Shown piece by piece: positions 1 to 64,000 of a stretch of DNA of 64,000 nt (position 1 is its first letter; every line of letters starts with the position of its first letter). The stretch comes from Argyresthia goedartella. Its lineage: Eukaryota; Arthropoda; Insecta; Lepidoptera; Argyresthiidae. The notes beneath the pieces were generated by a model. That model was not told where the DNA came from. It saw nothing but the letters and a program-made list of their open reading frames with translations, and did no database searches. The stretch is taken from assembly GCA_949825045.1 (NCBI GenBank), contig OX463808.1, positions 32,549,674 to 32,613,673 of the forward strand, read 5' to 3'. A program made the translations under genes and the position numbers.

Positions 1-602
1 ACAGCCAGTACAGTTCGGGTAGGTATGTCAAAAAAATTATGAAGTAACTATGTAAGTATCGAAGGACTTATGGTTACATTCCCACTTGTCGATAAAATAT
101 GTTGAGTTAATAGTCTTTTGAATGCATACATTGTTTGAGCGTTTCTTATAGATGAGGGTAGTTGGTTATAAAGTCGCGCTCCGCCAGTAGTTATCATCGT
201 TTTGCCGTAATTAGTTCGATGTCTGGGTATGACTAGGAAGCTTCCTCGCCGCGTACAGCGGCCGCCTATAACATGTTTTCGCTGGGTGAACGTTATGTTA
301 GTGTGGATACTACTGTTGAGGGATTTTCGAATAATCATACATACGCTATACTTGTAAAGATTTTTAATATCCATTAATTTTGTTTCTGCATATACTTGTT
401 TTGTTGGTGTGTAATAATTATAATTGAAAAGTAATTTAATTATTTTATTTTGTTGACGCTGTAATTTAGCTAACCTTGTTTTTGTAGCAGATCCCCATAT
501 TTCGATTAAATAAATTAAGTGTGGTTTAACTAGAGAATTATATAATTCTCTAATTAAAATGTCAAATAAAGTAATCTGAATGTTTATCTGGGAATGGAAC
601 AA
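1..602 (-). pseudogene. 3' fragment of a non-LTR retrotransposon (reverse transcriptase C-terminal region)
   Basis: An open frame of 184 codons runs on the minus strand from 602 to 48. Its product contains the segment YNSLVKPHLIYLIEIWG followed by KLQRQQNKIIKLL, the layout of the post-catalytic C-terminal part of jockey/CR1-type LINE reverse transcriptases (HxxY-EIWG-Q-K-I-R). The catalytic domain and endonuclease are absent upstream, so this is a 5'-truncated copy. It lies in the intron after the last visible exon of the Sp-type gene, or just beyond it. Family assignment rests on motif memory only; the clade is uncertain. Confidence 0.7.
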
Positions 603-904
603 TCGCCCCTAAATGTTGTAATATTTGTATTAGTTAAACACAATAAAATTTTAAGATATCTAAAAATCATCAATCTTCACCCACTTCTCCCACAGTGGTC
701 CAATGTAAAGAGGGAAAAAAATTACGTTGTCTAAGTAAATGCAAATAAAGACATTTTGAATTTGACTTTGATGATTCTTTGATATATTTTATTTAAATTG
801 GTTCAGCAGTTCCAAAGTTATCAGCCAAAATAGACAACAAATGATCCAAATTGTAGACGTGAGCAAGGCACAATTATGCCCATGTTTAGCCTTATTCAAT
901 ACTC

Positions 905-1090
905 CATTTTGGGTGATAGGGGGCAATCCCATCGCCGTAGCTATGAAGATTGAAGGAAGGAACTATGATTTCCATCATCATTATAATGTACATAACATAA
1001 ATTTCTTATCTCATTGGTATATTATCGGATACGAACCCGCATCTCCTGCGTGAGAAGCGAGCGTAAAGCCACTACACCACAGATCTCATT
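905..1090 (-). repeat. tRNA-like SINE-type dispersed repeat, copy 1
   Basis: This stretch shares its body with 26160-26350: a CTTATCTCATTGGTATAT core, then a region whose reverse complement looks like a pol III promoter (TAGTGG...GCTC and a degraded GAATCC-type box B). Two copies in one window indicate a dispersed family. Copy 1 is the more decayed. Confidence 0.5.
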
Positions 1091-1286
1091 TTATTGTCGT
1101 AGGTATTTGTTTCTTTGCAATCTTCACAAATGCTTCATTCATTGCAAGAGATTCATTACTAACAACACTTCATTATTGTTTTTAAAGCAGCCTCTTACGC
1201 TGAGTAAAGGCTATTGTTCATTGTACTCTTATTCATTGTTTTAAAACACCATCGGACCTGTTTCTGAATTGAGAAATTCACTAAGA

Positions 1287-2904
1287 TAATACTTAAGCAT
1301 AAGTATCATTCTGTAACATTGACTCAACTACCATGGCATTTCTAGAGATACTATTTCCCGTTATAATACTTAAGCATAAGTATCATTCTGTAACATTGAC
1401 TCAACTACCATGGCATTTCTAGAGATACTATTTCCCGTTATAATACTTAAGCATATGTATCATTCTGTAACATTGACTCAACTACCATGGCATTTCTAGA
1501 GATACTATTTCCCGTTATAATACTTAAGCATAAGTATCATTCTGTAACATTGACTCAACTACCATGGCATTTCTAGAGATACTATTTCCCGTTATAATAC
1601 TTAAGCATAAGTATCATTCTGTAACATTGACTCAACTACCATGGCATTTCTAGAGATACTATTTCCCGTTATAATACTTAAGCATAAGTATCATTCTGTA
1701 ACATTGACTCAACTACCATGGCATTTCTAGAGATACTATTTCCCGTTATAATACTTAAGCATATGTATCATTCTGTAACATTGACTCAACTACCATGGCA
1801 TTTCTAGAGATACTATTTCCCGTTATAATACTTAAGCATATGTATCATTCTGTAACATTGACTCAACTACCATGGCATTTCTAGAGATACTATTTCCCGT
1901 TATAATACTTAAGCATATGTATCATTCTGTAACATTGACTCAACTACCATGGCATTTCTAGAGATACTATTTCCCGTTATAATACTTAAGCATAAGTATC
2001 ATTCTGTAACATTGACTCAACTACCATGGCATTTCTAGAGATACTATTTCCCGTTATAATACTTAAGCATAAGTATCATTCTGTAACATTGACTCAACTA
2101 CCATGGCATTTCTAGATATACTATTTCCCGTTATAATACTTAAGCATAAGTATCATTCTGTAACATTGACTCAACTACCATGGCATTTCTAGAGATACTA
2201 TTTCCCGTTATAATACTTAAGCATAAGTATCATTCTGTAACATTGACTCAACTACCATGGCATTTCTAGAGATACTATTTCCCGTTATAATACTTAAGCA
2301 TAAGTATCATTCTGTAACATTGACTCAACTACCATGGCATTTCTAGAGATACTATTTCCCGTTATAATACTTAAGCATAAGTATCATTCTGTAACATTGA
2401 CTCAACTACCATGGCATTTCTAGAGATACTATTTCCCGTTATAATACTTAAGCATAAGTATCATTCTGTAACATTGACTCAACTACCATGGCATTTCTAG
2501 AGATACTATTTCCCGTTATAATACTTAAGCATAAGTATCATTCTGTAACATTGACTCAACTACCATGGCATTTTTAGAGATACTATTTCCCGTTATAATA
2601 CTTAAGCATAAGTATCATTCTGTAACATTGACTCAACTACCATGGCATTTCTAGAGATACTATTTCCCGTTATAATACTTAAGCATAAGTATCATTCTGT
2701 AACATTGACTCAACTACCATGGCATTTCTAGAGATACTATTTCCCGTTATAATACTTAAGCATAAGTATCATTCTGTAACATTGACTCAACTACCATGGC
2801 ATTTCTAGAGATACTATTTCCCGTTATAATACTTAAGCATAAGTATCATTCTGTAACATTGACTCAACTACCATGGCATTTCTAGAGATACTATTTCCCG
2901 TTAT
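1287..2904. repeat. 77-bp tandem repeat (minisatellite), 21 copies
   Basis: The unit beginning TAATACTTAAGCATAAGTAT and ending CTATTTCCCG recurs every 77 bp (for example 1287, 1364, 1441). Twenty-one units fit the span. Copies are almost identical; the commonest change is AAGCATAAG to AAGCATATG, plus rare single substitutions. Each unit contains the inverted pair ATACTTA...TAAGTAT, a short potential stem. The first unit merges with the end of the flanking inverted repeat, so the array probably grew from an element terminus. Confidence 0.95.
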
Positions 2905-3040
2905 AGGTTTGATATTTTATTACCATGGCATAAGGTTCAAAATCGCGATGCCTCGCGCGTAAGCGCGGTAATGGACCGGTTAAGTGTCATTCCGTCACAT
3001 TTTTTTGTGTGACATCTTCAGAGACATAACATGACATAAA

Positions 3041-3236
3041 GATTTACATACAGGCACATACATTGTTTCTGGCCCCACACTAGGATACCGTGTCGTGGAA
3101 ACCAGAAACAATGACGTCACACACATAAACATCCAAGACCTAGGGTTTTTTTCTTTATCCCCAGCCGGGGATCAAACTCTAGACCTGCCTGCATGATAGG
3201 CAGAGCCACTACCCCAGTGCCACAGAGGTCCTCGTG
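3041..3236 (-). mobile_element. tRNA-derived SINE, near-complete copy
   Basis: Read on the minus strand, the element starts with a tRNA-like head containing GGGTAGTGGCTCTG (box A-like) and GTTTGATCCCCGG (box B-like). The body follows, with GGATGTTTATG, TATCCTAGTGTGGGGCC and ATGTATGTGCCTGTATGTA. Related pieces occur at 3541-3655, 38781-38955, 49425-49570 and 62005-62160, which establishes a dispersed family. It is probably mobilised by a LINE; I cannot name the family. Confidence 0.75.
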
Positions 3237-3313
3237 TTTTTTTTTATTAGATACTCAAGTATTTGATTAGTGAAATTCTCAATTCAGAAATCGGAGGATA
3301 GAGTCATACTCAC

Positions 3314-3515
3314 TTCTCTCCCTGATCGCAATTGGGGCAAGTGCAAGCGACCCGCTTGAGCACTCGCTTGGGGTTGGGGCTGCCCGATCGCTGCTTGTTC
3401 TCACACTCTGTTGTCCGCTCGCTGGCATTGCCATTGCTGCTGCTGTTACTGTTCTGACTCATAGTGAGAACTTGCCATTTGGTTGGGTCATTGGGATCTT
3501 GTTGGACTTGCTGGC
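3314..3515 (-). CDS. Spps: Sp-type factor, coding exon 14 (Buttonhead box)
   Basis: This 202-nt exon lies between CTCTCCAG and GTGAGT. It encodes QQVQQDPNDPTKWQVLTMSQ, a Ser/Asn-rich linker, and KRVACTCPNCDQGE. RVACTCPNC is the Buttonhead (CxCPxC) box found just N-terminal to the three zinc fingers of Sp proteins. It ends in phase 2; the finger exons are not found in the remaining 3.3 kb. Confidence 0.9.
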
Positions 3516-6500
3516 CTGGAGAGACAATTAATTAACATAACATGTACATACAGGCACATACATTGCCTCCTGCCCCACACTAGAATACCCTGTGTTGTGA
3601 GACCAAGAGACAGCATTGTCGCAAACTAAAAAAACATCCAAGAATTCCTAGGGTATTGAAGATGATAGGGATAAAGTGGTTTGATAATCAAATTAAGTTT
3701 GTTACTTTCTCAATTAAAGAACTATTTAAACAGAAGTGAGTGAAATTAGTCATACACCAACAACTTCTTTACAAATATAGGTGAACTATTAGCTCCCTAT
3801 AGTTTAAAATATCTAAAAGAAACTCTAAATAACAGTGTTCTGAATTTTTCAATGTTGCTATGATATATGAACAGATGGTGGTAAATAATTACTCATTTGT
3901 TCATCAACTGATTTAGATCACATTTAGATCCTTTGGGCTCAAGATTGTTTCAGTGAGGGAGGAGGTTTCAGTAATGTGTTAGTGGAAGAATCAAAATTAT
4001 TATTTTATTATTTACAATGAACAGGCATCATAAGGCTGATGCTTGCATATCACTCCACATTTCACTGCACTTTTTTATAAAGTTGTCAAGCATATTTTTG
4101 AAACTGTTCACTGATGGTGCACTAATTACAGTTTCTGGAAGGCTGTTCCACTTGCGGACCATTTGGTTTGACTTTTTTTGAATAATTCCACTTACCGATA
4201 ATAGGCTGAGCCTGTTGTTGTTGTCCTATCTGCGCCAACTGAACTCCAGCAGGTAAACCCAGGGCTGGTACGAGCTGCACACCGCCAAGCCCTCCAACTC
4301 CCAGCGTTGGCACCTATAACACATGGTAGGCAATAAGAATAGCGAAAAAAAATATATAAAAACCTTCCCTGCATTTGTGCAAAAAGACTGCGCCAGATAT
4401 CTTTGTCTTTGAACAAAATGTGCAAATGAGAAGGCAAGATGGGTCAGAGTGTCGATAAGGGGGCGGAAGCCCCCACTTGTAAAATAAGTTTTTTTTTCCT
4501 TGGCGCCCCCTTATCTACACTCCAACCGAAAGATGTCAAAAAAGGTGCGAATGAGAATGTGAACTGTTAAAATATGTAAAACTATGTAATTTTTGAAATC
4601 TGACTGGCAGAATCATCAAACCGATGAAAGCCATCATAAAAGATTGATTGCAGGGCAAGGTGGGGTGAGATAAGAGAGGTCACATTGCATTCAGAGCCAT
4701 CGATATTTGGCGCGAACTGTGACATCCAGTGATTTTCTGCCAGCCCATTTAGGAAGCGGCCTAGTCAAGCTCTGCGCTGGACATGGCCGTTTTTCATTGG
4801 ATTACACCTGATGAACCACGTCTTATTAAAGTTTCATTCATTCAATCAGCATTCCTACCTAATACATTATTATAATTATGCATTGAGATTACGATGTTAA
4901 CTTACAAAATATTGAATTTTAGGTTGATATCCTTGAAATAACGTAAATTATTGAGTTAAACACGAAACAAACCACGTTCAACACAAAATAATGCGAAGGC
5001 ACATTTTTTTTGTGACGCTAACATCAAAGTCAATATGACGTTTCGTGCGTTTTGATAGTGGATATTGATACGAATTCGGAACGAAAATATACAAAAATAT
5101 TTTATTAACATAATATATTGCTCAATTTAAACAATATCTGTATTGAGTACGCTCAATAAATAAGCCTTGTAGCTAAAAAATACGGCGAAATAAATACAAA
5201 AATATTAAAGTGTTTTTGCAAGAAAAGTAACAAAACGCAAACGCCGCGGCCATTGATTTTTCTACTCCCGGCTTGGCAAAGGTACTAGACCATTCAGCCT
5301 TGCTAGTTGCAATCGATCGAGGAGAGAATTATTTGTTTGATTTTGCAGCCTGCGTTTGAACCGCTAGTTACCTGCAGCATATTAGCCCGCACGTTGTTTC
5401 CCGGGTTGGGTATGACAGTGACCTGCTGGCCCGAGGGGGTGCTGGCTATGAGCTGCGTGCCCTGCGGTTGGATGGTACCGTCCGCTAGGATCGTCTGGGG
5501 CATGGCCTTCCGGGCAGCGTGCGAGGGGAAAATGCGTTATGATGGCAAATTATACTTACCTACCAAATCTTTACCCCTACATGGTCGAAGTGAACTTTTA
5601 CATTTATTTTTATTGCCCATTATTTTGAGCTCATGACAATCTACTGGTAACTTTTCATGTGAGGATGCTGTCACTTCGGACTTCCGGTCACAACAATGAA
5701 CCAGTGTGCTGGAGGAAGAGATATATTTTCCTTTGTCATTGTAGTATCCTTGGATTCATGTCCTACATCTAATCTCTCAGTGGAAGCCCTCTAATCAGAT
5801 ATCATATTGGATAAAAGGATTCCACAACATTCTAAGAAATAAAAACCAAAATTATTGAAAGTGTGTGGATCTCGCCTTTGTGCAAATTTGTATTTATTTA
5901 TTCATTAATTTCTTTATTTACTAACATGCGATACAATCTCATTTAATGTGTTAGTGCCGATAAACCTTGCACGGTAGAGGAGTATGCATGGAATGTAGTT
6001 GTTGAATATCATTTAACTCTTGGACAAAGAAAATTCAGGCGTCTAGCTTCATTCACAACGAAATTACAGGGAGGTCAAAAATGCCCTGAATGGCTCCGAG
6101 AAAAGGATAGTTGGTTGTGTTTGCTCGACTGTGTGGTGTCTCAGTCATGCTATACACATGTTTGGCGCTGCAGACGGATATGTTTGGTTTAATTTATGTG
6201 TTGTAATGTATCTTTGTACTGAATTTTGTGTTTGAATAAATTAACAAGATAAAAACAAAAAAAAACTGACTTCAAGTTCAAGCCCTATTGCTTCCTCTCC
6301 GGTCGGGATGCGAATTAAAAGTCTTCATCAAAGCGTTTGCAGCAAGGAACCACAAACTAAAACGTCACCTGTGTATATATATTTTTTGTATTTGTTGAAT
6401 TTTTCAAAAAGCGCTTGATCAATTTTGATAAAATGTATATGGGACCACTTCTGAAGAATGACCTACCAATCAAAACAAGAATCATCAAAATCGGTTCAAA

Positions 6501-9500
6501 ATTGACGGAGTAATCGCGTAACAAACAAACAACAAAAAACAGACGAATTGAGAACCTCCTCCTTTTTGAAGTCGGTTGAAAATAAATGGGCTTGGCGGGG
6601 ACATCACCCTGCTCCCACATAGCATTATCTTATCTCACCTGTAACGTAATAGTTGCGGGCGTGGGGGCGGCGCTTGTCGGCGCCTGCGCCGTCGCTTGTG
6701 CTTGCTGGTAAACAGAAAAAAGCGGTCAAGTGCGAGCCGGACTGTCGCACAAAGGGTTCCATACCACCGTATAATGGTAGGGATGGTTTGGATTTTACAT
6801 AGCAAAATGTCATATACAAAATGTATCTATAGTTTACCTGCACATTTGCCAGAGAAGCTATCTGAATCTGCTGTATCTGCCCTGAGGGCGTCAATACGTT
6901 TGCCATCTGAGGTTGCGCTTGCATCTGCAAAAACACTTGACATAAGAATTTGATAGGTGATTGTGGCGACGGTTTGTGGTCCGTGTGCGCTGAGGCTTAC
7001 TGGCTGAACCTCTACCGATCTCTCCGTTACGCCTCATGGCTTGATGATCGCGGTAAGTTGCAGTCGAGGTGGCGGTCGTGGCGGCGGGACAATTTTTTTT
7101 TGATCGCAACATGAAGAGGCATTGGTATCCAGTGGAACACTTAGGACGTCTTGCACTTTTGATACCCGCTAAATACAGTTTAAACAGCTGTCAATTCTGG
7201 TGCAAGTCGGCCTTAATGGCTACAAAGCGACTCCCTGTAAGTCTCCCTCACTGGGACTTGCACTGGCACCATGCCGACTTGGCCCAGCCATGCCATCACT
7301 GACTCTAATGAAGAAACTAAGAAGAAGTCCACATCTGACTGACCTGCTGCAACTGCGGAATGATCTGCAAGTGTTGTGGCGCATGCACCGGCACGTGTAT
7401 TGTCTGGTAGACGGTGTGCCCGCCCGCCATGCTCACTGGGACTTGGACTGGCACCATGCCGACTTGGCCCACACCGCCCCGGACCGCTACACCGCCGCCT
7501 GTAGAGATGTAGGGTTAAAAAGTAAAAAAATAGCCAAGCACGTCCTTCCTGGAAGAAATATTCATTTAGAGGAGAAACCCACCTTTACCCAACCTCATTA
7601 CGTCTTCAAGTCACTGTGAGTTAATTTGGGTAAAAGTTTATAAGAAAGGCACGTTTATTATGACTATCCGCCTTATAAACCGCGTTTTCTAATGACTGCT
7701 TCATTTCTATTTATACCAAATTCTCTTGCTTGTGCCTACACCTTCGAGTAGATAATAAATAGCAGCTAGAAATATGATGGTGCAGGACAACAGCGATGCA
7801 AAGTAGAATACAACCAACTGAATACGATGAATGATACCAACATAAATATGCATAGGTAGGTGAACATTATCTATGAGGTTATTAATTGTTACACAGTGAA
7901 TAATGAAATATGTAAGCAAAATACTACAAAGCACAGAAAGTAATAAGTAAGGATCAGCGTGGAAGTTAACGTGAAGTGATTATTTGTTTGTTTGAAGTAA
8001 ATCTCCGCACAAAGTTAAGAAAAGTAGGGACCAGAGCAAAGCAGACCCGTTTTTGTGTCCATCGGACTCCATCGCCAAAAGCAACCTTCATGACAGTTTC
8101 ATGTATGGTGAGTGATATGGCAGCACATTGATCGTATCATCATAAAATAGAACAGATACATAAGCACTGGTTTTAAAACGGATCTATTCAGACCCAGATT
8201 CACTAATTCCTACCACTACTAAACCCACCAATTATCTATCAAATTGGCACAAAAATATGATATGCCAGTGGCTTTGTGAAAGCCATTACGTTAAAAAAGC
8301 TTTAAAACTCTTACGGATTTGAGATAAAGAATAAGGGCCTAGTTCTGGAATAGTGAATCTGGGTGCCGTTCGTGGCCTAGAAAGAAGAGCCCTTCCACCA
8401 ACCTTGCCCACTTGGCGGGCTGCCCTGTTGCTTGCCATCCTTCTTGTCGTCCCCCGTCGAAATCTGTATACTCGTTCCCGGCGGCAAACTCGGAATCTGT
8501 ACGTTCTGCACGGTGCCCGAACTCGACGGTATCGTTATCGTCTGACTCGAAGGCATTTGTATATTCTGCAGGCTACTCGCTGGTATGGTAATGTTAGTGC
8601 CCGGGATGGTAATGAGGGGCTGGCTGCCAGCGAGGGAGGCGAGGGGAATGGAAATGTTAGTCCCGGGGATGGTAACTGTTGGTTGTTGCTGTTCTGCTAG
8701 CGGGGAAAAGACAAGTGATTAGTTGTTAGGTTAAGAAGCGGTGGAGTGGAAACGTACGGGGAAGTCACTTGATATAATAATCATATGATTGATTGATTAT
8801 CGTCTTTGCTGGTAAAAAATAGTTCTGAGTTCAAAAGTTCGTCGTTTGCTATTTGATCAAGTTGAATATGTCAGGTTAAGTTATTTCAGTTTCAAAAATG
8901 GTAAGTGCTTTTCCGTACGTATTCGTCCTGTATAGAATATCATTCGCTTGATGATTAGTTACAGTTGACAGAGTATATAATAATTATTTGCAAAAAGAAG
9001 AGTGAACGAGAATGCTGAAACATCATACTACGTGCAAGTGATATTAGGGTGAAGTAAAGAACTTTAGATTGCCAATAGTAACGATTCCGGCTTACATTTA
9101 TGTGGTAAATGGTGATTCATTCAAATGAAACTAATAAAAGAACATCCGAAAAGTTCAGCCCTAGAATGTGAATAATTTTCAAACCAAAAAAAAAGTCCGT
9201 GCAATTCAGAATTGAGGCTAATGGCTATCTCTAAAGAATAAATACGATGGTAGATAAGAATCCAAAAATAGCACAGATTGAAAGGGATGCAGATTGGAAA
9301 CTAATATGATTGTGTAGTTTAATTGTAATTTGTAGGTACTATCGGTGGCAGTTGTGGAGACCCCTTTTTAAAAAAGCTCTTGCGTCTAGCATGTGGCGGT
9401 AAACCCTTGCTTTTGTTAAACTTTGCATCGAATTTAAAAAATCATTTGTTTTATGACTTTTAAGTGTTAGGCTGCATGGGAAAAGAACCCTTACAGTGGG

Positions 9501-12500
9501 TCTCCACATTTTCTGTTGATGGTACATGAATTAATTTTGAGCAATAAAACATAACACTGCCGAAGCATAAAAAAACGTCTAAATAACTTACAGACTTAAC
9601 AGAAATATATATCTCTAAGAGAATACAGGTTTTCTCAGCTAGTCTTCATTTAAGGTGCAAGACGTCGAAGAAGCGTGTGGTTAAGATAAATACGAACTGT
9701 ATTATCATAGGCAATAGAGTTGAGTACCTGGTAGATGCATGACGTTTTGTAGAAACTGGGGTAGGACTGGAGTCCTGACTAGTTGCCCATTGACGAGGCT
9801 TACTTGACTCATACCGCCGAAGTTCTGAAAGGAGTAACGAAACACATCCCTTTAATTCAAGAAACTGATGTCTATATCTTTCCGTTTCAACCAATCACTC
9901 TCCATATCCCTCTTATTCTGAATATATCTCTATATCCGTAACTTTTTTTCTTCTCACTCACGCCTGGCGATATTTGTATCGATGTCACGCTTTCGGTCGT
10001 CAAGCGAGGCAAGGGTTACTAACTTCACTGCGGACATTGTGAACAACTTCATAGTTCATATCGGTGATACATTCCCGAACTCACCCTTCCACTCATTGGA
10101 CCCACTATTATAACATGACCCCGAGGTGGACAAACATTTCCTAAAAATAGGGGTCAAAATAAAATGGCCTTTCTGAAGTAAACACGTGCGCGTTGCAGTC
10201 GCTAGTTAGCAGCATGATAGACTATATATACATCTCTTTCGCACTCATACCATTCCCTATGTCGCCCGTACTGTTTTATCATCTCCATCTCTCTCAGATA
10301 CACAGCACGAGTGAGCTTCTCATTCAGACAGATATGGATATAGAGTTATGAGAGATATAAACTAGAGAGAGAAAGAAAGACGAATGTCGCCGCGTGTCGC
10401 GTAAGCGCGGGATACATTCGGATATAGAGATATGAAAGAGAGATATATATCCCAAGGTACAAAAGATACATATCACTCTTTTCTTTGAAGTGAGTTACTT
10501 TGCCCATGTCTAGTTTGCTGGAAGAAATCTCTTTTTTGAGATAAGCTCGCCTTTGTACATGCTTTCTTTTCATTTTTTTCATTAGTCTGTGTGCGATAAA
10601 CTATAAAGTACTCCTATAAAGTAAAAATCAAGTAAACATCATATAATTAGCTGTTCTATTTAAAACGAAATCAAACAAAATCGACTAGTGCGATTTAGGT
10701 TTCTACGAAAACTCGACTTTAGCACAGTAGAGCCATCTAACCTCAGCGCTTGTAGTACGCAAGCTAGTGTGAAGAGGTCACTTACCTGTGCCGCGTGTTG
10801 TGCAGGTATGAACAGCGCATCTTGTCCGTCGACCGTGACTGCTTGCATTTGTGCCGCGCCCATCCCACCAACCAGGCAGCCCCCATACTGTTGCTGGGGT
10901 ACAAAACGTTTTCAAATAGTTACTAACAAAACAGTGGGTCCCATGCACAGACCATTATTACGTTGGTATTCTGCATATGCACCTACCGAACCGCTCAGTC
11001 GCTCTATGGCTGTTCTAAATGTCAGACGTTTTTTGATATGAAATAAATGACACGTTTGGTTCGCGTACATATTGGGGTGCGCCTACTTCTATAGTAGTGG
11101 TTCTATACTCTTTGCTTCTATAAGTATGTATGGTTTTTGGTCCCATGGGTACAGGATTTGACGGCACCAAAATAAGCGATGAAATACATAACATATCGAT
11201 GTTTACCCATGCTATTAAAGTTTTGACGCATTTTAGCAACAACATATTTAACTAACTAGTGATCTAAGTATGATGCTCCTTATTGACCTCAAAGATAAAA
11301 CTTAAACAAAAACTAAATAATAACTTCATCAAAACAACAAAAGTCGTGAAGATCTCAGGAGAATATTGAGTCACGATTCTTAGAATTTAGGAAACGACTC
11401 GATGGATAGAAACAATGATTCTCTGAGCAAGTGACTGTTGCAAAAGGTAGAACAATGGAGAAAGCTGACAATTGAAAAAAAACAAGTGGAAACCTATCAT
11501 TCTGGAAGGAAATATAATTCACCTGCAATAACTGCGGGTGTATCTGCAGTAACTGCTGCTGATTAGTCTGATAGGTAGGCTCGGCTGCACCGCCACCTAA
11601 CAGCTGTTGCAGCTGTTGCATCGATATCATCTGTAAAGAGAATTATGTGACGCTGTAGAATCTATGGTATTAAAATTTGTCTGAAGGGTTTTTCTGAAGA
11701 TTTTGATACCAAAACCTCCCTTTGTCCACCTATATAAAACTCGATAGCGATATTTTACAGGGTGACATTTAATTAATTGTTCATACTCAAACTAATAACC
11801 TGCCACAGTACCTACCCATGACAGGTAGTAGGTACTAATAATTCCCCAAAAGGTCATATAATAGAAAACATTCAGTTATTATATTTTTGCTTTCATTTTC
11901 ACGTATATCATGTCGAATAGACCACGAGGATATTGAAAGGTTAAAATACTATAATTTTATGCAAATAATGCAGAAAATCGCGGATTCTACTGACATTCTA
12001 TTCTACAGCGGAAGTGACTTAATAATTGTTGTCAGTAAGGGACAGAGCTATATGCGTCAATCTCCATCTCCTTTTTTAGCATAGAATAGGAAAGGGAGGA
12101 GATGCTGCTTAAGGCTAGTTAGCACTAGGCTTGCATTTAAGACGAGTAGCAAGTAATTTATTACATCGTAGTTACTTATTAACATACTCGCTTATATTTT
12201 TGCTGTTCAGTCACGTTTCTCTACTAAATTACTCGCTACTTGACTAAAGTACTAGGCTAGTGGGAAATTAACCTTTACTGACGACAGCTATTACGTCACT
12301 TCCTCTGATGAGGTGTTTTTAAACAAGTGCTGTTTGACGTCACTTTAAAATCGTATTTTTGTTGAAAATTAAATAAAAACGTGCAAAAGAGGGATATTTT
12401 AAAGTCTCATAATATTATCAAATGTGATAAATATTATCTTAACCAAAGCTTCTCTACTAAGTACTTTAAGTACTCGCTTTAGTTGAATGCCAAGCCAAGA

Positions 12501-15500
12501 TTCGTAATTCCTTATTTCTTTATTGTACTCACAAAACAGACATACAGATAACATTTATTAGAAAGAAAAAAAATACCGCCTAATAAAGGCGAGCTTGTCT
12601 CTGACAAGATAATTACTATTTGCCATCAATATCTTGGCTTGGAAGTCTTTTAATTCCTGCCTACCCCTTTTTGGGGAAAAAGGTGCGTGTTCATTATGAA
12701 TCATAATTGCACATATGTAGTCGTAATTTACCTGTGGCTGTTGGACTTGAATGCCACTTGGCACCGACGCCACTGAGTTCGCCGCATTTGCGATGGCTGC
12801 TGATAACTCATTGCCCTGGAAAAACACATAAAATTATCAGATGCATAATAACCTTGCTTCTATACTTATAAAAATGAATCGCTATACCATAGACAAATAA
12901 CTCTTACTTATTTGTCTATGGCTATACGTTAGTCTTAATTAATCTCTAAAATCTCCCGATCTGCTTTTATAATTCCTATTTGGTTGTATTCCTATTCTCC
13001 TTGGTCCCGAGGAGGTTAAGATAAAAAATAAATTACAAAATACGCAAAGAAACAGCTAAAAAGTGGAAAAATATTTTGTATGGAAAGTTCAGCCTCTTTC
13101 CCTAGATGGCGATGATAGCCATAGATAAAGCATCACTCAAACTCCTTCGTCGTTGATCAATTTATTTACTACATTCAACCTCTTTGTTGGTAGCGGAACT
13201 TATGTTTGACAGTACGATGCATAAAGTTTGTAAGCAAAGAGTTTCGTTAATCTGAGGTCTGATGCGTATTATGCTCAACAACGGGGCGATTAAATCTATA
13301 TGTATTTCAGAAACCTATGAAAGTGCCTCTTAAATGTTAAACGAATAGTTTTATGACGGGGAACTATGAGAATACGAAAACCGCGTTGCAAAGCCACGCC
13401 ACAGGCAGTTAAAAATAAATGTCAGCTTCTTTCCCATACTAAAATATCATAGGTAGATCATTATTGTGTAGAAGATTTTAGTTACTTTATGCAAAGTCAG
13501 ATATATATGTGGGGTCCCCCTCAATAAATGATGAATCATTGAACCATCTGTTGTTGACTTTCTACGAAAGGATGAAATTGAGATTGTTGTTGCAACTGCA
13601 CATTGTTGTTAACTTAATTACCAAATGTATTATTGTATAGATACTTACAGAAAGTCCCTGTGCTCTCAACTGCTGCACCACAGCCGCACTAATAACCCTC
13701 AACTGCGGTTGTTGTTGTTGCAAATACTGTTGTTGTATTGCTGCAAGCGTCGCCGCGTCGCCATGCACTTGTTGAATGAGCTGTGCTTGTTGTTGCTGCT
13801 GCTGTACTGCTTGTTGTTGTTGTGCAGCTTGTTGCGCGGCTTGTTGTTGCGCGGCTTGTTGTTGCGCGGCTTGTTGTTGCGCTTGTTGCTGTGCTGCCTG
13901 CTGTTGTTGTGGGCCTGAATGGATGATTATGATATGTGTTACTGCTGTGTTGTTTCCTTTTTCTTTTTTAGTTCGAGGTATAATTATCTGTTTGTGTTTA
14001 TACCATGTTGCAAGTAATAAACACATTTATCTATTTATCTATATGGTTTAACAAGATTCCGTTTTTGTTTTCCTATCAGTGTTTATGTATTAACATTAAT
14101 TCCTACAACTGGTGCAGCTGCAATTACAGGCATCTTTGTTGCAATTCCATTTATTTCTGAGCTACCCTAACTAGTTTATGATTAATTTTGGTTAACATTT
14201 AACTTACTAAAGTGCTGTTGCTGTGGCTCCTTGTCTTGCTGTTCGGAGGCCATTTTGGAGCCCCCGAGGCGACTGCAGGTGGCCGCTAGCAGCGCAAGCG
14301 GGGACTGTGAACCCTCTTGCTGGAAGTAAAATGATTCGTTAATATCAATATTTTTTTAGCTTAGGCCTGTTCATCTCTGTGGAAATTCCAATTTGTTGTC
14401 ATATAGGTATTTATTCCAAAAGTTGCAGATAAAACTTAACTTTTAATAGGTACACAGTGTACTAAGGCGAGCTTATCTCTAAGAAGAAATTTCTTGAAGC
14501 AAACCCTGGAAGACTTGAGTTAGAAGGAAGATGTGAAATATTTCCTAATGGCTGAGACACACAGAACCTATGCTGGAAGTGAAAGGAAAGAACATAGCCA
14601 GGAATATATAAACCAATACAAATACCTATCTACCTAAAATGCAAGCTACAACTTCATAGACAGAAACTAACGTACCCAGGTATACTCGGAAAAAGAAAGC
14701 AAGTGTAGGGCAGTTGGCAGCCCGTCCGCCCGCCCGCCTCTATTTCAGCACAAAAGGGGCAAAAGGGGCGCTGCGAATAGATTGGATAGGGGAGTCGTGA
14801 ACCCTTATTACTTTACAAAGGAGATGATCAGACGAAACCGAAAGGCACATTCATTGAAACCCCTATCGATTTGGGATATTACAGATAAATTTACAGGTTG
14901 GTAGGAGCGAGCAAATATCCTACATACATCCTAATATGGAACCGTAATCGAAACGGCCATAGCAACGTATCAGCAAGTAAATTTAGCATATGTAAATAAG
15001 TTTTTGGGAGATGATCTAGCGATTAGTTAATAAACAAAGTACATATTACGAAGGCGCGGCGGCATAGTTCGTACTCGAACCGTACTTACGTACGAATAAC
15101 AAGGTACTCTGTGGTACGATGCACAGACCACAGACATTAATTGTGTTCTGTGGACATATAATATGAACCATCTATGGGCTGCATGGTCAATAAACCTTTG
15201 CCTGAACCCTTGAGGGGCATACGTAAAAAAAAAAGAGAACCATGTAAAAGAGTGACAGACAATGACAACCTTTACCGGAAGTAAACAAACAAAACAACAC
15301 CAACATACCAAAAACAAAAACTTATCTTTCGTTAAATTTTCTGTCAAAGTAAAAATGTAGGTGTCCTTTGTTTACGTTCGGTCAAATCTATTTGTACTAC
15401 TTTTTTTTTCCAACCCAAACCAAATAAGAGAGTAAATAAAACCAAACAGAAAATATTATGATGTGAAGTTTTCATTCTGTGTGGCTCCAGTTGTTCCCTG

Positions 15501-16308
15501 ATCCCGAAATATCCTATTCATGAAGTTCATTGGTCAATAATGATTTAAATATGTATGTAATTAGATAAAGGTTCACATAAAAAGTTGTGTCAAGGTTAAG
15601 TTTATAAGTTACTGTAATATTTCGTATTCACGTGAATCATCAACATCATAGTATAGTTGGGACTATCATCGACACGCCTTTTCTAACGAGAGCCCGGAGT
15701 CGTCGCACGCAAGGTCGCTGCCGCCCTTTGATCCACCCACCTCCAACCGCGTGACTGTGATTTTATGCAGAGTACAGACGCTTACTCAGCCATCTGCTAG
15801 AACCAGGTCTTCTTGAAACTGTCATTATTTGTAGTTGTTACACTTATAAATCAGTAGTTAACCTATTTAAAAATATTATTTAAGACCACCCAAGGCTACA
15901 TGACGTTGGGCAGCAATTTAGATACTGTAACCATAAAATGGCGACTATATCAAAGTATGTTTACAATCCACGCTATGTTATCATCTCGAGTCATTTAGTC
16001 ATAGCCAAATAAACATTGAAGCTTGGAGCTTGAAGGTGCATCAAAATGGCATGATGCCGTTGCATTTTTGGCAAGGGTGTTGCTTTTAACGCGGTCACAA
16101 CCTCCTCTGTGTGGCCTGGTGGGCCCACTCGGCTGGGGCCGCGCTTGCCCCGCCCTCCCCCTGCACCGACACAAGACGCCCGCTGGCGTCCGACACACTC
16201 CGACGTATTACACAATAACACTGTATCCTTTCACTTTGAACCACTTACCTTGCAAGGTTTCTCCTCGTTAATAAACTCCACCTGTATTTTGGAAGACTCA
16301 GACGACAT
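3314..16308 (-). CDS. Spps: Sp1/Sp3/Sp4-type transcription factor, N-terminal 14 coding exons (gene span; 3' part beyond the window)
   Basis: This is a sequence-specific nuclear transcription factor of the Sp (Sp1-4) subfamily, whose members bind GC/GT boxes through three C-terminal C2H2 fingers. Fourteen exons read on the minus strand join in phase at every junction and give about 630 residues. The order is: MSSESSKIQVEF start, Sp box SPLALLAATCS (about residues 27-37), polyglutamine/alanine tract, Gln-rich segments alternating with Ser/Thr/Ile-rich segments (TIPGTNI-type), a WQVL motif, and the Buttonhead box RVACTCPNC near residue 620. The zinc-finger exons are not seen in 1-3313, so they should lie to the left. 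An in-frame TGA lies about 20 codons upstream of the chosen ATG, with no ATG between. The counterpart in Drosophila is likely Spps (CG5669); orthology is inferred from the boxes and Gln-rich layout. Confidence 0.9.
4196..4313 (-). CDS. Spps: Sp-type factor, coding exon 13
   Basis: This 118-nt exon lies between GTTATAG and GTAAGT. It encodes VPTLGVGGLGGVQLVPALG, then a Gln-rich end, QQQQAQPIIG, whose last codon is completed by exon 14. Confidence 0.82.
5372..5506 (-). CDS. Spps: Sp-type factor, coding exon 12
   Basis: This 135-nt exon, phase 0-0, has donor GTAACT. It encodes AMPQTILADGTIQPQGTQLI, then STPSGQQVTVIP. The upstream AG follows a CCGGA tract and the polypyrimidine stretch is modest, so the 5' limit could shift by a few codons. 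Confidence 0.78.
6386..6580 (-). repeat. dispersed repeat (family ending CCTCCTTTTTGAAGTCGG), copy 1
   Basis: The run TATGGGACCAC.TCTGAAG through TTTTTGAAGTCGGTT is shared at high identity with 61784-61935. It sits in intron 11 of the Sp-type gene. No coding capacity is seen. Confidence 0.65.
6639..6704 (-). CDS. Spps: Sp-type factor, coding exon 11
   Basis: This 66-nt exon, phase 0-0, lies between TTTACCAG and GTGAGA. It encodes QAQATAQAPTSAAPTPATI followed by TLQ. The intron to exon 10 is only 133 bp, the shortest in the gene. Confidence 0.8.
6838..6924 (-). CDS. Spps: Sp-type factor, coding exon 10
   Basis: This 87-nt exon, phase 0-0, lies between TTTTTGCAG and GTAAAC. It encodes MQAQPQMANVLTPSGQIQQI and ends SLANVQ. 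Confidence 0.82.
7344..7498 (-). CDS. Spps: Sp-type factor, coding exon 9
   Basis: This 155-nt exon lies between CTCTACAG and GTCAGT. It encodes a Gly/Val-rich segment (GQVGMVPVQVPVSMAGG), then TVYQTIHVPVHAPQHLQII. The phase runs 2 to 0. VPVQVPVS-type hydrophobic repeats are typical of Sp factor activation domains. Confidence 0.8.
8403..8696 (-). CDS. Spps: Sp-type factor, coding exon 8 (Ser/Thr/Ile-rich)
   Basis: This 294-nt exon encodes a Ser/Thr-rich stretch with repeated ITIPGTNI, ITIPSSS and IQIS motifs, then GDDKKDGKQQGSPPSGQ. The acceptor can be CTAG at 8697-8698 or the AG three bases further in, which would remove one residue (NAGNAG-type). The donor is the weak GTTGGT. The plus strand over this span is also open by chance. 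Confidence 0.8.
9728..9824 (-). CDS. Spps: Sp-type factor, coding exon 7
   Basis: This 97-nt exon lies between CCTTTCAG and GTACTC. It encodes NFGGMSQVSLVNGQLVRTP, then LPQFLQNVMHLP, and ends in phase 1. The joined codon with exon 8 is GCA or GAA, depending on which of two overlapping AGs exon 8 uses. Confidence 0.8.
10511..10620 (+). repeat. LINE 3'-tail repeat with conserved stem, copy 1
   Basis: The block GCTGGAAGAAATCTC...GAGATAAGCTCGCCTTTG, followed by a tail with GTGCGATAAA, is shared with 50485-50580 and 59041-59145. It also recurs in weaker form near 12575 (inverted) and 14462. AAATCTC...GAGATAA pairs to form a small stem. It is probably the 3' end of a common lepidopteran LINE. Confidence 0.6.
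10786..10893 (-). CDS. Spps: Sp-type factor, coding exon 6
   Basis: This 108-nt exon, phase 0-0, lies between ACCCCAG and GTAAGT. It encodes QQYGGCLVGGMGAAQMQAV, then DGQDALFIPAQHAAQ. The FIPA...AQ segment resembles conserved short blocks of insect Sp1-like activation domains. Confidence 0.82.
11523..11630 (-). CDS. Spps: Sp-type factor, coding exon 5
   Basis: This 108-nt exon, phase 0-0, lies between a CAG acceptor and a GTGAAT donor. It encodes MISMQQLQQLLGGG and a Gln/Leu-rich end, IHPQLLQ. Hydrophobic residues spaced among glutamines fit an Sp1-type transactivation domain. Confidence 0.82.
12732..12815 (-). CDS. Spps: Sp-type factor, coding exon 4
   Basis: This is an 84-nt exon, phase 0-0, between TTTTTCCAG and GTAAAT. 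It encodes GNELSAAIANAANSVASV and ends VQQPQ. It is an Ala/Ser-rich segment of the activation region. Its length is a multiple of three, so skipping would keep the frame. Confidence 0.82.
13649..13914 (-). CDS. Spps: Sp-type factor, coding exon 3 (poly-Gln/Ala tract)
   Basis: This 266-nt exon encodes a long run of QQQAAQ-type repeats built on a CAACAACAAGCCGCG-like 15-bp unit, then LIQQVHGDAATLAAIQ and QLRAQGLS. The repeats should be length-polymorphic. The exon starts two bases into a codon and ends in phase 0 before GTAAGT. The tract belongs to the glutamine-rich activation domain typical of Sp1/Sp3/Sp4. Confidence 0.88.
14208..14319 (-). CDS. Spps: Sp-type factor, coding exon 2 (Sp box)
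   Basis: The acceptor CTTCCAG and donor GTAAGT bracket 112 nt. The exon encodes QEGSQSPLALLAATCSRLG, the conserved Sp box of Sp1-family proteins, followed by a charged, Gln-rich tail ending HF. It ends in phase 1, matching the phase of exon 3. Confidence 0.9.
16249..16308 (-). CDS. Spps: Sp-type factor, coding exon 1
   Basis: The exon starts at ATG (complement of 16306-16308) and encodes MSSESSKIQVEFINEEKPCK, 20 codons ending in phase 0. It is followed by the donor GTAAGT. The next exon, starting CAAGAGGG, continues the frame. No in-frame ATG lies between this start and an upstream in-frame stop. Confidence 0.85.
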
Positions 16309-17000
16309 TATCCTCTGTACACTTGCAAAATAATATTTCTCTTTGTTCACGTACGGAACGCACCATTCTCACGACCGGCCGCCAAACTGAGGCGAGCAAA
16401 CTGTCGAAATCAACCGAACGCACTCGGGTAGTCTCGGAGATCCGCCTCCTATCCTGGTCGGCTTTATTTCGTATTTGTTGATTTTACTTGGAAAATTGGG
16501 AATTATAACACAATGTAGGACTGCCAACGTACCTCAGCTTATAATCCCTATCTTATTATGACTTAACATCGGCTCTGAAAGCCCTTATTTTGTATAAAAC
16601 TCCAGTTTCCCTTCAGCAAGCGCTATCTCCGTCTCGCTCAGACAGGGACAGGTCTCGATTATTGGTAGGCAGCAGCTGCGCCTCTCTCCTCCTCCCGCGT
16701 CGCGGGTGCGGCGCCGACACCCGATAATAATAATTGGAAGTAGGAAGGACGTAATAATGGGTGTATAACCTCGTGCCCGCGGCCTCCTTGGGCGGGCAAA
16801 AAATGCACACATGTCGCTGCGTTGATGAGGCTGAACTTTTAGTGAGTCAGTCAGGGCTGATTTTCTAACAAGATGTAATTTTAAATGGTGCAATGAATTC
16901 ACATTACTGGTAGGCCTTTCTCCCATTACGATATGCAAAGGCGACGAGATTTATACGTGACTTTCGAAAACTAAACACCATGAAACATCTCACATACATT
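16309..17000 (-). other. Spps: 5' flank and probable 5' UTR/promoter region of the Sp-type gene
   Basis: The region just upstream of the start codon has no further recognisable exon of this gene. It holds GC-rich pieces (16090-16160 and 16640-16800) unlike the AT-rich surroundings, as expected near a promoter. The transcription start cannot be placed. Short open frames here are not supported as genes. Confidence 0.35.
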
Positions 17001-20000
17001 TAAATGGAGGCTTGCACTCTACGCTACCAGTATCCTGCTTTCAAATGTACTTAAGTATTTATTGAGATACTTCGTGGTGTGTTTGTTGTTTTATTGTCAC
17101 AGTCACGTGTTTCAGGAATATTCTATTAAGTACTTGATAATATTTTACAGCTTAATACCTAAGTATGTCCAGTAAACAACATCTCGATCTAATTCATATT
17201 CTGTACCATGTTTTTCTGTCCTACTAAAACTAAACTAGGCAGATGATATATCATTATATTAAATTATTACGTACTTATCTTCTTGGACATGCGCTTTTGA
17301 TTGAATTCATCGTAATCCAGATTGACATTATTACGACTTTTCCTGCTACACTGGTTAGCTGGTGGTATGGGCCACGTCATTATGACGTCTTATTTTTGCT
17401 TTAATTTTTGGATTTCATATACTAATCATTCTTTGTAAATAATATTTTCTAATAATCAAACTTTATCGGCGTCTTTAACTTTGACAAGTAATTTTGTACT
17501 GCACGTTCATAACTGCGATAAAGCTGTTGGAGTTGGTTGGACTGGTTCTTTGCGAAAGTGAAAGTTAAACCACGTTTTGTCATGCCAAGCGTTAGCCTCA
17601 TCGCCCCACGTCCATTATGCACGAATGAACAGCCGCCCCGAGAGAGCGTGTGTCCCCGCTTAATTATGCTGCTACATTTTCAAAGTAGTCTCGACTTTTC
17701 CACATAGACTTTAAAGTCCAATTTTCTACTCGTGATATTTATCTGACACAAGCTAGCAGAACATCCGTGTCACATTTTTTAACGTTCAAATTGCGTATGT
17801 ACTGTGTTGTATTAGAGCCCAAAACTGTTTACAGCTGTTAAAAGATGTGCGCCATTTCAATTCTATGCCACATCTATTATTATGGGTGTACCTCTGTATT
17901 GTATTGTAGCTCGGCATGCGGTAGTCGGAATCTGATGACGTGAAGATGTTTACGTAGACTTAATTAGTATCCTACTTAGCGGTGATGAATACATACTTAC
18001 TTACATCTGATATCTTTGATTTTGCTATTTCAAAATTAATACCAAAATAGGTACATATGTCTCATTTTACTGTAAACTAATCGACTGTCAGCAGAACAGA
18101 CACGAAACACCGTAAAGACCTTAAAAGTATATATATCTGTTGTGGCCACATCATAAAATGTATTATTTCATGATGTGTCAATGACCATACATGGTTGAAT
18201 TATAAGTTACATTGAACGAAGACTTTTGAAGACTCAAGAAGGCTAGCGCAATGAAGCCTCCGAATATCTAGTCTTCGTGTTCATTCGACATATATTTCAT
18301 AAAAAAAATACCACGTAGTGCTGAAAGAGAATGCTTTTAAAAATACACGTTTTCATGGATATCAGCCCGTTCTGACCATATCGTGAAATAAATTTTATGA
18401 TCTGGCCTCGACATATCTATTACCAAGATTAGGTATCTACTCATATTTCAGGTCAGTGATGTGATGACATTCAAGTTTATCATATAAACTCATTAAATTC
18501 TCAAATCACATATGAATATAAAACACTGTACCTACACAAAACTTATTGAAACACTACTTCATATGAATTTAATTCAACAACAAGAAAAACAAGTTTCATT
18601 GGCCGCAACTTTATTCTTAAAAGATCCTATCGTAATCACGATTGATAGCTTCCTTTTTGATTCCTCTTGAAGGGATAAGATATTTTTATCCCTGTGATTT
18701 AAAATCTACCTAAGCTAATCGAAGATTCGTTCCATGTGCGCTTACGCACTAGCCATGATTTTCTTTGTTTTGACACATTCCTTTACTAAGATTTACTTCA
18801 TGCCAACAAAAGTTTATTTAATAATTAATTATCTTGTGATTTCGATCAAATGATGTGTTTTTCAAAGTTTAGAGCTTTTTCCTAGGAAATTTGCAAAGCT
18901 CTTTCCTCTATATAATTATCTACCCTTCGGCTATGCATCGGATGACTAATTATAACTAAACTACAAATGATATTATTTAGGTAGGTACCTAGCTAAATAC
19001 TGAGTTTTCCATGATCCATTTATACCTGCCCTTAACGCATCTCATTTGAGATTCTGTAATATTGTAAGCCTACTAATTAAGATAATAAATGGCCTGTCAT
19101 TACTGTTGACTTACTCCTTGTTCTGCCTGACATAGGTCTTCTTGGGGTCTTCTATCCGGTATACATGAAGGACATGGATGCGGAAGCGAAGGTGGGCGGA
19201 CCGGACTGAGTCATCGCCCGGGCCACCCACCTCCCCGCGGACACGCCCTTGATCTCGCCGTGCATCTTAACTAATTAACAGTGGCGAAACTAGAATCCGT
19301 TGCATGGCCAATGTCTTGGTTTTCAAGTCAATAGCCAACTATATTTCAATCACATATACCTAGGACATGCTCTGCTTGACCGAAAGAGGTCCTCGCATTT
19401 TAGAGTTACCTATTGAGAAAATATTTTTTTAAGCTTGATTATATCGCCACAATCTAACTTGGTTACTGGTTTGTTATTGTTCTGGCTTTGTTTTCGTATT
19501 TCGTACATTCGAATTAGCTTGGCACAGTTTCGTTGCAAAAGATACATCTACAAATTTATTCCAGAACGCTATAGCAGCCCCTTGGTGTAACAAAAGGAAC
19601 TGATGAAACCGACTTGATCAGAGAAACTTCATTTTTCACTTCTCCGTACGTTTTGAACCGGGCGATAAGTTGATTTGTATGGAGAAGTGAAAAATGAAGT
19701 TGCTTATAAACGAAAAGAGACGCGAGCAGTCATGTTTTCGGCAAAATTATATATTGGGAGAAAATATCTAAACTTACACATCACAAAGCGTTAATAAAAT
19801 GGAGGTCGTGGGTGGGTCTCTCCCATTAAAAATGTTGCAAAGGACACTCAGGCCCAGCGGGGCTATGAAAAAAAGAGGCCCGAGACGGGTGGGATTTCGG
19901 ATGGAAGTGTGGCTGGCTACTTACTGTCTTGTCTATAACTTATTGTGATGTTGGTGACGTTAAGTGAAGCTATATGTCGCGCCACACGTTATGAGCGGTG

Positions 20001-21463
20001 GCCTTGAATGCGTAGTAGTCACTTTTCAATACCTGTACAATATGCGCAGTAGTTCCCGCCAACGTCGCCCAGCGCTCTTAATTCGTGGCGCGAGGTATAC
20101 TCTTAATGATATTGTCAATAAATAATACTGAGATTACTGCTATTTTTTGATATTATTAATATCCTACAATCTTGAATAACATTTATCAAAATTGTTTTGT
20201 ACACAATACACACAATACGTTGTTTGTATTAAAATTTAGATAATGGTTTAGCTTAAGCTAAGTCCCACATGTCGGCGCAAGTATGTTCCTCTGCCACCCG
20301 GTATGAGAAAAGGCGTGGCGATTACGTTCAACTTTATACGGCCTAGCCAAAATATCAAAATAGCCTACGCCCCCAATGCCATGTTTTGCTGTACACTTCA
20401 ATTGTTGCATTTACGTCTATTAGTGATACTTAAGTAATGAGGCTATTTTAATTAACTATGTTTAACGAGTAACAGACCCAAACAAAAAATAATAGACCAG
20501 ATAACATTTCCCATGATGGTTAAAATTGTGCTAGCACCCGGAAGTGTATTGCGCCCACCCACCGCCCGCTGGCAGTAACAGCCCGCGGGGGCGTAACCGC
20601 CGCCCTACGCCACGTTTCTACCGTAAAGTACGATCGAAACTTTTTCCCGCCAACTATTCGGGACAAGGATATTGTTTGTTTACGTTTTACAATATATGAC
20701 ATGAAATTGGCACTGGATTCGAATTTTAACCACGGAATGTTCATTAGTGACTTTATTGCCTATATATGCATGTCATTGACCTATAGTTTAAACTACAAAG
20801 TGTAGATACCACATTTATAAATACTTAATTAATAGCCTCCGCGTCGCGGCGCCCACTCTGCATTATCTGTAATTCAGTCTTCTTCTGACAAGTGTGATAA
20901 GATTTTGAATTTAGATAATAAATCATTCTGACTGACTTGAAAACATTCGAAAACTATTACACCATCTGATAGTGTTGCAAAGATCGAATTCTGTAAAAGA
21001 GAGGAAAATTTTCATTTTTGAAAAAAAAGCTATTCGAGATTAATTACAATCCAGATGGTATGCGATGATTGAACATTGTATGGGCATTGAATCAGTTTAT
21101 TAAAAATAATGAGCCTTTGAAATGGTCTACCGTAAAGTTTATCGCCCGAAACAATGAGTTCAAAACAATGAGAGACCGGAATCGGAAGTTAGAGTGAAGA
21201 ATGATAAGTAGGTTTGCATTTGAATGAATGGTATTGAAAAATCACACACCAAAAACGAAAACCCGTTGCACAGCCCCGCATTCCGGATCGAGCGTGGACT
21301 TTTCCGAGGAGGCACTTGGTCACCGGCCAGTTGATTTCATCCGGCGTCAAGAGATGGCGCTTTTAAAATTTAGTAGATTTATTATTCTTCGACTTCGATG
21401 CTTTATTATATTTTGCTGCAGTGCTCTCCAACTAGATTTGACAGCTGTTGTCACTAAAACAGA
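17001..21463. other. spacer without a recognisable gene
   Basis: This is AT-rich intergenic DNA between the two genes. I see one strong hairpin (19625-19701) and a GC-rich fragment at about 19120-19265. The minus strand of that fragment is open for about 50 codons and looks like degenerate LINE-derived sequence. I see no RNA gene. Confidence 0.5.
19625..19701. repeat. inverted repeat with 21-bp perfect arms
   Basis: AACTTCATTTTTCACTTCTCC at 19625-19645 is exactly complementary to 19681-19701, with a 35-nt loop. It could fold as a hairpin on either strand; it may be a MITE relic or a small-RNA precursor. Confidence 0.8.
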
Positions 21464-21556
21464 TTAACCCGTGTATGGGGTACAATTGACCGCAGATACA
21501 CCATCACATTCTTGATCCAAACTCGTCGAGTCGAGTCGAGATTTCTTCTCACGCAC

Positions 21557-21640
21557 CCTTTCTGGGGCGTGGGGAGTCAGGGTGAGATCATCGGATTTCT
21601 TCCTGAGGAAGCGCCTCTGTCCAAACTCGAACATTTCGTC
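21557..21640 (-). CDS. orphan exon-like coding stretch, function unknown
   Basis: On the minus strand, a good acceptor (pyrimidine-rich, TACTGTAG) is followed by an open frame that runs on to a stop at 21464. If the donor GTGCGT at 21551-21556 is used, the exon is 84 nt, phase 0-0, encoding DEMFEFGQRRFLRKKSDDL and ending HAPER. The codon use looks protein-like, but I do not recognise the protein and see no partner exons. It may be a cassette exon of an unseen gene, an alternative terminal exon, or a chance frame. Confidence 0.35.
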
Positions 21641-22253
21641 CTACAGTAAATAAAAAAAGTAGGTGATTATAATAAACCCTCCAGCTTTAACAAACGGGCA
21701 TCTATCTATGATTGCAGAGCAAAGTATATGTTACTAGCTGCCCTTGGCGCGACTTCGCAACACATTTTAGATGCTCTCATAGTTCCCGGCTAGAGAACTA
21801 TTAATTGATCATCATCATCATCAAAGATCATCAAGCATCGTCATACAGTCTATGGTCATACTCAGCCCATATCGACCCGTGGTTGGGCATTAAACCCATC
21901 GCGCCTCAGATTAACGAAACTCTGCTTACTAACTCTATGCAGGTTGAATAATAATAAATACGACGGAGTGATTCTATCTTTTTATATCTATGGCTATCAA
22001 CGCCATCTCTTGATAGCTTGGTGAACTTCCCATACAAAATATTTTTAGATATTTTGGCTGTTCTTTTGCGTTTTTCATAATTGTCGTTTTGCCGGACTGA
22101 GAAGAATAAAACAAAACAGGTATTATACAAACCGTTCGGGCCATTCAAGAACTTTAGTGGGTCTAACGGCACAACGTTTCATTTATAATTTTATAAGTAT
22201 AAAAAGAAGAAGAAATGTAGGTAGATGTTTCTTTGATCGGCATTATTTCTACT

Positions 22254-22510
22254 AATATTATAATAGCGAAAGTTTGTATGTGTGTTTATATGTTAGTTAC
22301 TCTTTCACGCTGAAACGGCTGGACGGATTTAGATGAAATTTGGAATGTATATAGCTATCTTTTATCCCGAAAAATTATTACTGTTCCCAGAGGATGATCA
22401 TCGGAGGAAATTTGGAATGTGTGTAGTTTAATCCCTTAACTTAATTTATATGATATCTTTTATCCAAAAAAATATTACAGTTCCCGTAGGATGATCAATC
22501 TGACTAAAAA
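22254..22510. repeat. dispersed lepidopteran repeat (GTTACTCTTTCACGCTGAAACGG type)
   Basis: The segment ACTAATATTATAATAGCGAAAGTTTG...CTTTCACGC...GGCTGGACGG...GATGAAATTTGGAATG matches from memory a very common repeat of moth and butterfly genomes. The part from GAAATTTGGAATGT to AGGATGATCA is duplicated in tandem here. Confidence 0.6.
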
Positions 22511-22934
22511 GCATAGGTACATAAAAACTTTTCTCAAATAAAATGAGTAGACGCATATCCTGTGCGCATTCGGATGTAATCCGATCGTCTCGGATTTAAA
22601 TCCCACGCTGGTAAAATTTGTTGGTTTGCTCGTGTAGATGCTGTTTCTCCCGATTCCGTGGGGACTTCCTGGATTCCATTATAAGCGGATGTCTACGTCA
22701 AAGAAGAGAAATGTCTGTCTAAGTTTCATGTTTCTAGGTCCATCAGTTTGGTCCAAGTGTTGATAGATCAGTCAGGGTATTTTAAGTCAGTATGAAATAA
22801 CGTCCGTCGGCCTAGGTATTCACACATCGCCGAGGCGGCCACTGCATGGGTGTCCGTTCTATGCGGCATTTGTTTCAGACGCTTCCGTGTTTCGGATGAC
22901 ACGTTATGCAGTAGGTCCCAGCTAATATCGCTAC

Positions 22935-23125
22935 TCGGTGGCAGTAGTCGTACAGCTGTGTCAGAGGCCCTACTGGGGCAGCTTGGTAACTTCTGACAGT
23001 CGGGTTGGCCACAAGCCCGACACCCCTCCATCAACTCGCACTGAGCCAGCGTGGTGGAGTATGGCTCATCAAATTTACTCGTATCCGGGTAAAGGCTCGT
23101 GCGCCTCGGTGGGGACATCAATGGG
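22935..23125. repeat. dispersed repeat pair, copy 1
   Basis: It shares CTACTCGGTGGCAGTAGTCGT, the central GGGTTGGCCACAAGCCCGACACC and TCGTATCCGGGTAAAGG with 24950-25145. The minus strand is partly open in both, suggesting a decayed retroelement coding segment, but no motif is secure. Confidence 0.65.
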
Positions 23126-24949
23126 CTACATTTATTATTTAGGATCCCTTTTGTTAAATGCGTTTCTTTTTAATTCACTACTAAGTATCAGCTAAACACT
23201 TTTACCCGCGGTTCCAACCGCGCGATATTCCGTTTTACGTCATGCTTTGGAACGTGCAAGAAAAGGGAGTAGGTACTTTATTATTTACTTAGGCAAGTAA
23301 GTAGATGTCTGGCTCTCCATACATTATCTTCTCCGTGCTAAGCACATCACAAACAGTCGTGTCATCATTTACCCCCTCTTCTGGCACATTCCAAAGCATG
23401 ACGTATAACCGAATACCAAGGGCGGAGCCGCGGGCAAAAGCTAGAAGTAAAATAAAAGGTTTTTTCGTTCATATTCATCTGCGCATCTTTCTTTTGATTG
23501 GAATCGAAGACGGCAGGTATTGCTAGCGTCACATAACACATATTCCTACATGTTTATTACATTTCGCATATTGAACAGTTTGTGAAAATCTAAGTGGAAT
23601 AAAATGAAAATACAAATAAATATACATATCTAATTATAATATTTTTTTGAACTGCATAATAATTAAACACAAATATCATTTAAACTCTAACTACATCTCA
23701 TAAATTGGTTGATACCTCATATTCGTACGATTTTTGATAGTAAGTATGATTATTTTAATTTTTTTACATAGAAACAGCTTAACTTGTCTTTGAGACAAAC
23801 AAACGTTTCGAAATAAATAACAATATCAAAAATGAGGGCACTAAATTATCCCGAATCTTAACTAATTGATCCTTATACACAGTTAAACAATTAAATTAAA
23901 TACAAGTGCTATCTAAAGTAAATCTCTCCATAATGTGCAGTTGGTAGGTATCTAAAGTAAAATATGTATCTACGCAGTAAGGTAAATGAGTAAAATTAAA
24001 AAGTCGTAATAATACTTGTAGGATCTTGATTAATAACTTGATGCTACGAATTTTGAATCTGCAGGATCCATCTGAAACAAACAAACTATGTTGTAGGTAG
24101 CATAAAGATAAATAGAAAGATGAATGACTTATTTTAATGGACGCTACTTCTACTACGTACTAATATATCATACTGGCCGAATTTTCGCAGCAGCAGCTAA
24201 AAAGTCAAAATCTAAGTTCTTTATTACTGTAGATATTTACATAAACAACTGTGGGAGAGGAGGGCGTAGAAACACCCACAGATTGATTTTTAGATCTCTT
24301 TTAAAAATTGATTGTGCTTAACTAATAAAAATATTACAATATTAATTATTATGATTAATAATCGGGAATAAATAATAACAAAACTATTAACAGCAAGGTC
24401 TTTGTTGAGCTAGATTAACCACATACAGTCCCGTCATTTAAGAAATCTCGAACATTGTAATATCCCTTTTTCGACAAAGTCGCTTGCTTTTTAAATTGCT
24501 TAAATGGCAATTTCTAAATCTCCGGGGTATCTTATTGTAGTAGAGAATGCACTGACCCTTGAAAGAACTGCTAACCTTCGCGAGTCTTAACCGGCGTACA
24601 AGTAGTCTTTGATTATTTCTTAGTTAAACATTACAGCTATCGCTAAGTGAGCAATTTTGAAAATGCCGAAGGGGGACTGAAGCTCACGTCCGAGGGAAAT
24701 ACATGGATCTCATTACCCTATACGTTCTCCTGGTAAGTGCTATGAGCAACAAAACATTGTCAAGACGTGAGAGAACCTGACCAAATTGTAATTCTTTCAA
24801 ATACGCGTGATACTGGCAAAATTCAGCTCAAAAGAGGTTAGCCACCATTTATAAAAGAAGAAGTAGAAGACTCTCGCGTAGCCAGGACGCATTTAGGGGC
24901 CTAGGACCACATGCAACTGTCAGTATCGTGTTTAGCCCTGAGCTAAGAA

Positions 24950-25145
24950 ATCGCTACTCGGTGGTAGTAGTCGTGAAGCTGTGCCAGAGGCCCTAATAGG
25001 GCAGCTTGATAACTTCTGTTGGGTTGGCCACAAGCCCGACACCCGTCCATCAACCAGCACTGAGCGCCAGCATATATGGCTCAATTTTAGTCGTATCCGG
25101 GTAAAGGCCTGTGCCCCTCGGGCCTCGTGGGTGTTGACGTAACCC
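24950..25145. repeat. dispersed repeat pair, copy 2
   Basis: This is the second copy of the 22935-23125 repeat, in the same orientation, with small indels. Confidence 0.65.
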
Positions 25146-25254
25146 CTTCCCCCGCGTAACACGCCCCGCGCTACTCGCGATTATTTCAAATTTTATTGCG
25201 TCTAAATGTTAAATATTCGCGACTAACTGACATTTTTCAATACAAATAAATCAG

Positions 25255-25590
25255 CCGGACTCGCGCACCGAGGGTTCAGCACAAGTAGCATATTTTTGTT
25301 TAGGAACTACAAAATACATTCCTTCGTGCCAAATTTTATGATTCTAGGATCAGGTTTTGATTCCTTTGAGGTGATCAAGAAAGTTCTGCAATTTTTCAAC
25401 ATAAACGGCCGAATCTTTTGATTGCGTTGAACTAGAAGTTTAATGATTCACAGCTCTAAGACACTTCAGAACTGAGTATTCGACTGAGCGGTCCTGAGAA
25501 AAAGGATTTTGACAGACAGACGGACTGACGGACAACGAAGTAATCTTAAATGGATCCTTTTTGGGTTTTAAGGTACGGAACCCTAACATT
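25255..25590. repeat. dispersed repeat of the GGTTCCGTAC type, copy 1
   Basis: It contains AGCCGGACTCGCGCAC at one end. At the other are a GACAGACAGACGGACTGACGGAC block and AAGGTACGGAACCCTAA. The same signature occurs at 59163-59575 and, broken up, at 37765-38460 and 6715-6770. It lies just downstream of the dehydrogenase stop codon, so it probably forms part of the 3' UTR. Confidence 0.6.
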
Positions 25591-25683
25591 TAACAAAGCC
25601 GCGATAAAATTTGCGATAAACACGAGTCTCGCGCATGCTGGATGGACATACAGAACAAACGGTAACACACCATACATACAGGC

Positions 25684-25818
25684 CTACAGGCCGCCGCCAC
25701 TGCGGTCCACGGTGATCTTCCTCTTGAGGGCTTCCTGCTCATGGTGTTCCTCCTCCATCTCAGCTAGACGAGCGAAGCGAGAGTACGCCACATGCCCGGA
25801 CTTGACTGCTGACATCAT
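25684..25818 (-). CDS. Gpo1: G3P dehydrogenase exon 15 (C-terminus and stop)
   Basis: The acceptor TGCTAG is followed by 44 codons and TAG. The product is [20 protein letters not shown], then [19 protein letters not shown] and SGGGL. It aligns with the LMSAIQKG...RSCGGL tail of human GPD2, so the reading frame is complete. Confidence 0.93.
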   Translation of the reverse strand: MMSAVKSGHVAYSRFARLAEMEEEHHEQEALKRKITVDRSGGGL

Positions 25819-28800
25819 CTAGCAGGGGGGAATATTTATGTCAAATACTTGCTGTACACGGTACCTATCGAGGTTCTAATGAGGCTTCGTAAACGCTAAC
25901 CAGTTTTTTTATAGGTACATGCTTGCCAAGTGTTGCCATACTCCCGATACATGCAATCTTATAAACGGTATGTTAATATTGGCTAGTGTGAGTTTGTTGC
26001 CTCTCGCCGTACAATTGACGTTTACCGAATCTTTTGGTTGCGGGATTTTGGCAAACTTTGGCAAGCTTTTAATTGATAACGTAACGTAGCATCACGCCTT
26101 TCCCCATATGGGTTGGCAGAGGCAGAATCGTGGCCTCTTTTAGCCAGTTATTCAATACTCAATAATGCGTGACGGGGGGCTAGGCCATCGCCGCATCTCT
26201 GGAGCAATTAGATGTTTTCCATCAACGTTAGAAGGTCCGTATGATGTACGTAAGATAAATTACTTATCTCATTGGTATATGGTCAGCACCGGATTCGCTC
26301 TAGCGTCAGTAGCGAGCGTGCTACCACTAGACCACAGGGCTCTTGTATTTCATTCAATCAATAGGATATCCTTAAGAAAACGAACTAGCTGTCCTTCCCT
26401 GGAATATAATGGTCTGAAACGGTATTTGGCCTGCTAACAATTTGCTCTGCATTTATATAAATACGTAGTGGAGAAGAGGATTTTAACGTGGACTATTCTT
26501 ACATAAAATATTGGTTAAGTTAAACACAGAAATAGGACCTAGTAAAATTAATATATTACTTACATGTCAGACAACAGACAATTACGTAAAGCATAAGCTG
26601 CATAAATATAGAAGTTATCATGCAAAACGACCATAAAACGAAGTAAATGAAGAAAATTTTGTTAAAAATCATGATAAATAACGAGTATGTTAATTAAATA
26701 CGAACTAATTATTATAGCATGCCACGCACCATATAATATCTAAAGAATTCTTGAAAGTGCCTAATCCAGTAGCTAGTCGTAATAAATTTGTAGCAGCTAG
26801 GAAATAAAAGGAAGAAAAGGATGAACCCTTCAAATTCAATTCAAACCAATGATTAGTGGAGCCAAACAATCTCAACATGACAATCTCTATGGTCTACCCG
26901 CTGTCCTCCCCGCTTTCCCACCACCCCCGTGTAGTCGAACCCAAAAATGAAGGTAAAAAATTGCCGAAGCATCGTTTCCTTCATTGGAGTATATGTCGCG
27001 CCAAGTTTCTTGGGCTGTGAGCGAGCTGTCGCCTCTCTCTTTCTCCCCCACCTTACCTGTGAGAAAGAGAGGTACAGCTCGCTCAGAGCCAAAGACTTGG
27101 CTTGGACTTTAAAAACGATCATTTGACGTATCTAATAAGCAAGCGAGTCTAGTTGAACAGATCCTTATTTCTTCTTTCTTAAGGGTCCCTGGCATCTTGT
27201 TTCGCATGCTTACGCGATGCGTTTATGTTCATGCTCACACTTCATGACTCCGTTGTCACAGACACAGAAGATAGAGTTGACCATGATACAAGCATACAGG
27301 TATAACAGTCCAGTCCTGTCAAATCCACACTACGTCATGTCGTCGTCAGTTGCTACAAATAGTCCAGCGTTGTTTGTGTATGTGTTAGTTGAGTTTTAGA
27401 TATGAACCTGCAAATACTCGTCGAGTTCCACTTGTCCGTTCATGTTAGTGTCGATTTCCTTCAATATTTCGTGCAATTGTTCTCCAGACACCTCCTCGCC
27501 ACTGGCCTGTGGACAAGAGGCTGCCGTGGTCAGACGGTGCTCATGATGAGATGGAAGGTCGGACAGATGGCTGTGAATTTCCGTGAATGGAGCTTCTGAC
27601 AATGTTTCCGTAAGGTATGAAGTGCATTTTGTCGTTAATATGGTATTGGACTGCTAGTCAAAATATATACTTTTTAGGAACTGTAAAAACGATAATTTTG
27701 TTCATGAGTTCTAGGAATAATCAAACGTCATGATTTTTCAAACGTCAAAAGCCAAATGATGTCTTTTTACACAAAATTGAATCTATATACGTAAAATACA
27801 AGTCCTGGAAATATACTATTCTGACATGGTCAAGCCGTTTTGTACACATTGCTTAAGACATGTTCCTAGATTTATTTGACTACCTTGCCCAATACCGAAT
27901 TGTTTGGCTGACAAGAAGTTGGACCATCGCAGTTCTGAAGATATTAATTCAAACCCACTGAGTACCCACATATCTCCAGAAGTAGGGATGGGCCTCTCCA
28001 TCGAGTTCTATCTTTATCAGTTTAACATAGACTTCATTCTCATGTCCGGTTTATTACATGTCAAAAACGCCAAACACGTTTCTTACAACATAGACACATC
28101 TAATCTAAACCCATTAAACGAATCCCTAAGTCCTTCAAAAGCAACATGGCTGACATTGACTCGTCCACAGTAACCCGGCTTCTACCTGCAGGTAATCTTG
28201 TAATTCCATCTGTCCGTTGTGTGTAACGTCGATTTCGGAGAGAATAGCCCGGATTTCGTCCTCGCTTGGCCTCAGACCCATACTCTATGGACATTGGTGG
28301 TTAGTAGTTACACGATATAATATTGAAATCCTCGATGACAATTTACTGGTTATTCGAAAACCAGACCCTTTTATGGTATCTAGATATCTGACAAATTCAA
28401 TGGCCTGCGCTAAAGAACAATTGCCATGGAATTCTGAATTTTTCAGTCCTTTACTTTTTCTGTGACTCTTATTACTTATAAAAATAACGGTCATAGGTAG
28501 ACCTGAGGATTACTACAACGAGGAAACTAAACAGCCGCAAAATTACCTTGATTGTCTTAAAACAAGACTTGGTTTTAGGTAAATGAAGCCCATTATGGAA
28601 AGGGTTGTCATGGTGATGTTCTTATTTAGAACCTAATCTGAGCGCTGTAAAGGTTGTGGTAACCCCCTGGACTAGGAACCATGGTTACATGTGGAAACCT
28701 GTGAGGTTGCAAAACTGAGTGAGGTTTCAAAAAGACTGCCAAAAGCAGCAAATATGGTCCAGCCGAATCTACAATCAAATTGAATTTTTGTAGTTATTCC

Positions 28801-31800
28801 CCATTACATTATCCCTGCGGATTGCAACTGGGCATTCGTTTTGAAATAGAACTTTGATAAATATATTTGTACGTTTTTTGGGGTAGAAACCACACAAAAA
28901 GTACATCACAACAAAATAAAATGTTCTTCATCGATTTAAAACACCCACTGTAAGTTCAGTATACCTTCATACTCCTTCTAATATCATTGATAGATACGAA
29001 TCCCTTCCTATCCGCATCGATGATCTGGAACCGCTTGATATAGGTCTGGATCTCTTCCTTGCTGAGATTAATGGGAATTTTATCGCGACTCGCCCGGTTC
29101 ACCATCTGACCCATCTCGGTTGCCAAGAACTCTGAGGCCAGCTTGAGTTGTCTCTGGAATAGATAAATCATCTTTTTAGGCTAGTGACGCTTGTTTTCAA
29201 TTTTTGGTAGACGAACCGGCTTGAGCACATTTCCTGGATCTAAGGACACAATGCACATATTCTCGGGTAACCCTCATTTCTGAGTAATTACGGGTAAGGT
29301 ATAGTTATTCTCGGGTGCGGTACCTCGGGTGTTTCTCGGCGTCGCTCCACTTGAGCTCCTCCTGCATGATGTCGACGATGGCGGGCAGGGCTTCGCCTTC
29401 GGCCTGCACGTTGAGGAAGCCCCGCAATTTGGCGGACTATAACACTGCAACTATGCTCGGGTAACGCTCTTTTATCGAGTAAAGTACCTGTTTTTGGGTG
29501 CGGCACCTGTTACTCGGCGTCACTTCACTTGAGCTCCTCCTGCATGATATCCAAGATGGCGGGCAGGGCTTCGCTGTCGGCGTGCATGTTGAGGAAGCCT
29601 CACAATTCAGCGGCCTATTATACACAATATTGTGGGGAACTTCAACTATTCTCGAGTAGCACTTATTTCTCGAGTGTACTCGGGTGCGGTACCTGTTTCT
29701 CGGCGTCGCTCCACTTGAGCTCCTCTTGCATGATGTCGACGATGACAGGCAGGGCTTCGCTGGCGGCCTGCACGTTGAGGAAGGCGAGGCGCAGGCGGCG
29801 CGCGATCATGTCGATGGCGGTGCACGCGTACTCGCGGACGCCGTATCTGGGGAATGAGTTTTGTCATAATTGAGACAATAGAGAAGAGATTTATCACATT
29901 TACTAATATTTTGAGACCTAAAAACATAAAAGGCCTCGCTTTTGCACTTTTTCATTTTATATACTATTGGTTTTCAACAAAAATAATGAATTTATACTAA
30001 AGTGAAACGTAACTTGCTTTAAAACACCCATCAGCACCTAGGGACGTTATAGATCCACAAACTTATCTCACCCGGTGACGGCGTCGCTAGCGTCAATGGC
30101 TTATAAATGAGATTCCACTATTTCTATTCAAAATGATATAATATTTGTGAAAATTAAAGCAAAATTAAAATTATTGCCGGATCTCTATCGGAAACGCAAT
30201 GCTATAATTAGTTCGTTGATCACTTTAACGAGAGGGCTTCTATCCATTCAATAGTTAAACGAGTTCGCGGCTATTACTCAAGTTTATTTTATTATAAATA
30301 TAATCCACACCATCTATCTACCACATAATAATTCAATAACATCTGTCCTACTGGGTCGATCCCGATAATATCCTTGATACTATGAACAATTGACTGTATG
30401 CCCTAAGAAATATAGATCCCAGGCGTACCTGACTCTAACAGTGTTTTGTTTCTGCCACACAGGTGAAACGTTCACTCCATATCCTCCTACGTCACACGTT
30501 GACTGAAGTCTGGTATGGCAAACAGATTTTACCTGATCTCAGCATCGATATAAGGGAACTCCGGGTGCATCTTCTTACCTGATCTCAGCATCGATATAAG
30601 GGAACTCCGGGTGCATCTTCTCACCTGATCTCAGCATCGATATAAGGGAACTCCGGGTGCATCTTACCTGATCTCAGCATCGATATAAGGGAACTCCGGG
30701 TGCATCTTACCTGATCTCAGCCTCGATATAAGGGAACTCTGGGTGCATCTTCTTACCTGATCTCAGCATCGATATAAGGGAACTCCGGGTGCATCTTCTT
30801 ACCTGATCTCAGCATCGATATAAGGGAACTCCGGGTGCATCTTCTCACCTGATCTCAGCATCGATATAAGGGAACTCCGGGTGCATCTTCTTACCTGATC
30901 TCAGCATCGATATAAGGGAACTCCGGGTGCATCTTCTTACCTGATCTCAGCATCGATATAAGGGAACTCCGGGTGCATCTTCTCACCTGATCTCAGCATC
31001 GATATAAGGGAACTCCGGGTGCATCTTCTCACCTGATCTCAGCATCGATATAAGGGAACTCCGGGTGCATCTTCTTACCTGATCTCAGCATCGATATAAG
31101 GGAACTCCGGGTGCATCTTCTTACCTGATCTCAGCATCGATATAAGGGAACTCCGGGTGCATCTTCTCACCTGATCTCAGCATCGATATAAGGGAACTCC
31201 GGGTGCATCTTACCTGATCTCAGCATCGATATAAGGGAACTCCGGGTGCATCTTACCTGATCTCAGCATCGATATAAGGGAACTCCGGGTGCATCTTCTT
31301 ACCTGATCTCAGCATCGATATAAGGGAACTCCGGGTGCATCTTACCTGATCTCAGCATCGATATAAGGGAACTCCGGGTGCATCTTCTTACCCGATCTCA
31401 GCATCGATATAAGGGAACTCCGGGTGCATCTTCTCACCTGATCTCAGCATCGATATAAGGGAACCCGGGTGCATCTTCTTACCCGATCTCAGCATCGATA
31501 TAAGGGAACTCCGGGTGCATCTTCTCACCTGATCTCAGCATCGATATAAGGGAACTCCGGGTGCATCTTACCTGATCTCAGCATCGATATAAGGGAACTC
31601 CGGGTGCATCTTACCTGATCTCAGCATCGATATAAGGGAACTCCGGGTGCATCTTCTTACCTGATCTCAGCATCGATATAAGGGAACTCCGGGTGCATCT
31701 TACCTGATCTCAGCATCGATATAAGGGAACTCCGGGTGCATCTTCTTACCCGATCTCAGCATCGATATAAGGGAACTCCGGGTGCATCTTCTTACCTGAT

Positions 31801-34800
31801 CTCAGCATCGATATAAGGGAACTCCGGGTGCATCTTCTCACCTGATCTCAGCATCGATATAAGGGAACTCCGGGTGCATCTTACCTGATCTCAGCATCGA
31901 TATAAGGGAACTCCGGGTGCATCTTCTTACCCGATCTCAGCATCGATATAAGGGAACTCCGGGTGCATCTTCTTTACCTGATCTCAGCATCGATATAAGG
32001 GAACTCCGGGTGCATCTTCTTACCTGATCTCAGCATCGATATAAGGGAACTCCGGGTGCATCTTACCTGATCTCAGCATCGATATAAGGGAACTCCGGGT
32101 GCATCTTCTTACCCGATCTCAGCATCGATATAAGGGAACTCCGGGTGCATCTTCTTACCTGATCTCAGCATCGATATAAGGGAACTCCGGGTGCATCTTC
32201 TTACCCGATCTCAGCATCGATATAAGGGAACTCCGGGTGCATCTTCTCACCTGATCTCAGCATCGATATAAGGGAACTCCGGGTGCATCTTACCTGATCT
32301 CAGCATCGATATAAGGGAACTCCGGGTGCATCTTACCTGATCTCAGCATCGATATAAGGGAACTCCGGGTGCATCTTCTTACCTGATCTCAGCATCGATA
32401 TAAGGGAACTCCGGGTGCATCTTACCTGATCTCAGCATCGATATAAGGGAACTCCGGGTGCATCTTCTTACCCGATCTCAGCATCGATATAAGGGAACTC
32501 CGGGTGCATCTTCTCACCTGATCTCAGCATCGATATAAGGGAACTCCGGGTGCATCTTACCTGATCTCAGCATCGATATAAGGGAACTCCGGGTGCATCT
32601 TCTTACCTGATCTCAGCATCGATATAAGGGAACTCCGGGTGCATCTTCTTACCTGATCTCAGCATCGATATAAGGGAACTCCGGGTGCATCTTCTTACCC
32701 GATCTCAGCATCGATATAAGGGAACTCCGGGTGCATCTTCTCACCTGATCTCAGCATCGATATAAGGGAACTCCGGGTGCATCTTACCTGATCTCAGCAT
32801 CGATATAAGGGAACTCCGGGTGCATCTTACCTGATCTCAGCATCGATATAAGGGAACTCCGGGTGCATCTTCTTACCTGATCTCAGCATCGATATAAGGG
32901 AACTCCGGGTGCATCTTACCTGATCTCAGCATCGATATAAGGGAACTCCGGGTGCATCTTCTTACCCGATCTCAGCATCGATATAAGGGAACTCCGGGTG
33001 CATCTTCTTACCTGATCTCAGCATCGATATAAGGGAACTCCGGGTGCATCTTCTCACCTGATCTCAGCATCGATATAAGGGAACTCCGGGTGCATCTTCT
33101 CACCTGATCTCAGCATCGATATAAGGGAACTCCGGGTGCATCTTCTTTACCTGATCTCAGCATCGATATAAGGGAACTCCGGGTGCATCTTCTTTACCTG
33201 ATCTCAGCATCGATATAAGGGAACTCCGGGTGCATCTTCTTACCTGATCTCAGCATCGATATAAGGGAACTCCGGGTGCATCTTCTCACCTGATCTCAGC
33301 ATCGATATAAGGGAACTCCGGGTGCATCTTCTCACCTGATCTCAGCATCAATATAAGGGAACTCCGGGTGCATCTTCTTTACCTGATCTCAGCATCGATA
33401 TAAGGGAACTCCGGGTGCATCTTCTTACCTGATCTCAGCATCGATATAAGGGAACTCCGGGTGCATCTTACCTGATCTCAGCATCGATATAAGGGAACTC
33501 CGGGTGCATCTTCTTACCTGATCTCAGCATCGATATAAGGGAACTCCGGGTGCATCTTACCTGATCTCAGCATCGATATAAGGGAACTCCGGGTGCATCT
33601 TCTTACCCGATCTCAGCATCGATATAAGGGAACTCTGGGTGCATCTTCTTACCTGATCTCAGCATCGATATAAGGGAACTCCGGGTGCATCTTCTCACCT
33701 GATCTCAGCATCGATATAAGGGAACTCCGGGTGCATCTTCTCACCTGATCTCAGCATCGATATAAGGGAACTCCGGGTGCATCTTCTTTACCTGATCTCA
33801 GCATCGATATAAGGGAACTCCGGGTGCATCTTCTTACCTGATCTCAGCATCGATATAAGGGAACTCCGGGTGCATCTTCTTACCTGATCTCAGCATCGAT
33901 ATAAGGGAACTCCGGGTGCATCTTCTCACCTGATCTCAGCATCGATATAAGGGAACTCCGGGTGCATCTTCTCACCTGATCTCAGCATCGATATAAGGGA
34001 ACTCCGGGTGCATCTTCTTTACCTGATCTCAGCATCGATATAAGGGAACTCCGGGTGCATCTTCTTACCTGATCTCAGCATCGATATAAGGGAACTCCGG
34101 GTGCATCTTCTCACCTGATCTCAGCATCGATATAAGGGAACTCCGGGTGCATCTTACCTGATCTCAGCATCGATATAAGGGAACTCCGGGTGCATCTTCT
34201 TACCTGATCTCAGCATCGATATAAGGGAACTCCGGGTGCATCTTCTCACCTGATCTCAGCATCGATATAAGGGAACTCCGGGTGCATCTTCTTACCTGAT
34301 CTCAGCATCAATATAAGGGAACTCCGGGTGCATCTTCTCACCTGATCTCAGCATCGATATAAGGGAACTCCGGGTGCATCTTCTTACCTGATCTCAGCAT
34401 CGATATAAGGGAACTCCGGGTGCATCTTACCTGATCTCAGCATCGATATAAGGGAACTCCGGGTGCATCTTCTTACCTGATCTCAGCATCGATATAAGGG
34501 AACTCCGGGTGCATCTTCTCACCTGATCTCAGCATCGATATAAGGGAACTCCGGGTGCATCTTCTTACCTGATCTCAGCATCGATATAAGGGAACTCCGG
34601 GTGCATCTTACCTGATCTCAGCATCGATATAAGGGAACTCCGGGTGCATCTTCTTACCTGATCTCAGCATCGATATAAGGGAACTCCGGGTGCATCTTCT
34701 TACCTGATCTCAGCATCGATATAAGGGAACTCCGGGTGCATCTTACCTGATCTCAGCATCGATATAAGGGAACTCCGGGTGCATCTTCTTACCTGATCTC

Positions 34801-37800
34801 AGCATCGATATAAGGGAACTCCGGGTGCATCTTCTCACCTGATCTCAGCATCGATATAAGGGAACTCCGGGTGCATCTTACCTGATCTCAGCATCGATAT
34901 AAGGGAACTCCGGGTGCATCTTCTTACCTGATCTCAGCATCGATATAAGGGAACTCCGGGTGCATCTTCTCACCTGATCTCAGCATCGATATAAGGGAAC
35001 TCCGGGTGCATCTCACCTGATCTCAGCATCGATATAAGGGAACTCCGGGTGCATCTTCTTACCTGATCTCAGCATCAATGTAAGGGAACTCCGGGTGCAT
35101 CTTCTTACCTGATCTCAGCATCGATATAAGGGAACTCCGGGTGCATCTTCTCACCTGATCTCAGCATCGATATAAGGGAACTCCGGGTGCATCTTCTCAC
35201 CTGATCTCAGCATCGATATAAGGGAACTCCGGGTGCATCTTCTTACCTGATCTCAGCATCGATATAAGGGAACTCCGGGTGCATCTTCTCACCTGATCTC
35301 AGCATCGATATAAGGGAACTCCGGGTGCATCTTCTCACCTGATCTCAGCATCGATATAAGGGAACTCCGGGTGCATCTTCTTGCCAATGATGGGCCACCG
35401 CTTGCCTGTCATGGCCGCCAACTTGGCAACGGCAAACGCACGGTCGCCATATGACTTGGACAGATGTTGCGCTACCTGCAACATTAGAATAGGTACTAAG
35501 CAGCGAAAGAAAAAAACAAGTATAACTAGCGGTGAAAAATGGCCCCACGAACAAAGTATTAGGAAGAGTTTCACATGATTCGTATGAATGAACGCCCTCA
35601 AAAGCAATATCGTTTAAAGTCTAACCTCCATCTCAAGCCCGAAGTCCTGCACGAGTCGGATGTACATGGTGGGTGTCCAGCCCTGCGCGCCCTCCAGTTT
35701 GAAGCCGTCCGTCTGGCAATCCTTGAACAGAGGCTTGAGATTCGCACCTGCAACCATGTAGACCGGAATAAGACTTCAGGAGCTATCTACCTTTACGAGT
35801 CTGTAGCCTGCACTGCAGGCCGGTTGGGACATAATGACCCAAAGATTGACCTAACAACTCCATAATGACTCATTTAAACTAATTCTCGACGTGTTTGTAA
35901 GTTAGGCCGCGATCACAAGGTGAGCCGGACACTATATAGCGGGCGGACATAATTTCCAGCAAGAGTCAAAATTATCCAAAACTTAACCCAAAAAATACAA
36001 GTATGACCCATAAACTCGCTCTCAATAGCAGCATCAATGGTTTCAGCGACCGTAGCTCGGCTCGTCATCCACTTGCCGCTCACCATCGTCACGTGGCCCA
36101 CCGGGGAGGTGTGTACGATATTGTTGCGCGCTAGCGACTGTTCGGGTTGGACATTAGCGGGCGTAATTACAGCAAGATGCAAAATAACCTAAAAGTTGGC
36201 CCAAATTAACCAAGAATTACCCATAAACTCACTCTAGCAGCGTCAATAGTTTCAGTAGCCATAAATCGGTGCGTGTTGCATTTCCCGCCCGCGATCGTCT
36301 TTAGGCCGACCAGGGAGATGTGCACGATGTGGTTTCGCGCTAGCGACTACGTGTCTTCCTTATTCGGGTCGGTTACTAGCGGGCGTATTTCCAGCAGATG
36401 CCAAAATTACCCAAAAGATGACCCAAAAAGCCAAGAATGACCCATAAACTCACTTTCAATAGCAGCATCAATGGTTTCAGCGGCCATAGCTCGGTACGTC
36501 GTCCACTTCCCGCCCGCGATCGTCACGAGGCCGGCCGGGGAGACGTGCACGATGTGGTTGCGCGCCAGCGACTGCGTGTCGTCCTTGTTGGGGTCGGAGA
36601 CGAGCGGGCGGATGCCGGACCAGGCGGAAAGGACGTCGCCACGACGGACTGTGTGAGATATGGGTAAAGTGCTAAAACACTCTTTTCATCACATCTAAAG
36701 ACATACATTAACGTTTCATTTGTTCATGAAAGCGGGAGCGGAGGAAGCCGTTGCCAGACCACAGGTGACGTTGACAAAGAATCCTAGTTTGGGGCTAATA
36801 ATACTACCACGAGCTAAGGTAAACCCCTCCTGCCTACCCTGGCACCCCGTCGCACTTCCTCCGCCGTACTTATTTATTTTATTTTATTTATTTTAAAAAT
36901 TACTTAAAACCTCTAAACTTGCTTAACCTCAGTGAAACAAAAACATAAAAATGAAAAAAAAATAAACAAATTCAAATAAGAGAGTTTACAAATAATCTGA
37001 GAAAAAGATGGAAACTGATCTTATCTAAAGTTTAAAGAACCACACGATCGAACCAAGATCTGGATAAAAGTTGTCTAAAACTATTCATATTCGAAATAAA
37101 TAAATCTAAACTAGGATATTGCACAAGCTTGTTGAATTCAGAAGGAGCTCTAATGAAAAATTTATTATGTCAAATAAACGGGTTTACGAATAGACGATTT
37201 TAACGGTACTTTAATATTAATCAATGATAACAGCTGTGAAGTATCGACTCTATTTTGAGCTATTTTAGCCAAGAAGACCATCAGCTTTATTACGCCTTAA
37301 ATAAAACGGCAGCATATGGAATATTTTACATCTTGCTTCATATGAGTTGTCCAATATCTTAGTCTTAAATTGAAGGAACCTCATAAAACGTTTTCGAATT
37401 AACTCCTCTGTCCAGTGTATTCACATCAATGACTGAGTTTTCGTCTAATTGTAGATGTCCACGGGACATATTTGTAGCTTTTTAGCTCGATTGGTCTAGC
37501 TCTGCCTACATGAAGAAGTGTACTAACCATCAACATCCTTGTTCAAGTAGTTCTTCACCTCGGTGAGAATGAACAGGATCTCGTCCTCCGTGGGCTTGGG
37601 GTTGTGCGTCACCTTGCACGGCAGGTCGGTGGTGCCCGCGATGGTGCCCTTCAGCCAGGGCAGGAAGAAGATGACGCGCCCGTCGGAGGTGGCAGGGTCT
37701 AGCAGGCCCATGTGCTCGGGGCTTGGGAGGAATGTTATTGTGAGTTCAAATCTTTCAACTAAAAACCGGCCAAGTGCGAGTCGGACTCGGCCATGAAGGG

Positions 37801-40800
37801 TACCGTTGTAGAAAATAATTATGTGACTGGATGTTTGTTTTGTAACTTTGTTTTTCATAGAGTTTGTATTAATGACAAAGTTATCTTTGCGGTTTTGACG
37901 TGATAACGTCTTTAAAATCGTTTTAGTCGGGTGACATGTTCAGAAACTTGTGTCACACCAAAACCTCACGAGCGCGATCGCAGGTATAACGAGAGAGAGA
38001 CGGACCGATCTCCCGTCTCATCTCGAGCGCTGCCAGTCATTCCGTGAAACTTGTCACGCGGAATCCTCACGAGCGGAGGCTTATCACGTAAACATCTCGA
38101 TCGTAAACCTACTTTACAAACAACCATTTTTTTTAATCAATGTTTTATATATTACAAACTGCTTGTTTTATTTTGTTCAAACCAATTTTCTTTGAAAGTG
38201 TATTTTCCGCTTTGGAAGGGTCTGTCTCTTTAACGATTTACTTTGAGGAAAAATGGTTTGAGGAACCTCAACGTCATTTTTAAAGGCCTATCTAAAGACA
38301 CCCCACATATATAGGTTTGATGCAAAAAATATTTTTTGTTTACAGTTCCATGTCTGGTTTTTGTAAAAAATCGTAAAGCGGTTGACATACCAAGTTGAAA
38401 ATCGTGTAGTCATAATAGTTTCTGCATATAGTTGCTGTGACATACGGACGGACGGACAGACAGACTTGACGAAACTATAAGGTCTTCTTGTTTCTCCACG
38501 GGACTGGCAATAGCGGCGCTACCATTTGCATCTCGCTCAGATTTTATACCGTCGCCCGACGAGTATTTATGCCGTCTCTCTCTAATGCCTTGAGCTGACA
38601 TTGCCGGTCTCTTTCTCTATTTGAATGGCTTATAATAAGATTATTGTCTAAAACGGGAATTACTACCGCGATTGTGTTTCGAGTGCGAGCAGATCTTGCC
38701 AGTAACTGCAGCTGCTCGCACTGTGTAACAAGACGAAGCCCATTAGTTATCCAGACGAAACAAAGAACAACTATACATAGATTTATATACGCAGGCACAT
38801 ACATGCTTCTACCCACACACCACCGCCAAACAGTGTCGTCACAAACATAACAAACATCCAAGACCCAGGGCTGCTTTTTCTCCCAGCCGGGATTAGACCG
38901 CGATTCCTTTCTCTTCTGGGGCAGTACCTCGGGCGCTACCCCGCAGAAGTCGCCATTTTATTTCGATATTTCGGCAGCAGTTGAATATCGGGAAGATAAA
39001 TAAAACCACGGCAAGCGCTCTTTCAGTTTCGTGCGCATTTACCATGCGGTACGCGGGCCGCGATACTGGCAGCACCAGCGTGCGGAGTCCATTCCATAGT
39101 AAATCCCGCGTGCGTGACGAAACCCGCATGACACGAAAGGAGGCCTTAATTCCGCGTGCGGTATGAAACCCTAAAGACACTGTAAGAGGCCTTAGTTTCT
39201 GACTCAGATAGAGAGAGCTCTCCATATCAAATGGCAAAATTACAAATAAATTTGTAAGGTGAATTTGTATTGCTCCTTCTTCTGGACTTCAATAAAGTGA
39301 TATGAAATGATAGAGGATGCAGGCACAGCCATGTTACAGGTATATCAACACACAAAATAATGCAGAAAAATGCAGTGAAATTGTAAGCTGCTGCGCACAC
39401 AAAATAATGCATCAATCCGGTTACGAATTATCTTATGAGCGATCAGACTGCAGAAGCGATTTCTTACAATCGTTACAGAGTAAAAGTTGGAACAAATTCC
39501 TCGAGGCAAAGGGTTAAAAATTATGTTTCCAAAATTCTAATAATAACCTGTAGTATCCGGGCAGTACAATGTGCACGCCAGAAGACGGACAGCAGATGCT
39601 CTTAACCGAAGGGTCATCCATCTGCCGGATGGTGTCGGTGAAGGGGCCCGTCGCGTTGATGATGCACTTCGCCTTGATGTCCCAGGTCTTGCCGGTGAGC
39701 TCGTCCTGGACACATGAACACACAATATACAGTGCATTTACTGCTACTAACCGCCAAAGGCCCCGCGGGGAATGAGGTTTCACCTCCGTCCCCGTTTGCT
39801 ATTGCCCTCGACGCGTTAGTACGTTAGTGAACGGACGTTATGACGTCATCATAGAGAGGTGCCTAAGCTCTAGAGATGTTTTTTTTTTATTGGTTAAGGC
39901 CCAGTTCTGGCTGTTGAGGTGAGGGGCGCCGCATTCGCCCGTCGTCTTTTGGCGAGGTAGCGGAACTGGCGCGGAATAGCATCGGGCCGCCCGGAGACGT
40001 TAGAAATTAGGTGTTTTTTCGAATTTACTGAAAAACGGAAATAAGATAATTGATAAAATTTAAGGATTAATACGGAACTCTAAAAAAGGAAAATTTAGGT
40101 ATAATTATTATGATCAAAATCAGTAACTGTATATTAAAATTATTGAATCTCCTTTTAAATATAGACTATGTTCAGGATTTTTTACGATCGAGCCAAATTA
40201 ATCCAATCGCATAAAGACATAGTATTTAAACTAGATTATCTCTTTGTGAATAACATTTAATTTTTTGAGACCTATGAATTCATTGGAAATAATTTTATAT
40301 TTTTTTTGCCCAAGCTCTCTTCAGTGGTTTTGTGTGATCTTATGCCTTAATGGTTAATTGATAAAAAATATCGATAATTTTGTTGGTTTGTTGGTTCAAT
40401 AAATAATCAAGCATTCACCTCACAGACTGAAATATCACTTCCTTTTGTAAGAACAAAAATATCAACAACAGTAACTGTGTTAAACTGTGTTTTATCGTAA
40501 GAGAAATAGAGCATACAATCAATAAGCGACAGAAATATCACTTCCGTTTGTTTAGAATAAAATATCCCCGTAATTTATGAGAGATGGAGCATACAATTGG
40601 TTAAATTTCCGTACCTGTTAGACTCTGACTGAAGTAGATATGATATTTTTATTCGCTAATGTTTATATTGTTTATTGAAAATCATGGTTGATATTAAATA
40701 TTGGTTAAATTTCTCGCGTTACGAATATAAGGTAAACAAAGAAGTGGCCAGTACAAAAATACTTATATTAAGAACGTCAAAGTTAAACATTTCTTTGTTT

Positions 40801-43800
40801 ACCTTCTTCAAGATTGGTAAGACGAGTTTAGTTAACTTTGGCGTGGCTTTTTCCGGAAATAAGTTTTTCTCAGACATGCAATGAAATGTCGTCATTGCGT
40901 GCGTTATAACACGCTTGGAAGTATCACGTTTCGGGCCGCACAACTCGAGAGAGAAAAGGAATTTCATACAAAATTGCAGGCCTAGGCCGGGAAGTATTTT
41001 TATATTATTTTATGCTCAAAGCAAAAGACATCAACAGGCGCACGTAACTTACGATTAGTAAGTAGTATTTTTAAACTTGAATTAGTTTTTTGAGTGGTGT
41101 ATTTATTATTTCATTGCATATGTTTGAGAAAAGCACTATACATGCCTGGCCGTGAAAAGGGCTTGCCGGCATCGTATCACCATCCATACTCAGCCGGCAT
41201 TAAGCCCTTCTTTCCCGGCGTCTGCAGAATGCACTATTATCTCGTATGTCATTAAGACGCTGTAATTCGTATGCTTCCAGCAATCGAAGCTTGCTCTAAA
41301 GACCAAAGTAAGTGGGCAATTATAAGTGAGTTAAAACTGACTAATCCGAAGGCTATTTTCCGGATGCCATAGAGAGAGGCATTACCTAGGTACAAGCTCA
41401 TTGTATATATTAATTAGTTTACTTGTGAAGTCTGTGGAATTGGCTTCATTATCGCTGTCTTCCCTAAAAATATATATCTGCTATTAAATATATAGTTTAA
41501 CCTCTCAAAAATATCTCTCTGCTATTAAATATATAGTTTAACCTCTCAAAAGCCGAGGGTATTCGGGATGGGTCGCGATTTTGAACCTTATGCCATTGTA
41601 ATAAAATTTAAAACCTATAGGTTTTAAATTTTATTACTGAAAATTAAATTACTATTACGGAAAAGTGGAAAATTAAATATGGCGTTTCTTGAAATACGCC
41701 GTTGTCTATGGGGCACATCATGATGTGCCCAAACCAAAATCGGGCAGATCGATGAGAACCAAACGTTTGTCGATATTCCCAGTCAAACACTGGGCTACAT
41801 CACGATATGGCCAAAGAATAAAACGTCACATCGTAAAATAGTTAAAAATTTGAGAATTAACAAATCTATTTCAATTTTACAATGATTATATTGTGGTTAT
41901 ACGTATGCTAGTTGACTATTTCCGCATACTATTTTTTAAATAAATATCCATACAATTTTTTTTAGTCCATAAACCAAATCAAGAAAGTATGCCACCCATC
42001 ACATGGGAGTCGGTTGACTTCCAAGTATGATATTTTAGAGACTTTCTTATTCTTAATATTAAAGGTTGTTTTTATTTGCACACGCATCGCTCCGATCCGC
42101 TTCGCTACGCTCCACATTTGCTTCTTCTTAGTTCCAACCTAACTTTTATAGGTTAGGTTAGGATGTGTGATATGATAATATCACAACTGAAATTAAGCCA
42201 CAATACTTTAGCCAAATTTGGCTTTTCACTGCTTTCAGTCACAAGCTCGCTCCGCTGGTTGCACATACACGTTCTAACCTAATCCAACCTACCGAGCCAA
42301 ATATGGTCTTCCTACTTTTAGATATGCCGAGTTATAGACTGGCTGATCGTCGAACGTTAATAGGCTAGAAACAATAAGGCGGATCAGAAATGCCGCCATG
42401 TCTTGATATGCCGAGGCACATTATTGATGTGCGGAATTTGACAATAGGCCGACGAGATCTTTAGCGATTTAGATTAGGTGCAAAACAAAACATCACCTTG
42501 GCCACCATTTCCAATGCAATACGCAAAATAAGGAATCGGCAACCGATGGATTTAAAAAAAACCGATAATTAATTTAATCCTTTATTTTAAGGAATGGAAA
42601 TTACAATTAAAACTTATGTCTATATTCAATCGATGCTAGAATTGAAGTGAAGTCTAAAGTTAACAAAAGAAAAGGCACTAAAAATGAATACACTATAAAA
42701 GTATGTTGGTTACACGGGTTGCTTACGCTGCATAGGAAAATTACAGTGAAATAATAAGTTACTACCTAAAACTATCACTATGCAAGCGCAATGTCGTCAT
42801 CAGACCTCGTCAGCAGATTCCGTGAATGCAGGGCATGTAACACCTCCCCGCGAAGATCAGTGACTATTTTAGAACATTGAGAGAAAATGTCTCTGGAATT
42901 GCATTTTTAGCCTTGATTATTGGTATGGCTTTTCTAGCCGTTAGTTTTCCAGGGTCTTCATATAATGGATCCGATGTAGACTCCGTTTCAGGATTTGAAG
43001 TACTGCGTAGAGTGTAGTAGCGGCGGCTGATCATGATTACTGCGATTAGACTGGCACAGCAGAATATCACGTAGAATGGTATGGTCGTGTGATATAGTGT
43101 TTCAGAGGTTAGCTGGTCCAGTTGCAGAGGCGGTTGAAGCAGGATTTTGTCCTCAGCGTTATGAAGTCCTCTCAGGTTGATAGAGTTTAGTTTGATATGT
43201 GGTACAGGAACGGTTGGTGACGTAATGTCAGTGTTATTAGGTAATTTCATGATTTTCAGTGGTTGTCCTTTGAGTAGGTCGTTTTCATTCATTATTGTGA
43301 ATTCTTCAGTGCGTAGAAGGCAGGTGTGAGGGATGATGGCGAGATAGCTTCCGTGTAGAGTGATATATTCTTCTCGGTCGCAGACGAGTTTAATCGCTGT
43401 TGGTTCCGGGAATGCAAGTGAGTAGTGCTGGTCGTCTAGTTTTTCCATGGCTCCCTTTGTTAGAGAGATGGTAGTAGGTTTGCAGGATTTATCCAGAGTT
43501 TGTTTGGTATAAGGTGTTGAATGCAGTCAGGATTTCTTCTTACAGGATGATTGGTATTTGCTTCGCAGATATACTGATGATCGAACTTCGGGCATTCAGC
43601 CTCTATGTACATGAAAGTCTTATCATTGGTTGCTATGAAAGGATAAGGGGGAATGAAGGTCTGATGGAGTTTATTCGGGACAATAGATAATTTATAAAAA
43701 TCAAAGAAATCTGGGGAAATTACAGGTAATTTAAAAACTATTACTATTTGGTTTTCTGAAAAGTATGATCCTGGCTTAATAATATTGTAATATTCTCTCA

Positions 43801-46800
43801 GTTCCAAATCCAATATCTGATCTGGTTTATATATTTTACCAAGCCTATCTAACATATTTCTTAAAGTATCTATATTAAGCATAGAATGATGTGTGCTCGA
43901 TGCACGTGTAAAAGCTAATATATCTTCTATTCTAAGTAACTCTAATGATAAGTCATCAATATTTTCACTAATAATAGATAACATCTGGGCAAACTTTGCG
44001 TACTTTAAAAGGTTATTCTCTGCGTATGCATTTCTGTCCAAAAGTAACATTAGGTAAAGTTTCGTTAATTTTGACTTGGTTATATGCTATGTGGGACAGA
44101 ATAGTGGTATGTTGAGACATCCATTCATTATTGATACTAATGCGTTCGTTAATTTCTGATAACATCTTATTCTGATTGCCTTCAAGTAACTTAATCGCAT
44201 CATTATACGTTTTCGCGTCCGCATAGTCCAGATTTCCAGCAATACTTTTAATTATTGAACCTAATCCGTCTATTAGACCTCTTTTTGTGCGACTTGGCTC
44301 TAAACTTTTTAACTGCGACATTGATTTTGCTAATTTATGGGAAAGATAAAGGATCTGAAATTCATAAAGGGAAAAGGTTTGGTTATCAAGTCGGTTCCTA
44401 AAGTACTGTAGTTGAGCCTCTACGGAGTCAAGTTTTTCTTCGATGTCAGATAATTGAATGTACTGTAGAAAAGTATGGTAGTGAGTTATCAGAGTAATTT
44501 TTCCTAATTTGAATGGTAAAACTCCAGGTCCATCGTCCAAGCTCTCAAGTCTTATCTCGTGAGCTCGCGTCAGCTGTGTCGTCAGTCCCAGTAGTATCAT
44601 ATAATATATCATCTTCTTCGGTTTTCTTCGCGTATCAATGTCTAGATACCTCCCCGGCTGCTCGTCTTCGTTCGTCGAATACTTGATGAAGGCTTGAAAG
44701 CTCAACCAGAGGCTTGCGGAGCCAACAGGAGCAACGATGTCTGGAGTCCTTTAGTTTCCCGCGCGCCTACTGACTCAAGGATCCTACCGGCTGCGCCAAA
44801 TAAGGAATCGGCAACCGATGGATTAAAAAAAAAACAATAATTAATTTAATCCTTTATTTTAAGGAATGGAAATTACAATTAAAACTTATGTCTATATTCA
44901 ATCGATGCTAGAATTGAAGTGAAGTCTAAAGTTAACAAAAGAAAAGGCACTAAAAATGAATACACTATAAAAGTATGTTGGTTACACGGGTTGCTTACGC
45001 TGCATAGGAAAATTACAGTGAAATAATAAGTTACTACCTAAAACTATCACTATGCAAGCGCAATGTCGTCATCAGACCTCGTCAGCAGATTCCGTGAATG
45101 CAGGGCATGTAACACGCATTAATAATATAACGGGCTTTATTTACCTAATACCAAGCCTTGTTTTGAGATGGTGTTGGTAATTTCATGATCATTTTAGGTA
45201 CCAAAACGTCTTATGCCGATTCAGTTTTGGAACCTAAAATGATCAGCAAAATTACCAAGACCGTCTTAAAACAAGCCTTGGTATTAGGTAAATAAACAAG
45301 GGCATACCCAGGATTTCAGCTGGGGGGGGGGCAGCTCATACCTGTTTCGAGAACATACAGGTTTTTAATTCCCACTTGCCAGGAAAATTGACGTTTATTT
45401 TATCTTCTAGGGCAGCAGCCCCCCCCCCCCCCCCCTGCCCCTACCTGGGTACGCCCATGTAAATAAAGCCCGTTATGGCAGATTGAAATGGAAATCGTTG
45501 CCTCGGGGATATTCTTGTTTTGAACCTAATCTGAATCGCTACAAGGTTGCGGTAACCCCCAGCTCTTGGGACCGGTAAGTAAGCTGTTCGCTAACCTTTA
45601 CACTAGCCCCGCTGAGCTTGCCATTAGTCTTGTGCAGTTTGGTCACGCTGACGTGGTTGGCGATAGCAGCGCCGTGACGTGCCGCCGTCAGGGCAATGGC
45701 GAGGTTCATGCGCGCGTCGTCTTGTTGGCCTGTGGGGGGAAATATATGCGTTAGGCTACGATCTTATTTCTTAGCCAGTGGACGGTCGACTGTTGATATC
45801 TATCTATGTCTCCTATTTGTCTATCCAAACCGGGTGATTCGTTATTCGATATAGATATTGTGAGGGATTTAAAGAGTATTTACTCGTCGAAGGATAAATA
45901 CTCATAACCACTCTTTTTTACTCGATAAATATCCAAAAGTGGGAATATTTAATGCTCATGTACACTCGTTTCTACTTAATAAATATCTAAAAGTAAGAAT
46001 ATTTAATTCTATTTTTTTTGCAAAACAACTTACTATTCCGCATTTATTTTGCGTCATCGTAACATTCAACTTTATTTTAAATCCCTATGAATATTTGAGG
46101 ATGAGGATTTTTAAAACATATTTACACCTAGTTTCGAGTAAATACTCGGTAATCCTCAGTATTTCCCATGAGTATTTACTCACAGTGCCCATCTCTAAAG
46201 TGGTTAAGTAGGAGTTCATTTTCAGCAAATTTAATCCATTATGAAGAGCCGAAAAATCGAAATATCTTTGGTTCAGTTCATGATTTTGTCGATAGATGGT
46301 GTTGGTGTCTTTTGACAGAACGTCGTCTTTCGGGTCAGCAAAATTAGTTGCTTCCAGATAAATGTTACACATCGCTAGTTAGCGGCGTTGCTATTCAGTA
46401 ATGCTGAGTCAATCGACCCGCTTGCTGTCAGTCAGCCGCAGTTAGAGAAAAAGGTCTATTATTATTATTTTTATTATTATTAGCCTACATCATCCCACCG
46501 CTGCGCAAAGGCCTCTCATCCCCTCCTCCACTCTTCACGCCCCTGGGCTACCTCCCACCAGTTGTTGTCTTGGTCCAGGACGCGCTGGATTGACGAATTG
46601 AGGTCGACCACGTCCCCTTTTCGCGTTTGGGATCCAGAGAGATGTTAGTTTGGCCCATCGGTCCGGTTACATACGGGCGACGTGGCCTGCCCAGTCCCAC
46701 TTCGATTCAGCTGCTTTTTCCGCTACGTCCTTTATTTCAGTTTTGGAGCATATACTCAGTATTCCTGACTCGATCCACTAATCGGACCCCCAGGATACTG

Positions 46801-49800
46801 CGCTCCATATTTCGCTGGCAAACCTCGAGCCTAGACTTTTGGATGTCAGTCAAAGACCAAGTCTGAACTCCGAAGGTAAGGATGGGAGGAATGCATATGT
46901 CCATTCTTGCTTTCTTTTTAGAGACAACGGAAGTTGTCCCTTCATGAGCTCTTTCATGGACCAATAGCTCCTCCAAGCTCTTTCATGGACCAATAGCTCC
47001 TCCAAGCTCTTTCATGGACCAATAGCTCCTCCAAGCTCTTTCATGGACCAATAGCTCCTCCAAGCGTTATCAATTCGTCTTTTGACATCTTTGCCTTGTC
47101 TGCACTGAAAGGAGACTATTTGGCCCAAGTATATGTATTCTTGGACAAATGCAATTCCTGACCCATCCACTTCCACTTTATGCTCAGTGCTATTTTTCAT
47201 GACCTTGATAATAATAATAATTGTTATTATTATAATTATATTATTAATAATATAGTTTATAATTTAAAAGTAATTTTGACGGTTTTTAAAAATGAGAAAT
47301 CGTGAACCTAGTAATTAGAATATTCATCGGTCCACGAACATACTGACTGGGCCACCTGTTGCCTAGGAGTATGGCTCAGTTAGTAAAACATGGAGTATGT
47401 TGTGCAGTCCTAAGAATTTTGTGGTCTGTGTGTTTGTTTATTGTTTACCCTCACAGTTAATGTTTTTATGTCCTTTCCTAAATTTCATCAATTTTGTTTT
47501 ATTAAGTGACCGAGCGACGAATCGTCCAGTTTCGAGATTATTGGCCAAAAATGCCTGTGTCCGTCTGTTTGTTCTTCGCCTACAGGTCGCATTTTTCAAC
47601 CGATTTTGATGAAAATTAATTGGATTTATTTAAACTTTTTAGTCGAACGCGATTTTTGATGGGGAGGGATAGGGGGATAGGGGGAAAGGGGGGAAGTTTT
47701 CTGTAGCGTTATTTATCGACGGATTTCAATGAAATTTTAAAGGCACACTAAGCACTTCATTCTAAACAAGATGTTGCAAAAAATCCATAGAGGGGGAGTG
47801 GAGGTGGAAGCACTTCGGGGTATTTTCGACCCCCAAGTAACTATCTTGTAGAAAACGATAGACACCTGAATTTTCTGTGACTAATAGACAAATTCCCATT
47901 TAAATAGACAAATTCCCATTTAAATAGACAAATTCCCATTTAAATAGACAAATTCCCAAAATTTGGTCAATTTGAACCAATAGTTTGGAAACGATAGTGG
48001 TTCAAAGTTCCGTCATTTTGTCACTGACTGACTCATCATCTAGGGTGGTGGGTGAGGGGGTTCTGGTAAGGAGGGGGAATAGGATAACCTACGGTGGGGG
48101 TTGTGGGTGGGGGATGGGTCTTTTCTACTTTCTCTCCAACATTGGTTGGTTGCATGGTTATAAGGGCTCGCGAGATCTTCTGTTCTCACAGAACCACTAG
48201 ATTTATTGGACGATTATTATTTTTCTATTAAATTGATCAAGGAATTATTTATGTCAGATTCTATGTATTTAGATCGTGCCCTATAAATTACGGTGCTGTC
48301 ATCAGCGAAAAGAACTATCGGATGATTCACACATTTTGGGAAGTCATTATTGCATACTAGGACATATTGCATACAACCTGCCAATTTCGATTACGTACCT
48401 ATTCGAATTGTAGTAATATGCATTACTGTGCACACAACACACTGCAGTTTGCACAAACGTGATTTGAGCCAAGTGCCAACTTAGCTCGCCCGAGTAATTG
48501 TGTGATCAACATTCTGCATTCCCTATAAATTACGGTGCTGTCATCAGCGAAAAGAACTATCGGATGATTCACACATTTTGGGAAGTCATTATTGCATACT
48601 AGGATATATTGCATACAACCTGCCAATCTCGATTACGTACCTATTCGAATTGTAGTAATATGCATTACTGTGCACACAACACACTGTAGTTTGCACAAAC
48701 GTGATTTGAGCCAAGTGCCAACTTAGCTCGCCCGAGTAATTGTGTGATCAACATTCTGCATTCGTGGGATAGATAGATAGGTGCCCTAGACGTATGGGGA
48801 TAAGGTACACAATGTAGCGAGACTGTTACGTAACAATGATGGATGGGAGTTATTATAGGTTGGTGTTGTAACCTGATACGGATTGATATGTGGTAAGCCG
48901 ACGTGTAATTTTCATAAAATATTCTTAAATGCCCCCTTATTCACATTCATAGATAACAACATCGACGCAGTTTTTTTCGTAGAGTAAATTATATATTAAC
49001 AAAGGGTCTTACTACAAAAGGAAAGATAAAAACCTTTTACAAAGGCCGGGTTTGGAATAGGAATTATTTGTCTTCTCCCAGTGCTGGTTATGTAATTTGG
49101 TAATGTACGGATAACAGGGGAATCTAACTTAACTCGGTTTAAAAACATGAATGAATACATTATGTATATGTACATAGGACATAGAATGTATACATACACA
49201 ATGTATAATTAATGTATACATTACCTCAAAACAAACGTCAAATACATTAATGGATTTAACGTTTGTTTTGAGGTTAAACTACATGGTATATGTTTATGTC
49301 AAAAAGATGTTTAGTGTGCACATTTCACAGGAAAACTGGCGTATGTGGCAGAGTTTTGTGGTCCGTTTGCGGGGCCCTTATCTTAAGAAAGGGTCAAAAT
49401 GACCTAGCATATTCCCATTCGGAGTCGCAGAGGCACCGCACGACGACCTCTGTGATCGTGGATTCGATCCTCGCTAGAGACGGGAAAAAAACAGGTCTTG
49501 GATCTTTGGGACGTCGTCGCTGTTTCTGGTTCCTACGTCAGAGAGTATCCTAGTGTAGGGCCAGAAGCAATGCAGAGATAAACTACGAGAACATGGCGCG
49601 TCGCTCCTCTACACCATAGGTAAACTTCACGCTCACTCTCGTCGTGAGCACGCTCGCTGTCTCGCCGTCGGAAGCGGATATAATGGATATAATGGAGGGG
49701 CGCCGTGTTATCGTAGTTGATCTCTATGCGCCCTCTAGTTATAAAACTCACCGTCATAGTAAACAATGCCGCCACAAAGGTTGTCGGCCTTCAACATCGG

Positions 49801-52800
49801 GAACAGTTCGAGTGTGTTCTTCTTGGACAGGTAGTAGGAGCTCTTCACGTTGCGGTCGCCGGCGACGAAGTCATACATCTTGATGCCGAACCAGAAGTAC
49901 GGCACCTGCCACCAGCTGCAACGAGCATAGGAAGCAGTCGTAATTACGCATCGAAAATGTTAGCGAGTTGAACTGGCTATTGGCTGGAGGCGACACAAAT
50001 AAACTAATAAAAAAGTGTATTTGAAACTTTGAGTAATAATGTATAAATACTAGAGACGCTAGCTCGAACAAAATATGTGCCCGGCCTCTTGACGAGAGCG
50101 GGCTTGTCAGTTGTCATAGATAAAAATCTTTGCGCTCAGATGCGACATGCCGAAGACGGTCAGTCGCATTTGCCCAAAAGTATACCTATCGAGTGAATCC
50201 TGCCTATACAGGTTGCATACTTTTAATGTCGCGCAGGCGACCTATAATGTGTATTTGGGAATAAAATAAAAGAGAATGTGCACATATCCAATATTTTAAT
50301 GGGTTTATTTTTTTCATTGGTTGTGATGTTGTTAGTCAGTCTAATGAATAAATTGACAGTTCTTTAAATTTTCGTCAGATGATAATTATCATTAATTAAT
50401 TGCGGTAGTAAAACATGAGTGGTATTTCAGCGCAAGGGTGTACCTGTCACTGCTATGAAATTTATCCTTATCATCTTGGGCTTGCTGGAAGAAATATCTT
50501 GTTAAAGATAAGCTTGCCTTTGTAAATGTCGTTTCCATAAGTTTTTAATGTGAATTTTCATGTGCAATAAAATTTACAAAATATATGACGTGCCTAACAC
50601 GTTGGTATTCGGAAATGACACATCTGCACGTAAACATCTTGTCACTCTTTGATTTTCAAAGAGAAAACATGGCTGTCGCTATGTTGATTTTTGTCATTCA
50701 CAAAATATTAGTATATGCGTATTTTACTGATAATACATGGTACTTAAGTATGAAAAGTTATTCCTTGGCTTTTTTGGTCTGTACGGTGTAGTTTTTACTG
50801 TACCGCAGAGCACATGACGGCATTATTTAGTTTCTTACTCTCGCATCAAAAGCGTCACGGCTCGGCAAGCGCTTGGCACAGACTGAATTGGTGTGGAGTG
50901 AATTCACTCTACTTATAGCTGCAAGAAAGTCAGTTTGCGCGCCTACTCTAGTATTTATACATTATTACTCAAAGATTTGAAAATGGAATCTATGGCTACC
51001 GTACAACAGCTGTCTGTCGTTTTCGAGGTTGTCTGTAGCCATAATTTGTCTGATATTCAATCGCTAGTGAACTCACGTATACACCGGCAGCAGGATGGGC
51101 AGAGGCCTCGTGAGGTGCGGCGCCACTTCCAGCATGTTGGCTCGCTCGTGCAGAGCTTCCTTTACCATCTTGTACTGATCGTAGTCGAGGCCCAAGATCG
51201 CCTGAGTGATTAAGCAACGTCTTTGATATTGATAATACAGGCAATTATCAAAACTGGAATCACATTATGACAGGTTTTAGGACATTATTGACAGGTCGAC
51301 GAGGCCCAATCGCTTGTCAGGCGATTGATGTGAAATATTTAAAAGGAACCTGCCAAAAACACTTTATTTAGAAAAAGATGAACGTTAATTTTCCGTAGAT
51401 ACGGCGACTTCCTGTCTTTACGGATCTAGAAGATTACTGGGGTACCTTGGGCGATTCAGTCGATAGAAGGTCACATGGGGGTATGTAATGACTTCTATGT
51501 GAGTAAAATTGGTACCTTCTGCAAGTACCGGACGCCTCCGTGGATGAGTTTCGTGCTGCGACTGGAGGTTCCGCTCGCAAAGTCATCCGCCTCTACTAAG
51601 GCGGTACGGAGGCCTGCAATCAAACAAATATACTTACGTCTTGGAATCAAAAGAACCTACAACTGCAAACTGAAATGTCGAAAGTAATGTGGATGTTTCG
51701 AAGCATTTTGGAACTAGCAATTACAATCTTTATTAAGATTTGGGGAGGGACATGGACAACAGTAACCAGTGCCAAAACACAGGTAATTGGGTGAAATGGT
51801 CACTATAGAGGACCGATCATCATCATCATCATTATCAAGACTTCGGCTATCTAATGGAATCAGGAATAATGATGGCTGGCTGGCTGACTTTTGTGGACGT
51901 GCATAGCTGCCAGCTCAAAGTATTACAAATACACAAATTTAGAGATGAGGTCGATTTAAGGAAAGTACAGTTTGAGGTTACAAACCTTTGTAGATTTATA
52001 TTGGCCGCTTACGTTTTTACTATGGTTTGATTATGTCATTAGCTGTCGACAGAGATATGTCTTGGTTTTCTGTTGTACTAAAAATATAATGTTTTAATGG
52101 TTTTAAACAATAATTCTCGTCTTCTTCATCATTCTAAACATGGTAGCAAGGCGTTTTGTGTACAGTAAGTCGTAAAATGAGTAACAATATCGTAATACCA
52201 ATTTTTGACGGAACGGATTATGCCAATTTAATATTTAAAATAATGCTATTGCTAACTTAAATACGATAATTATTGAGTAGATCACACCACACACAAACCC
52301 CAGTGGTTTAAGTGGTGTTCCCATAATGAGTAACTATGTAAAATTTTGTGTAAATAAATAAATAAATTAAAAAAAAAAAAAAAATGGAAAATTCGACTAT
52401 TGAAATTTCTTCAATTTAAGAAATGTAAGGAATTAGCCATTAGAATAAAAACTGGTAAAGACAATGCTGTTCAGTGGGATGAGATGGATATTCAGGCTGC
52501 AAACTATACATACAGCGCGATTACCAACCAACAGTTGGAATATATTAGCGAGATAGTCAGCATACAAAATTATATTAAAATTCGACGAAATGTATTTAAA
52601 GCAATCTACATCGTTGCAAATTGTATGCAGAAGCAATTTAGAAAATATAAAGCTAGCGAAATATTCGGATATTAATATTTTCTTCAATGATTTTGAACGA
52701 TATGTCAACGATTTGAAAAAGGCCGGTGCCAAGATGTCGGAAAGTGAAAAATTAAACTATATGTTAAAGGCGTTGCCCGAAAATTATAGTTATATCAGCG

Positions 52801-55800
52801 ATTTAATAGATGTTTTGCCAGAAAAAGATAAAACCGTAGAATATTTAAAAAGTAAAATAAGAATGAAGAAAATTCATAGTGATTCGAAGAAATGCCGAGT
52901 AGCTCGAACGCATTCAAAGCGGGATCGGAGAACAAACCCACATGTTTTACCTGCGGAAAAGTTGGGCATATACAAAGAGATTGTTGGCATGGATACCGCG
53001 GTCGTGGACGTGGACATAATGCTCGAAGTCGTGGTCGTGGACGTGGCCACTACAATTTCGGACCAAACAGAGGTAGAGGAAATTACTACAAATTCGACAA
53101 TTAATGAAGATGCTCCTAAGGCAGGACAAATATATTGGCTTTTAGATAGTGGATGTACAGACCACATAATAAATACCGATGAATATTTCGATGAATATAT
53201 TACTTTAAAAGAACCAATAAAAGTGAAGGTTGGTGATAGAAGAGTATTGAAAGCGACAATGGTTGGAAGCATTACAACTTATTTTCCGGTTTATAAGAAC
53301 AAAAATAAAGTAATAATAGACAACGTATTTTACGTAAATGAGATGAAGGCTAATTTATTAAGCTATTCGAAGATAACAGACAATCACACAATAGTTTCGG
53401 CAGGATATTTAACGAATATATATAACGAGAATAGAGAATTGATCGCAATTGCGAAGAAATATGAGAGACTCTACAAAGTAACCAGTTTTGCATGTAAGGA
53501 AATAGGCGTAAATGCAGCAAATTGTAATATGACATTGAAAGAAAAGCTTCATCGAACATTTGGTCATATAAACTTCAATTATCTTGACATGATGTGTAAA
53601 AACCAAATATTAGAAGGATTACCTAAACAAATAGAAACGGATTATATGAAATGTGCTATTTGCGTCGAAAATAAGATGCACAACTTGCCGTTCAGCAATA
53701 ATAGGACGAAGGCAGAAGACATATTAGATATTGTACACACGGATGTTAACGGACCACATATAGTTACAGGATACCAAGGAGAAAAATATTTGTTGACATT
53801 CGAAGATGATTATAGCAAGATAGCGAGAGTGTATTGCATTAAATCAAAGGAACAAGTATATGAATGCTTCAAAGAATATGTCAATCAAATGCAAAATATT
53901 ACAGGAAAAACGATCAAAGAACTAAGATGTGACAACGGAAAGGAGTACATAAATAGCAGAATATTTAATTTCGCAAGAGAAAAAGGAATAATGATTAAGC
54001 CTTGCCCAGCATACGTACATGAGTTAAACGGCACTGCAGAAAGATTTAATAGATCGATAATGGATATGGCACGATGCCTCTTGGCCGAAGCAAAGGTTGA
54101 TAAACGTTATTGGCCAGAAGCTGTCAAGACCGCTGCTTATTTAAAAAATCGTATCATGACAAATACCCCAGAAAAATGACGCCGTTTGAAATAGTTTTTC
54201 ATGAGAAACCAACTGCAAAATATTTGAGAATGTACGGTAGTAAAGTTTATGTAAGAGTACCTAAATGTAAAAGAGCGACAAAATGGGACAAAAAGGCAGA
54301 GATGGAATTTTTACTAGGATATACAGATGTTGGATACAGAGTACTGATCAATAATAGAGTAGTCATTACAAGACACGTGGATATAATTGAGGAAGATGTT
54401 AAGCTTATTGCATTTGACGATAATAAAGAAGAATAATAAAGAAGAAGAAAAATAGGAAGATAGTCTAGATGAAATTGAAACAGAAGACATGATACTGAAT
54501 AATAATGACAGTAAAGAGATAATGAATAATGAAAAGAGAACCTCTAAGAGACAAATTAAAGCGCCACAGCGATTTGATGAAGAATTTGGCTACTATTGTA
54601 TAACTGTTAATTATTGTGATGCGATGATTCCAGATACTTTTTAGGAGGCGACTACATGTGACGATTCTGAAGAATGGAAAGAGACTATGGACCGTGAGAT
54701 GAACAGCCTAGTGAAGAATGATACTTGGACCTTAGTAAATGCACCAAAGGAAACAGAGGTACTAGATGTTAAATGGTTGTACAAAAAGAAGGCTGATGAT
54801 CTTTATAAAGCCAGGTTAGTGATTAGAGGGTTTCAACAAACCACCGATGTTGACGATACGTATTCACCTGTTGCTAGGATGCAAAGTTTAAAATTACTGT
54901 TATCGTATTGCTGCCAATTTAATTTACATGTTCATCAAATGGGTGTAGAGACTGCATTCTTAAATGGTAGAGTTTTATCAGAAGTGTACGTTAAACAGCC
55001 TCTTGGTTATGAAGACGGTACTGACGGTATAAACTGAACAAATCTCTTTATGGTTTAAAAGAAAACCCGCGTGCGTGGTACGAATGTTTTAATGATTTTG
55101 TAACAACTATTGGCTTTCAAAGGAGCAAATATGATTATTTTCTTTATGTCAAAACAGACAGTAACTCTACTGTATATATTTTAGTATACGTTGATGACTT
55201 ATTGATAGTACGCAAAGATGTGCACACGATTGATATAATTAAAAATAAATTAAGTAATCATTTTAGAATGAAGGACATGGGAAAGATTAGGAACTACATA
55301 GGTATTGATGTAGAGTATGACTACGCAAAAGGTAATACTTTGACCTTAAGTCAGGAAAAATATATAGAGACGTTAGCCAAAAAATATAAAATTGAGAATT
55401 CTAAATTATTTAAAACACCTATGGAGATTAATGCCAAACTTAAAAAATGTGAATTAAATGATGATATTAAATACCGGAACTTGATCGGAGCTTTGTTATA
55501 CATTAGTTCTGGCACTCGACCAGACATTGCCTTTTGTGTCAATTACTTGAGCAGGTTTCAGAACTGCTATGGTGAAATTCATTTCAAATATGCATTGCGA
55601 GTTTTAAAATATTTATACTTGACTAAAAGTCTGAAGCTCACATATTTACAGAATTTAAAAGCTAATATAATGGACTGTTACGTAGATGCCGATTGGGCCG
55701 GAGATATTGTAGACCGCAAATCAACTACTGGTTTTGTGATTCGATTATTTGGTAATACTGTGTACTGGAAGTCAAAGAAACAAAGTACTGTGACGAAATC

Positions 55801-58800
55801 TTCCACTTTCGCTGAATACATAGCGTTGTCAGAAGCTGTAACTGAAATAAGCTTACTACGTAGTATACTTGATGATGTTTTTATAGTGTTCGATGCTCCT
55901 GTAAACATTTACGAAGATAATTCAGGTGATGTAGCTATTGCGAAGTATGGTAATTTCACAAAGAACTCGAAGCATATTGAAGTGCATTATCATTATGTTC
56001 ACGATAATGTTAAGAATGGAACCATTGATATAGTTAAAGTTGATTCGGAAGATAATGTTGCAGACATTCTTACCAAATCGTTAGGAAACATTAAATTCCT
56101 TAAATTCAGGGGAATGTTAAATATAACTTTATTTGATATTGCCATGCTTGCACAGTTTTAATTGTTAATCTTAATAATGTAGATTAATGTCGCCATATAA
56201 ATCTAAGGAGGCGTGTTGAGGTTACAAACCTTTGTAGATTTCTATTGGCCGCTTACGTTTTTACTATGGTTTGATTATGTCATTAGCTGTCGATAGAGAT
56301 ATGTCTTGGTTTTCTGTTGTACTAAAAATATAATGTTTTAAACAATAATTCTCGTCTACTTCATCACTCTAAACACACAGTTAAAAGTTTTCAGATTAAT
56401 CGGTTGATGTTCATAACTGGTTGATTTATTCAGCTTGTTTCAATATATTTTTACAATTGGTTGATTTTTTCAAATGGTTGATTTCAATGTGTTTTTTTTC
56501 AGATCAACTTGTTCTTTTTTCAACTATCCTTGTTTATAATATAGCAGATTAGCAAACAAAGTATTTTTGTTTATTAAAAACACAAAATCTGCAACAAAAA
56601 AAAACAATGGAATAGGTAATTAATTGCATCGTTACCAAAGTATGAGAGTAGTCAAAACTGATGTAATATTAGACTAGACCATTCTTCATTCCGTTCTTTC
56701 ATTCATGACCGTCCATACAGCTAAGCATTAACTAGTTGACGAATTTAACTATTTTTCGTTCGTTCCATTCCGTTGATCCTTTATTTCAACTCCATACAGT
56801 TGAGCGTTACTATGTAGAAGAATTCAAGACGCTATGAGAAAAAAAAAGCTGCCGAGTGGGCGGGGACTAGCTTGATCGGGGGGAGCACCCCATCGTCACT
56901 ACATCGTGTGAATCAATGGCGAAGCGAATATTTTTTAGCTTGTCAATTTCATCATAGTAATTAATAATGGAGGCTTGGTAAGTGATCAGTATCATGACTA
57001 TAGATCAATAAGGCTAGTATTTAATAGTACATCAAAAATACTGATTTGCACAGCAAAAAAGGATCAGCAAAAACACTTTATGTTTAAAATATTTTATGTG
57101 TACTCAAGTTTATGTTTTAAGTCTTTTTCGTTGTTCTTGCATGTTCAACCTAACACGAAGGAAAAGTGGGGGCTTCGCTTCCTTCACCCCCTTTACCCTT
57201 CAACTAAGCTACCGCAGCATTTTGCCCTGATGTTTGCTGTGCAATTATTTTTGATGTGCAGTTTAATATTTTCCGAATCAGACATTTTTTTCAATAAAAT
57301 AAAAAAAATCAGACATTTTTTTCACCTTCCATTCTAATGCAACCCAGTCACGAGTGAATCAATTTGGAAAGTCAAAATTACATTTAAAAAAAATCACAAA
57401 CATTAATGGCATGCTACTGATTATTTAGCAAGCCTCCAGTATCATTTAATATGAATTTGGACGGTGACCAAAAAGTTATGAGTGATAGGTGACATTTATA
57501 CAGGGTGACATTTAATTAGCTGACCTTAGTTTGGGGAATGATAATACCCATAATTATGAATAACTTTCCCCAAAAAAACATATGGTTGGAAAAAAAAAAC
57601 AATTTAAAGACAAATATGCACTATGAATAAAAAAAAGATGAAAAATAAGCTATTTCAGAGAATCACATTTCAAAAATGAACTCGTTAGAAATAACTATTG
57701 CCCACATATTACATTTAATAGAGAAGTTATATTAACTGCTATTGCGGTATAATAGGAAAAAAAAGTGTTGACTTTGGATTTTTTTTTCCACCGACAAAAT
57801 TGTATCCAACGTTTCTCCAAATGAAAACCCTAAATTATATAGTCAAAATTTATATACCAGAAATTGATCACAATTTATTGAGTATTTCATGAAATACACA
57901 GAAAAAAACACCCGTAATTTATTTGCATAGCGTCTTAACCCAACAGGTAAACAATCTATCGTTGACGGTCAACGGTTACATTTCGTTAACGTAAACATTG
58001 CTAATAAAATAACCCACCGCTTCTCAAAATCATGTCGGCGCTGTCTCTCATTGGGGAAATTACAGTGCCATTTTAGATAGTTACAATAAAATTGAGCAGA
58101 AGTTTTGATTGGAGATTGAGTAAGTACAAGCTACTGCTAAGTATTCATACCTCTAGTGCAGGCGTCTAAGGCACACCCGGCCCCCGTGGCGCCCCCTCCG
58201 ATGATGAGTATGTCGAAGTTCTCTCCGGTCTGCAGCTTCTTGACTTGCTCATCTCGGGACGGAAGCTTCGTGCGCTTCTTGCGCGCTGTCTGGGCCACCA
58301 CTGTGCCCGGTTTGTACCATTGCTGGGGACAAAAACTAGAAATTAAACATTGAAAACACCCTGACACATTAATGAATCTTGAATCTAAAGGATCACTCGA
58401 TCCCTTGTTAAGCTGATAAACTTGAACCACAGAACCGATATAAATAAAACATATCTAGGAACCTTCGCAGTAAAGTCTACTACGACGACAAAAAACGGCA
58501 TTAAAATCCGTCCACCCGTTTGAACACTAATCACTATACCTTGTTAAGCTGACAACTTTCGATCTACTAAACCGATTTTAACAGAACATATCTAAGAACC
58601 ATTGCAGTAAAGTCTACCAACCGTTAGACGCTTCAAATTTATAACACCCCTCTTTTGGTCGTCGGGGGTTAATAACAGGGACAATTTTGTTATTTTCAAT
58701 TTTATTTATTTGTAAATCAATTAAGGGAATGAATGGTCCGATGACGACGGTTTATGCCACAAATGGTTTGTCCCAAACTGTCGTGATCTCAATATATACA

Positions 58801-61024
58801 GTCGTCACAAAATAAAAGGCCCGGTGGCCCAAACTAAATTCAGCCTTATTGCGTCAGTGACACGGACGCTACCTTCGGCAGTTTTAGAATGCTATTATGA
58901 CATTTTCTTAATGCGTACATAATAAGCAGTATTTTTCATTGCATGTGTCAAAATGTATCGGTTTTGAACTGTCAGGATCGCATTCTCTCAGGGGTGAAAC
59001 TTTAATAATGAGTTAAGTTGCGTGGATCAAAGCCCAGAGCAGCAAGCTGGAAGAAATGTCTTTTTAGAGACGAGCTCGCCTTTGTGCATAAGGGTTTCTT
59101 ACTTGTACTCATTCGGTATTTAACGTGCAATAAAGTATATCGAAGCAAAGAATTACGTAGGTTTATTTTTAGGGTTCCGTACCCGAAGGGTTCCAAACGG
59201 GACCCTATTACTAAGACTCCGCTGTCCGTCCGTCCGTCCGTCTGTCACCAGGCTGTATCTCAAGAACCTAGCTAGCTAGAGAGTTGAAATTTTCACAGAT
59301 TATGTATTTATGTTGCCGCTATGACAACAAATACTAAAAAACAGGATAAAATAAATATTTAAGGGGGCTCCCATACAACAATTCTTTCAATACCACATAC
59401 AAACTTATGGATGCACCTGGTTACGTACATGGAGTGTGAAAGTAACCGCACCAATAACTTTGTAAACAATATTTTGCTGTGTAAAATCCAAACTATTCAC
59501 TCCACGCCATCGCTTCCATTGAACGGTGGTACGGAACCCTTCGTGCGCGATTTAGACTCGCACTTGACCGGTTTTTTAAAGTACTTGTAGCAAATCAAAA
59601 GAACGACTTACAAAGTGGAAGCAGATGACATTGGGACTACTTTATTTGGTCATGTTCAGTGGGCTCGTGCCGAATCAATTGGACTCGGTCGTTTCTGCTT
59701 TAAAGCTATACCTACTAGTAACACATGGCGCATAGAGGCATAGCCCTCGCAAACACACACTAGTTTGATAACAGTAGTTAATTTCAGCCATGGAGGTTTT
59801 TGTAAATTTAAATGTTATTTAAGTTCGATGTTGCAGCAAACGTTTATCTGATAATTAAAATCACATCTTTGACCCTAATCCGTAGGGTTGGATATCTTTG
59901 ACCCTAATCCGTAGGGTTGGATAACGATATCAGAGTATTATATGTGGGTAGAGGTAAAATAAACTATTAGATTTTTTCGCATTGCACCGTAGATAAACTA
60001 AAACTAACTGGCTCTCGTATTGAGGTATAAATGCCCACATACACTGAGCATATGTTGGTTTTTGTTATTAGTACCTGAACACACGAAAACTTGACAGTAA
60101 TGATGGCAAAGGCCATTCTAGATTACATCTCTAACGTATTGCGACAATTGTGAGACATAACACGCCTACTGGCTAAATGTTACTAACGCAAATGCGTTTT
60201 GGAAATGTAATCGGAAGAAGTGAGAAGCTGAAGATAATGAGAAACGTTCGTATGGCTTCTTGCAATGGATTCAATCAATGCATCTCGAATTGATTAGGCA
60301 GTTGACCATTATGTTTCTATGTATTATTTTGTTAGTGTTCAGATTCAGATTCGTTCATTTGCATAAATGTAGTTACAGTGGTTGTTAAATGGCTATGTCA
60401 CCATAAGATTGTCAAAGCGTTAGTTTATATATGTCGCAGTTGGTTGATTAAATCAGATAGGTACTTAACTAACACCCTAGACCGTTAATTAAAGACCGAC
60501 GTTTAACCCAGTCACTAGCAATTTGATTTAAATAAAGCATCGTCGAGAACTTTTAAAAATCTGTCTAACCGAAAGCCGGCGTGTTGGAAAACAAGACGGC
60601 GTCACGAGAACAGCTGTTTTGCACAGTTTCTATCAGGGCAAAACATTGCGGTAACTTAGGTGAAGGGTAAAGGGGGTGGGCCCCCTTTATCCTTCGTGTT
60701 AGGTTGAACAGTAAGATCAACAAAAAATACTTAAAACATAAACTTAAGTACACATAAAAAAATATTCATATTGTTTATATCTTGTTGCCTAGGAACGTTT
60801 AGACAACTCGTTAAACGTTTCGTTCAGTCACTTGTCTGAGGGAATTTTAGTGACTTGGTTAAACGTCGGCATTTAATTAACGCTCTAGAGAGCATTGAGT
60901 TACATTTACTTGTTAACTTCTCTTGAGAAGTTATTATAATAGGTCTGAAAATTGAAATAGGTAATTTTGTGTTTTCTTTACGTTTTAAGACCTGGAGAAT
61001 CATTTGCAATCATTTTTAGAGTGA

Positions 61025-61062
<38 letters not shown>

Positions 61063-63454
61063 TACGTATGTACGTGATCAAAATTATGGAATTCGTTTTC
61101 TCAATAACTACTGGACCGAATCGCTTTGATGACCATATCAATCGATACGCCACGTCATGACTTAGATCTGAAAGGAGTCTAGAAAAAATCGGTCCAGCGG
61201 TTCGTTTTTTATTTGTAAAAAACTGACTTTTTTGAACACGCAACGTTAATTTTGTATGTAATTCCAAGTATTGAGGGGTAGATGTGGGTTTTTGAGGGTG
61301 CTGGTTTCGAATCTTTCATCAGTTTTTTAAAATTCAAAATGGCGGACCCACTATGACGTCATCTTTTTCGTGAAAATTCTTTAAATTCGATAAAATTTAT
61401 TAATTATTGTGTAATGTTAACAAGAGAAGTTGCTTGTACGGTACTTGCTGCCGAACCGATTTTTTATTTCAATGCTAGAGAGTTAGTTAAGTGTCCTGCG
61501 AACTAAGACTGCGAACTCACAAAACAAATACTTTAGTCAAATTACATTATGTCATACAAAATCTGATTAAAAATAATAATAACACAATTGTCATATAAAA
61601 ACGAATTTAAAATAATAATAACTTACTGTAAAACGCTAAAATAATACCCGTCCATTTTCACAATGTTATACAAAATTGTATTAAAAATAATAATAATAAG
61701 TAACTACCTAACTGATTTGCATTCTACAAATTATTCTACTCTAAAATATAATCCTTTTTATAAAAGACGCTGATTTTTATTTTATTTATATGGGACCACC
61801 TCTGAAGTATAACCTACCGATCAAAAAAATAATCATCAAAATCTATTCATAATTGACGGAATCATCGCGTAACAAACATACAAAAAAACACACCCGAATT
61901 GAGAGCCTCCTCCTTTTTGAAGTCGGTTAAAAAGGCCACCGTTTGCACGGCATATTCTACCTGATGGAATGGATAAGCAAAAGGGCGTGCAAACGTGGAC
62001 TTCCGTCTGTTCAGAGCCGGCCGGGGACAAAGAAAAAAGACCAGGGTCTTGGATGTTACTTTGTGTGTGACGTCGCTGTTTCTAGTTCCCACGACTCAGG
62101 GTATCCTAGTGTGGGGCCAGAAGCAATGTCTGTGCCTTTATATAAATGTATGTAATGTAATTAACAACACTTCCAGAACAGCTGATCAATTACTTAGTTG
62201 GAGCAAATTTTTGGCAATCGGCCGAAATCATAGTCATCCAAATCGTCTTTGGCTGGCGCGTCAAACGCCAATAAAAAAGGCACGTGTAAAACGCCTATAC
62301 CAGAATCCTATCTGCTACAAATAAATTCGCAATCCTTTTTTAAAATAGATAAATTCTCATCAAAACGTGTTTCATGAGGTAGTGTAGAAATCGCTATTTT
62401 CCTTTTTATTGTATACCATAAAAATATATGCACGCCTTTAAAATTAATTTCAGGACAAATATTGTATTTTATCGCTAAATATATGTTACCAATATGACCT
62501 AAAAAATCTCTCTTTAGTTTTCAAACAGAAAGTGACCTATACCAACCATTTCGGTTCTGTAAACTTCATGGGGTCCCATGCTGGTGGCTGGTGGCGGCTG
62601 TGCGGGTTGCGGGTTGCGGGGTGAATAAATACAATACAAAACGTCAATTATATATTTCGGATTAAGGTTGGATAATTTAATAAGTAGATAGAACCGTATT
62701 GTGGTAGCAATGTTACTGTTTCAGTAAAACAAAGTTTGATTTTACCCGTTGTGTTTAACCAAAAAGAGTATCTATCCAATACAAAATGTTTAATTATTTT
62801 GATCAGGATATTTTGGAAAGGATTTAAATTTTACCCAATAAAAATACCTAGACCAGACGTAACTAGTGAGACTAAAGCGCTCCTAAAGTAAGTTCATAAC
62901 CAGTGGCTCTATTATCTATCTCTGACATCTATCCCGATCCCTTTCAAATTAATGTTTTAAAGGATATAGAAGGCTCAAGTCCCCCCCCCTCCCACCCCGC
63001 GGGTGCTAACTGCAGGGGCTGCAGGTGGCCGCGACCCGCGCGATTCTAGGAATTACCCGCCGCGCCGGTGCGCCGGACCCGCAAACGAAATTACACGCCG
63101 CGGCGCGGGCATCAAACGCGTCGTGAAATGTGCTTTAATTTTTTACACAAATATCTGCGTTCTAATAGAAGCTGCGGGCCCGCAACCCCGACTGGCGCGG
63201 GTGAAAACCTCTTCGTGAATTCTTAACCCAGGGAGATTTCGCTTTAGGTACTTCACTTGCTAGCCATGTGAAATTTCCGCAAGTCTTTGTAGCAGCACTA
63301 TACGTTTTGTACTGTACTAGTACCATTAGTTGCTCTGTAATCTTATTAAGCAAGTACTCACTCCAGGTGAATCGTCGCCAGCTATCGCCCAGGCTGCCAG
63401 GGCTGCCCCGGTGATGCTCGCCGCGCCGCCGATCAACAGCCGTCTTCGAGACAT
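25684..63454 (-). CDS. Gpo1: mitochondrial FAD-dependent glycerol-3-phosphate dehydrogenase (gene span, 15 exons per transcript)
   Basis: The enzyme sits on the outer face of the inner mitochondrial membrane. It oxidises sn-glycerol 3-phosphate to dihydroxyacetone phosphate and passes electrons through FAD to ubiquinone (the glycerophosphate shuttle, very active in insect flight muscle). Exons joined in phase give 2169 nt including the stop, 722 residues, close to the vertebrate GPD2 length. The order is: basic/hydrophobic N-terminus (1-31); FAD dinucleotide-binding motif [10 protein letters not shown] at about 75; [63 protein letters not shown]; an EF-hand in exon 13; a second EF-hand in exon 14; C-terminus DRSGGGL. 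Exon 14 exists in two alternative versions. Three introns carry tandem copies of the preceding exon's end. Any 5' UTR exons lie to the right of the window. Confidence 0.95.
26160..26350 (-). repeat. tRNA-like SINE-type dispersed repeat, copy 2
   Basis: The reverse complement begins AAGAGCCCTGTGGTCTAGTG, then GTAGCACGCTCGC and GCGAATCCGGTGC, i.e. box A- and box B-like segments. The body is shared with 905-1090 (CTTATCTCATTGGTATAT). Confidence 0.55.
27001..27105. repeat. long imperfect inverted repeat in the last intron
   Basis: Arms 27001-27046 and 27059-27105 pair around GAGCGAGCTGT and CCTCTCT-TTTCTC, with a short loop. The arms begin CCAAG on one side and end CTTGG on the other. It could form a hairpin in the pre-mRNA of the dehydrogenase gene, between exon 14B and exon 15. 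Confidence 0.7.
27408..27506 (-). CDS. Gpo1: G3P dehydrogenase exon 14B (alternative EF-hand 2)
   Basis: This 99-nt exon, phase 0-0, lies between TGTCCACAG and GTTCAT. It encodes [19 protein letters not shown], then [14 protein letters not shown]. The loop [12 protein letters not shown] has Asn at position 3 and Glu at position 12, a canonical calcium-binding layout and closer to the human LHEILNEVD...NGQVELNEFLQ segment than exon 14A. The donor GTTCAT is weak. Confidence 0.88.
28186..28284 (-). CDS. Gpo1: G3P dehydrogenase exon 14A (alternative EF-hand 2)
   Basis: This 99-nt exon, phase 0-0, lies between GTCCATAG and GTAGAA. It encodes [19 protein letters not shown], then [14 protein letters not shown]. 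The EF loop [12 protein letters not shown] has Thr at position 3 and Asp at position 12, which normally lowers calcium affinity. It has the same length, phase and fold as exon 14B, so the two are probably mutually exclusive. Confidence 0.88.
28543..28680 (+). repeat. dispersed MITE-type repeat, partial copy
   Basis: The segment from TTACCTTGATTGTCTTAAAACAAG to GGTAACCCCCTGGAC is shared with 45265-45297 plus 45468-45560, in the same order and orientation. It supports the view that the 45.3-kb element was interrupted by a later insertion. Confidence 0.65.
28965..29153 (-). CDS. Gpo1: G3P dehydrogenase exon 13 (EF-hand 1)
   Basis: This 189-nt exon, phase 0-0, lies between ATTCCAG and GTATAC. 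It encodes [19 protein letters not shown], then [20 protein letters not shown] and [16 protein letters not shown]. The loop [12 protein letters not shown] has Lys at position 5 and Asp at 12, so it is a weak or degenerate EF-hand, as in vertebrate GPD2. Confidence 0.93.
29323..29446 (-). pseudogene. well-preserved copy of the exon 12 3' end (copy 1)
   Basis: The minus strand encodes [19 protein letters not shown], then [10 protein letters not shown], nearly the same as exon 12. It then reads HPRYR, running over a CGAG|GTACCG donor. An upstream AG (GTTATAG|TCCGCC) could serve as acceptor, with an open frame in between. Splicing it in would break the frame into exon 13 unless a different donor is used. 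Its preservation is greater than copy 2. Confidence 0.8.
29503..29625 (-). pseudogene. decayed copy of the exon 12 3' end (copy 2)
   Basis: The minus strand reads as exon 12 from the FLNVQ region to its end, with substitutions ([19 protein letters not shown]). A TGA lies just upstream within the open stretch. The following GTAACAGGT-like end has lost the exact exon 12 donor context. It is about 188 bp from exon 12. Confidence 0.85.
29693..29846 (-). CDS. Gpo1: G3P dehydrogenase exon 12
   Basis: This 154-nt exon lies between ATTCCCCAG and GTACCG. It encodes [20 protein letters not shown], then [20 protein letters not shown] and [11 protein letters not shown]. It ends in phase 0. The part from FLNVQ to the donor is repeated twice in the next intron. 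Confidence 0.93.
30530..35385 (-). repeat. tandem array of exon 11 3' end plus 5' splice site, about 105-110 units of 43/46/47 bp
   Basis: On the minus strand each unit reads GATGCACCCGGAGTTCCCTT, then ATATCGATGCTGAGATCAG, then GTAAGA, GTGAGA or GTAA. Unit lengths are 43 (no extra triplet), 46 (TTCTT/TTCTC spacer) and 47 bp. The unit is the last 42 coding bases of exon 11 plus the start of its intron, and unit 1 is the real exon end. Copies are nearly identical; rare changes include CATCAATATAAG and a one-off CGAACCCGGG. The lengths are not multiples of three, so the array cannot be one open frame. It fills most of intron 11. Confidence 0.97.
35339..35475 (-). CDS. Gpo1: G3P dehydrogenase exon 11 (end of exon is unit 1 of the donor array)
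   Basis: This 137-nt exon encodes [20 protein letters not shown], then [20 protein letters not shown] and DAEI. It ends ATCAG|GTGAGA in phase 2, completed by A of exon 12 to give Arg ([13 protein letters not shown], as in the family). Everything from AAGATGCACCC to the donor is the repeat unit of the 30530-35385 array. Using any later donor would add AGG followed at once by TGA or TAA, so only the first donor gives a full protein. Confidence 0.93.
35626..35747 (-). CDS. Gpo1: G3P dehydrogenase exon 10
   Basis: This 122-nt exon lies between GGTTGCAG and GTTAGA. It encodes [20 protein letters not shown] (first codon shared), then [20 protein letters not shown]. It ends in phase 0. Confidence 0.93.
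35937..36155 (-). pseudogene. decayed copy of the exon 9 3' end (copy A) with following intron
   Basis: The minus strand from 36155 to 36006 is homologous to exon 9: [17 protein letters not shown], then [20 protein letters not shown]. It is still open but lacks several codons before QSLAR. The donor is changed to a GC type (GAGA|GCGAGT). The period from copy A to B to exon 9 is about 219-224 bp. Confidence 0.85.
36156..36453 (-). pseudogene. decayed copy of the exon 9 3' end (copy B) with following intron
   Basis: On the minus strand 36380 to 36228 is clearly derived from exon 9. It reads [13 protein letters not shown], then TAG where exon 9 has CAG (Gln), then [16 protein letters not shown] and AGGKCNTH. 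It ends GCTAGA|GTGAGT with 5 bases lost before the donor. The in-frame stop and the changed GGKWTTYR motif make it non-coding, yet the 5' splice site is intact. The copy starts at the GCGGGCG point inside the exon. Confidence 0.85.
36454..36648 (-). CDS. Gpo1: G3P dehydrogenase exon 9
   Basis: This 195-nt exon encodes [20 protein letters not shown], then [20 protein letters not shown] and [27 protein letters not shown] is a conserved family motif. It ends GAAA|GTGAGT in phase 1. Its 3' two-thirds plus donor is repeated twice downstream (35937-36453) in decayed form. Confidence 0.93.
37528..37721 (-). CDS. Gpo1: G3P dehydrogenase exon 8
   Basis: This 194-nt exon encodes [20 protein letters not shown], then [20 protein letters not shown] and [12 protein letters not shown]. 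The donor is GTTAGT, phase 1. A fragment of the GGTTCCGTAC-type repeat starts about 45 bp upstream of the acceptor. Confidence 0.93.
37765..38465. repeat. broken copy of the GGTTCCGTAC-type repeat
   Basis: It begins AAAACCGGCCAAGTGCGAGT and GAAGGGTACCGT near 37765-37805. It has a GACGGACGGACAGACAGACTTGACG block at about 38443-38470, with unrelated AT-rich sequence between. The ends match those of the 59163-59575 copy. Confidence 0.5.
38781..38955 (-). repeat. tRNA-derived SINE, partial copy
   Basis: It is related to 3041-3236: GCAGGCACATACATGCTTCT, AACATCCAAGACCCAGGGCT, a CCCAGCCGGGATTAGACC head and a GGCGCTACCCCGCAG end. The tRNA-like part is degraded. Confidence 0.6.
39548..39705 (-). CDS. 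Gpo1: G3P dehydrogenase exon 7
   Basis: This 158-nt exon lies between GTGTCCAG and GTTATT. It encodes [20 protein letters not shown], then [19 protein letters not shown] and [12 protein letters not shown]. It contains the conserved INATGPFTD motif. It ends in phase 2. Confidence 0.93.
39706..42524. other. intron 6 segment without coding sequence
   Basis: This AT-rich intron contains a near-duplicate of about 95 bp (40430-40520 and 40530-40605, sharing GAAATATCACTTCC and GAGCATACAAT). It also has a tandem duplication at 41470-41552 (TAAATATATAGTTTAACCTC), a perfect 40-bp palindrome and TAGGTTAGGTTAGG near 42150. No gene is seen. Confidence 0.5.
41598..41637. repeat. perfect 40-bp palindrome
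   Basis: GTAATAAAATTTAAAACCTA is followed immediately by its exact reverse complement with no spacer. Long spacer-free palindromes are usually unstable, so this one may be recent or maintained, or a MITE/telomere-junction relic. Confidence 0.95.
42525..42841 (-). repeat. 3' LTR of the errantivirus-type element
   Basis: It is a copy of 44798-45113 differing by a few bases in an A-rich run. It is preceded, on the minus strand, by the purine-rich tract that would prime plus-strand synthesis. Confidence 0.9.
42864..44705 (-). pseudogene. env: errantivirus-like envelope (env) gene with two frameshifts
   Basis: Three consecutive minus-strand frames together cover one Env-type protein. Frame 1 (44705-44013) has a hydrophobic signal-like segment about 30 residues in, a predicted furin-type site RTKR, and a following glycine-rich fusion-peptide-like start [12 protein letters not shown]. 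Frame 2 (44050-43460) carries the central ectodomain with several cysteines. Frame 3 (43448-42864) carries the C-terminal part with a membrane segment ([15 protein letters not shown]) and a short tail. Frames 1 and 2 overlap at 44013-44050, and frame 2 stops at 43460 just before frame 3. The gene is therefore broken twice as it stands. The layout is that of insect errantivirus/baculovirus F-like envelope proteins. Confidence 0.85.
44798..45113 (-). repeat. 5' LTR of the errantivirus-type element
   Basis: It is the direct repeat of 42525-42841. The primer binding site abuts its lower end (TGGCGCAGCC on the minus strand), which fixes the orientation. Confidence 0.9.
45127..45475. mobile_element. 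hairpin MITE with long terminal inverted repeats, split by a later insertion
   Basis: The left arm (45127-45199; AACGGGCTTTATTTACCTAA, then CCAAGCCTTG and GATCATTTTAGGT) is the inverse of the right arm (45228-45296 continued at 45468-45475). About 28 bp lie between the arms. Removal of 45297-45467 restores the pairing of ACCTAATACC...GGTATTAGGTAAATAAAGCC. Part of the family also occurs at 28543-28680. Confidence 0.75.
45297..45459. mobile_element. hAT-type MITE (163 bp) with 8-bp target duplication
   Basis: The ends CAAGGGCATACCCAGG and CCTGGGTACGCCCATG form 16-bp terminal inverted repeats with two mismatches. The flanks are TAAATAAA on both sides (45289-45296 and 45460-45467). An 8-bp duplication and CA-GGG ends are the hallmark of hAT transposons. 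The interior holds a G run and a C run that can pair with each other. There is no transposase, so it is non-autonomous. Confidence 0.9.
45596..45729 (-). CDS. Gpo1: G3P dehydrogenase exon 6
   Basis: This 134-nt exon encodes [20 protein letters not shown], then [20 protein letters not shown]. The donor GTTAGC is weak, phase 0. The human protein has QHNDARMN here. A nest of mobile elements begins about 120 bp downstream in the intron. Confidence 0.92.
45830..46205. repeat. dispersed repeat with GAGTATTTACTC-type inverted motifs
   Basis: The stretch is built of repeated TATTTACTCG, GGATAAATACTCAT, CGATAAATATCCAAAAGT and CGAGTAAATACTCGG motifs. It ends in GTGCCCATCTCTAAAG, a common end motif of a lepidopteran repeat. 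There are no coding features. Confidence 0.5.
46450..47210 (-). pseudogene. 3' fragment of an RTE-type LINE, broken by an internal tandem repeat
   Basis: On the minus strand, one frame gives ...[20 protein letters not shown], then [18 protein letters not shown] second gives [19 protein letters not shown] and [17 protein letters not shown]. These are the conserved C-terminal blocks of RTE-clade reverse transcriptases. The two frames are separated by four copies of a 29-bp unit (46947-47064), which is not a multiple of three. The 3' UTR-like end contains GCGCAAAGGCCTCTCATCCC. Confidence 0.8.
46947..47064. repeat. 29-bp tandem repeat, 4 copies, inside the LINE fragment
   Basis: The unit AGCTCTTTCATGGACCAATA plus GCTCCTCCA is repeated four times, with the copies identical. 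It lies in LINE coding sequence and destroys the frame. Confidence 0.9.
47490..47960. repeat. dispersed repeat with a 20-bp tandem array (47885-47957)
   Basis: The segment ACCGAGCGACGAATCGTCCAGT...CAACCGATTTTGATGAAA resembles the tail modules of lepidopteran retroposons. It ends in four copies of AATAGACAAATTCCCATTTA. No gene is present. Confidence 0.6.
48279..48762 (-). pseudogene. reverse-transcriptase core fragment of a LINE, duplicated in tandem (2 x 242 bp)
   Basis: The blocks starting CCCTATAAATTACGGTGCTG at 48279 and 48521 are almost identical over 242 bp. On the minus strand each encodes [17 protein letters not shown], containing the catalytic F-ADD motif of LINE reverse transcriptases. 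Downstream sequence of each copy is not open for long. This is a dead fragment. Confidence 0.8.
49223..49274. repeat. inverted repeat, 16-bp perfect arms
   Basis: ACCTCAAAACAAACGT at 49223-49238 is complementary to 49259-49274, with a 20-nt loop. The neighbouring TAATGTATACATT motifs are also self-complementary. It is probably a small MITE. Confidence 0.8.
49425..49570 (+). repeat. tRNA-derived SINE, copy in plus orientation
   Basis: A head with GTGATCGTGGATTCGATCCTCG (box B-like) is followed by CAGGTCTTGGAT, a CGTCGCTGTTTCTGGTTCC block and TATCCTAGTGTAGGGCCAGA. The same body is found at 3041-3236 (inverse) and 62005-62160. Confidence 0.7.
49752..49915 (-). CDS. Gpo1: G3P dehydrogenase exon 5
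   Basis: This 164-nt exon encodes [20 protein letters not shown] (first codon shared), then [20 protein letters not shown] and CGGIVYYDG. It is collinear with human GPD2 around YYDGQHNDAR. The donor is GTGAGT. Confidence 0.93.
50485..50580 (+). repeat. LINE 3'-tail repeat with conserved stem, copy 2
   Basis: GCTGGAAGAAATATCTTG..AAGATAAGCTTGCCTTTG followed by GTGCAATAAA; compare 10511-10620 and 59041-59145. Confidence 0.6.
51077..51201 (-). CDS. Gpo1: G3P dehydrogenase exon 4
   Basis: This 125-nt exon encodes [20 protein letters not shown], then [20 protein letters not shown] and the start of YTWW. The donor GTGAGT is in phase 2. Confidence 0.93.
51516..51613 (-). CDS. Gpo1: G3P dehydrogenase exon 3
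   Basis: This 98-nt exon lies between ATTGCAG and GTACCA. It encodes [20 protein letters not shown], then [12 protein letters not shown]. The [15 protein letters not shown] block is invariant in the family and lines the FAD/substrate site. The position after LVE is Ala where human GPD2 has Arg. Confidence 0.93.
51971..52140 (+). repeat. 5' LTR of the copia element
   Basis: This 170-bp repeat ends CTAAACA and is followed by TGGTAGCAAGGCG, a candidate primer binding site of tRNA-Met type. Confidence 0.9.
52177..56160 (+). pseudogene. gag-pol: copia gag-pol, several frameshifts
   Basis: Gag starts at 52177 ([16 protein letters not shown]) and is interrupted by about 130 bp of unrelated sequence ending in a poly(A) run at 52370-52384. 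The zinc knuckle [14 protein letters not shown] lies in another frame (52892-53104) than its surroundings, so two compensating frameshifts flank it. The frame 52590-54179 then gives the protease motif LLDSGCTDH, the integrase HHCC region and the core HTDVNGP...DDYSK...NGKEY with GTAERFNR. Reverse transcriptase (54687-55037) has [11 protein letters not shown] and TYSPVA, and YVDD is at about 55187. RNase H ([27 protein letters not shown]) closes at 56161. Breaks are near 54176, 54437 and 55037. It is not functional as it stands. Confidence 0.92.
56214..56375 (+). repeat. 3' LTR of the copia element
   Basis: This 162-bp repeat starts TGTTGAGG after a purine-rich tract and ends CTAAACA. It is about 95 percent identical to the 5' LTR by eye. 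Confidence 0.9.
57011..57273. mobile_element. MITE with inverted ends, copy 1
   Basis: The ends ACATCAAAAATACTGATTTG, then CACAGCAAA, and the opposite TTTGCTGTGCAATTATTTTTGATGT are inverted copies. The interior has GGATCAGCAAAAACACTT and CTTCGCTTCCTTCACCCCC, shared with 63710-63935 and, inverted, with 60605-60770. Confidence 0.8.
58151..58322 (-). CDS. Gpo1: G3P dehydrogenase exon 2 (FAD-binding motif)
   Basis: This 172-nt exon lies between TCCCCAG and GTATGA. It encodes [20 protein letters not shown], then [19 protein letters not shown] and [16 protein letters not shown] is the GxGxxG dinucleotide-binding loop for FAD. It ends in phase 1. Confidence 0.93.
59041..59145 (+). repeat. LINE 3'-tail repeat with conserved stem, copy 3
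   Basis: AGCTGGAAGAAATGTCTTTT, TAGAGACGAGCTCGCCTTTG and a tail GTGCAATAAAGTATA. The paired positions ATGTCT...AGACGAG covary relative to the copy at 10511 (ATCTC...GAGATAAG), supporting a retained stem. Confidence 0.6.
59163..59575. repeat. dispersed repeat of the GGTTCCGTAC type, most complete copy
   Basis: It starts TTTTTAGGGTTCCGTACC, with a (CCGT)n/CTGTC block next to it. It ends ACGGAACCCTTCGTGCGCGA, then GACTCGCACTTGACCGG. The two ends are inverted relative to each other around GGTTCCGTA/TACGGAACC. The element is widespread in moths and butterflies; its class is not certain. Confidence 0.7.
60605..60770. mobile_element. MITE with inverted ends, partial copy in opposite orientation
   Basis: GCACAG...ATCAGGGCAAAACATTGCGG, GGTGAAGGGTAAAGGGGGTG and CCTTCGTGTTAGGTTGAACA are the inverse of the middle of 57011-57273. 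One end is missing. Confidence 0.7.
61022..61060. repeat. (TG)n microsatellite
   Basis: About 17 TG dinucleotides, followed by ACGTACGTATGTACG. Flanking sequence resembles the tail of a dispersed retroposon. Confidence 0.9.
61784..61935 (-). repeat. dispersed repeat (family ending CCTCCTTTTTGAAGTCGG), copy 2
   Basis: It matches 6386-6580 from TATGGGACCACCTCTGAAG to TTTTTGAAGTCGGTTAAAAA. Confidence 0.65.
62005..62160 (+). repeat. tRNA-derived SINE, tail-side copy
   Basis: CAGGGTCTTGGATGTTAC, GTGACGTCGCTGTTTCTAGT, GTATCCTAGTGTGGGGCCAG and GTGCCTTTATATAAATGTA match the body of the 3041-3236 element in inverse orientation. The tRNA-like head is lost. Confidence 0.65.
63362..63454 (-). CDS. Gpo1: G3P dehydrogenase exon 1 (start, mitochondrial N-terminus)
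   Basis: This 93-nt coding part encodes [20 protein letters not shown], then [11 protein letters not shown]. An arginine-rich start followed by a small hydrophobic helix fits a mitochondrial targeting/inner-membrane anchor. ATTTTCAG lies just before AGAATG, so a spliced 5' UTR exon upstream is likely. The donor is GTGAGT, phase 0. Confidence 0.8.
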
Positions 63455-63709
63455 TCTCTGAAAATCGTGTAAAATTTGCATTTTTGTTATTGGCCAACAG
63501 TCGTTGCATAAAGGTTAACTAAGGGCATCCGCACATGGGGCGACGCGGCGCGACGCAACTGCGACGAAACTCATATGCCCATATAAATCAGATGTCAGAC
63601 AATTTCCATGCAACTCACAGGGAGTCGCGGTCGCGTCGCAAAGCCCCTTGTACGAATGGCCTTAGCCTTGTGTTAATTTATAAAGTTAAAACATTAAAGC
63701 AATTATTTT

Positions 63710-63935
63710 AGGCTAGTATTTAATCTCACATCAAAAATACTGATTTTCACAGCAAAAAGGGATCAGCAAAAACACTTTTTATGTTTAAAGTATTTTTGTT
63801 GTTCAACCGAATACGAAGGATAAAGGGGGCTTCGCTTCGCTCATCCCCTGTACCCTTCACCTTAGCTACCGCAGTATTTTGCCCTGATATTTGCTGTGAA
63901 AATCAGTATTATTGATGTGCAGTTTAATATTTCCC
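63710..63935. mobile_element. MITE with inverted ends, copy 2
   Basis: CACATCAAAAATACTGATTT, TCACAGCAAA and the opposite TTTGCTGTGAAAATCAGTAT, TATTGATGTG form near-perfect inverted ends of about 29 bp. Interior and flanks (GGCTAGTATTTAAT, GCAGTTTAATATT) match 57011-57273. Confidence 0.85.
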
Positions 63936-64000
63936 ATTATTTTATTCCAGTGAAAAATACCTACAAATCATGAAATTGTGGCCCTACTTCTATCGCTAGC

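Follow-up and report, generated by a model that had tools for sequence, protein, structure and literature searches.

The array described here lies in a gene which, on the evidence of its deduced product, is an intact lepidopteran gene for mitochondrial glycerol-3-phosphate dehydrogenase. The predicted protein of 722 residues runs from ATG to one single stop at its end; the 691 residues from exon A to this stop show 618 identities, with no gap, to a protein of Phthorimaea (P0002), and all the named organisms among the first 33 homologue matches listed are moths or butterflies. The coordinates in table 1 refer to the window, namely the whole 64-kb stretch of DNA that was analysed. When the start exon at 63454 is included, exon J becomes the 11th coding exon, as the original prediction had numbered it.

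Table 1. Features of the dehydrogenase gene, its donor array and the exon-end copies, in window positions
Feature	Position	Strand	Basis
Coding region from first to last exon, gene intact	25684..63454	-	Gene model, protein alignment
Start exon	63454-63362	-	Gene model; exons A-M2 come next
Exon H, 195 nt	36454..36648	-	Gene model
Exon H, 3' part with donor region and intron head: intronic copy 1; contains a stop codon	36170..36388	-	81.7% identity, 224 columns
Exon H, 3' part: intronic copy 2; GC in place of the donor GT	35955..36140	-	82.8%, 186 columns
Exon J (coding exon 11); unit 1 forms its 3' end and has donor CAG|GTGAGAAG	35339..35475	-	Gene model, homologues, donor-joining test
Array, 107 units (46/43/47 bp)	30529..35382	-	TRF, unit split, donor classes
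Intron J-K, 5492 nt; units 2-107 form all except its last 686 nt	29847..35338	-	Gene model
Donor of last unit, CAG|GTAAAATC, presumed pre-duplication donor (ancestral status deduced)	30525..30535	-	Unit split, U1 duplex
Exon K, next after J; joining donor 1 restores a conserved protein stretch	29693..29846	-	Gene model, homologues
Exon K, 3' half with donor: intronic copy 1; two stop codons	29444..29597	-	79.9%, 154 columns
Exon K, 3' half with donor: intronic copy 2	29310..29419	-	90.0%, 110 columns
EF-hand exon M1, looks alternative to M2	28284-28186	-	Gene model
EF-hand exon M2, looks alternative to M1	27506-27408	-	Gene model
Last exon	25818-25684	-	Gene model

Across the end of exon J and most of the intron that follows it, TRF reports a tandem array of period 46 with 107.0 copies and 95% matches, and splitting the sense (minus) strand at the unit start likewise yields 107 head-to-tail units, in agreement with the 105-110 repeats originally proposed for an exon end of about 42 bases plus its GT donor. 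The units are mostly of 46 bp (n = 74) or 43 bp (n = 25), with six of 47 bp, one of 45 bp and an open last unit; besides the latter, twelve full unit sequences occur. Each unit consists of the last 42 or 39 coding nucleotides of exon 11 together with the start of the donor, and exon J terminates in unit 1, which is the real exon end as had been predicted. The intron can stand without the array, given that 686 nt separate the last exon-like base from exon K, which has its own acceptor. The rest of the 64-kb window, outside the array, yielded no convincing match to the unit, and a degenerate pattern of 32 bases for the exon end gave no match in viral and genome contig collections, which do not cover insects as such. 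Other young repeats lie nearby, for instance 21 units of 77 bp at 99%.

An open reading frame through the array is ruled out by the 70-80 stops present in each of the six frames of a 5.1-kb stretch, across which the longest open run has 54 codons; a known structured RNA is excluded also, with no Rfam match at gathering score in the window. The exon-end motif occurs once per protein in all of the 120 best relatives (of 7995 scored), and internal repeated 10-mers were found in only one of these 120 proteins, P0001, a plain repeat that self-BLASTP missed when it returned no internal repeats for the same set.

As to the splice donors, GT is kept in all 107 units, AG|GTRAGA in 90, much as first noticed, and G|GTRAGA in 100; the donor classes are CAG|GTAAGA (60 units), CAG|GTGAGA (30), CGG|GTAAGA (10), CAG|GTAAAG (6) and CAG|GTAAAA (1), and seven donor types can be told apart in total. 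At least seven of nine consensus bases are present in register in every unit, vs 42 of 3272 background GTs (1.3%) and 2 of the 14 donors of the gene, one of the two being unit 1 itself. Scored by duplex energy with U1, taken as the unforced RNAduplex optimum against an 11-base U1 5' end, so that the pairing of real but weak donors may be out of register, 90 units reach -11.0 or -11.1 kcal/mol and the donor of the last unit -8.3; donors at -10 kcal/mol or better number 100, against about 1.1 expected in 4.85 kb from the GT background of the window. The in-register count, used as a control for this score, agrees with it on units versus background.

When exon K is joined to each of the 107 donors, the frame stays open for donor 1 only, and with donors 2-107 a stop follows residue 500 of the model that starts at exon A (106/106). 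The original prediction that later donors would truncate the protein in frame is borne out, except that the stop is not either AGG-TGA or AGG-TAA as then thought: it is always TGA, because it is the AGG-TGA of unit 1 that all later donors meet. From the protein we deduce that donor 1 would be preferred over the 106 others in splicing.

In evolutionary terms, how could a gene come to carry 106 spare donors, each leading to a stop, and still look intact? The explanation that we consider likely is that a young minisatellite arose from a tandem duplication straddling the exon-intron boundary, and is tolerated since the exon is still defined by the first donor and splicing hides the rest. The letters at the junction suggest that a segment GAAG...CAGGTAA was duplicated at a microhomology of two bases, the AA of GGCAA|GAAG and GGTAA|AATC. 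The new junction, which reads GTAA|GAAG, would then have placed a G at position +5 of the upstream donor, and this donor pairs better with U1, by duplex energy, than the old one left at the downstream end. On this reading the +5 G seems to be a product of the duplication junction, the ancestral state being read from one genome. Since unit 1 (GTGAGA) and the last unit's donor both match 7/9 consensus bases in register, and 60 later units match 8/9, the step of a stronger first donor rests on duplex energy and on the donor as it would have been before its change at +3. By exon definition, exon J's acceptor would be paired with the nearest strong donor, that of unit 1, so that the mRNA would be normal and everything behind unit 1 would be intron. 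Slippage and exchange of several units at a time would finally have brought the copy number up to 107, and this has left a pattern: unit classes match at a lag of 27 units with a frequency of 0.44, vs 0.24 when shuffled (z 4.3; the sole lag of 30 past 2.5), and a string of nine units recurs 27 units further on.

The youth of the array is apparent in its cores of 36 nt, which are identical in 101 of the 107 units and differ pairwise by 0.36% on average (the 45-bp unit left out). At the core mutation rate of the array itself, only 0.44 changes are expected in its 214 GT bases (P(0) = 0.64), and consequently the intact donors are ruled out as proof of selection; they have been kept because the array is young. 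The option of neutral satellite growth, already contemplated in the original prediction, holds. The four unit variants present in at least six copies all lie within or beside the donor, a clustering not called for under plain neutrality. Slippage in GTAAGAAG accounts for two of them, a loss of three bases and an extra A, and the two substitutions would be there only by chance.

The functional options raised at the outset, i.e., slowed splicing, a U1 sink, a guard against polyadenylation and a nonsense-decay switch, found no positive support. A role in tuning splicing is nevertheless worth weighing, even if we regard it as unlikely. Some transcripts would use later donors or retain the intron, the 106 extra donors competing for exon K's acceptor, or stalling it in the way decoy exons do, and the resulting RNAs, which would meet their stop where unit 1 ends, would be decayed or retained in the nucleus, such that copy number would set enzyme output. 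All later donors are indeed of similar strength and share the same early stop, and in OGT and other genes intron retention is reported to result from decoy exons that the splicing machinery recognises yet seldom splices (PMC12017769). However, decoy exons own a 3' splice site, and the unit AGs score like many chance AGs, their median acceptor score being reached by 30% of all AGs; moreover, selection on GT was not detected. A further reading, in which unit number works as a length-coded rheostat for the share of transcripts escaping donor 1 to stop-bearing or detained RNA, appears quite improbable. Were it true, more than 100 similar donors would bind U1 along 5 kb of nascent RNA, changes in copy number would tune an enzyme of the glycerol-phosphate shuttle with the coding sequence untouched, and the exon-end duplications at H and K would show this route being taken earlier or on a smaller scale.

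The same acceptor scores bear upon a ratchet, in which CAG|GTAAG serves as acceptor and donor of a zero-length exon and the units are removed stepwise, the exon end being rebuilt each time. CAG|GT is present in 97 units, and tandem duplication of AGGT is reportedly an accepted route to paired sites (PMC3443670), but the units have a weak pyrimidine tract and an acceptor score of 0.1 in 93 of them and of -4.5 in 10, with 30% of all AGs reaching as high. Real acceptors of the gene, each left out in turn from a matrix built from 14 acceptors only, score 0.2-11.1 in 13 cases and -0.6 in the remaining one, and so the poorest of them are hardly better than the unit AGs; overall, we give the ratchet hardly any credence. 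Very improbable also is a field of U1 binding that either guards against premature cleavage (telescripting) or titrates U1. Its complementarity is dense, with 100 of the 107 units at or below -10 kcal/mol, but intron J-K has one A(A/T)TAAA, positioned after the array, and no exon-end copies occur in introns that contain 21, 17 and 11 of these hexamers. Transcripts of one gene are, furthermore, unlikely to dent the U1 pool, which counts against titration. As for the assembly, long near-identical arrays are error prone, and the copy number could be wrong. That the assembler inflated what is really a much shorter array, or that the length is otherwise wrong, is nonetheless highly unlikely, in that seven donor types and twelve unit sequences in irregular order, with a block period of 27 units, do not resemble simple looping.

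The preferred reading, a tolerated duplication across the boundary, gains context from the rest of the gene. When its 14 exons are compared with its 13 introns, only H, J and K find matches, each in its own downstream intron only (table 1). In exons H and K a similar event has left only a few copies, and therefore this gene region would either favour such duplications or be lenient towards them. The annotated protein of Mythimna separata, for its part, repeats the tail of exon H. It may be that a duplication is more often tolerated when it crosses a donor than when it crosses an acceptor; all three in this gene are across donors, too few to prove the point. Some cost of the array is also plausible: among competing donors there are reported cases where SRSF1 favours the intron-proximal one (PMC5585400), and such a preference would favour the wrong end of the array.

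Such a situation amounts to a natural experiment, in which many donors of similar strength stand in nearly the same exon context of 39-42 bases: what makes the first one chosen? The 107 sites differ mainly in their distance to the two partner acceptors, forming a graded series in which exon definition can be set against intron-proximal preference. The array also displays a route by which an exon end becomes an intronic satellite with the protein unharmed.

The closest known system is the minisatellite of human IFI6 (6-16), which reportedly has about 26 units of 12 bp at the end of exon 2 and is said to abut the exon, so that its unit 1 is the exon end. The present array shares this feature, with exon J ending in unit 1, and differs in the number of its units (107), in their length (43-47 bp, of which 39-42 are coding) and in having later donors that all reach a stop. 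According to its title, the work of Turri et al. (1995, PMID 7596809) shows that the IFI6 minisatellite provides multiple splice donor sites, and two downstream repeat units are said elsewhere to act as donors (PMC4526556); as in those accounts, each minisatellite unit here holds a donor consensus (GT in 107/107; G|GTRAGA in 100/107). The initial view that no such array had been described must accordingly yield in part to this precedent; as regards size, no donor array this large or larger was found in the open-access literature searched. New here are the +5 G apparently made by the junction, the presumed older donor after the last unit and the exon-end copies of H and K. Decoy exons causing intron retention, known for OGT, ARGLU1 and SF3B1 (PMC12017769), resemble the units in being intronic splice sites that bring stops if used, and are reportedly used rarely or never; they are exon-like, with both sites, whereas the candidate acceptors of our units are weak, though close in score to the poorest real ones. 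Neighbouring donors compete also in tandem GYNGYN donors, which are described as overlapping and as causing mostly subtle protein changes (PMC1779574), in contrast with 107 donors of which 106 lead to a stop. Lastly, introns are gained by tandem genomic duplication of exon segments bearing AGGT (PMC3443670, PMC2891723, PMC4974935), and here too a coding AG|GT segment was duplicated, with splicing expected to keep the added copies out of the protein. In those cases, as reported, one duplication makes an intron inside an exon; intron J-K is not a new intron where none existed, and the segment copied here lies across a donor that was already there, adds to the length of an intron already present and has reached 107 copies.

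Beyond its first unit, which ends exon J, the array sits in the intron between exons J and K of an intact minus-strand gene for mitochondrial FAD-dependent glycerol-3-phosphate dehydrogenase. When nine exon-sized pieces of this gene were scanned against Pfam, five matched DAO and two matched EF-hand families, all under the curated cut-offs; DAO_C scored above its cut-off in one piece, and one of the nine had no Pfam match. Compared with the PDB, the joined gene model finds glycerol-3-phosphate dehydrogenases of bacteria (best E 3.5e-88), and splicing through exon M2 gives a frame of 722 residues that runs from ATG to a single stop, at its end. A protein of the moth Phthorimaea aligns with the model from exon A over 691 gapless columns with 618 identities. 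Among the 120 best homologues on the list (7995 scored), the top 33 are Lepidoptera by name or unnamed, with identities of 83-90%, which marks the source as a moth or butterfly. The two EF-hand exons, M1 and M2, look like alternative exons. Moth annotations include one of them, the other, or both consecutively (listed relatives P0004, P0026 and P0003).

Tandem Repeats Finder reports a single array with period 46 and 107.0 copies. Read on the minus strand, it resolves into 107 units. Most of them, 74, are 46 bp long; 25 are 43 bp (one AAG fewer), six are 47 bp (one extra A), one is 45 bp, and the last is open. The 46-bp unit opens with GAAG, continues with 38 coding bases of which the final three are CAG, and closes with GTAA, that is, the final 42 coding bases of the exon plus the start of the donor. 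As the original prediction held, the real exon end, unit 1, is carried by the 11th coding exon, and only its donor yields the protein: with exon K joined to each of the 107 donors in turn, the frame stays open with donor 1 only, and the other 106 joins stop after residue 500 (numbering from exon A), by the letters at the AGG-TGA of unit 1. The exon-end motif pattern occurs exactly once per protein in all 120 listed relatives, and residues encoded by exon K follow it directly in the 45 that were printed.

By unforced pairing to the 5' end of U1, all 107 units reach -8.3 kcal/mol or better and 100 reach -10 or better, a level that among the 14 donors of the gene is attained only by exon J's own (unit 1). 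Background GTs reach it in 0.43% of cases, so about 1.1 such sites would be expected in 4.85 kb. Counted in register against the nine bases CAGGTAAGT, 60 units match eight and 47 match seven; two of the gene's 14 donors (F and J) match seven and none more, and 42 of 3272 background GTs match seven or more. By this count unit 1 (GTGAGA) scores 7, no higher than the donor of the last unit.

The units are young: the 36-base core is identical in 101 of 107, and pairs of units differ on average by 0.36% when the 45-bp unit is excluded. Counted by eye, the cores hold eight differences in 3852 bases, some common to several units; at that rate the 214 GT bases should have collected 0.44 changes. Finding none is thus unsurprising (P = 0.64) and gives no ground for inferring selection on the donors. 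The variants present in at least six copies, two length changes of a purine run and two substitutions (A to G at +3, seen in 30 units, and at -2, seen in 10), all lie within or beside the donor, a mildly odd clustering.

How did the array arise? To the right of the last unit stands CAG followed by GTAAAATCTG, and the other 106 units have GTAAGA, GTGAGA or GTAAAG. The simplest reading, drawn from one genome, is that this flank would be the old exon-intron junction. A first duplication would have fused GTAA to GAAG across their common AA, supplying a G at +5 that moves the duplex score from -8.3 to -11.0 and the in-register matches from 7 to 8, so that the upstream copy would have received the better donor from the duplication itself. 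Unit 1 would later have acquired A to G at +3, by its own change or by exchange. Subsequent growth proceeded in blocks: at a lag of 27 units the match between unit classes is 0.44 (vs. 0.24), the sole lag among 30 to exceed z 2.5, and a string of nine units is seen again 27 units further along.

Exon-end copying is not confined to exon J. On the sense strand and at E values up to 1e-4, we compared the 14 exons from A to M2 with the 13 introns that separate them, a set that stops short of the start and last exons and of the introns joining these to A and M2. Only three exons matched, each solely in the intron that follows it, with two matches for H, 106 for J and two for K. In all three, copying took in the exon's 3' end and ran on through the donor, a new pattern that the original prediction did not contain. 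None of the three cases includes an acceptor-spanning copy, a sample too small for testing. With identities of 80-90%, the copies of H and K are older, and three of these four carry stop codons or GC in place of GT. Among the 120 listed relatives, only Mythimna separata (P0001) has an annotated protein in which the exon H tail recurs (39 repeated 10-mers, spaced by 49 residues); this may reflect a real duplication or a matter of gene modelling, and if real, exon-end duplication would be recurrent in this gene. Separately, the annotated protein of Achroia grisella (P0073) lacks about 65 residues corresponding to exon H, one of the exons copied here; either exon skipping or an error in the gene model may explain the gap.

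Positions in the window of the gene, the exon-end copies and other repeats
Feature	Position	Strand	Remarks
Exons A-M2		minus	14 exons
Start exon	63454-63362	minus	
Last exon	from 25818	minus	
EF-hand exons	28284-28186, 27506-27408	minus	each 99 nt, in frame
Array	30529-35382	minus	end of exon J (unit 1) and intron J-K
Exon H 3' end and donor region, two decayed copies	36170-36388, 35955-36140		following intron
Exon K 3' end and donor region, two decayed copies	29444-29597, 29310-29419		following intron
Separate tandem array	1286-2905		21 copies of 77 bp, 99% match; outside modelled gene
Direct repeats	42522-42843, 44794-45115		322 bp, 98.8% identity; intron E-F
Copia-type retrotransposon	51972-56375	antisense to gene	intron A-B
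Short tandem repeats, perfect or near-perfect	46947-47065, 47883-47958, 48279-48763		29 bp x 4.1, 20 bp x 3.8, 242 bp x 2.0; intron D-E

Other repeats also occupy the window. The direct repeats flank minus-strand open frames of 245, 208 and 220 aa and together with them look like a young LTR element; the 208-aa frame, the one scanned, had no Pfam match. The Copia-type element has gag, integrase and RVT_2 domains and is bounded by repeats of about 165 bp with 92% identity.

We take as a working assumption that donor 1 wins through exon definition, a real and testable claim because published cases of donor competition include some in which the intron-proximal site is favoured (PMC5585400); here the intron-proximal end would be the harmful one. 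Ratchet splicing, in which the CAG of each unit would also serve as acceptor, is unlikely, since the acceptor score of this site is low (0.1 in 93 units, just below 13 of the 14 real acceptors) and 30% of all AGs score at least as high. As a guard against polyadenylation the array would have little to guard: its intron has a single A(A/T)TAAA, which lies on the downstream side of the array, whereas introns with 21, 17 and 11 such motifs have no exon-end copies. A decoy or nonsense-decay role may apply; the decoy exons of OGT-like introns come with 3' sites of their own and are recognised by the spliceosome (PMC12017769).

Three things set the array apart from the known cases as these are reported: how many copies it has, what coding sequence each unit holds, and that it extends an intron which was already there. 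The human IFI6 minisatellite (Turri et al. 1995) is the nearest precedent; repeat units of it are reported to be used as donors (PMC4526556). The nearest evolutionary frame is intron gain via tandem genomic duplication (PMC3443670, PMC2891723).
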